From Candidatus Thorarchaeota archaeon (GTDB lineage: Archaea > Asgardarchaeota > Thorarchaeia > Thorarchaeales > Thorarchaeaceae): a stretch of DNA of 34,687 nucleotides. The notes beneath the pieces are model-generated. The model saw only the letters and a program-made list of their open reading frames with translations. It was not told where the DNA came from and ran no database searches. Position 1 is the first letter of the stretch. Each line of letters starts with the position of its first letter. Positions 1-34,687 of the stretch are shown one piece after another. A program made the translations under genes and the position numbers. The stretch spans positions 1 through 34,687 of the forward strand of contig JACAEL010000040.1 of assembly GCA_013388835.1 (NCBI GenBank). Direction: 5' to 3'.

Positions 1-2
1 CC

Positions 3-1058
3 TCTGTCTGTTTCAAGCCATGGACATGGAAACGACATCTCTTGGCGGTCAGCGGTCAGACCATCAGCTACCTGTTGCCGACGTTCTTCTTGATGGCCGC
101 CCACATCCTGTGGTACTTCTCCACGATGGGCCAGCTCGAGGTCAACTTTGCGCTAGCGGGGATGGTCTTCATGTCTCTCGGTGAGGAGTCAGGTCTCACA
201 CTTCTGGAGCCTGTCCTTCTTGCAGTTGGCACCGCAGCAGCAGGTCTGGTCGGTGACTTGGCGGGTCGAAAGAGTGCATTCAGCCTGGCCGTACTGATGG
301 TCGGTCTCCTCTCTATCTTTGGCTCTCTGTTCTACGGCATTGAGGTCTCTGGTTCGAGCGAACCAGTCGTATGGGTAAATGCTGCGGCTCTTCTGAGTGT
401 GGAGCGCTTTATCGAGGGATTCCTGCTGGGGCTCTGTGTCCTGCTCATCTGGACCGAGCTTGGTTCGCCCAAGAACCGCGGCCGACGACTGTCATTGGTC
501 TGGCTTCTCTTCATTGGTTACTTTGCTCTCTTCTCTGCTGTCGAGCTGGGAGCATTTGGATGGCACATTCCGTCTGCTGTGACGCAGGCCGGGCAGCAGT
601 TTGCTGTCCTGTCCTCTCTGATTGCTCTGTACTTCAATGGGAACACTCCGGTCCTCATGGGCCGAGAGATTGAGATGGAGGAGCTATCACTCGACTTTGA
701 CGAGGACATGGTGAAGCAGACGGTTGACTCATTCATTGGAACTCATGACATCGAGTCGGTTCGAAGCCAGGTGGAGATACTTGAGACAACAAAGGAGCTC
801 TCGGACGCTGAGATGAAGGAGATTCTGGGAGAGGACATTCACCAGCCGGGGTCTCTCAGGACAATGCCAGGAGTAGGCGCAAGGATGGAGGAGCGTCTCA
901 CCGCAGCAGGTTACTCCTCCATTGCTCAGCTGGCGGGTGAGACTCCCGCGAGGCTTGTATCCAGGGTCAAGGGTCTTGGCAATGCGCAGGCAGAGAAGAT
1001 CATCCGCGCAGCCCGCGAGACTATCAAGGAGGCTGCCAGGTCATCTGAGAAGTCGTGA
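3..1058 (+). CDS. MFS-like membrane protein with C-terminal helix-hairpin-helix domain (left-truncated)
   Basis: The reading frame is open to the left edge, so the true start is probably outside the window; a TTG at 42 would give 338 residues. About six or seven hydrophobic helices fill the first 200 residues. A loop reading GDLAGRKSA resembles MFS motif A (GxLaDrxGRK), and SPKNRGRRLS resembles the second cytoplasmic loop of a transporter. After a charged linker, the last 60 residues contain MPGVGARMEERLTAAG and VKGLGNAQAEKII, two halves of a tandem helix-hairpin-helix domain of the kind found in DNA-repair proteins and at the N-terminus of Rad51/RadA. HhH domains normally bind DNA or mediate protein contacts, so the fusion to a membrane protein is unusual. 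The gene is convergent with mtd. Transport substrate and activity are unknown, and only about half of a 12-helix MFS protein is visible. Confidence 0.7.
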   Translation, partial: SVCFKPWTWKRHLLAVSGQTISYLLPTFFLMAAHILWYFSTMGQLEVNFALAGMVFMSLGEESGLTLLEPVLLAVGTAAAGLVGDLAGRKSAFSLAVLMVGLLSIFGSLFYGIEVSGSSEPVVWVNAAALLSVERFIEGFLLGLCVLLIWTELGSPKNRGRRLSLVWLLFIGYFALFSAVELGAFGWHIPSAVTQAGQQFAVLSSLIALYFNGNTPVLMGREIEMEELSLDFDEDMVKQTVDSFIGTHDIESVRSQVEILETTKELSDAEMKEILGEDIHQPGSLRTMPGVGARMEERLTAAGYSSIAQLAGETPARLVSRVKGLGNAQAEKIIRAARETIKEAARSSEKS

Positions 1059-1103
1059 AATTGTCATTCCGCCGCCATCAGTCTGAATCGACGCATCCTC
1101 GTG

Positions 1104-1931
1104 TCATGACTCACTCGTCTTCAGTAGAGCGTCGTTGGTCTTCTCAACCTCTCTTGCTTCATCCGCCAGGCGTGCGGCAGCCCTGAGTAGCTCGTGCGCA
1201 GCAGTCGCCAACAGAGTGCATCGCTCCTTCTCCTTCTCTCGGAAGCATGCTTCGGTGGTCAACGTGGCGACCGACTCGGTCATCTGAAGTGCTGCGTACG
1301 CCTTTGCTCTGGCATACGGATTATGGAAGCCTGCGTTCTTGATACAGTCCTCCTTCGTCGTGTGAAGCTTGGGCATCTCGGGCTCCTTGCCCTGCGCCAG
1401 ACTTTGCACGATTCCATCTATGGTGCGGCGCAGCAACCTCACAACGCCAGTGACGGACAGGACTCTGAGCAGGTCCGAGTTGAACAACACCATCTCCGTG
1501 GCGTCCAGTGTTTCCTTTCTGGCGCCTATCATTGGGTCCATGGGCAGTATCACAAAGCCCTGTCTCGGATGGGCTGTTGTCTTCTTTTCTCCATCTGCGT
1601 CCTTCTTCTGAAATGCCTTCAGGGAGGGCCCGTCTCCGACTGTTAGGGCTGCGATGTTCGCCTCGTGGAATCGGTCTCTTGCTAATGTGGGTCCGGGCAG
1701 GGCTGCATTGGGACTGACCAAAACGGCAAGGTCCGGTGACCATCGCAGTGCATCATCGATACTCTCTCTGCAGAACTCGGGCAGCAGCTTGGAGCCGCTC
1801 GAAAAGGCCCGCACTTCGATGTCCTTTCGCTGTGCTCTCTCGTCCAGCAGGTATTCAAGCAAGGGTGCCGCTCCTATGCACCCCATCTTCAGAACGGCCA
1901 CCTTCACCTTTCGCTCGTCCATCTGGTTCAC
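1104..1931 (-). CDS. mtd: F420-dependent methylenetetrahydromethanopterin dehydrogenase (Mtd)
   Basis: This is Mtd, which reversibly oxidises methylene-H4MPT to methenyl-H4MPT with coenzyme F420 in the cytoplasm, a step of the archaeal C1/Wood-Ljungdahl or methanogenesis pathway. The 275-residue length is normal for the family. Family signatures seen in the translation are the N-terminal KVAVLKMGCIGAAPLLEYLL, LLDERAQR, LVSPNAALPGP, DPMIGARKE..DATEM.LFNSD, NPYARAKAYAAL and the C-terminal AAHELLRAAARLADEAREVE. Translation can start at a GTG (1931) or an ATG three codons later (1922); both keep the conserved N-terminus. It lies 43 bases downstream of a leftward zinc-ribbon gene and may be co-transcribed with it. 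No other H4MPT-pathway gene is in the window. The family call is firm; the in vivo direction is not known. Confidence 0.95.
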   Translation of the reverse strand: MNQMDERKVKVAVLKMGCIGAAPLLEYLLDERAQRKDIEVRAFSSGSKLLPEFCRESIDDALRWSPDLAVLVSPNAALPGPTLARDRFHEANIAALTVGDGPSLKAFQKKDADGEKKTTAHPRQGFVILPMDPMIGARKETLDATEMVLFNSDLLRVLSVTGVVRLLRRTIDGIVQSLAQGKEPEMPKLHTTKEDCIKNAGFHNPYARAKAYAALQMTESVATLTTEACFREKEKERCTLLATAAHELLRAAARLADEAREVEKTNDALLKTSES

Positions 1932-1974
1932 ACTTGACGGCGTCGATGTGGCACGAAAAAACCATTGTGGTCGT

Positions 1975-2949
1975 TCAGTGCTTCTTGCGTCTGTCTATCT
2001 TGGATGCATACGAGAGTCCGGTGCCACCAAGTATGTCAACGTTCCCAAGCCGCCTCCCGCAGACTGTACATGTCAGAGCGATTCGTGGGTCCGGCGACGC
2101 CCTGCCACACTCCTGACACAGGACTTCCACATCTAGGACCGCAAGGTCTGACACTTTCATGGGCGCCTTACAGTACTGACAACACACCTCCGTGAGATCG
2201 TCAGGAATCAGAGCCTGAGTCCTGTTGCCGCAGTGTTGGCAATAGACTGCATATACCTTGTAGAGGTCCTTGCTGTCACAGCTGGGACAGGTCAAGCTTA
2301 CCTCCACCTCACTGCTTCCACACTGCCTACACTGGACTCTGCGTCCGTAGGTTCTCGGAACCAGCAAGCCTGCCGCTGCAAGGTCACGCAGTGTCCGTTC
2401 ATTCTCCTCGTGGTCGCTCCCAAGGTACTTTGCTGCAGCAGGATAGGTAGATGCCGCCCTGAGAATGTGACGCGGGTGCAGGGCGTCCAGTCTCCCTTCC
2501 ACGAGGTCGTCAATCATCCGGCGGACCTCAGGTCTTGCAAGTAGCTCGTCATAGGTTGAGCTCCTCATGAGTCGTTTGAGCCCGTCGAAGGCGGCATGAA
2601 TCTCGGTGTCCCAGTCCTCGCTGTTGAAGTCAATGTCCTTCGCCACACGGACGAGGTTTCGTTCTACAACCTGAGGGTCCTCGTCCTTGTCTAGCAAAAC
2701 GCCAATGCAGTTCGGGGCCTCCATAAGCGACACTACCAGCCCTCTTCCAAGGTTTGTGTACCCAATTCTTGCCTCTTGGTTTACACCATGGCCGAGAAAT
2801 ACAGCAAGGGCCTCATCCCCGGTGAGCGCGAATCCGTCCGGACTTGCTCTGCCGACGAGAGGACCGAGCGTGTCGTCCCACCAGATGGCAAACATGGCTT
2901 GTGGCAAGGATAGACCCTCAATTCTGTGTTTGAAGTGCCCGTCTGTCAT
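1975..2949 (-). CDS. Longin-like domain protein with three C-terminal zinc ribbons
   Basis: No specific function is recognised. The C-terminal 115 residues hold three successive CxxC...CxxC units (CRQCG/CPSCD, CQHCG/CQYCK, CQECG/CTVCG), twelve cysteines that should bind three zinc ions. The N-terminal part (MFAIWWDDTLGPLVGR..., then LVVSLMEAPNCIGVLLDKDE) has the strand pattern and 'D-x-LGP' motif seen in longin/roadblock-like sensory domains of archaeal proteins; that assignment is inference. The frame is open upstream to 3141, but the extra 64 residues are low-complexity and unlike a protein domain. An A/T-rich element (minus strand, about 2962-2975) lies just before ATG 2949, so I prefer that start (324 aa). 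It precedes mtd on the same strand with a 43-base gap. It could be a transcription- or signalling-related scaffold. Confidence 0.75.
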   Translation of the reverse strand: MTDGHFKHRIEGLSLPQAMFAIWWDDTLGPLVGRASPDGFALTGDEALAVFLGHGVNQEARIGYTNLGRGLVVSLMEAPNCIGVLLDKDEDPQVVERNLVRVAKDIDFNSEDWDTEIHAAFDGLKRLMRSSTYDELLARPEVRRMIDDLVEGRLDALHPRHILRAASTYPAAAKYLGSDHEENERTLRDLAAAGLLVPRTYGRRVQCRQCGSSEVEVSLTCPSCDSKDLYKVYAVYCQHCGNRTQALIPDDLTEVCCQYCKAPMKVSDLAVLDVEVLCQECGRASPDPRIALTCTVCGRRLGNVDILGGTGLSYASKIDRRKKH

Positions 2950-3224
2950 GCTGCGTCGGTCGTTTAATAGGATATGTCCTACAGACCACCGTTCGAGTCT
3001 GTCACCTTGATGCGACCTTGGTGGCGCAGACGCGGGGATTCGGTAGCCCCTCGCAGTCCTCATCACATGTGTATGGTCCTGCGGTCCGTCACCTGATGAC
3101 TCTGAGCCCGTATCACATTGAGTCAGTCCCTCTGTGAGCATTCACACGCGCCTGTAGACCACCTTGTGAGTCGCCATCCTCACTCCAAACTTCAGACAGG
3201 GACAGACATTGAACCACCGAAGAG

Positions 3225-3230
3225 TATAAA
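3225..3230 (+). promoter_or_regulatory. TATA box of the repeat-domain surface protein gene
   Basis: TATAAA preceded by GAG lies 37-42 bases before ATG 3267. An archaeal initiation site about 26 bases downstream (near 3252-3256) would give a very short leader. It is the clearest canonical TATA box in the left half of the window. Confidence 0.6.
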
Positions 3231-3266
3231 ACTCAAGTACTTGGCTCGACGGCTCACTCTACGTGT

Positions 3267-5024
3267 ATGGACGTGTACCAGATGGCTCACAGGTGCATCA
3301 GTGTTGGCTTCATGGCGCTTCTGCTTTGGTTGATTGTCTCTCCAATACCCCTAGGACTTGCACCGGCTAGAAGCCTTTATGCTGAGGGGCCGAGTCTTCT
3401 CCTGTCCGCACCCACAATCGACAGCCCCCCTGACCTGACATTTGAGAACAACACTCGTGGCAAGACTATCAACTGGAATGCCACAGACCCAAGCCCAAAG
3501 AACTACACGATCTCACGGAACGGCACAACGTTTGTGTCTATGTCGTGGAGCGGAATTCCCATATCAGTGGCTCTTGACCATCTATACACGCAGAATCTTG
3601 TCACAGTACTTCCAATCACCTTCGTATTCACTTGCACTGTCTTCAACACCAAGAACGAGTCTGCCTCCGACTCTGTCAACGTGTTCATTCTGCCAGACGA
3701 GACCGCACCTGTCATCGTTGCTCCTGACAACTTCTCCTACGAGGCTGGCAGCTTCGACCACTTCATCAAGTGGAATATCACGGAGCCCAACCCAGACTTC
3801 TACAACATCACCAGAACCTCAAACGACACGACAAGCACCTTCGCAAAGATTGCCTCCGGCAGCTGGGATGGCGGCAACATAAGCATCAGGGTGGATGGTC
3901 TGAATGCCACAAGGTGGTACCTCTATTGCCTCTTTGTCAACGACACACTCGGTCACAACTCCACATCATATGTCAATGTCACAGTCTTTGCAGACGTGAC
4001 TCCACCAACAGTGACGTCCCCCGATGACATTGCACTGGAGTACGGCAAGCGCGGTCTGAAACTGCAGTGGACCGTCTACGACAGCAATCCGAAGAACTAC
4101 AGCATTCTGGCGTTCATTCAGTTCTTCAATGGCTCCTATGGTAACACGACTGACTCACGATACCACACTCCTCAGAACATAACTCAACCAGATTGGACAC
4201 TCCACAATGCCGCTGGCGATCCACTGTGGGTCACGTTGGACTTCCTGTATGTCGGCAACTACACATTCACAATCCTGTTGTTCGACAAGTTTGCGCGTTC
4301 TACCAACGACACGGTGCAAGTCCGAGTGTATCCCGACATTCGATCGCCTGAGGTCAATGCCACTTCGGACTACTCGTACGAAGAAGGCCACACTGGCAAC
4401 AAGGTAAACTGGACAATCGATGAGACCAATCCTCGCTCGTACAACATGACCCGGAATGGGACGCTATTGATGGCAGGTGCGTGGCGTGGAGAGAACTTCT
4501 CAATCTCTGCGGACCGACTGGCTGTAGGTGTGTACGTGTATAACTTGACTCTGGTAGACTTCTTCTTCCAGACCACCATTAGCATTGTCACAGTGACTGT
4601 GACGCCTGATGCTCATCCGCCTCATGTGGCGCAGGTTCGTGTCTTGCAGTCATTCAGAGACCCTGGCCTCACGAACCTCACCGTTCAGGCCTACGTTTCT
4701 GACCTCAACAACGTCAGTCAGGTGGTTGTCTACTGGGGCACCGACCCAAGCAATCCTGTCAGCAAGAACATGACTCAAGCGTGGGGCGCTCTGTACACTG
4801 CGAATCTCGGCGCATACCCCGTTGGAGTACAGGTCTGGTACCGGGTGGTGGGCTACGACAACTCCTCAGTCCGCAACAGCTTCGCCTCGGAGTGGACATA
4901 CGTCACCGTCGTGAGTCATGTGGAACCTGACCCGCAGGGGCTCATTGGGGCGGCCCTTGGCTCTGTGGGGATACTCGCTCTGCTGGTGGTCTTGTCTATA
5001 TACTTCAGGACAAGGACCCGCTAG
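3267..5024 (+). CDS. Secreted, membrane-anchored surface protein with four Ig/cadherin-like repeats
   Basis: The 585-residue product starts with a signal-peptide-like segment (MAHRCISVGF then a hydrophobic run to about residue 35) and ends with a transmembrane helix followed by RTRTR, so it should be exported and anchored with its bulk outside. Four homologous units of about 95 residues follow each other, each opening with P-x-V/I-x-x-P and containing W-x-x-x-(D/E)-x-NP-x-x-Y-x-I/M near the centre (for example NWNATDPSPKNYTISRNGT, KWNITEPNPDFYNITR). A fifth, different domain (YWGTDPSN...VWYRVVGYDNSS) precedes the anchor. N-x-S/T sequons are very frequent, consistent with archaeal N-glycosylation. 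A role in adhesion or the cell envelope is inferred. Its stop overlaps the stop of the opposing NTPase gene. Confidence 0.85.
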   Translation: MDVYQMAHRCISVGFMALLLWLIVSPIPLGLAPARSLYAEGPSLLLSAPTIDSPPDLTFENNTRGKTINWNATDPSPKNYTISRNGTTFVSMSWSGIPISVALDHLYTQNLVTVLPITFVFTCTVFNTKNESASDSVNVFILPDETAPVIVAPDNFSYEAGSFDHFIKWNITEPNPDFYNITRTSNDTTSTFAKIASGSWDGGNISIRVDGLNATRWYLYCLFVNDTLGHNSTSYVNVTVFADVTPPTVTSPDDIALEYGKRGLKLQWTVYDSNPKNYSILAFIQFFNGSYGNTTDSRYHTPQNITQPDWTLHNAAGDPLWVTLDFLYVGNYTFTILLFDKFARSTNDTVQVRVYPDIRSPEVNATSDYSYEEGHTGNKVNWTIDETNPRSYNMTRNGTLLMAGAWRGENFSISADRLAVGVYVYNLTLVDFFFQTTISIVTVTVTPDAHPPHVAQVRVLQSFRDPGLTNLTVQAYVSDLNNVSQVVVYWGTDPSNPVSKNMTQAWGALYTANLGAYPVGVQVWYRVVGYDNSSVRNSFASEWTYVTVVSHVEPDPQGLIGAALGSVGILALLVVLSIYFRTRTR

Positions 5025-5542
5025 CGTGTCAGGTTTCCCATCCGACGAAGCACCTCTACTGGGACACATTCGCGATTGATGTGCGTGACCTCTATTAGTT
5101 CCACGTCTGGTCTTCTCCTTACGGAGTCCAAGAAAGGATCTCGTCGCATCTGGATGGTGCCCAGTACGCGCCCTGTGCCGAGGCACTCACTCACTTCCTC
5201 GACGAACCGAGGAGAACAGAGTTCCATTCGGGCGATTTCATCTACCACTATCGTCTTCCCTGAGAGCCTAGCTCTCTTCATTGAGGGCACTGCGATGGTC
5301 TCAATGTCAGCCAGGTTGACACTGTATTTGCCGACGGTGGGCCCTCTGACCCCGGACACATGGGCGAGTAGGCCTCTAACACCAGTGAGCGTGGTGATTC
5401 CGAAGCCGACTCGGGTGCCCCTCTCACGAATCTCCTCCGAGAAGAACCCGTCTGCTCTGTGGATTCCGAGCTGCTCAACAACCCTCCTCAGGGCTGTGCT
5501 CTTCCCCACTCCCGGAGGTCCTGTGAGAAGAATGTTGGTCAT
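5021..5542 (-). CDS. THEP1-family nucleoside-triphosphatase
   Basis: The 173-residue protein has a Walker A motif right at the N-terminus (MTNILLTGPPGVGKSTALRR) and a Walker B segment TIVVDEIARMEL, in which the family-typical D-E-I-x-x-M-E-L is complete. The middle ADGFFSEEIRERGTRVGF and GVRGPTVGKYSV also match the archaeal/bacterial THEP1 NTPase family, which hydrolyses NTPs in vitro; its physiological role is not settled and a nucleic-acid link has been proposed. The frame stays open to 5656, but the additional 38 residues are not family-like, and ATG 5542 has a GAGGAAGG stretch shortly upstream. The gene is convergent with the surface-protein gene; the two stop codons share the tetranucleotide CTAG. 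Confidence 0.85.
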   Translation of the reverse strand: MTNILLTGPPGVGKSTALRRVVEQLGIHRADGFFSEEIRERGTRVGFGITTLTGVRGLLAHVSGVRGPTVGKYSVNLADIETIAVPSMKRARLSGKTIVVDEIARMELCSPRFVEEVSECLGTGRVLGTIQMRRDPFLDSVRRRPDVELIEVTHINRECVPVEVLRRMGNLTR

Positions 5543-6082
5543 TCGATGGCCTTCCTCAAGCTGGACTTCCAACATCCCATGATAGGTGTTCTGGTCTGCT
5601 GACAGGGCTCCGCCGGGCGCGGTGAGCGTGCACGCAGTGCTCCACTGACCGATCATGTGACAACGCAGCGTTTCATGCTTGGACTGTCCATTCTCAGCTG
5701 CGCAGAATGGGACACAGGAGTCCTGTCGCTCCTAGGAAGCGGTACTGGGGTTTCTCTGCAAGGTCCTGCGACATGTCTAGTCGACCTGCGTCTCTCTGTT
5801 CACGTACGGAGGCACATGAGCATCAAGCGGTGATGTCCAAGATTGATTATCTTCTGGGCAGCTGCTGCTGGCCCTTCATGTCCTGTCACTCGGTCTCGTG
5901 GGGATGCTCTGACCCAAGGAACGGGACATGAAGACGCCTGTTGGGTTCCGGTGACCAATTGCAGCCTTCGTTTCGGTCCGCAGGTGTCTGACCACAGAGA
6001 TCTCCCTGCGGCAGACCATTTCGTACAGCTTCTGCACCGCTGTCACTGGGGCAAGACGAGTCATCGGTCCACGTCCCAGTGC
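5543..6082. other. Gene-poor interval with one doubtful small ORF
   Basis: Between the NTPase start and the FrhB-like stop I find no convincing gene. A minus-strand ATG frame at 5876-6064 (62 codons) starts 19 bases after the FrhB stop and has rather coding-like third positions (QKLYEMVCRREISVV...), so it could be a small gene or a remnant, but it has no clear ribosome-binding site or recognisable family. No tRNA-like fold or clear hairpin terminator was found here. Confidence 0.3.
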
Positions 6083-7159
6083 CTAGTCGACTGCTCCGTC
6101 ATATCGTCGTAGTGTGTATGTGCGCATGGCCTTCGATCTGGCCACGGTCTCAATGGTCCGCATCTCCTTCTCGTCGAGCATCTGTGCCTCTATTGACCCG
6201 GCTGCAAGAGCCCCTTGAAGAAGACACTCCCCTCTGGCGGACCTGACCAAGACCGTTGTCCATCCATCTTCGGAACCAACGCTCCCGCACGAGATGTCCG
6301 CATTCATGCAGGTGAAGTCATGGCAATAGGAGCATGATGACGCAGCGACGGGACTCAGTTCGGAGACCGGCCATTCTTGTACTCCTTCGTCTACCTGAAC
6401 TTGAAACATCCCCTTTGTAATTGCCCACTTCTTGACTTGCCTGATATCAATCCCGCGCTCTTGCAGGTAGTCCATGAGACCCTTGTGGACGAACGACTCC
6501 ATGCAGAAGAGCCCAATCTTGAACACACTGAACCTGGGCTCCACCTGAAGGAGGCCCGCAGGATGCGTTTCCATCTTGTGCAGTGCATCCAGGCTGCAGG
6601 AAGTGCCCACTACTGCAATGGCTCTGTGTCCTTCCTTGAATGCACGGACTGCTTGCTCGACCACTGGTATGTGCGAGTATACTGATCCCCCGGATTCTCT
6701 TGCCTCCTGGGCAGTCCTGACAGTCACAGCTCTGGGGGGCCCACCCTTCGTGTCACGTCTGGCAACCACTGCTGCATCTATTGCTGCCGTGTCGAGCAGG
6801 AAGGACAGGAACGCAGTCACTGCCCCACCATCCTGTCTGGGGCCCTCCGTCTTCGACTTCACCTTCCAAGCGCTCCGGAATGGGCCGACCAGCTCCGACC
6901 ACAGAGAGTACGTACGTGGACAGACCGTATAGCAGATGCCACACGATATACACTCACCAGTCAGTGTAGGCACGTAACGACCCTGACTCACCTCCCCCGT
7001 CAGAGCATTGACCGGACAGTTGCCAACGCATGCGCCACACTCTGTGCAGACGCCGGTCTCTACTATTTCCTTGCTGAGTCTCTTAAAGGCCATACGTTTG
7101 GTACTGGTCTTCAGCCACAGCTGCGATGTTCTCAATGCGCTTTCCAGTGGTCCACTCAT
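6083..7159 (-). CDS. Coenzyme F420 hydrogenase/dehydrogenase beta-subunit family iron-sulfur flavoprotein (FrhB-like)
   Basis: From ATG 7159 the protein has 358 residues. Near the N-terminus it carries two CxxCxxCxxxCP motifs (Cys38/41/44/48 and Cys70/73/76/80), a two-[4Fe-4S] ferredoxin domain. The FrhB/FdhB N- and C-terminal domains follow: DGGAVTAFLSFLLD, VVGTSCSLDAL, KIGLFCMESF and a late CSYCHDFTCMNADISCG segment with GWTTVLVRSARGE. FrhB-type proteins bind FAD and exchange electrons between iron-sulfur centres and F420. Paralogues serve hydrogenases, formate dehydrogenase, Fpo, sulfite and glutamate-type reductases, so the partner cannot be named. The frame extends to a GTG at 7195, but a TATA-like element on the minus strand (7199-7206) predicts transcription starting near 7178, inside that extension, favouring 7159. 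Confidence 0.85.
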   Translation of the reverse strand: MSGPLESALRTSQLWLKTSTKRMAFKRLSKEIVETGVCTECGACVGNCPVNALTGEVSQGRYVPTLTGECISCGICYTVCPRTYSLWSELVGPFRSAWKVKSKTEGPRQDGGAVTAFLSFLLDTAAIDAAVVARRDTKGGPPRAVTVRTAQEARESGGSVYSHIPVVEQAVRAFKEGHRAIAVVGTSCSLDALHKMETHPAGLLQVEPRFSVFKIGLFCMESFVHKGLMDYLQERGIDIRQVKKWAITKGMFQVQVDEGVQEWPVSELSPVAASSCSYCHDFTCMNADISCGSVGSEDGWTTVLVRSARGECLLQGALAAGSIEAQMLDEKEMRTIETVARSKAMRTYTLRRYDGAVD

Positions 7160-7198
7160 GTTCTCGCTGGCACCAGATGAGATGGAGCACGGCACCGG

Positions 7199-7206
7199 AA
7201 TATAGG
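7199..7206 (-). promoter_or_regulatory. TATA-like element of the FrhB-like gene
   Basis: The minus strand reads CTCCTATATTCC here. Initiation about 26 bases downstream would leave a leader of roughly 20 bases before ATG 7159. The intergenic region is shared with the divergent ribA gene. Confidence 0.4.
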
Positions 7207-7293
7207 AGTGTCGGATGATAAGCTCGTGCCGCTGTATCGCAATGCATATCTCACTGCCAGAGGTGTTGCTCTAGGACAACAGAGGCATCTAGA

Positions 7294-8004
7294 GTGAACC
7301 TGACAAGAGAACAGATTGACAAGCTCATTGAGGAGAGCAGAGGCCATCGCTGTAATCCTGTGGAGTGTTGTGTGCAGCTCGTGGCAGTCGCGGACCTCCC
7401 CAGCAGGTTTGGCAACTTCCAGATATGTGGCTTTGTGAGCCCATGTGACGGAAAGGAGCATACAGCAATAGTCAAGGGCAATGTGGTGGGACAGGAGGCT
7501 GTACTCGCTCGTTTGCATTCTGAGTGCCTCACCGGCGATGTCATGGGGTCAATGAGGTGTGACTGCAGAGAACAGCTCCTCGAGTCATTGAGGCGAATCG
7601 AAGCAGAGGGCACTGGAGTCCTGTTGTATCTCCGACAGGAGGGCCGCAACATCGGTCTCACCAACAAGATTCGGGCCTATGCACTTCAGGACCAGGGTGT
7701 CGATACTATTGATGCCAACCTCTTGCTTGGCTATCGACCAGACGAGCGAGACTATGGAGTGGCCGCGCACATACTCAATTCGCTGGGAATCAAGTCGATC
7801 CGGCTTCTGACAAACAATCCGGAGAAGATTGCACAGCTCAGGGCTCACGGGATAGTAATCACCGAACGCGTGCCTCTGGTAATCCCTTCAGACGTATACA
7901 ACGAACGATACATCGAGACAAAGGCCCAGCGGGCAGGACACCTCTTCGGCGACTTGGCAGACGTCCGTTCCATTGATGAGATAGACCACTTGACACACAA
8001 GTGA
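7294..8004 (+). CDS. ribA: GTP cyclohydrolase II
   Basis: GTP cyclohydrolase II converts GTP to 2,5-diamino-6-ribosylamino-pyrimidinone phosphate, formate and pyrophosphate, the first step of riboflavin synthesis. The 236-residue protein shows the zinc site HSECLTGDVMGSMRCDC (Cys78, Cys89, Cys91), the GTP-binding LYLRQEGRNIGLTNKIRAYA segment, LLLGYRPDERDYG, LLTNNPEKIAQL and NERYIETKAQRAGHLF. There is no fused DHBP synthase (RibB) domain. An extra 45 residues at the N-terminus, including four cysteines, are less family-like. Translation begins at GTG 7294. Many archaea use the unrelated GTP cyclohydrolase III (ArfA), so the type II enzyme is notable. Its product feeds flavin and possibly F420/Fo precursor supply, which fits the F420-linked neighbours. 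Confidence 0.93.
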   Translation: MNLTREQIDKLIEESRGHRCNPVECCVQLVAVADLPSRFGNFQICGFVSPCDGKEHTAIVKGNVVGQEAVLARLHSECLTGDVMGSMRCDCREQLLESLRRIEAEGTGVLLYLRQEGRNIGLTNKIRAYALQDQGVDTIDANLLLGYRPDERDYGVAAHILNSLGIKSIRLLTNNPEKIAQLRAHGIVITERVPLVIPSDVYNERYIETKAQRAGHLFGDLADVRSIDEIDHLTHK

Positions 8005-8048
8005 TTGCCCCTGTGCTTGCTATTCCGCTAGCGGCCGGTCAACTGGTG

Positions 8049-9545
8049 CTAGGCCACTCTCAGGTCGACCCGGAATATGTTCTTGCCATCCTCCCGCACA
8101 TAGTCAAGTTTCCCCTTGTATCGGACCACCAGCGTCTTGACAAGAAAGAGCCCTAATCCCAGTCGTCCTCCACTCGGGACGAATGGGTCGAAGATGGCGG
8201 ACTTCACCTGCTCGGGCAGAGGTGGTCCACTGTCGGCGATAGTGACCCCCGCCCAACCGGGTGTGTCCATCATAATCTCAATCTTGATGGAGGGCTCCGG
8301 TTCCGGACTGAACGTGATGCTATTCTTCAGCAGGTTTACGAACACTTGAGGCCCAAGTTCATCAGCCAGCACGAAGATCTCGGAAGAGGGTGGATTGAAG
8401 ACGAACAGGGCGCTCCTCTGCGGTTGCATCTTGGAGACCATCTCCAACGCAGAGACAATCATGTCGCAGAGTCCGACTCGCTTGGTGACTGTCTTCTCTC
8501 CGCTCTTGACCTGTGCCATCTCAGTTATCCGAGCGATGATTGTCGCTGTCCTCTCCACAAGCGACCTGATTGCTTCTTCACATTCCCGGCTGTTGCCCTC
8601 TGGCAGTTCAAGATACAGCATGATGCTCTGCAGGAGGTTACGCACCTCATGACTCCAGAGATAGAGGTAGAACTCGCTCTCATCCTTGGCGATTCTTGTC
8701 TCTCTGGTTCGTTGGAGTACTATCTCGCTGAGAGCAGTCTCTCGTTCAATCGAGAATGCGACGGTCATAGCTATCGCCACGAAGAGAAGGCCTTCGGTTC
8801 CTGCGGCCATCGCCACAAGACTGCCCAATGATGTCCCAGGTCCACTGGGTATCGTGACATAGGCTGTAGTGACCATGAGCATGGAAATCGCCATGAGGAC
8901 TGCAAGGGGGAGCGGCGTTCTTCGTTTTCGGAACTCCAGCCACCATGCATAGCTGGCTGTGAGAATGAACAGGATGCAGATGCTGAGAACGAGAAAGCCC
9001 AGCGGAGTGATGCCATGCCCTCTGACTGCTAGTGCGGGAATCTCGACTGGAAGTACGGTGAGGACAATGAAGAGAATGGGCAATACTAGCAGCATTACGA
9101 CGATGTAGGAGAGGTAGGCCGACCTACCGACCAGTTGCTTTCTGAAGACGAACTCGAGTGCGACACTGGCTGGCACTACAACACCTATCGTGGCGGCAAT
9201 CATCTGTGACTTCGCAATCGATGTGGGAACTGGCAACAGTCTTGGACCCACCGGATAGCTCAGGGCGAAGAGGAATGAGAGAAACGCTACCAACAGCGTG
9301 GCAGTTGACAAAGCCATGTATCTTGTCTGCTTGCCTTGCGAGAACAGTGCCATCCCCAGAGTTGATATGAGTATGCAGATTGCACATGTGCCGCCGACGA
9401 GCAAGTGAAGCCACGAAGAGAAGACATATTCATCCAGTGGTATCCATGTCTCATTGTTGATGTAGAATAGCATGTACAGTATCAATGACGCAACATAGAA
9501 GAGCTTCAGACACCGCTCGGTGTCACACACGAGTCTCCTTGGCAT
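8049..9545 (-). CDS. Sensor histidine kinase with eight-helix membrane sensor
   Basis: The 498-residue protein has about eight hydrophobic helices in the first 275 residues with short loops and no large extracellular domain, suggesting a membrane-embedded sensor. The kinase core follows: H-box WSHEVRN (phospho-acceptor His299), N-box NLLKNSI (404-410), G1 DSGPP (438-442) and G2 GRLGLGLFLV (460-469). These are the standard dimerisation and ATP-binding elements, so autophosphorylation is expected. No receiver, PAS or response-regulator gene is nearby, and the phosphotransfer partner and signal are unknown. It is convergent with ribA; the 44-base gap between them contains the palindrome CCGCTAGCGG. 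The ATG at 9545 is preceded by a second copy of the same 10-base start-region sequence (see the repeat entry). Confidence 0.88.
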   Translation of the reverse strand: MPRRLVCDTERCLKLFYVASLILYMLFYINNETWIPLDEYVFSSWLHLLVGGTCAICILISTLGMALFSQGKQTRYMALSTATLLVAFLSFLFALSYPVGPRLLPVPTSIAKSQMIAATIGVVVPASVALEFVFRKQLVGRSAYLSYIVVMLLVLPILFIVLTVLPVEIPALAVRGHGITPLGFLVLSICILFILTASYAWWLEFRKRRTPLPLAVLMAISMLMVTTAYVTIPSGPGTSLGSLVAMAAGTEGLLFVAIAMTVAFSIERETALSEIVLQRTRETRIAKDESEFYLYLWSHEVRNLLQSIMLYLELPEGNSRECEEAIRSLVERTATIIARITEMAQVKSGEKTVTKRVGLCDMIVSALEMVSKMQPQRSALFVFNPPSSEIFVLADELGPQVFVNLLKNSITFSPEPEPSIKIEIMMDTPGWAGVTIADSGPPLPEQVKSAIFDPFVPSGGRLGLGLFLVKTLVVRYKGKLDYVREDGKNIFRVDLRVA

Positions 9546-9561
9546 CCTACATCCTTGGCAT
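9536..9561 (-). repeat. Direct 10-base repeat around the histidine-kinase start codon
   Basis: On the minus strand ATGCCAAGGA occurs twice, separated by TGTAGG. The downstream copy (9536-9545) contains the start codon assigned to the kinase gene; the upstream copy (9552-9561) would start a four-codon reading frame that ends at TAG. It may be a small duplication or a leader mini-ORF. Confidence 0.5.
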
Positions 9562-9864
9562 TACATCTCTCGCACGCCATCACTGGCTTGTCCCAATGGG
9601 ATGTTGTGAGTATGTGCGTGACATGATTTAAGCAAATGTGTGCTTGCCACTGCGACCATGATAGGTCAATGAGATCAATATGCTCACTTCCGATGCTGCA
9701 TGAGACGTCGTCTCATTTGACATAGATAGTCTGAGATGTGCACTCGGAGGGAGTGTGGTCACGAATCTCGTGTGGTCATGCCATGAGTCTACGGAACGAC
9801 TGGAACGACGACTCTACAATAGAACAGCCATCAGGAATCCTGCATCATCTGAACCACTTGCCTG
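9562..9864. other. Intergenic stretch without recognised gene
   Basis: This lies between the kinase start and the terminator of the next leftward gene. I see A/T-rich stretches such as GATTTAAGCAAATG near 9625 that could serve as promoter elements for the leftward kinase gene, but no credible coding frame, RNA gene or repeat. The plus-strand frame that begins at 9738 is antisense to the small zinc-ribbon gene and has no family resemblance. Confidence 0.5.
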
Positions 9865-9907
9865 GAAGAAAAAGTAGAGAAGCCCAGTGTGGGCCTCGGG
9901 CTTCTCT
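9865..9907 (-). terminator. Hairpin with U-rich tail after the small zinc-ribbon gene
   Basis: A perfect 10-bp inverted repeat, AGAGAAGCCC (9876-9885) and GGGCTTCTCT (9898-9907), encloses a 12-base loop. Read leftward, the stem lies 12 bases after the stop of the 81-residue zinc-ribbon gene and is followed by ACTTTTTCTTCC. This is the layout of an intrinsic terminator; archaeal RNA polymerase mainly needs the U-tract. Confidence 0.65.
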
Positions 9908-9918
9908 GAGACGACCGG

Positions 9919-10164
9919 CTACTTCTTGCCTTTCCATGCAGGCATCGTTGCCATGTAGTTGTCAACTGCCTTCTCGGCGTCGGATCGCGGGATCTTCTCT
10001 CTGTCCATCCAATAAGAGATCATTTCCTCTCGAACAATGCTCCTGGGCTTCAGCGACCCATCCTCGTTGCTACAGTAGACACAGGTCGGGTTGCCCATCT
10101 TGTGACCGCCGAACTCCTCGGGTTTGGTCATGGGCATTCCACATGAGATACAGTTCTGAGTCAC
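9919..10164 (-). CDS. Small zinc-ribbon protein (putative zinc ribbon domain family)
   Basis: The 81-residue protein begins MTQNCISCGMPMTKPEEFGG and continues with TCVYCSNEDGSLK, giving CxxC...CxxC (four zinc-ligand cysteines). The C-terminal half (EEMISYWMDREKIPRSDAEKAVDNYM) is helical. The pattern C-I-S-C-G-M-P-M ... Y-C-x-x-(E/D)-x-G-x-L matches the widespread 'putative zinc ribbon' family of unknown function, also found in bacteria. The start is GTG 10164 with GAGGT nine bases upstream on the minus strand. It is divergent from the PadR-type regulator, sharing an 88-base promoter region, so regulation by that protein is possible. Confidence 0.85.
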   Translation of the reverse strand: MTQNCISCGMPMTKPEEFGGHKMGNPTCVYCSNEDGSLKPRSIVREEMISYWMDREKIPRSDAEKAVDNYMATMPAWKGKK

Positions 10165-10200
10165 TTCTTCTAGACCTCACGAACACTGCTTCACGAGTGA

Positions 10201-10206
10201 TTATAA
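10201..10206. promoter_or_regulatory. Palindromic TATA element between the zinc-ribbon and PadR-type genes
   Basis: TTATAA reads the same on both strands in the 88-base divergent region. On the minus strand it is about 37 bases before GTG 10164; on the plus strand it is about 47 bases before ATG 10253. For the plus-strand gene a closer A/T-rich stretch (AACTATCTAA, about 10219-10228) is an alternative. Confidence 0.4.
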
Positions 10207-10252
10207 GGTGGTATCCAAAACTATCTAATGGCGGTTCTGCAAATAGCTAGAC

Positions 10253-11107
10253 ATGGTTCCACGCGACGGAGTGAGAGATGAGATAATGCTTATCATCGAT
10301 CGAACTCCGTGTCACGGGTATGAGATAAGGCGACGCCTTCAGCCACTTCTCGGTGACATCGAAATCACAAGGCTCTACCGGATTCTGAAGCAGATGGAGG
10401 AAGAGGGTCTCATTGTCTGTTCTGAAACCGAGGGTCCGCATGGTCCTTCTAGGCGAGTATACAGCAAGGGCGAGAAGGGAGAGAGGTATCTTCGGCGACT
10501 GCTCAGGGACTCCATGAGGACCATCTTCCACTTTTATGAAGCGTTCAGTGACCATATGCTGGAGAGGTCAATGCAGGACACTGTCAGGGAAGAGTTGCAT
10601 CCGTGCTCAGGCAAGATACTCGTGTGCAATCTCTCACCGTATGTCAGCGTTGGCGACTCAACACTGAACCTCATCCGCGAGCGAGCTGGAGAGTCCGGGC
10701 TGTACGTGGTTGGCGACACTCTGCTGTGGGAACAGAGCGGCGTCAAATGCGGTTCTGTGAAGGGAGAGCCCTGGGACCTGTCCGTTCGGAGCAACTCCTT
10801 TGCAGAGTACTGGTTGCTTGGAACACCACCCAGGGCGATGCTTCCGGGCACTATATGTGAAGCGAAGCGCGTACTGATAGAGGACGGTGTGTTTCACCTG
10901 AATGCCGGTCTCGTCTTTCTCAACGAAGTGGTCGACGCCGGTCTGGAGTCCTTCATCAAGAACACTGCCGTAATGCTGTTTCCTGAACTGGGTGTGGTTG
11001 ACGGTGAAGAGATCTGTGAGATTCTTGGGTCTCAGTTCTCGAAGCATGGGACTGTCGTGCTCAGTCCCGGTCTGGTGCAATTCTGGGCTATGAAGCACAG
11101 CGAATAG
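10253..11107 (+). CDS. PadR-type winged-helix protein fused to a degenerate methyltransferase-like domain
   Basis: Residues 1-90 form a PadR-like winged helix: CHGYEIRRRLQPLL, ITRLYRILKQMEEEGLI, then a wing GPHGPSRRVYSKGEKGERYL. These proteins usually act as DNA-binding dimers. Residues 118-284 replace the normal short PadR helical tail. This part has a Rossmann-like pattern (GKILVCNLSPYVSVG, GLYVVGDTLLWE) and a segment WDLSVRSNSFAEYWLLG ... ICEAKRVLIEDGVFHL that resembles motifs IV-V of class I methyltransferases (xxLPFxDNSFDxVxxxx ... xxExxRVLKPGGxxxx). The glycine-rich SAM-binding motif I is poor, so methyl transfer is doubtful; a ligand-sensing role is an inference. The gene is divergent from the small zinc-ribbon gene. 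Confidence 0.8.
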   Translation: MVPRDGVRDEIMLIIDRTPCHGYEIRRRLQPLLGDIEITRLYRILKQMEEEGLIVCSETEGPHGPSRRVYSKGEKGERYLRRLLRDSMRTIFHFYEAFSDHMLERSMQDTVREELHPCSGKILVCNLSPYVSVGDSTLNLIRERAGESGLYVVGDTLLWEQSGVKCGSVKGEPWDLSVRSNSFAEYWLLGTPPRAMLPGTICEAKRVLIEDGVFHLNAGLVFLNEVVDAGLESFIKNTAVMLFPELGVVDGEEICEILGSQFSKHGTVVLSPGLVQFWAMKHSE

Positions 11108-11200
11108 GCACCGTCGGATTACCTCCTACTGATGGTGAACAGGAGTTCAGTTGGACTCCGTCATCCGTCTGTCCCAGCGAAGGGACTGTTCTGTGTCCCG

Positions 11201-11371
11201 TCAGCTGCGGCGCAGGCATCTGTCAAGCACATCATCATCCGTCGTGTTCAAGATGGACCTGAGGACTGCCGCTATGTGCTGAAGGTCTTCTTCCAGTCGC
11301 CTGAGTCTTGCCTCGTACTCCTCGAGTCTTCGGGTCTGGTCCGCAGGTTGTTGTGTGGTCTTCACCTGCAT
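11201..11371 (-). CDS. Possible small coiled-coil protein downstream of herA
   Basis: An ATG 26 bases after the herA stop opens a 56-residue frame, MQVKTTQQPADQTRRLEEYE then ARLRRLEEDLQHIAAVLRSI, with a clear heptad-like amphipathic helix. The frame is open further upstream within herA, but those residues overlap its 3' end and look spurious. No ribosome-binding site is evident. Position and strand suggest a third gene of the nurA-herA unit, perhaps an accessory subunit. The evidence is limited to the coiled-coil character and the location. Confidence 0.4.
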   Translation of the reverse strand: MQVKTTQQPADQTRRLEEYEARLRRLEEDLQHIAAVLRSILNTTDDDVLDRCLRRS

Positions 11372-11396
11372 GGGAACCGATGTGTCATCAGTCGTG

Positions 11397-13286
11397 TTAT
11401 TCCTCCTCCTGCCGCTTATGATGGTCCAAGTACAGCATAAGCACATCCTCTGCATTGTCCGCCTTGACAAACACAGGGACGTTGTCTAGACCTGTCGCTA
11501 TGTAGCTTGAGAGAAGCCACGAACCTGGAGGAAACTCGAGGGTCTTATCAAGGATGCTCAGGTCAATCTGGAACGAGCTGCTCACGACTGTCCTATCATA
11601 TGGTCTGGGTAGCGTGCCCACGAAGAAGGTGTGAAGCTGCTGCAGGATGTTTGTGTTCACGTAGGCAATTCTCTGCGTGGCCACCGCACCTCCAAGTCCA
11701 TACTTCCTTCCCTGCCTTAGCAGTCGCTCCACTGCCGCACTGCAGTGAGCCAGGTGGCCGCTGGCGTTGTTGGGAATGAACTCCTGCGCCTCGTCGAATA
11801 CGAACAGAATCTGCGGCCTTATCTCAAAGGACTTCTTTCTCTGGCGCAGAGCCGCTTCGGTGAGTCTTATCACCAACTCGCGGATTATGTCCGGGTCTGC
11901 AATCGATATGCATAGCACTCTCTCTGGACCGCCCAGCATCTTCAGCATGTCCTTGACTGTCACTCCCGAGGACGCAGCCGTCCTGCTCCTTGCAATCACA
12001 GACTTCAAGGAGTCCCTCGTGGTACCCCACGCGTATAGAGTGGACTTCTCATGCACGTAGAACTTGGCCATTGCATCTTGTGCCTCGGCGTGCAGGTGGT
12101 CAACAAACTGCTCGTCTAGCTCGTCGTTCTCTCTCTTGTTCATCCTTGTCATCCAGTCGTATACTGCGTCAATGATCTCATCAATGGCCTGCACATACGT
12201 GGGTTTGGACATGTTCTCAGTTCGCATGCTGCGGGCTTCTTCTATGATCGAGTTGTAGGTCGGCACATCGGTAAGTGGCCTGTTGAAGTAGGTGACAACA
12301 CCTCGTCTGAAGATGTCCTCCAGAATGCCGTTGGCGGCAGGATTGTCCTCAAAGTCTCTTGGCTTCACAATGGACTTTGCGAAACGCGCTCCATCCGATG
12401 GGTCTTCCTCGAGGACTATCTTCGACTTGATCTTCGAGTCCATGAAGACATCCGACAGAAGGAAGGGGTACTCGCAAGAGATGTCGAAGAGCACGACCTT
12501 TGTATCCTTGGTGTGGTACAGGATGCGTCGGATAAGATTCGAGACAAGGTTACTCTTCCCTCCGCCGGTGAATGAGAACACTCCAAAGTGGTACCTGACA
12601 AGCTTGTAGATGTCCACGTAGATTGGTATCTGCTCATCAGACTCGGTGAACATCCTCAACACTCCGACTCTCGGGTCTTTCCTCGGGTCTGGAGACGTGA
12701 AATCCTTGTCGAATCCGATTGCCTTCTTGACCCGGTCATTGTATATCAGGTTGACGAGGTCCGAGTGGATTACTTGAACCTTTGAGCCCACGAGCGGGTA
12801 GGAGAACCCCTTCCTGAATTCGATGTTGCCATGTTCGTCAAGTATCAGGTCGTAGTTGATAGGTATTGCATCGAGCTGTATCATCATTGTGGACTGGTCA
12901 TCAGTGGACCAGTCAGTGACCGCTTGCTCAATTATCTCAAGCTGAAGAGGAAAGTAGTGATTGTCACTCACGCCGCCCAGCCCGTAGTGAAGCGGCCAGA
13001 CCTTCGATACCACCATGACAGTATACCGTTTGATCCTGCTATTGACCGACTTCTTCGAAAAACTCCTGAAGTTCTCTACTGCGAGCAGCATGCCCTCCTC
13101 AAGTTGAGCCATGAGTTCCTTGTCATAGCGAACTTTGACCCGGCAGTCGTATCTGGCTGCCGACCCTGCCCACTCGGATGTGTAGGTCGCCGCAACGGGT
13201 ATTACTTTGGCGAGGACGCCATCGAAGGCTCCATCAAAGTCGGTAAAGAGTGTGATCTTACTCCGTCGTCCGCCTTGTCTGTTCAT
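11397..13286 (-). CDS. herA: HerA-type hexameric DNA translocase/helicase
   Basis: From ATG 13286 the protein has 629 residues. It has an N-terminal beta-barrel-like region, a Walker A FSFTGGGKSNLVSNLI (GGGKSN at 241-246), a Walker B QILFVFDEAQEFIPN (Asp-Glu 498-499), and the HerA-type RQGRKYGLGGAVATQR segment carrying sensor and arginine residues. HerA ATPases form hexameric DNA pumps that work with the nuclease NurA to resect DNA ends; some bacterial and archaeal HerA pairs are antiviral. The frame extends upstream to 13424, but that part overlaps the end of the preceding nurA gene and is low-complexity. The chosen start overlaps nurA by 29 bases, supporting translational coupling. No mre11 or rad50 lies alongside. 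Confidence 0.88.
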   Translation of the reverse strand: MNRQGGRRSKITLFTDFDGAFDGVLAKVIPVAATYTSEWAGSAARYDCRVKVRYDKELMAQLEEGMLLAVENFRSFSKKSVNSRIKRYTVMVVSKVWPLHYGLGGVSDNHYFPLQLEIIEQAVTDWSTDDQSTMMIQLDAIPINYDLILDEHGNIEFRKGFSYPLVGSKVQVIHSDLVNLIYNDRVKKAIGFDKDFTSPDPRKDPRVGVLRMFTESDEQIPIYVDIYKLVRYHFGVFSFTGGGKSNLVSNLIRRILYHTKDTKVVLFDISCEYPFLLSDVFMDSKIKSKIVLEEDPSDGARFAKSIVKPRDFEDNPAANGILEDIFRRGVVTYFNRPLTDVPTYNSIIEEARSMRTENMSKPTYVQAIDEIIDAVYDWMTRMNKRENDELDEQFVDHLHAEAQDAMAKFYVHEKSTLYAWGTTRDSLKSVIARSRTAASSGVTVKDMLKMLGGPERVLCISIADPDIIRELVIRLTEAALRQRKKSFEIRPQILFVFDEAQEFIPNNASGHLAHCSAAVERLLRQGRKYGLGGAVATQRIAYVNTNILQQLHTFFVGTLPRPYDRTVVSSSFQIDLSILDKTLEFPPGSWLLSSYIATGLDNVPVFVKADNAEDVLMLYLDHHKRQEEE

Positions 13287-15174
13287 ATTCTGCACGCCTC
13301 TCTCTGAATGTACTGAGGTAGAACAAGAAGTCTCGAAGCTCTGGCTTCCTTGAAAGCCAGACACCTGTGCTCTCCACCACTCGCTTGAACTCCCCGTAGT
13401 AGAACTTGGCCACCTTGTCTGCAATGTACAGCGGCTTCAGGTGACCGAACAGTTCAGGAATGCTTGCACTGGTCATGCTCTTGAAGACTGTAACGATGAA
13501 CTCCTGCATCGCGTTCTCTGCCCTGTCGTAGAGTACAACACGCACGTCTTCCGGGTCTTCAGGCTTGTTTCCATAGTCGTGTTTCAGTACGAATGTTGTG
13601 CTCTCCTGGTCGTCAATGCCGGGATGCACCAGTCTGTCATAGAGCAGGACATTGCTACGAAGATTCGGTTCGGAACCCGCCTCGGAGAGCTGGAAGTACG
13701 ACTTCACAAAGGTCGAGTTCAAAGAGACCTGGTTCCTACGCGCGCCTGATATCAGTCCGCTCACTCCGTTGAAGTGCGGGACTGTGGTCTTGAATGCAGT
13801 GTCATACTCCATCACTGCCCACGGGACAGGCAATTTGGTCCTCTCTCTCAGTGACACCCACTGAAGTATCATCCTGTCCGTGTCTGGAGTGTCAGCTCCC
13901 ACGTCTTCAAAGGAGCCTTGGAACCTGTTGGTATAGTTCAGTACGGGTAACAACTGGCGCTTCATGTCCCGGGCTGAAGTGTCCTTGGCTATTCCAACGA
14001 GTAGCACGCGGTTCTTCCAGCACATCCTCATGGTCATATACAGGAACATCAGGGACATGAACGCTAGGTCGTTCGTGGTGATCCATCTGCCGTCGATCTT
14101 GAACCGTGTCTCGTAGTCCACTGACGGGTCCTCTGAGAACATCCTCTCTGCTACCTGAAGGACAAGTCTCTCTGTCCGCTCCACAACATCCTTGAACTGA
14201 GGGACGATTGAGAAGTGCTCTCCCTTTCTTGTGATGATCCTCTTTACGGGATCTCTGTTGCTCATCCCCCGTTCCAAGTCCTTGTCTAGCTTGTACTTCT
14301 GTTCTTCGCTCTTGAGGGACAACCGGTCCAGAATCTCCTGTCTGGTCATCGCGCGGGTTGACATCAGTTCCATTATCACGCGCGGCAGGAGGTACTCGCC
14401 TCTGGGTGGTGGAGTGCCAAGCACGGGATTGCCGAAGAGCTGTCTTGCATAGACCCAGTCCGTGGCCGTGAACGTCTGTCCATCCACCTTGGCACCTATC
14501 AGACCTGCTTCGGAAGTTAGATCCATTCGATACTCCGAGGTCTCTGCGTAGTATGAGGACAGTTCCGATGAACATACTCTGTCCATCAGAAGGATGTCAA
14601 CGGGGCTGTTTCCACTGACCAGTCTGTAGGCCAGGTAGAACTCCGCCAGTCCCATAAGATAGTCAGCAAACGCGGAGTTGTCAACAATCCACTGGTCGTG
14701 ATAGGACACGGTTGGGTCCTGAGTCCCAGTCTCGTCCCGACCCAGAATTGTCTGGTCTACTTGGGGCACCTCGTTCACATAGATTGGCAAGACGCTGGAT
14801 ACACCATAGCCGCAGTCATTGAACTCGTCATCGTACGTCACACAGACTCTGCCGTCGCTGGCGACTGACACGTTGCCCTTCGAGAAATACGCACCTGCAA
14901 AGAAGACCACCAGGTCGAACACGGGTTCTTTGTAGATGGTGCCGTCCACAGCGGCGAACTTCAGCTCTCGCTTTCTGAAGAAGGAGTCTACAAGCGATAG
15001 TGAGACCTTGCCATTTGTGTAGCTTCTGAGGATCTTCCCAAGGAATCTATCATAGACTCCTTCCAGGCTGTCTGCTCTGCTCCTGTAGCTTGAGACCTGC
15101 TTCGAGGCACCTTTGAGCAAGAGCTCTCCCGCCTGTTTGAGACGCTTTACTATTGTCGAGCTCTCCTCACTCAA
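13258..15174 (-). CDS. nurA: NurA-type nuclease with an apparent inserted winged helix
   Basis: The 638-residue protein has NurA-like landmarks in order: LKFAAVDGTIY (Asp77, first metal site), ILLMDRV (Asp198, the counterpart of the internal DGS/L motif), RVLLVGIAKDTSARD (391-403, like the GixK motif) and a C-terminal GHLKPLYIADKVAKFYYGEF resembling the final Y-P-x-x-L-x-x-A-H helix. NurA is a 5'-3' exo/endonuclease that works with HerA, and the overlapping herA gene supports the call. Typical NurA proteins have 300-450 residues. The extra length includes residues 262-325 (LPRVIMELMSTRAMTRQEIL, then KRIITRKGEHFSI), which read like a winged helix placed inside the nuclease domain. The start is TTG 15174 with GGTGA nine bases upstream; an in-frame TGA sits four codons before it. 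Confidence 0.75.
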   Translation of the reverse strand: MSEESSTIVKRLKQAGELLLKGASKQVSSYRSRADSLEGVYDRFLGKILRSYTNGKVSLSLVDSFFRKRELKFAAVDGTIYKEPVFDLVVFFAGAYFSKGNVSVASDGRVCVTYDDEFNDCGYGVSSVLPIYVNEVPQVDQTILGRDETGTQDPTVSYHDQWIVDNSAFADYLMGLAEFYLAYRLVSGNSPVDILLMDRVCSSELSSYYAETSEYRMDLTSEAGLIGAKVDGQTFTATDWVYARQLFGNPVLGTPPPRGEYLLPRVIMELMSTRAMTRQEILDRLSLKSEEQKYKLDKDLERGMSNRDPVKRIITRKGEHFSIVPQFKDVVERTERLVLQVAERMFSEDPSVDYETRFKIDGRWITTNDLAFMSLMFLYMTMRMCWKNRVLLVGIAKDTSARDMKRQLLPVLNYTNRFQGSFEDVGADTPDTDRMILQWVSLRERTKLPVPWAVMEYDTAFKTTVPHFNGVSGLISGARRNQVSLNSTFVKSYFQLSEAGSEPNLRSNVLLYDRLVHPGIDDQESTTFVLKHDYGNKPEDPEDVRVVLYDRAENAMQEFIVTVFKSMTSASIPELFGHLKPLYIADKVAKFYYGEFKRVVESTGVWLSRKPELRDFLFYLSTFRERRAEYEQTRRTTE

Positions 15175-15229
15175 GACGTGAAGTCACCAGCCTCCACATG
15201 TCATCTACTTGAATCTACAAAAGCCCAAA

Positions 15230-15241
15230 CATAATAACGTT
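15230..15241 (-). promoter_or_regulatory. Candidate TATA element of the nurA-herA unit
   Basis: The minus strand reads CGTTATTATGTT, about 55-65 bases before the TTG start of nurA. Initiation about 26 bases on would leave a leader of about 30 bases containing the GGTGA ribosome-binding site. Confidence 0.4.
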
Positions 15242-15272
15242 CCTCGCGTTGACCGAGCTATGGCATTATCAG

Positions 15273-16517
15273 TCACGGGTGTCCTTCAGTAGCTCCTGGT
15301 CTTCGCACTCTGAGGGCTGCGACTACACCGGTGACCGTGAGGATGTTCAGGACTCCGGAGAGACCGTATAGATACCGATAGCTGCCGCTTGCCATGTACA
15401 CAGCCTGGCCCACCACAGGAGCAAGCAGGTTGGTGGATGACATGAGAAGCTGGAAAGTGCCAAGTGCCCGTCCCTGCCGCTCCCTTCCCACCCCCTCCAC
15501 TATGAGGCTTCTCTCAGCCCCTATCCAGAGCATCAGTGGGAACGCCCAGAAGACGTTGAGGAGCAACATTGCCAACCAACCCGATCCATAGCTGAAGAGG
15601 AGATACACCACTCCGTTCAAGACGACGGCCGCCAAGAGTGCCCGAGACTTGTTCCGGTCTGCGATGCCGCTGGCAGAGTGCATGACAACCACACTTGTTA
15701 GAGAGAATGCACTCCAAGTCGCTCCATAGACCGCATCGCTTACGGCCCACTCGTTGACACAGAGCGGACCGAGGTACTGTATTGCCATCCCAAAGGTGAA
15801 ATAGAAGGGCATCATGCCGGCGACCAGAACCCAGAAGTTGAAGCCTAGACCCCGAATCGACACGACCCCTGCCTGCTTCGCCTCCGTGCGAATCTCCACC
15901 GAGAGTGACTCCTTGATGACCAGAGGTGTGGCAGCCATGGCTACCATGGCGCCGACCGCTCCGAACAGCATGAGGTAGACTGGGTCAAGACCGAGAGTGA
16001 TGAGGACCCCTGCCGTCACCGGACACACTCCGTCGACAAAGAACGCTGGCATCAAGACCATAGTGAACTTGCGTGCTGGGTTGATGCTCTTCTCTGCCGC
16101 AATGATATCTGCAGGCATGGCACGCGATATGATGAGTATGAAGCTCCAGCCAAGACTGATCAGCGCATAGGCAAAGGGAAGCCAGGGCCAAACCGGAATG
16201 GCGAAGGTCAGGACCAGACCGAGTATCATTGGCACGAAGGCAACGGTCATTGTCTTCCGTCTGCCGATGACATCCGATATCATGCCCGACGCGAGATAGC
16301 CGATAAGAGCTGCCATTGTGCCTGCGACAAAGGTGAGGCTCATCTGGTACTCGCCTGTCAGAATCGGCTCGATGAATATGGCGTACCGCCAGGTCCAGAT
16401 GCTCATTGCGAACTGGGCCATCCCGATCACAATCGCGAGCCGCCACAGGTTCGGAGTCAAGCCGAGTCGCTCCCTTTCTCCTGTTACAGGCTCGATGCGC
16501 GTGTCGGGGGAGGTCAT
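15273..16517 (-). CDS. Major facilitator superfamily transporter
   Basis: The 414-residue protein has about twelve hydrophobic helices in two halves. A canonical MFS motif A follows the second helix: GYLASGMISDVIGRRKTMTV. The equivalent loop of the second half is shorter, with SGIADRNKSRALLA. A helix-4 region SLGWSFILIISRAMPADIIA and the late GRERQGRALGTFQ loop are also MFS-like. It should move a small solute across the cytoplasmic membrane by secondary transport; the substrate cannot be read from the sequence. ATG 16517 is preferred over an upstream in-frame start because AAGGTG lies 11-16 bases before it. It is divergent from the debranching-type gene, which raises the possibility of a sugar-related substrate, but that is only context. 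Confidence 0.85.
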   Translation of the reverse strand: MTSPDTRIEPVTGERERLGLTPNLWRLAIVIGMAQFAMSIWTWRYAIFIEPILTGEYQMSLTFVAGTMAALIGYLASGMISDVIGRRKTMTVAFVPMILGLVLTFAIPVWPWLPFAYALISLGWSFILIISRAMPADIIAAEKSINPARKFTMVLMPAFFVDGVCPVTAGVLITLGLDPVYLMLFGAVGAMVAMAATPLVIKESLSVEIRTEAKQAGVVSIRGLGFNFWVLVAGMMPFYFTFGMAIQYLGPLCVNEWAVSDAVYGATWSAFSLTSVVVMHSASGIADRNKSRALLAAVVLNGVVYLLFSYGSGWLAMLLLNVFWAFPLMLWIGAERSLIVEGVGRERQGRALGTFQLLMSSTNLLAPVVGQAVYMASGSYRYLYGLSGVLNILTVTGVVAALRVRRPGATEGHP

Positions 16518-16561
16518 TTCAGTACTCACACCTTGCCGTGGCCAGCATCGCATCTGACGTG

Positions 16562-16608
16562 CTTAATACGATGCCTGTATGTACGAATGCTAGCCACAAG
16601 TCTTAAAG
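16562..16608. promoter_or_regulatory. Divergent promoter region of the transporter and debranching-type genes
   Basis: On the minus strand CGTATTAAGC (about 16561-16571) lies roughly 48 bases before ATG 16517. On the plus strand AGTCTTAAAG (about 16599-16608) lies about 55 bases before ATG 16661. Both are plausible but weak TATA elements. Confidence 0.3.
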
Positions 16609-16660
16609 TGCAAATGTCCCCTGAAGGCGACACGTTGCAGCTGCCAGTGGTGCTGTTCCA

Positions 16661-18679
16661 ATGCCAATAGTACTTGAGGATGCAGACCTCAATCTCAACC
16701 GCGCAGTCACGTTTGAGTGGCTCTACACCAATGGACTGGGCGGTTACGCATCCTCAACAATCGTTGGCCTGAATACGCGTGGATATCATGGTATTCTTGC
16801 CTGCTCACTCAGCCCGCCAGTCGACAGATGGGTCACCGTGTCACGTCTTGACGAGGTGGTGGTGACCTCTCAGGGCGAGTGCAACCTGAGCACCGAGCAG
16901 ACGACCAAAGGTGTTACGCACCGGGGCTATCGGCAGCTGAGGGGCTTCATGATGAACCCACTACCTCAGATGACCTACGGTACCGATTGCTTGACGATGC
17001 ACAAGACCGTCTTCATGGCATACCGAAGGAACATCACAGTGGTGAACTATGAGTTGTCCACAACTGAGGAGACCGTCTTTACTGTCACTCCATTGCACAC
17101 AAACAGGCCCCTCCATGCAAGGCCTCCCACCCTTGACTTCACGCCCGAGTACGAGACCATCAATGAACACTCCTATCTTGCCTTCGATGAGAGGCGCAAC
17201 TCGCCATGGACCATTGTCTACACTCCCGACGCGGAGTTCATGTCCTCGGAGATTCGTGTCACCGAACCACAGGTGTACCGTGAGGACCAAGCTGAAGGAT
17301 TGCCTTGTATCGAACAGCTATGGATTCCGGGCGTCTTTCACACCATACTGAAGCCCGGTTCTCACTACATCTCGTTTCTGTTTGCTGCGGGTCCCGGCAA
17401 GAAGGAGTTGCTGGGAAGTCTGGGCACACTGACTAACGCGACAGTGAAAGACTTTGCAAAGCTGCGCTTTGATGAGTTGCGGCGGCGAAAGGTGCTGAAC
17501 GACAGGGCGTTCTCTCTCACTGAGAAGCCCCGAGACGAGGACATGGAGTGGCTGGTGTTCAATGCTGACTCGTTCATAGTGGACCGAGCAACATCGAAGG
17601 CACGCTCTGTGATTGCAGGGTACCACAGTCTGAAGGACATCGGTCTTGATGCCATGCTGTCACTGACCGGTCTCACCTTGTCCGTCGGTCGATTTCAGGA
17701 TGCCCGCGAGATACTGACCACCTATGCTCGGCACTCTCGGTATGGTCTTGTTGCCAACGACTTTCCAGAGCGAGGCATTCAACCGGAGTATGACAGCGTT
17801 GACGCATCACTGTGGTACATCCTCGCTTTGAGGAACTACGTTCGTGCTACGAGCGATACGGAGTTCCTGTCGGGTCTCATATGGGAGACTGTTGAGTCAA
17901 TCATCTCCGCCTTCAGACTGGGAACCAAATTCAACATTCACGAGGACCACGATGGGTTGATCTGGTCTGGAATCGAGGGCATCGAGGTCTCATGGATGAA
18001 CGAGCGCATCTAGGGGTGGGTTGCGACACCGAGGGTCGGGAAGTGCGTCGAGGTCAATGCCCTCTGGTACAATTCACTCATGGCGATCGGCGAGATGCTT
18101 GAGGCTCGTGGCTCTGACCCGTACGAATACACTGCGGTCGCCTCGTGGATTCGTGAATCGTTCAACCAAGTGTTCTGGAACCCGGACCTGCAGTGTCTCT
18201 ACGATGTGGTGACCGACGAAGCGAAGGATGACTCTATTCGTCCAAACCAGATTCTCGCTGTCGGCCTTCCCTTTGAGCTCTTGGACAAGGACAGGGCGAA
18301 AGCGGTACTCAAGGTGGTGACGGACGAACTGCTCACTCCTTACGGACTGAGGACCCTCTCGCCCAAGGACCGGAGGTTCGCGCGGGCAGTGACAGGCGGT
18401 CCTCGGGCACGGGCAGGAGCTGTTCACCAGGGAGCAGTACATCCGTGGTTGATTGGGCCCTATGTCTCAGCGTACTTGAATGTGCACGGGCGGACTGAAG
18501 AGAATCGGGCGTACGCGAAGGAACACTTCTTCCGTCCGGTCCTCAACACCATACGAAGCGGATGCCTTGGCACAATCTCTGACATGTTTGATGGAAGTAA
18601 GCCTCATCGAGACCGAGGCTGCGTGTCCAGAGCACGAAGTGTCGCAGAGCTCCTCAGGCTGTACTTTGAGGAGCTGTGA
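16661..18679 (+). pseudogene. Amylo-alpha-1,6-glucosidase / glycogen debranching-type gene interrupted by an in-frame TAG
   Basis: Residues 1-450 and the 221 codons after the stop are one reading frame separated only by TAG at 18011-18013. The N-terminal domain (EWLYTNGLGGYASSTIVGLN, RGYHGILACSL) is the debranching-enzyme N domain. The C-terminal part (EVNALWYNSL, IRPNQILAVGLPFELLD, LLTPYGLRTLSP, GAVHPWLIGPYV) is the (alpha/alpha)6-barrel catalytic domain. Normally this enzyme removes alpha-1,6 branches from glycogen-like polymers. The stop replaces one residue in the conserved WMDxxxGxWVxTPR region. Family-typical residues also differ: WMD is WMN (Asn447), S-E-x-F-D-G is SDMFDG, and HQGxVWPW is HQGAVHPW. 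As I recall, the first two carry the general acid and base. An ATG at 18080 could start a separate 199-residue product. An assembly error, a dead gene, readthrough or a two-part protein are all possible. Confidence 0.8.
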
Positions 18680-18768
18680 CGCTTACGGTTGTCGGGGGTG
18701 CACACACGAACAAGAATGACATCGATGATGACCACAACGCGAGTCACTGAGCGGTGGGACGTGAGAGA

Positions 18769-19761
18769 ATGAGTCTGCCAAGAGAAGTGCACTGTGTACC
18801 GCTCCCAACAGGACTGCCAGTTGGCCCTGTCAATGCCTACTTGATTGATGGCGATCCAATCACCCTTGTGGACACCGGTCTCAAGAGCGATGAGTCATGG
18901 CAAGCTCTCCAGCATCACTTGGCACAGACTGGACATACTGTTGCGGACGTGCGACAGATTCTCATCACGCATGGCCATGTAGACCATGCCGGTCAAGCCG
19001 CAAGGATTGTGGCCGCCCAGAAGACAGAGGGACTGACGCCCGCGCAGGTATACATTCACACGGGTGACCTTGAACGAGTCTCAGATTACGATGCGTACAT
19101 GGAAGCGAGGGCCGACGCGTATGTGAGGGTTGCTAGAGAGTCGGGCGTGTCACAGAGTGGTCTCATGCTGCCATCCCCATCCATGATCATCCGATACTTC
19201 CGCGGCATGGGGGAGTCTCTGGAGAGTGTGGTCGGCATCAATGACGGGACGTCCTTCAACACAGGGATTGGGCCCTTGGAGGCCGTATGGACTCCGGGTC
19301 ACTCGTTTGGGTCAACATGCTATGTCAGCCGCGAACACGGTCTGCTCTTCAGTGGGGACCATGTCTTGTCGGACATCAGCTCGAATCCAAGCATTGACTT
19401 TGACTCATTTCAGGACATCGCAATGCTCGTGTACCTGCGTTCGCTTGAGCGGCTTCGTGAGTTCGACGGCTACACGGTCCTGCCGGGACACCGTGACATC
19501 ATACGTCGGCTTGTCTCACGAATAGACGAGCTCATCGACGACTATGAACGCAAGTTTGACCAGGCAAGACAAGCACTCCGACCAACCCCACTGAGTGTCT
19601 ATCAGATGTCACGAGTGCTGTATGGCGACTACGGATTCGGACAGATGATACTTGCTCTGGCCGAGACAAATGACATCCTGAAGGTGCTTGAGCGCAGAGG
19701 TCAGGCACGGCTCGAAGTCAAGTCCGGCGTGCTGACAGCAAGACTCCCAGACACTGTATGA
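18769..19761 (+). CDS. Metallo-beta-lactamase-fold hydrolase
   Basis: The 330-residue protein has the fold's metal-binding signature THGHVDHAG (His68, His70, Asp72, His73), then TPGHSFGSTCY, LLFSGDHVLSD and VLPGHRDII, which together supply the two-zinc site. An N-terminal PVNAYLIDGDPITLVDTG is the usual first strand pair. The last 80 residues (SVYQMSRVLYGDYGFGQMIL, LKVLERRGQARLEVKSGVL) look like a winged helix, as in LACTB2/RNase-like or hydroxyacyl-thioester hydrolase relatives. The substrate could be a thioester, a phosphodiester or RNA and cannot be chosen from motifs alone. A GTG five codons upstream is possible, but ATG 18769 follows GTGAG closely. The gene follows the debranching-type gene on the same strand after an 89-base gap. 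Confidence 0.87.
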   Translation: MSLPREVHCVPLPTGLPVGPVNAYLIDGDPITLVDTGLKSDESWQALQHHLAQTGHTVADVRQILITHGHVDHAGQAARIVAAQKTEGLTPAQVYIHTGDLERVSDYDAYMEARADAYVRVARESGVSQSGLMLPSPSMIIRYFRGMGESLESVVGINDGTSFNTGIGPLEAVWTPGHSFGSTCYVSREHGLLFSGDHVLSDISSNPSIDFDSFQDIAMLVYLRSLERLREFDGYTVLPGHRDIIRRLVSRIDELIDDYERKFDQARQALRPTPLSVYQMSRVLYGDYGFGQMILALAETNDILKVLERRGQARLEVKSGVLTARLPDTV

Positions 19762-19778
19762 TACATCCAGCTCCTTAT

Positions 19779-19784
19779 TATATA
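19779..19784 (+). promoter_or_regulatory. TATA box upstream of the 1176-residue surface protein gene
   Basis: TATATA within CTTATTATATACTAGG lies about 200 bases before ATG 19986. If it is used, the transcript has an unusually long leader of about 175 bases for this window. That leader contains a 7-bp inverted repeat, TCCATCA (19823-19829) and TGATGGA (19850-19856). Confidence 0.45.
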
Positions 19785-19985
19785 CTAGGGTCTAATGATA
19801 CCTTGCAGTCCAATGGTCCATTTCCATCAGAGAACATGAGGTATCCCTTTGATGGACATTAACCCAGAGCATCCTTCACGCCCGAACACCTTGCCGGTAA
19901 TCGTGCACTTACAGAGTGGTACAGAGAGTGATGTACAGCCCGGTGAGGCTTGGGTGGCTGGCTTGCTCAATGTGAGGTAACAGAC

Positions 19986-22900
19986 ATGAGAAAAGCAGAC
20001 ACACTGACAATAGTGGCACTCCTAGTGACCAGCGTGGCCACCGGTGCCCTAATGGTAAGTGCCCAGTCATCGGAGCCCTTCGTGACGGTCGGTTGGCGGG
20101 AAGTGAACCAGTTCACGGAGTTCGAACACACCAATGAGAACTCACAGTGGATCTTTGGTCCACAACCAGTCACAGTGGCCTACTACGAGGCCAACAACAC
20201 CGACATCAGTCAGAACAAGTATCGGCTTGAGGTGGGCACTGAGTTCATAGTGAACATAACAATCCCGAAGAGCTTCCTTGGTCCGGATGTCGGACTTGAA
20301 GCGGTCGTGTTCTGGGGGAAGGGAGTGCTCCCAAGGTCTCCTGTCTTTGCAGTGAGCTACAATGTCACAGCTGACAAGTGGGAGTCATTCGCTTTCCGAT
20401 ACACGCCAGGGTCGGAAGAGCCGGTCGCTAGCGACTTCATGCATCTGGATGTTGCAGAGTCGAGTTACGGAGAGGGAGTGCAGGACCACCAGGTCAGCTT
20501 CCACATCACGTATTCGTTGAGCGTAGGTCCGCGTATCCTGATGACCGGGATGCAGGCCGTCGACACACTCAATCGGCCCTCGTCACCGTCTTGGCTGGCT
20601 GCAGTGGGTCGGGGTTTCGAGACACCCCCGCTCGGACTTGAGACCGATGTCGACCCTCGTTCATTTGGTCTCACAGAGTACTACTACGCTGAGGTCACTG
20701 ATCTGTCCGGCAACCTCCTGCATCACGTCGGCTTCTGGGATGAGTTCGTCTTCCACATTCGAGCGAACGTCGAGTTTGGCGAGGTGGTGATCCCGTTCTC
20801 ATACATCACGATGAATGAGTCGTACTTCCGCGACTACATTATTCACTTGCCGGTCAATCCCTACAGCCTAAGCACATCGTGGACAACCCTCACTGAGCTA
20901 CCGCCTTTCCTCGTCTTCATCTACGATGGCGGAGTCCCGGAGGTTGCAGCTGGCTTCCTGGACAATGTCAGCTGGCACTGGAGCATTGACGCTCAGATGT
21001 GGTATCCATCCTTTGACATTCTGATCAACGAGACGATAGACATCAGCGACTACTACGTCCTCACCGGAACGGAGGTCCTGAACGGCGGGGCGTCTGTGTC
21101 GTGGACCGGCTGCTACACTGACAAGACCGACATGAACCCAGATCCACTTTCCGTCGGTGCAACAATCCGACCAGACCCGTTCTTCTGGAGGGTTGAGGAC
21201 ATGAAGGACCAAGCACTTGTGCCACGGCCTGAGATAGTCTCCCACAGCACTGTGCTCCTTGCTTTCATGGACCGTTTCATCGAAGGCTATGTGAAGCGTG
21301 ATGGAGTCATTGTACACCGGGTCGAGCAGGGCGACATCCTGAATGTGACTCTCGAGATCTATGGTCCTGGTGCTTTGATCAACGGTACGACCTACATTCC
21401 TTTCAACATGACACACTCAGGTTATGACTGGGCGGGACTCTATGTACACATCAGACGTGACAACGTCACGCTATGGGTCGAGGGCCAGTCCCGAGGTGAG
21501 AATGCCACTCATTACTGGTTGAAGCTGTACCACTACAACATGACTCTGTTCTACGAGAGCCAGACTTTCGATTCCTCAGTGTCTGTCACCACGATAACAT
21601 ACGACAAGGCAACACACGGTGAGGTTGCGTGGACCACAGAGTATCACAACGACTGGCTAACCCTTCATGATGCAGGACTTGTGGTAGGAGCCCAGCACTC
21701 GACTGCTTGGTTCGTCCTCACCTTTGAAGACGAGGCTCCCGATATGGTCTTTTCAAGTGCCCATCTGATCTCCGGTTTCCATGCGCTTGGTCAGTGGAAT
21801 GTGTCCTTGGAGGGTCAGAACAACTGGGTCTTGTATCCTGTCATCGGCCCAAGCTACAACTGGGACGACAACAGTTCATCGGTGGTCGAGACACTAGATG
21901 GCAGAGTGCTATGGACTCCCAACCGGTTCATACTGGGTGGTCTCGACCCATGGGAGCCTGAGGCATGGACTGTCACTGATGACGGTGCAATCGACCTTGA
22001 TGGCAATGAGTTCACGACTGAAGACCAGTACTTCGTCATGCGCACGGGCTACTGGAAGGACTGGGGCAACACGAGCGTCGAGGGAATGATCGTGTCATAC
22101 GTTCTCGATCCATCTCCGGGCAACAACGGCGATGAGTATCATGCGTCCAACTGGATGGGCGTTGTCGAGATGACAATCGAGTTCGAGGCCAATGAGACCT
22201 TCCACTGGTATCATGCCTCCGACTTCACCCCCGTGAACAACTCGGAACTCGCATCCATTCGCACCTTGATGTGGGCAAATGAGACGGCCGGTATACCGAA
22301 TCCGGGATATCGGTATGTCGCCTGGACAACCACCAGCAGAGTCCTCGATCTGACTCCCCTCACTGGTCTGGACAGCAATGTCTGGACAAACACATGGTTC
22401 GCGTGGGGGACTGAGCAGACGTACCGTGTTGCGATATCAGAGACCTCAACCACATGGGCGATGTTCAGAGCCAAATACGCAGGACTGTTGCTCTTCAACG
22501 ACACTCTTGAGGACGGCGCAGACAGCGCACCTGACTTTGCCATAGTGGACGGGCATGTCGTGACAGAAGAGGTAACACATCTTGTCCTCATCGACTCAGT
22601 GGACTCCATTGTCCTTCGCAAGCCGTTTGGTGCGACAAACCAGACCGGCTTGGTGCAAGTGACTCCTGACACACCGGTCGAATTCGGCATCTCCATTGTG
22701 GGTGTCAACGTCACAATCTATCCGCTCAGAGTCGAGCACTCTGAAGGCCTTCGAGGAGCATGGGACTTTAGAGAGTCGTTTGAAGGAGCACTCGGTCTCA
22801 ATCCGGAGCTCTTCGACTATGCCGTGACGCATGCCAGGGTGACACAGATGTCCTTTGACATTCGCTTCACCACGGACATGGTCCAGTACGACCCTGATGA

Positions 22901-23516
22901 CCCGACCAGGTGGAACCATGCTGTATCCTGCAAGATAGACCAGACCTTCGGGAACTGGACTCTTGAGGAGTTCGACAACTCAGTACTTGAGGACCGCAGT
23001 CTGGCTGTGAACTTCTTCGGGGTGCTCGCCACAGGTACAAGGTCACAGTACACTGCTAACGGAACGGTCGTGACGGACCCGAACAGCGCCAGCCTGAATG
23101 CGTCCTACTACACATTTGGTGCCGCTGACATGCCGTACGCGGAAGTCAGGATGGGTGGACTGCCATACACATACGGCGGCGACGGTCATACCACTGTCTA
23201 TACATCGGGCTCCTCCACCGCGCCAATCGGTGCCTTCAGCCTGATGTACGAGTCCTCCTCAGGTAGCACTGTGACCGACTGGACCATAGAGGCCTCGATG
23301 CTCTTCATGACTGCCGGTTACGAGCACTGGGGCGGCCACGAGATTCTGTGCGACCCCGTGTTCATATCGTATCCGAGCGCCATGCAGACAAGCTACACAA
23401 CCACCACTGGTGGGACAACTACTGGTACTACGGGTGGAAACGGTGCTGTCATTCTGGTAGCAGCGATTGCTATCATCGTGGTCCTTGGCTGCGCAGCAGT
23501 CCGCAGGAAACACTAG
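19986..23516 (+). CDS. Large secreted, membrane-anchored surface protein (S-layer-like)
   Basis: The 1176-residue product begins MRKADTLTIVALLVTSVATG, a signal peptide with cleavage likely after the following VSAQ. It ends with a Thr/Gly-rich linker, a transmembrane helix (AVILVAAIAIIVVLG) and basic RRKH, the layout of archaeal envelope proteins held by a C-terminal anchor. N-x-S/T sequons occur throughout and cysteines are almost absent. Aromatic and Asp-rich beta segments dominate (for example WSIDAQMWYPSFDILINETI). No catalytic motif or known domain was recognised. ATG 19986 is favoured over upstream in-frame codons by GAGGT (19974-19978) seven bases ahead and by the signal peptide. It is followed immediately by a strong terminator. 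An S-layer or major envelope glycoprotein role is an inference from architecture. Confidence 0.85.
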   Translation: MRKADTLTIVALLVTSVATGALMVSAQSSEPFVTVGWREVNQFTEFEHTNENSQWIFGPQPVTVAYYEANNTDISQNKYRLEVGTEFIVNITIPKSFLGPDVGLEAVVFWGKGVLPRSPVFAVSYNVTADKWESFAFRYTPGSEEPVASDFMHLDVAESSYGEGVQDHQVSFHITYSLSVGPRILMTGMQAVDTLNRPSSPSWLAAVGRGFETPPLGLETDVDPRSFGLTEYYYAEVTDLSGNLLHHVGFWDEFVFHIRANVEFGEVVIPFSYITMNESYFRDYIIHLPVNPYSLSTSWTTLTELPPFLVFIYDGGVPEVAAGFLDNVSWHWSIDAQMWYPSFDILINETIDISDYYVLTGTEVLNGGASVSWTGCYTDKTDMNPDPLSVGATIRPDPFFWRVEDMKDQALVPRPEIVSHSTVLLAFMDRFIEGYVKRDGVIVHRVEQGDILNVTLEIYGPGALINGTTYIPFNMTHSGYDWAGLYVHIRRDNVTLWVEGQSRGENATHYWLKLYHYNMTLFYESQTFDSSVSVTTITYDKATHGEVAWTTEYHNDWLTLHDAGLVVGAQHSTAWFVLTFEDEAPDMVFSSAHLISGFHALGQWNVSLEGQNNWVLYPVIGPSYNWDDNSSSVVETLDGRVLWTPNRFILGGLDPWEPEAWTVTDDGAIDLDGNEFTTEDQYFVMRTGYWKDWGNTSVEGMIVSYVLDPSPGNNGDEYHASNWMGVVEMTIEFEANETFHWYHASDFTPVNNSELASIRTLMWANETAGIPNPGYRYVAWTTTSRVLDLTPLTGLDSNVWTNTWFAWGTEQTYRVAISETSTTWAMFRAKYAGLLLFNDTLEDGADSAPDFAIVDGHVVTEEVTHLVLIDSVDSIVLRKPFGATNQTGLVQVTPDTPVEFGISIVGVNVTIYPLRVEHSEGLRGAWDFRESFEGALGLNPELFDYAVTHARVTQMSFDIRFTTDMVQYDPDDPTRWNHAVSCKIDQTFGNWTLEEFDNSVLEDRSLAVNFFGVLATGTRSQYTANGTVVTDPNSASLNASYYTFGAADMPYAEVRMGGLPYTYGGDGHTTVYTSGSSTAPIGAFSLMYESSSGSTVTDWTIEASMLFMTAGYEHWGGHEILCDPVFISYPSAMQTSYTTTTGGTTTGTTGGNGAVILVAAIAIIVVLGCAAVRRKH

Positions 23517-23523
23517 TCTGAAT

Positions 23524-23566
23524 GAGAGGGTGCTTCGGCATCCTCTCCTCTCTTTCTTTTCCCTTT
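23524..23566 (+). terminator. UUCG-capped hairpin terminator after the large surface protein gene
   Basis: GAGAGGGTGC (23524-23533), TTCG, GCATCCTCTC (23538-23547) form a 10-bp stem with one G-U pair and a UUCG tetraloop, starting seven bases after the stop codon. A pyrimidine tract rich in T (CTCTCTTTCTTTTCCCTTTC) follows. This is a textbook intrinsic terminator layout. Confidence 0.75.
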
Positions 23567-23567
23567 C

Positions 23568-24224
23568 TTATGGTCCCCCAAGTATGACACGCCACGAGGA
23601 GGGGAGCGTATCCATCACTCCCGTGGGTTCACTGAGGTAACTGTTATCGAAGCGCATCACGGTCGACCACCCGTGCTTTCCGTATTCATAGCAGGCGCAT
23701 GCCGCAAAGCCCATCTCGAGCCAGTCTTCCACATCCACACAAATGCGGCTGCGGCCGACCACAAGAGAGTCGAACAGCACGCTCATTGCGGGGTCCGTCA
23801 CAATGGCAACTACCCCATCACGATACAACTCTGCGATCTTCGTGATACACTCGCCGATCCTCTTTCGGGCTTGTTGACGAGACTCTCCCTTTGGAGTGAG
23901 CGGTTGATCCGAGTTCCAGAACTTCAAGACCTGTTCGGGCGATGAACTTCTCAGAGAAACTCCTGACAGGCAGGAACGGCTATCCACCTTCAAGCCGTAC
24001 TCCTTGGCTATGACGGCCGCAGTCTGGATTGCGCACCTGTCCTCGGCGAAGACTGCGTTGAGAAGGGGCATTACTCTTGAACGGGCCAGCTCGATTGCCT
24101 GATTTATTCCTCTCTCACTGAGGTCTCCGTTGTTGTCGTCTGGTTCTGCATGCGTGACAACGTAGACCTGTGTCCTTGGGCCCAGTGCCTTAAGTGGTTC
24201 TCCCTTCTGCACCAGTTCGAACAT
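23568..24224 (-). CDS. Degenerate histidine-phosphatase-superfamily protein
   Basis: The 218-residue protein follows the phosphoglycerate-mutase-like fold order: VYVVTHAEPDDNNGDLSERG at the N-terminus (catalytic His25), AVFAEDRCAIQTAAVIAKEYGL (the usual SxxxRxxQTA), PLTPKGESRQQARKRI, then VVAIVTDPAMSVLFDSL. In active members the first motif is RHGE and the last is V-S-H-G; here the arginine is Thr24 and the second histidine is replaced in the IVTDPAM segment (Asp144). Phosphatase activity by the normal mechanism is therefore unlikely, and a binding or regulatory role is possible. A TTG ten codons upstream is an alternative start. A TATA-like ACATATTA on the minus strand (about 24262-24269) suits ATG 24224. 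It is divergent from the zinc-finger gene. Confidence 0.75.
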   Translation of the reverse strand: MFELVQKGEPLKALGPRTQVYVVTHAEPDDNNGDLSERGINQAIELARSRVMPLLNAVFAEDRCAIQTAAVIAKEYGLKVDSRSCLSGVSLRSSSPEQVLKFWNSDQPLTPKGESRQQARKRIGECITKIAELYRDGVVAIVTDPAMSVLFDSLVVGRSRICVDVEDWLEMGFAACACYEYGKHGWSTVMRFDNSYLSEPTGVMDTLPSSWRVILGGP

Positions 24225-24295
24225 CTCTGAGCCTCGACCGAGCTCCTCACGCAATGCGCACTAATATGTATCGGATGTAGGTCCGTGAGTAAAAA

Positions 24296-24303
24296 CCTTA
24301 TAG
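24296..24303 (+). promoter_or_regulatory. TATA element of the zinc-finger protein gene (leaderless start)
   Basis: CCTTATAG within AAAACCTTATAGTC lies 17-24 bases before GTG 24320, so the transcript should be leaderless or nearly so. The divergent minus-strand element for the phosphatase-like gene is about 30 bases away. Confidence 0.5.
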
Positions 24304-24319
24304 TCAATGCCACCATCGA

Positions 24320-25045
24320 GTGGCTGAGGAAAGACAATTGCGCGTTACAACTGACAAGATGCGTCACCTTGACGGTCAGCAGTGTTTCATCTGCGGCCGC
24401 TATCTTCTCAACAATACGATGGACGACCTAGCGTACGTAGAGATCGTCGTTGGTGGTCCCAGAAGGGCCAAACCTGACAGGTATCACCTGTTTCAGTGCC
24501 CGAACTGCGGAAAGATCGGCCACAAGAGATGCTGGTATAATCATGCAGAGAAGAAGGTCGGTGGCGGTATCTTCAGCGCACCAAAAGGGTGGGAGATGAA
24601 GTGTCCAAGCTGTGGGCACCTCATTGTGCCTCTTCGGAAGGAGAAGAAAGACTGGGCTCGCGCGTATCAGATTCCCGGGCATCCTGACGAAGAGCTTCTT
24701 GAGATCTGGGTCCAAGATGTACACTCCTACAAGTCTGGCTCCATAATCGGCAAGATTGGTTCAGTGATAGGCGGAGTCGGGGCTGCAATCGGTGGAGTGC
24801 TTCGAGCTGTCGGACTGGCTTCGCTGACACCATCAGAGAAGACCGCGGTGTCCGATGCTGCACAGCGAGCAGGTAAGACATGGTCTGAGATTGCTCAACA
24901 GGTCTTCAGACTCAACATACCTCCCGAACAACGTTCGCAGATACGGGACCTGAGATGCCAACACTGCAATGCACCCCTCAACCCGCCGGGTCAGTTCGAC
25001 ACCGCCATAGTGTGTGAGCATTGTGGCACCGCTCATCTCCTTTGA
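24320..25045 (+). CDS. Cross-brace (PHD/RING-like) zinc-finger protein with glycine-rich segment and C-terminal zinc ribbon
   Basis: No named family is recognised. Residues 22-98 place eight ligands as Cys22-x2-Cys25-x34-Cys60-x2-Cys63-x4-His68-x2-Cys71-x23-Cys95-x2-Cys98. This C4HC3 order and spacing fit PHD fingers and, loosely, RING variants, with Trp91 just before the last pair. Residues 139-168 (SGSIIGKIGSVIGGVGAAIG...) are a glycine-rich amphipathic or membrane-inserting stretch. Residues 213-235 form a CxxC...CxxC zinc ribbon (CQHCNAP, CEHCG). In eukaryotes C4HC3 folds read histone tails or act in ubiquitin transfer; a ubiquitin-like role here is speculation. Translation starts at GTG 24320 with a TATA element about 20 bases ahead. 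Its TGA stop overlaps the next start (TTGA). Confidence 0.75.
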   Translation: MAEERQLRVTTDKMRHLDGQQCFICGRYLLNNTMDDLAYVEIVVGGPRRAKPDRYHLFQCPNCGKIGHKRCWYNHAEKKVGGGIFSAPKGWEMKCPSCGHLIVPLRKEKKDWARAYQIPGHPDEELLEIWVQDVHSYKSGSIIGKIGSVIGGVGAAIGGVLRAVGLASLTPSEKTAVSDAAQRAGKTWSEIAQQVFRLNIPPEQRSQIRDLRCQHCNAPLNPPGQFDTAIVCEHCGTAHLL

Positions 25046-25446
25046 GAGACCATCCAGTCACCAATGTTCCAGAGGGCTACACTCCAGATGGATATTTATA
25101 CCGAGTCTACAAGCATCGTACTGCACTTGGAGGTTACACAGAAGTGCCTATCTATCTCGAGTTTAATCAGACGACTTCACAGTTCCAAGAGACAACAAGG
25201 ACCTCAAGCGATGACTCTGTTCTACTCGTGATTGACGAGTCGCAGAAACGTCTCATCATGAGCGTCCCTCCCAATGTGAGCATGATTGTGCGTCGTGCCG
25301 CCGAGCGACAGGCCAGAGGAATCACCAAGTCTGGTTTTCTGTGCAGAGATGGCGGCAGACACGGACGCGACCACGAGCTGGAGGTCGTTGGAGAGGGAGG
25401 CAGCCTTCCGGACCGCCTGACTCGCAGCCCACGAGAAGTCTACTGA
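25042..25446 (+). CDS. Small uncharacterised protein translationally coupled to the zinc-finger gene
   Basis: A TTG at 25042 overlaps the preceding TGA stop as TTGA and opens a 134-residue frame, which suggests termination-reinitiation coupling; no ATG or GTG start precedes the conserved-looking part. The sequence (EGYTPDGYLYRVYKHRTALG, then SVLLVIDESQKRLIMSVPPN, then VRRAAERQARGITKSGF) alternates beta strands and helices like a small alpha/beta domain. The VLLVIDE..KRLIM..P pattern recalls small archaeal regulatory domains, but I cannot name a family. The last 30 residues (PDRLTRSPREVY at the end) are charged. A shared role with the zinc-finger protein is inferred from the overlap. Confidence 0.6.
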   Translation: MRDHPVTNVPEGYTPDGYLYRVYKHRTALGGYTEVPIYLEFNQTTSQFQETTRTSSDDSVLLVIDESQKRLIMSVPPNVSMIVRRAAERQARGITKSGFLCRDGGRHGRDHELEVVGEGGSLPDRLTRSPREVY

Positions 25447-25500
25447 GTGTTGCCAAGTGTATACGGCGAATGTATTCTGGGCTGTGCCATCTATAGCATA

Positions 25501-25526
25501 GCTGCGTCCTTGCACACGGACGCAGC
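25501..25526. promoter_or_regulatory. 9-bp perfect inverted repeat abutting a TATA box
   Basis: GCTGCGTCC (25501-25509) and GGACGCAGC (25518-25526) flank an 8-base loop and end directly at the TATA element of the PRC-barrel gene. It could be a terminator of the small gene upstream (55 bases after its stop) or an operator for the downstream gene. The lack of a T-tract after the stem slightly favours an operator. Confidence 0.5.
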
Positions 25527-25536
25527 CTTATATATG
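25527..25536 (+). promoter_or_regulatory. TATA box of the PRC-barrel gene
   Basis: CTTATATATG lies about 41-50 bases before GTG 25577. Initiation about 26 bases downstream, near 25557, would leave a leader of about 20 bases. Confidence 0.55.
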
Positions 25537-25576
25537 CGGGGACGGTTGTCCATTTCACGTACTGTCAGGAGCGATA

Positions 25577-26260
25577 GTGGTGTTCCAGTGTTGTAATGTC
25601 AAGTTCTCTGATCTGAGAAGCAAGACCGTATATGACCGTTCGGGCAAGCCGATTGGTCGAGTGGCCGACTTCATTGTGAAGCTCGCTGGAAACAGGGTGG
25701 AGCTCAAGTCGCTTGTCATTGCAGGTTCCAAGAAAGAGGAGTTCATGGAGCGCATAGGTCTGAAGCCCGATGACGACCCGGTGTTTCAGCTTGACTGCGT
25801 CGACCGCATCGAGAGTGATATCCATCTTGCTGTCGAAGGGTCCTCCCTACGCACGATGCTCGACAGGAGCGCAATGAATGCGGATGACGTGAAGATGTCT
25901 GCATTGACAAAGGCCAAGGTAGTTGACTCCGATGATGTGAAAGTGGGTAACGTGATAGACATCTGGTTCGACACCAAGGACAAGATCTGGCTGGTTCTGG
26001 GTGGAGGCTTTCTGGAAGAGACACTCGAGAGGATTGGTGCTCAGCCCGACATTGACCTGCTCGTCCCTGAAGAGGCAGTCGAGTCTCTGACCAAGAAGCA
26101 GATCAGACTGAAGTGGACGAAGTTCCAGCTGGAGGCCACCTGCAAGAGTGAGTACGAGCGCTATAAGCGAGAGGTAGCGACACGACACGAAGCTGGCAAG
26201 GAAGACATTCGCGCTGTCCAGATGCGTCTGACTGGAGCTCCTCCCCGCGGATTCGTCTAG
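25577..26260 (+). CDS. Tandem PRC-barrel domain protein
   Basis: The 227-residue protein starts at GTG 25577 and contains two similar beta-barrel units. The first (residues about 8-85) reads KFSDLRSKTVYDRSGKPIGR then VADFIVKLAGNRVELKSLVI. The second (about 108-180) reads KMSALTKAKVVDSDDVKVGN then VIDIWFDTKDKIWLVLGGGF. The 'K-x-V-x-D-x-x-G-x-x-x-G-x-V-x-D' signature is that of PRC-barrels, found in the photosynthetic reaction centre H subunit and RimM and, in archaea, in small CdpB-like division proteins and other adaptors. A helical, charged tail (SEYERYKREVATRHEAGKED) follows. It probably acts as a cytoplasmic protein-protein adaptor; the specific partner is unknown. It has its own promoter, next to an inverted repeat. 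Confidence 0.82.
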   Translation: MVFQCCNVKFSDLRSKTVYDRSGKPIGRVADFIVKLAGNRVELKSLVIAGSKKEEFMERIGLKPDDDPVFQLDCVDRIESDIHLAVEGSSLRTMLDRSAMNADDVKMSALTKAKVVDSDDVKVGNVIDIWFDTKDKIWLVLGGGFLEETLERIGAQPDIDLLVPEEAVESLTKKQIRLKWTKFQLEATCKSEYERYKREVATRHEAGKEDIRAVQMRLTGAPPRGFV

Positions 26261-26618
26261 ACACTCTAGGGACCTTTGCCCGGACGCAGAGGTCACCCCA
26301 CAGTCTTTCAAATCACCATGGTCAGCGCACTCTTGAGTGGCCTGTCGGACAGCTGGCAATGACGCTTCGAGGGAGCATCTGTGATTCAGCTAGGCCGCGT
26401 ATGACGTGTCTGATGTCCGACATTTGCTAAGCACTGTCCCAACTACTCGAATTACCAAGTGACACATTCAATCCTGATGGGGTGTGGAGTTCGGCTGGAG
26501 TCTTCTCAGAGGCGAGCAGTGACCTCACGCAGCATGTCTTGAACACGGCCCAGTACGGCACTACGCGGACTAGGCACTCTTTTATCTCCATCTCCTCACA
26601 ACGAGGTGGAAAGTCACG
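26261..26618. other. Intergenic stretch with promoter signals only
   Basis: No credible gene or RNA was recognised between the PRC-barrel gene and the membrane-protein gene. Near the right end there is an A/T-rich CTCTTTTATCTC (26576-26587) and a ribosome-binding site GAGGTGG (26603-26609) ten bases before ATG 26619. Confidence 0.5.
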
Positions 26619-27686
26619 ATGCAAGACCCACAAGGAACCACACCGAGCATGGGACATCAGAAGGGCGCGTCTGTGAAGGACAGCGAGCCGCACAGGTCCC
26701 TGACGTATCGACTGCGACTGTTCTTTCACTCTAACAATGTTAGGCTCATCCTTGGTCTAGTTGTGAGCGTCTCTTCCAATCTGCTCCTGGGGACGCTAAG
26801 CTTCGGATGGCTGTATCCAGACGGACTGAACTACGTGTCCATGATTGAATACCTCCGAGGACACACAACCACATGGCCACACGCACCCTTCTCCTACCGG
26901 GTACTGGTGCCTCTAATTGCAGCGCCTATCCCCCTGTCAGCTGAGACCGCAATGGGCGTTGTCAATGTGTTCTTCCTAACACTCTACGCCACTGTCCTCT
27001 ACAGGATGTGTCTTGACTCCAGTCAATCCGTCTTGGCCAGCACAGGAGTCCTCTGCGTGTCCTCGTTGACCCTTCCCATTCGGCGGTACGCATTGGCTGC
27101 TCTTGTAGATGCCTCTGAGATGTTCTTCCTTGTGTTGGCCGTGTATCTGATCACCAACAAGTACAGGGACCGATATGTGGCTCTGTGTGTTCTCGTCGGT
27201 CTCTTGACCAAGGAGACCGTCATACTGGTCTTGGTGTTCTATCTGCTACACAGGCCTTCTGTCAGGACACTTGCACTTCTAGTTGGAGCTGGCGTGTACT
27301 CTCTTGCATATCGCTTGGTCGTATTCCATGAGGTGTCACAGACACTGGTCTTTCATCTGAGTATTCTTGAGAGACTGAATGACTGCGCGCTCCATCTACG
27401 TGACGGGCTTGGGCCTGTCCTTCTGTTGCTGGTCGCTCTGTACTTCAGCCGGAACAAGACCCAGACGCTGATGCCACAACTGAGGTGGATGCTGCAAGGA
27501 CTGGTGGCCTTCGCTCCACTTGTGGTACTGGGGCTGTTCTTTGCCTACTTCGACGCGCGCTTCATATGGCCTCTGCACATGTTCCTGCTTCCTGTGTGCG
27601 CTGTGGGAGTGTCCGACTTCATCGACTTTCTCCGGCTGAAGACTCACAAAGCCCTAACACAGGTGCCGCAGTCTGCGGGCTCGTGA
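26619..27686 (+). CDS. Polytopic membrane protein, GT-C glycosyltransferase-like
   Basis: The 355-residue protein has about nine hydrophobic helices after a 40-residue polar N-terminus. A first luminal-type loop reads WLYPDGLNYVSMIEYLRGHT, with an acidic Asp near the end of helix 1, followed by FSYRVLVPLIAAPI. Later come ALAALVDASEMFFL, LVGLLTKETVILVLV and YFDARFIWPLHMFLLP. The acidic loop, the (S/P)YRxLxP motif and the R-x-x-x-P-L near the last helices resemble lipid-linked sugar transferases of the GT-C superfamily, which would fit the sequon-rich surface proteins in this window. The similarity is by pattern only, and a plain integral membrane protein cannot be excluded. The ATG at 26619 is supported by GAGGTGG. 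Confidence 0.7.
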   Translation: MQDPQGTTPSMGHQKGASVKDSEPHRSLTYRLRLFFHSNNVRLILGLVVSVSSNLLLGTLSFGWLYPDGLNYVSMIEYLRGHTTTWPHAPFSYRVLVPLIAAPIPLSAETAMGVVNVFFLTLYATVLYRMCLDSSQSVLASTGVLCVSSLTLPIRRYALAALVDASEMFFLVLAVYLITNKYRDRYVALCVLVGLLTKETVILVLVFYLLHRPSVRTLALLVGAGVYSLAYRLVVFHEVSQTLVFHLSILERLNDCALHLRDGLGPVLLLLVALYFSRNKTQTLMPQLRWMLQGLVAFAPLVVLGLFFAYFDARFIWPLHMFLLPVCAVGVSDFIDFLRLKTHKALTQVPQSAGS

Positions 27687-27795
27687 GCGCATCATGATGA
27701 CGTCCGCCGATGGTGAATGATGACAGACCACGACAGACTTGACATCATTGCGCCACCTGTCTGGCAGAGGCCGACTCAGTCCCTTGCGAGTGTCC

Positions 27796-28962
27796 TCATA
27801 TGAATCCCATGACTATGATGTCCAAGACTGAGTCAAGGTTCTCGTCGGTGATGGAGTAGGCCTCTCTTGCCGTCTGAACGCCGGCCACTCTCTGCTGGTT
27901 GTCGAGGTCGCGAGTCGATGACATCAGGCCCAGCCTCCGACCCAAGCGATAGGTGTCCTGCTCCCGTTCGTCTAGGTCAAGAAACTCGTCGATCACGCGC
28001 AGTATTCGGTTCTTGTCTTGCGGAAGCACTCCTTCTATCTCCGGGAGCAGGTTAAGTATGTGGTCACTGACAATATGACTGGTCACACCACTGAGTCCCG
28101 ACACAAACCTTCCTATCTCTCTCACAACTTCCACGTCACTCATAGGTCTGAACTCGCCTGATATCCGAAGCCTGTGCAAAGGTGCTCTGTCCGAGACTGC
28201 TACTGTGCGCAGCCGCACAAAGTCCGGGTCAATACGGTTCACTGCGTCTGCTGTCTCGTCCGCATGCTCGTCGGACAGAGTCTTGCCTCCAAGACCGGGC
28301 ATCACGTATTCGGACAACTCCATGCCTGCGCCCCTGATCTTGCGCCCAGCCTCGATGTGCATGGTCTTGGAAGCACCCTTTCTCATCATCTTGAGGACTC
28401 TGTCGGAACCGGACTCTAGCCCAACATGGATTCTGGACAGTCCGGCCTCCTTTAGCGCCGCAAGCTCCGTGGAGCTCATTGCTGCTACAGTGCTTGACCT
28501 TGCGTAGGTTGTCACTCTCTCTGTCTGTGGAAACAGGTGCCGCAGGTGTCGCGTCGCTTCAATCACAACATCTGGACCGACGGATAGTGGGTCTGCATCC
28601 TGCAGAAAGACTGTCTTCATGCCGTTGAGGTACCACTTGTAGGCAGCATCAAATGATGTGAGTTCCAGAGTTTCGACACTCCGCAAGTAGTCGTCCAGAA
28701 GCCGGTCAACGGGACTGTGCACGTCTGGCTGAATCTCTTTCAACTTCTGGATGTGTCTGTTGATGCTGTCAATGTCCCGGAGTACGTGGTCTAGCGGCCT
28801 CACAGATGGTGGCCTCCCCTTGTATACCGGACAGAACAGACAACGGTTCCAAGCACAGTTGCGAGTCAGTCTCAAGAGGAGGCTTCCCGCCTCACTGGGT
28901 GGTCGGATGGGTCCCTGCTCGAACCCAGCGTACTCATCATGTGCTCCTGACTCGAATGCCAT
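27796..28962 (-). CDS. Radical SAM protein with Cx4Cx2C cluster motif
   Basis: The 388-residue protein has an N-terminal cluster site RLTRNCAWNRCLFCPVYKGR (Cys36, Cys41, Cys44). The spacing is C-x4-C-x2-C instead of the usual C-x3-C-x2-C. The rest fits an Elp3/MiaB-like TIM barrel: KTVFLQDADPLSVGPDVVIE, VTTYARSSTVAAMS, EAGLSRIHVGLESGSDRVLK, MRKGASKTMHIEAGRKIRGA and YVMPGLGGKTLSDEHADETA. These are the SAM-binding 'GE'-type and strand motifs of the superfamily. The reaction is unknown; the C-terminal 90 residues are helical and not assignable. It lies 79 bases downstream of the Lrp/AsnC-type gene on the same strand and may share its transcript. Confidence 0.87.
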   Translation of the reverse strand: MAFESGAHDEYAGFEQGPIRPPSEAGSLLLRLTRNCAWNRCLFCPVYKGRPPSVRPLDHVLRDIDSINRHIQKLKEIQPDVHSPVDRLLDDYLRSVETLELTSFDAAYKWYLNGMKTVFLQDADPLSVGPDVVIEATRHLRHLFPQTERVTTYARSSTVAAMSSTELAALKEAGLSRIHVGLESGSDRVLKMMRKGASKTMHIEAGRKIRGAGMELSEYVMPGLGGKTLSDEHADETADAVNRIDPDFVRLRTVAVSDRAPLHRLRISGEFRPMSDVEVVREIGRFVSGLSGVTSHIVSDHILNLLPEIEGVLPQDKNRILRVIDEFLDLDEREQDTYRLGRRLGLMSSTRDLDNQQRVAGVQTAREAYSITDENLDSVLDIIVMGFI

Positions 28963-29041
28963 CAGACAATCACACCGTCTTCTGTACGTCCGTCGACCCG
29001 GGTTTCAAATGAACTCATGTATGTGAGACGTCCAGCCCCCA

Positions 29042-29485
29042 TCAGGGCTCTTCCTTCAGTGTGAAGAAGCATCCGCAGGTGACGGTCTGTCCCACGCCTT
29101 GAATCTTCCTGAGCCGATTCAGTACGAGGTTTCCTATCTCCTCAAGCGAGTTGCCACGGACCTTGAGTATTATGTCCCAGCTACCAGCAACAATGTGCAC
29201 CTCTGATACACCTTGGATGGCCGCAATCTCCGCCGCTACCTCTTCCTGCGACTTCATCTTCTGAGGCATGTAGGTCACCAGGACTATGGCGGTGACGCCG
29301 AGTCCGATGACAGAGTAGTTGGGAACTGCGACGATTCTCTTGATTATGCCCTGCTGCTTCATCCGCTCAATTCGGTATTGCACCGTCGACCTTCTCATTC
29401 CCAGTTCCGATGCGATTGCCCTCACGGGTCTTCCCGCATCATGTCTGAGCTCTTCTAGAATCCTCATGTCTTCCTCGTCGAGCAT
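29042..29485 (-). CDS. Lrp/AsnC-family transcriptional regulator
   Basis: The 147-residue protein has the standard architecture: an N-terminal helix-turn-helix (LDEEDMRILEELRHDAGRPV, then ELGMRRSTVQYRIERMKQQG, then IIKRIVAVPN) and a C-terminal RAM/effector domain (TAIVLVTYMP, VSEVHIVAGSWDIILKVRGN, a six-strand-helix pattern). Members bind amino acids and form dimers to octamers. A minus-strand TATA element (29508-29518) about 28 bases before ATG 29485 predicts a leaderless transcript. It is divergent from an asparagine-synthetase-like gene, and two related motifs lie between them, so control of that gene and of itself is likely. This mirrors asnC/asnA in bacteria, although sequence alone cannot show that the ligand is asparagine. 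Confidence 0.92.
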   Translation of the reverse strand: MLDEEDMRILEELRHDAGRPVRAIASELGMRRSTVQYRIERMKQQGIIKRIVAVPNYSVIGLGVTAIVLVTYMPQKMKSQEEVAAEIAAIQGVSEVHIVAGSWDIILKVRGNSLEEIGNLVLNRLRKIQGVGQTVTCGCFFTLKEEP

Positions 29486-29495
29486 GACTGTCAGA

Positions 29496-29554
29496 CTGCC
29501 AAGATGAGGCTATAACCCTTAGCATTCTCTGTCATTCTGCCAATGAGGTTGGCA
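29496..29554. promoter_or_regulatory. Candidate Lrp/AsnC operators overlapping both divergent promoters
   Basis: The motif CTGCCAA(G)ATGAGG occurs at 29496-29509 and again, without the bracketed G/A step, as CTGCCAATGAGG at 29537-29548. The second copy extends into a perfect inverted repeat, TGCCAA TGAGG TTGGCA (29538-29554). The first copy sits between the regulator gene's TATA (GGTTATAGCC on the minus strand) and its start; the second overlaps the A/T-rich CATAATGATTAA (29553-29564) upstream of ATG 29590. Confidence 0.55.
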
Positions 29555-29589
29555 TAATGATTAACTGAAGGGTCAAGGGCCGACTAACC

Positions 29590-30612
29590 ATGACAGACCT
29601 TTGTGCCGGTACGGTGCCGGCTGAATCACATCACGAGCGGATTCGAGCTGCAGTTGGGGAGCGCTACAGGACTATCAGGACAGAGCGAGCAAGAACAATC
29701 CTCCATGTGCAGCACAGGATCTGCAGGGCAATCCGTGACTTCTTGGACCGAGAGTCGTTCACTGAGTTCCTTGCGCCCATCATTGGACCCGTGACTGACC
29801 CGGGTGTGAGAGGGGCGAGGGCTCTCTCCGTGTCATTCTATGGACAGCCCTACGTTGTAATGACCAGCATGATACTCTACAAGCAGATGGCAATAAGCAG
29901 CATTCCAAAGATGTACTCGTTCTCACCCAACGTGAGAATCGAGCCGGTTGATGTATGCGACACGGGTCGTCATCTGGCGGAGTTCTATCAGGTCGACCTA
30001 GAGGCTGCTGAGACCTCGATGTCTGACATCATGGATCTCGGAGACCGATTACTCTCATCAGTGACAGCGACCATCAAGAGGGAGTGCGCGGCTCAGTTGG
30101 AGTTCCTGAACAGGAGCATGATTCCCTCACCAATGCGTCTTCCTAGGATTACGTACTCGCGGGCGCTGGGTCTTCTGGAGAGCCTAGGTACAGAGGTTGA
30201 ATGGGGATCGGAGATTCCATGGGATGCAGAGCGAGTGTTGTCCAGTCAGTTCTCAACTCCATTCTGGGTCACTGACTACCCGGTGGGGTCCAGGGGCTTC
30301 TACTATCTCGTGGACCCAAGTGACCCTGGGACACTCCGTACGATGGACCTTCTGCTACCAGAGGGATTTGGTGAGGTTGCAAGCGGAGGCGAGAGGGAAC
30401 ACACGCTGGAGGGTGTTATCTCTCAGATGAATAGGACAGGAGAAGACCCTGCCAGGTACGGCTGGTACATGGACATGCTGCGTGAGGGTGTCCCGCCCTC
30501 TGCCGGGTTTGGTATCGGGCTGGAGAGACTGACTCGGTATGTGTGCGGGGTCCGTGACATCTGGGAGTGTTCCCCATTCCCCAAGGTCCCGGGCGTCCCA
30601 CGCTCCAATTGA
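29590..30612 (+). CDS. asnA: Archaeal-type asparagine synthetase (class II tRNA-synthetase-like core)
   Basis: The 340-residue protein is a class II aminoacyl-tRNA synthetase catalytic core related to AspRS/AsnRS but without the N-terminal anticodon-binding OB domain. Motif 1 falls around FTEFLAPIIGPVTDPG; motif 2 is VRIEPVDVCDTGRHLAEFYQ (Arg116, Glu118, Arg127, His128, Glu131); motif 3 is GFGIGLERLTRYVCGVRDI (306-324) followed by CSPFPKVPG. The archaeal AsnRS-like paralogue of this size, studied in Pyrococcus abyssi, makes asparagine from aspartate, ATP and ammonia via aspartyl-AMP. That reaction is inferred here from family membership. The neighbouring divergent AsnC-type regulator supports an amino-acid-metabolism role. 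ATG 29590 lies about 30 bases after a TATA-like element. Confidence 0.85.
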   Translation: MTDLCAGTVPAESHHERIRAAVGERYRTIRTERARTILHVQHRICRAIRDFLDRESFTEFLAPIIGPVTDPGVRGARALSVSFYGQPYVVMTSMILYKQMAISSIPKMYSFSPNVRIEPVDVCDTGRHLAEFYQVDLEAAETSMSDIMDLGDRLLSSVTATIKRECAAQLEFLNRSMIPSPMRLPRITYSRALGLLESLGTEVEWGSEIPWDAERVLSSQFSTPFWVTDYPVGSRGFYYLVDPSDPGTLRTMDLLLPEGFGEVASGGEREHTLEGVISQMNRTGEDPARYGWYMDMLREGVPPSAGFGIGLERLTRYVCGVRDIWECSPFPKVPGVPRSN

Positions 30613-30628
30613 TAGGTCTCACATAGGA

Positions 30629-30667
30629 GGAGGGGGCTGCTCTCTGAGGAGCAGACGGACCCCCTCC
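30629..30667. terminator. Strong two-part hairpin between convergent genes
   Basis: GGAGGGGG (30629-30636) pairs with CCCCCTCC (30660-30667), and inside it CTGCTC (30637-30642) pairs with GAGCAG (30649-30654) around the loop TCTGAG; ACGGA is bulged on the 3' side. It lies 17 bases after one stop codon and 13 before the opposing one, so it can serve both transcripts as a terminator or RNA-end stabiliser. No T-tract follows on the plus strand. Confidence 0.6.
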
Positions 30668-30679
30668 GGGTACCATTTG

Positions 30680-32176
30680 CTAGAATCCAATGAACTGACG
30701 AAGAAGAGGCGCTGTGGACCCACCGACTATTGAGAATGCCGAGGCGACTCTCCTGAGCAGGTACTCGATGTTGCGGATGATTGTCACAGGCATTGTCTTG
30801 CCCTCGATTACCCTTCCGGATGAGTCTTCCACAAAGACCTGGAGCGTCTGAGTGCCTATCTCACGAGGTTCGAGGGTCAGCCAGAGAGAGACGCTATTCT
30901 TGAGTAGTGTGGCGAGTATGTGTGCCACATCGACTTTGCTGTCACTCACCAGTGGCACGGACTCAGATGGTATCTTGAACTGCCCTCGTCCCTCAGCGGA
31001 CACTCTCACCCTGAGCTCTTTGGGTTCGAGACCTGCCACGGTGATCCTGACGGTATAGTCTCTCGGCTCTGGTGCATTGTTGAAGAGGATGAGAAAGAGA
31101 TTGCATTCTCCGTCCTTCCTGCAGACCTCCTCTGCTGCCGCATCGACGTACACGGGGTCTTCAGCCATGACGGCGGCATTGTCAACCAGTTCAAGCTGCA
31201 GCCTGTCGATGAGGTCGAACAGGGCCGGGGAGTTTGACTCGATCAGTTGAAACACCTTGAAGACATCGTCAGTAGTGAAGTATTTCCTTCCTCCAACATC
31301 TGTACCCACATCAGGGTGGTATTGCCCCGTGTCAAGACTCAGGAACTCGGTGAGTTCATCGATTACCTGTTGATGCGTAAGCACTCCACTGTACTCCATG
31401 TAATGGAGGTACAGGATCTTCTCCAGCGCTAGGGCCACAGGGCTTTCCTCCGACTCGTCCCTTAGGACCGCATCGACGAACTCCTTCCTTAGGCAACGCC
31501 GAATCGCTTCAGTGAACTCATCCCATTTCAGACGCGCGATTGGGTCCAAGTGTCCCCGAAAGACATCGCTGAATATGTTATCAAGAAGGACTTCGTGAGA
31601 TGAGGGCCTGTAGAAGTCAGATAGACCCGCGATGGATGTCACATCGATTTTCACTGTCTTGACCAGTAGTGCTGCGCCGAAGCATATCAGAGAGAGACCA
31701 AGACCGAGTACCGCCACCCAGCTCGATTGGTCACTGCCCGTCAATGCCAGATACACATATGCCGCATAGAGGAGGAAGACTAGGACACCGAGGATGAACA
31801 CGCTCCTGATTGTGGTGATGGTCCTGTTCACATTGCTCTTGATTGATGTGAAACCCTGAAGACTATCGAGTGGGCGCCCCTTCTGACGCTCCAGTTCAAG
31901 TCGCCCTGTGAATGCAGCCTTCGTCTTTGCGGCCAGCTGTCCAAGAATGAGCGTGTTGACTGCGAATATCACTAGAACCACTACAAAGGCAGAAAGGAGC
32001 AGAAGCGACTCCGTGATGTGAAGCACCGAAATGACCGTCAGTGCCACCAGCACCAGCGGAAGCAGGTACAGAAGAAACCGTCCCACTCGCCTATTGTACG
32101 CTGTGAGCCTTGCCTGATGATTCTCCATCCTCTGCAGAGCCGCCTCGGATGTATTCTTGTGATGCGTCGAGCTCAT
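30680..32176 (-). CDS. Uncharacterised four-helix membrane protein with large soluble domain
   Basis: The 498-residue protein starts with about 30 polar residues, then two helices (FLLYLLPLVLVALTVISVL and LLLLSAFVVVLVIFAVNTL), a charged cytosolic-type loop of about 40 residues, and two more helices to about residue 172. The remaining 325 residues are soluble: an alpha-helical part (ARLKWDEFTEAIRRCLRKEF, ALEKILYLHYMEYSG) and a beta-rich part (NLFLILFNNAPEPRDYTVRI) that looks like an immunoglobulin-like sandwich. No family or catalytic motif was recognised. ATG 32176 follows a minus-strand GAGGTTG about ten bases upstream. It is divergent from the TspO-like gene and convergent with the asparagine synthetase gene. 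Confidence 0.75.
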   Translation of the reverse strand: MSSTHHKNTSEAALQRMENHQARLTAYNRRVGRFLLYLLPLVLVALTVISVLHITESLLLLSAFVVVLVIFAVNTLILGQLAAKTKAAFTGRLELERQKGRPLDSLQGFTSIKSNVNRTITTIRSVFILGVLVFLLYAAYVYLALTGSDQSSWVAVLGLGLSLICFGAALLVKTVKIDVTSIAGLSDFYRPSSHEVLLDNIFSDVFRGHLDPIARLKWDEFTEAIRRCLRKEFVDAVLRDESEESPVALALEKILYLHYMEYSGVLTHQQVIDELTEFLSLDTGQYHPDVGTDVGGRKYFTTDDVFKVFQLIESNSPALFDLIDRLQLELVDNAAVMAEDPVYVDAAAEEVCRKDGECNLFLILFNNAPEPRDYTVRITVAGLEPKELRVRVSAEGRGQFKIPSESVPLVSDSKVDVAHILATLLKNSVSLWLTLEPREIGTQTLQVFVEDSSGRVIEGKTMPVTIIRNIEYLLRRVASAFSIVGGSTAPLLRQFIGF

Positions 32177-32312
32177 CTTTCTTCAACCTCAGCTACCACT
32201 CTTTCGTACTTACGGGGGTATATCTCTTGGGGTCATTCGCCGCGCCCTGTCTAGGTCACAGCCCAATGTCTTTATCCCCTAGTGCGCACACCTATCATAG
32301 TGTGAGTGTCTC

Positions 32313-33107
32313 ATGAGTCTCCAGCGCAAGGTCGTTCTACAGGTCACGAATCTCCTGACTCCTCTTCTGTGTGGGCTCGTATTCATAGTCAGCGGAGTTC
32401 AGGCAACAGAATCGGTGTTTACAGACACCTACCCGAAGCTCTTGAGCCCTGCGGGATTCACGTTCGCGATATGGGGCCCCATATTCATCTTTCAGGCCGC
32501 CTTCTACTTCTATCAGGCAAGAGACCTCTACCTGCCTGCAGAACGGAAACTCGACATGCCTTATGTTGAAGAGGTCGGTCCCTTCTTCCCCCTCTCATGG
32601 CTGTCCACAACAGTGTGGTTCATCCTCTGGGCCGCAGGACTGATCTGGCCTGCCATCGCTGCGATGTACGCTTATCTGCTCACAACTCTGGCGGCATATC
32701 TCCGACTAGGAATAAACCTGAGAGAACGGTCGCTACGAGAACACCTCTTTGTGACAGTGGGGTGGAGCATGCTGGCTGGCTGGGTGACCGCGGCTACCAT
32801 AGTCAATACCACCACTGGTCTTGTCTCAGCCGGGTTCAATCCCGCACCCATAGGAGAGGCCGGATGGACCATCGTCGTGCTGACCATGACCCTCATCATC
32901 TACCTCCTTGTCCTGTTTACTAGAAACGACTATGTCTTTGCAGGTGTGGGAGGTTGGGCCCTTCTCGGCATCTTGGCAGAAAGACTCAATCCGGCCAACA
33001 GTCCACAGCCTGAGGTGACCCTGTTCGCCGCGGCAGCGCTCTGTGCTGCAGCCGTCATCATCATCGTTCGCTTTGTCCGGCGGAGTGCGAAGTCACAGGA
33101 AATGTAG
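32313..33107 (+). CDS. TspO/MBR-family (tryptophan-rich sensory) membrane protein
   Basis: The 264-residue protein carries the family signature LSPAGFTFAIWGPIFIFQAA and several conserved tryptophans in later helices (STTVWFILWAAGLIWPAIAA, TVGWSMLAGWVTAATIVN, EAGWTIVVLTMTL, VGGWALLGIL). TspO proteins are five-helix membrane proteins that bind porphyrins and other lipophilic ligands; the classical form has about 160 residues. This one has about eight hydrophobic segments, as in the longer TspO-like subfamily of bacteria and archaea. Function is unknown. The ATG at 32313 lies about 35 bases after an A/T-rich GTCTTTATCC. It faces the DNA methylase gene across a gap of about 170 bases in which nothing was recognised. 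Confidence 0.85.
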   Translation: MSLQRKVVLQVTNLLTPLLCGLVFIVSGVQATESVFTDTYPKLLSPAGFTFAIWGPIFIFQAAFYFYQARDLYLPAERKLDMPYVEEVGPFFPLSWLSTTVWFILWAAGLIWPAIAAMYAYLLTTLAAYLRLGINLRERSLREHLFVTVGWSMLAGWVTAATIVNTTTGLVSAGFNPAPIGEAGWTIVVLTMTLIIYLLVLFTRNDYVFAGVGGWALLGILAERLNPANSPQPEVTLFAAAALCAAAVIIIVRFVRRSAKSQEM

Positions 33108-33280
33108 GACACTGCAGAACCACTCTTGGAACACTATCTCCAGTTTCCCTAGCAACCGAGTCCACCATGAAGTTAGGAAGCCCCGTTCCACAGGCCATGG
33201 CATAGAACTATCTGATCATTCGCCTGAATTGGCTCGGCTCTGTGGTGATGCAGGAAGAGCCCAATCGAGATGCGAACTGC

Positions 33281-34687
33281 CTATCGGCTCATCCTTCGAT
33301 GCCTCAGGAGGCGCGTACCTTGTCGTAGTAGCTCAATCTGCCCGTGACCGAGCAGCAGAATCCTCTGGAGTACAACACTGTCGACAAGGTCTTGTGCCTG
33401 GTCCCACTGACCATGTCTCACCAGTTGGTCAACCTGTTCAGCCAGCTCAGCCAGTGTTTCCAGCTCAGCATCCGGAGCCACCAGAAGGGTCCGAGCGGCC
33501 TCAGATGGCTCCATTTTGAGAAGACCCCCGCCCAGACTCCTCCCCTCGATCTCGGTACTGAGGGCGGTCAGGCTTGACAGCCAAGTCACGGCCAGTGCTC
33601 TCATAAGCCGCTCATCAGAGCGAGTCAGTCTCACGATGTGGAGGGAATTGGGTGCTACGACGTGGGCCTCATTGGCCACCAGTCGTATTCTGGTCCCACC
33701 TAGGTAGGTAAGGAGACCGTCGCACTCGTAGATGTGTGGTACCTTCCACCACGGCTTCCGCACTCGACACTTGAAAGCCTCATGCACCCCCTGCGTCTCT
33801 CCCCTTTGGAGATAGCGTCTTATCGGTTCAGGTATGTCTTCTGATACTCTGCTGAGGTCCAGGAGGTAGCTGGCGGAACCCGAGTCAATGAGCGCGTGGA
33901 GGTCCGTTTCGGTGAAGAGTACGCCCTCCAGCTGGGATGACTTCCTGACACACTTGCGGAGGAACTCGTCTGGTATGCCATGTTCTAGGACTCCGCTTCT
34001 CGTGAGGTGGAAGAAGTCATTGTTGCCGGTGACGTATCCTATTCCCACAGTGGCAAAGTCCCTCAGCCGCTTCACTCGCGGATGTCCCTTGAGCTTGGAG
34101 TAGAGATCTCGGACACCTGTGGGCAAGAGGTACTCAATCAGTCTAACATTACCGTCGAGGATTGACCTGACGTCAACATCTGTTCCACTCAGTCTGAGTT
34201 GAGGGAGCTTCTCAACATCCTCAACGTCCACCACCCTCAGCGACCGGAAGGGACGACCCCTGTGCTCGGCAAGCAAAAGGGCAGTGTCCTGAGAGAGCTC
34301 GGAGAACAGCTTCTTCCTGAAGGAGAGGAGGTACAGGTCTTGGAATGTCCTAGTGAGGAATCTGAGGACTGGCATCGAGTACGACGTGTGCATGATCTCC
34401 CCGGGCACCACCATGGCCAGTCGGCCACCAGATTTGAGAAAGGACGCCGCGTGCACAACGAACGATGCCCATGAGGAGCTCAGCCCATTCAGTTGGACGC
34501 CTTCATCACTTGCTCTCTGTTGCGCCCTCTTCCGGGCAGCTCCTTTGAATCGATGATATCGAATGAACGGGGGATTGCCCACCACCGCGTCAAGTAGAGG
34601 GACTCCTGCATGTGCGCCTTCGAGTGTCGCTTGTATTGGGTCTATGTCAAAGAAGTCGGCGTTTACCAAGTTGTCGCTCCTGATACG
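33281..34687 (-). CDS. Adenine-specific DNA methyltransferase, Eco57I/TaqI-type (N-terminus beyond right edge)
   Basis: The frame is open to the right edge, so the N-terminal part with the SAM-binding motif I is missing. Visible are motif IV VVGNPPFIRYHRF (NPPF, the N6-adenine catalytic motif) and SGGRLAMVVPGEIMHTSYSM (motifs V-VI). A C-terminal target-recognition-like region follows: GIGYVTGNNDFFHLTR, RRYLQRGETQGVHEAF, WWKVPHIYECDGLL, and NSLHIVRLTRSDERLMRALAV. These are characteristic of gamma-class N6-adenine methylases in type II/IIG restriction and some defence systems. Any endonuclease partner would lie outside the window, so whether this is a solitary methylase, part of a restriction system or of a BREX-like locus cannot be decided. 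The 3' end faces the TspO-like gene. Confidence 0.85.
   Translation of the reverse strand, partial: RIRSDNLVNADFFDIDPIQATLEGAHAGVPLLDAVVGNPPFIRYHRFKGAARKRAQQRASDEGVQLNGLSSSWASFVVHAASFLKSGGRLAMVVPGEIMHTSYSMPVLRFLTRTFQDLYLLSFRKKLFSELSQDTALLLAEHRGRPFRSLRVVDVEDVEKLPQLRLSGTDVDVRSILDGNVRLIEYLLPTGVRDLYSKLKGHPRVKRLRDFATVGIGYVTGNNDFFHLTRSGVLEHGIPDEFLRKCVRKSSQLEGVLFTETDLHALIDSGSASYLLDLSRVSEDIPEPIRRYLQRGETQGVHEAFKCRVRKPWWKVPHIYECDGLLTYLGGTRIRLVANEAHVVAPNSLHIVRLTRSDERLMRALAVTWLSSLTALSTEIEGRSLGGGLLKMEPSEAARTLLVAPDAELETLAELAEQVDQLVRHGQWDQAQDLVDSVVLQRILLLGHGQIELLRQGTRLLRHRRMSR

What the first reader, a model, noticed from the sequence alone, without database searches (positions are those of the whole stretch)
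13258..15174. NurA nuclease with a winged-helix domain inserted in the middle
NurA-like motifs flank residues 262-325, which read as a winged helix (helices, then a KRIITRKGEHFSI wing), and the protein is far longer than ordinary NurA. A DNA-binding module placed inside the nuclease could steer the HerA-NurA machine to particular ends or sequences. The locus has no mre11/rad50, unlike the classical archaeal operon.
Basis: partly seen in the sequence, partly recalled or inferred. Interest (0 to 1): 0.65.

Follow-up and report, generated by a model that had tools for sequence, protein, structure and literature searches.

The report
NurA nuclease with inserted DNA-binding module
A Thorarchaeal chromosome carries a second, oversized copy of the DNA-end-chewing nuclease NurA, paired with its motor HerA, with a ready-made DNA-binding-type domain spliced into its catalytic fold; the same arrangement is kept across Asgard archaea and Thermoproteota, yet I found no description of it.

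Summary
The ORF at 13258-15174 (-, 638 aa) is predicted (AlphaFold2 on 67 homologues, pLDDT 88.7) to fold as a NurA nuclease: Z 19.5 to Sulfolobus NurA, 310 of that chain's 319 residues aligned. Residues 259-327 form a separate winged helix matching MarR-like domains (Z 8-9), lying between catalytic strand beta4 (D198) and beta5 (K397). The catalytic residues and the insert are kept in 67 of 67 aligned relatives. One distant relative (L159) lacks just the winged helix, so it is a removable module. A HerA gene follows, overlapping by 29 bp. The same genome separately encodes a canonical NurA-HerA pair (386 + 509 aa) and Mre11-Rad50, so this is a paralogous machine. Neighbours are housekeeping genes; no phage, plasmid, viral-contig or CRISPR link was found. 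Best reading: a vertically inherited accessory HerA-NurA that translocates and degrades or resects duplex DNA, with the winged helix gripping DNA near the nuclease; that role is inferred. A rare subclade (three loci) sits inside restriction-modification loci, so a substrate-discriminating role remains open.

The parts
13258..15174 (-). Long NurA-family nuclease gene with inserted winged helix, 638 aa, TTG start (P0001)
   Evidence: ORF; AF2 model; NurA fold; family
14194..14400 (-). Inserted winged helix-turn-helix, residues 259-327 (H259-272, H278-284, H290-304, strands 314-317 and 320-323)
   Evidence: secondary structure; wHTH matches; Pfam wHTH hits in relatives; absent in L159
14944..14946 (-). 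Predicted catalytic Asp77 (DGT motif on beta1)
   Evidence: invariant in 67/67 and in all 21 more distant members shown; equated with the NurA DGG/DGS Asp by motif order
14641..14643 (-). Predicted catalytic Glu178 (helix alpha1)
   Evidence: invariant 67/67
14581..14583 (-). Predicted catalytic Asp198 at the end of beta4, before the insert
   Evidence: invariant 67/67; LLMDR aligns with ILVDG of canonical NurA
13984..13986 (-). Lys397 (VGIAKD motif after beta5), after the insert
   Evidence: invariant 67/67; VGIAKD aligns with VGVVKD of canonical Thor NurA
13417..13419 (-). Asp586 (PLYIAD), position of the C-terminal His/Asp of NurA
   Evidence: invariant 67/67; aligns with PILEAD of canonical Thor NurA
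13258..13286 (-). Overlap of nurA end and herA start (29 bp), consistent with translational coupling
   Evidence: sequence; similar overlaps in most related loci
11397..13286 (-). HerA ATPase partner, 629 aa, ATG start
   Evidence: Pfam DUF87 2.7e-16; PADLOC HerA 1.1e-42
12552..12572 (-). HerA Walker A, FTGGGKS
11784..11798 (-). HerA Walker B, FDEAQ

Best explanation
The two overlapping genes encode a second, paralogous HerA-NurA machine. SHOWN by sequence and predicted structure: a NurA-fold nuclease with intact catalytic residues, a discrete winged helix inserted between catalytic strand beta4 (D198) and beta5 (K397), a HerA motor encoded directly downstream, and conservation of the pair as a stable chromosomal unit in Asgard archaea and Thermoproteota. 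INFERRED here: the insert sits where other archaeal NurA carry an accessory beta4-beta5 element, and its basic recognition helix grips duplex or fork DNA beside the active site, tuning where or how processively the machine cuts. The cell role most likely is an accessory end-resection or DNA-degradation activity beside the canonical HerA-NurA and Mre11-Rad50 of the same genome.
For: Structure. NurA sequence signal in relatives. Insert conserved in all 67 aligned members and in 20 of 21 more distant ones; absent in L159 with the flanks kept. Recognition helix net charge mean +3.1. herA lies directly downstream of nurA, mostly overlapping it, in nearly every locus with enough sequence, apart from a few splits. 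Housekeeping neighbours: glycogen debranching enzyme and MFS transporter in Thorarchaeota; TPP-enzyme/ferredoxin genes (por-like), ribosomal protein S7 and an S9 peptidase in Bathyarchaeota. No homologue in phages, plasmids or viral contigs. Canonical pair and Mre11-Rad50 elsewhere in the genome. Mechanism of the known complexes: PMC12977600, PMC9960219.
Against: No activity, complex or DNA binding was tested. The winged helix is the least conserved segment. A complex with HerA could not be modelled. Presence is patchy (39 of 145 Asgard genomes at least 85% complete, some of these only fragments), with decayed remnants in one genome (G153), unlike an essential repair enzyme. One subclade lies in restriction-modification loci.
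Confidence: 0.55

Rival explanations
1. The pair is a defence (restriction-like) effector: HerA-NurA degrades incoming DNA, and the winged helix discriminates modified from unmodified DNA or a specific sequence.
For: All three members of a divergent subclade (L159, L160, L181) sit among modification or restriction genes: DpdA plus an N6-MTase; a C5 MTase plus an HhH-GPD protein; a C5 MTase, an Eco57I-type MTase and a BsuBI/PstI endonuclease. The NurA-like chain of the TdpAB complex matches the fold (8wfd_G, Z 12.9). wHTH domains fused to nucleases are proposed modification readers in phosphorothioate systems (PMC10853773). The HerA best matches a PADLOC HerA model. Patchy distribution.
Against: In Thorarchaeota and Bathyarchaeota the neighbours are conserved housekeeping genes. 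No CRISPR-like array in 183 sequences, 1.9 Mb. No mobile-element homologues. One modification-linked member, L159, lacks the winged helix, so the winged helix is not required in that context.
Confidence: 0.25
2. The winged helix is a protein-protein or dimerisation element and does not contact DNA; it stabilises the NurA dimer or recruits a partner.
For: In PfNurA the extra beta4-beta5 element contributes to dimerisation (PMC9960219), and the winged helix lies in the same connection. It is the most variable segment. Several conserved positions are at its base (P255, P256, R258, L262) or structural (L300, F321).
Against: The recognition helix is on average strongly basic (+3.1) and position 295 is one of the most conserved of the domain, Lys here and Arg in most relatives shown. 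L159 keeps the rest of the protein without it, so it is not needed for a recognisable NurA.
Confidence: 0.18
3. The protein is an ordinary NurA and the apparent insert is part of the nuclease fold.
For: None found; P0001 alone has no Pfam hit.
Against: The SsoNurA chain aligns over 310 of 319 residues within a 610-residue span of the model, while 259-327 matches free wHTH proteins at rmsd 1.4-1.9. L159 has the NurA core without the segment.
Confidence: 0.02

Closest known systems
Archaeal NurA (SsoNurA 2ygk; PfNurA 3tai; Thermococcus kodakarensis NurA 9x1m)
   Same: RNase H-like NurA fold (Z 19.5, 13.6, 14.7), catalytic D-E-D plus Lys and C-terminal Asp/His positions by motif order, HerA partner
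   Different: About 140 extra residues between beta4 and beta5 relative to canonical Thor NurA, including a winged helix; no adjacent mre11/rad50; too divergent for a single-sequence Pfam hit
Canonical Thorarchaeal NurA-HerA of the same genome (G000:C6:20087-21244 and 18557-20083)
   Same: NurA (386 aa) followed by HerA (509 aa); shared VGxxKD and P(I/L)xxAD motifs
   Different: No winged helix; its NurA passes the Pfam NurA cut-off clearly (77 bits, 1.7e-21); its HerA is only about 29% identical over 119 residues to the one here
CRISPR-linked nurA-csm6-herA of Pyrobaculum and other Thermoproteales (PMC3396285)
   Same: Extra nurA-herA paralogue pair beside the repair pair
   Different: No CRISPR array found in the loci examined and no gene between nurA and herA here; whether those NurA carry a winged helix was not tested
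TdpAB (cryo-EM 8wfd)
   Same: A two-component complex whose chain G shares the NurA-like fold (Z 12.9); its role in phosphorothioate-linked anti-phage defence is from my own knowledge
   Different: The Thor and Bathy loci show no DNA-modification genes next to the pair
MarR-type winged helix proteins (1sfx, 2nyx, 2pex)
   Same: Fold of residues 259-327 at rmsd 1.4-1.9
   Different: Free-standing regulators; here the domain is embedded in a nuclease

Membership tests
NurA nuclease family (PF09376) | RNase H-like NurA fold | tested here: met
   Z 19.5 to SsoNurA, 310/319 aligned; the 10 Foldseek hits with E<=0.001 are all NurA
NurA nuclease family (PF09376) | Conserved catalytic acids and Lys in NurA order | tested here: met
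   D77, E178, D198, K397, R506, D586 invariant in 67 members; collinear motif alignment with canonical Thor NurA, although that profile-profile score is itself weak (E 0.03)
NurA nuclease family (PF09376) | Sequence match over the Pfam cut-off | tested here: inconclusive
   P0001 alone: no hit. Family: 39/67 at E<=1, best 3.6e-6; G048, L159 and L181 over the cut-off
NurA nuclease family (PF09376) | Metal-dependent nuclease activity stimulated by HerA | not testable with these tools
   needs purified protein
HerA-NurA gene pair | herA directly linked to nurA | tested here: met
   29 bp overlap; linked in nearly all loci
Classical archaeal herA-nurA-mre11-rad50 cluster | mre11 and rad50 in the same cluster | tested here: not met
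   none next to the pair or among the window ORFs scanned; Mre11-Rad50 on contig C56
Winged helix-turn-helix superfamily | Three helices followed by a two-stranded wing | tested here: met
   Pfam HTH hits in relatives
Winged helix-turn-helix superfamily | DNA binding | not testable with these tools
   basic recognition helix is suggestive only
CRISPR-associated nurA-csm6-herA | CRISPR array nearby and csm6 between the genes | tested here: not met
   no array in 183 sequences incl. the window; nurA and herA overlap directly
Modification-linked restriction systems (Tdp/Dpd-like) | DNA-modification gene adjacent | tested here: not met
   not in the window's neighbourhood (nearest found is an Eco57I-type MTase about 18 kb away); met only for the L159/L160/L181 subclade

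The most novel reading that the evidence does not exclude
The winged helix is a substrate reader: it checks duplex DNA (sequence, end structure or base modification) as HerA feeds it to NurA, so that one conserved helicase-nuclease engine serves as a directed resection machine in most lineages and has been recruited as a restriction effector in the methylase/DpdA-linked subclade.
Probability: 0.25. Interest if true: 0.72.

Novelty: new variant of a known kind. Interest (0 to 1): 0.52.

Why it matters
HerA-NurA is the archaeal DNA-end-processing engine, known from NurA proteins without such a module in the papers I could read. A deep paralogous family, spread over Asgard archaea and Thermoproteota, with a winged helix built into the nuclease would mean archaea run at least two HerA-NurA machines with different substrate handling. 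The natural winged-helix-free member (L159) and the restriction-modification-linked subclade give direct handles to test what the module does and how a repair engine can become a defence effector.

Tried and rejected
Single-sequence AlphaFold2 gave a useless model (pLDDT 34). Profile-profile alignment of the family against 14 canonical Asgard NurA scored weakly (E about 0.03) though its motif alignment is collinear, so I rely on structure and on Pfam hits in relatives. PDB sequence profiles hit only wHTH proteins, at E 0.1-0.3. A single-sequence pattern scan of genome contigs found nothing; with an alignment it found 120 relatives, 80 kept. Viral structures: no match at E<=0.001. CRISPR link checked because the best PADLOC model for the HerA is labelled 'Type III coevolved': no CRISPR-like arrays in 183 sequences. 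Five longer or divergent Asgard NurA (418-465 aa) scanned for a known HTH: none found. About 26 weak C-terminal-only matches in Thermoproteota (mostly ORFs of about 240-350 aa) are not counted as family members.
Full report
Observation. The ORF at 13258-15174 (-) encodes 638 aa from a TTG start. By itself it has no hit in Pfam or NCBIfam and no meaningful one in the PDB by sequence. It has relatives in 24 of 59 related genomes and, using an alignment, in 120 candidate stretches of GTDB genomes, of which the best 80 were kept; record titles name Thorarchaeota, Lokiarchaeota, Borrarchaeum, Jordarchaeum, Frey- and Sigynarchaeota, Bathyarchaeota, Wolframiiraptor and Nitrososphaerales. The window is one contig of a Thorarchaeia-like MAG (the lineage is inferred from the titles of its relatives).

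Fold. AlphaFold2 with 67 family sequences gave mean pLDDT 88.7, pTM 0.89. The ten Foldseek hits in the PDB with E<=0.001 are all NurA. VIA-align gives SsoNurA Z 19.5 with 310 of 319 residues aligned across model residues 8-617, TkoNurA 14.7, PfNurA 13.6 and TdpAB chain G 12.9. 39 of 67 members match PF09376 at E<=1, best 3.6e-6, and a Jordarchaeum member passes the curated cut-off. D77, E178, D198, K397, R506 and D586 are invariant in 67 members, and DGT, LLMDR, VGIAKD and PLYIAD align in order with DGG, ILVDG, VGVVKD and PILEAD of the genome's own canonical NurA (the overall profile score is weak).

The insert. Residues 259-327 are predicted as helix-helix-helix-strand-strand and match free wHTH domains at rmsd 1.4-1.9; several Pfam wHTH models hit individual relatives. 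The D198-K397 interval is 193-203 aa in all 67 members, about 60 aa in canonical Thor NurA (read). This is the beta4-beta5 connection in which archaeal NurA already carries an accessory element, said to aid PfNurA dimerisation (PMC9960219). A segment of 60-85 aa in this place is present in 20 of 21 more distant relatives aligned. The exception, L159, reads through D198 and the following segment, then resumes at the equivalent of residue ~330, with 16 aa left in place of 69, and still matches PF09376 at 3.7e-6 over 88-536. In the tree L159 groups with two insert-bearing members, which suggests loss, though branches are long and the root is by midpoint. Either way the domain is a separable module. 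It is the most variable segment (entropy 2.08 bits); its third helix carries mean net charge +3.1.

Partner and context. HerA (11397-13286) overlaps nurA by 29 bp, with Walker A FTGGGKS and Walker B FDEAQ and DUF87 2.7e-16. The pair is linked and mostly overlapping across the family; a few loci have the two genes split by other ORFs (L101/L023, L028, L092). Outside the pair, neighbours differ by lineage but are conserved within lineages: MFS transporter, glycogen debranching enzyme and an FrhB-like protein in Thorarchaeota; TPP-enzyme and ferredoxin genes (por-like), ribosomal protein S7 and an S9 peptidase in Bathyarchaeota. No phage, plasmid or viral-contig relatives and no CRISPR-like arrays. 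This points to vertical inheritance as a chromosomal unit. The same genome has canonical NurA-HerA on C6 and a Mre11-like gene followed by a Rad50-like ATPase gene on C56. Presence in Asgard genomes at least 85% complete is 39 of 145 by tally, a few of these being short or fragmentary matches, so the system is dispensable.

Mechanism. Solved HerA-NurA complexes show six HerA feeding duplex DNA to a NurA dimer that unwinds and cuts it (PMC12977600, PMC9960219). Fold, partner and catalytic residues justify inferring the same engine here. What the winged helix does is inference: DNA grip near the active site is most likely, dimerisation or partner binding is the rival, and substrate discrimination is the most novel reading. 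The last is fed by the L159/L160/L181 subclade, whose three members sit beside DpdA and an N6-MTase; a C5 MTase and an HhH-GPD protein; and a C5 MTase, an Eco57I-type MTase and a BsuBI/PstI endonuclease. Three loci are few (no more were found in 227 Asgard and 398 Thermoproteota genomes), and one of them lacks the winged helix.

Verdict. It is a new variant of a known kind.

Noticed in passing
L159:5053-14001 (G120:C73, Asgard): DUF6884 gene, NurA without the winged helix, HerA, a DpdA-like transglycosylase (PADLOC 2.5e-70), then a 944 aa N6-MTase: a possible 7-deazaguanine DNA-modification locus carrying a HerA-NurA pair.
   Followed up: partly
L181:2088-9158 (G241, Thermoproteota): C5 MTase, NurA with a MarR-like winged helix, HerA, Eco57I-type MTase and BsuBI/PstI endonuclease in one row: a restriction-modification locus enclosing a HerA-NurA pair.
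   Followed up: partly
L160:6848-12723 (G101, Asgard): NurA, HerA, C5 cytosine methylase, and an HhH-GPD protein on the other strand.
   Followed up: partly
L162 (G153:C78), about 5460-5860 and 8042-11227: Decayed fragments of the NurA-like gene (one with a stop), a few kb from a McrBC component, an HhH-GPD protein and a C5 methylase.
   Followed up: partly
window 33281-34669 (-): Eco57I-type type II DNA methyltransferase (M_Eco57I_C 1.3e-20) at the contig end, about 18 kb from the NurA gene.
   Followed up: no
L028:1034-2005: An N6/N4 DNA methylase gene on the opposite strand lies between the nurA and herA genes in this Asgard genome (G044).
   Followed up: no
window 19950-23516 (+): 1188 aa protein without any Pfam match; relatives of similar size lie near the pair in many Thorarchaeota (cluster c8, 16 loci).
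   Followed up: partly
L088:13543-15603: TPP-enzyme C-terminal gene (por-like beta) interrupted by an intein with a LAGLIDADG domain in a Bathyarchaeon.
   Followed up: no
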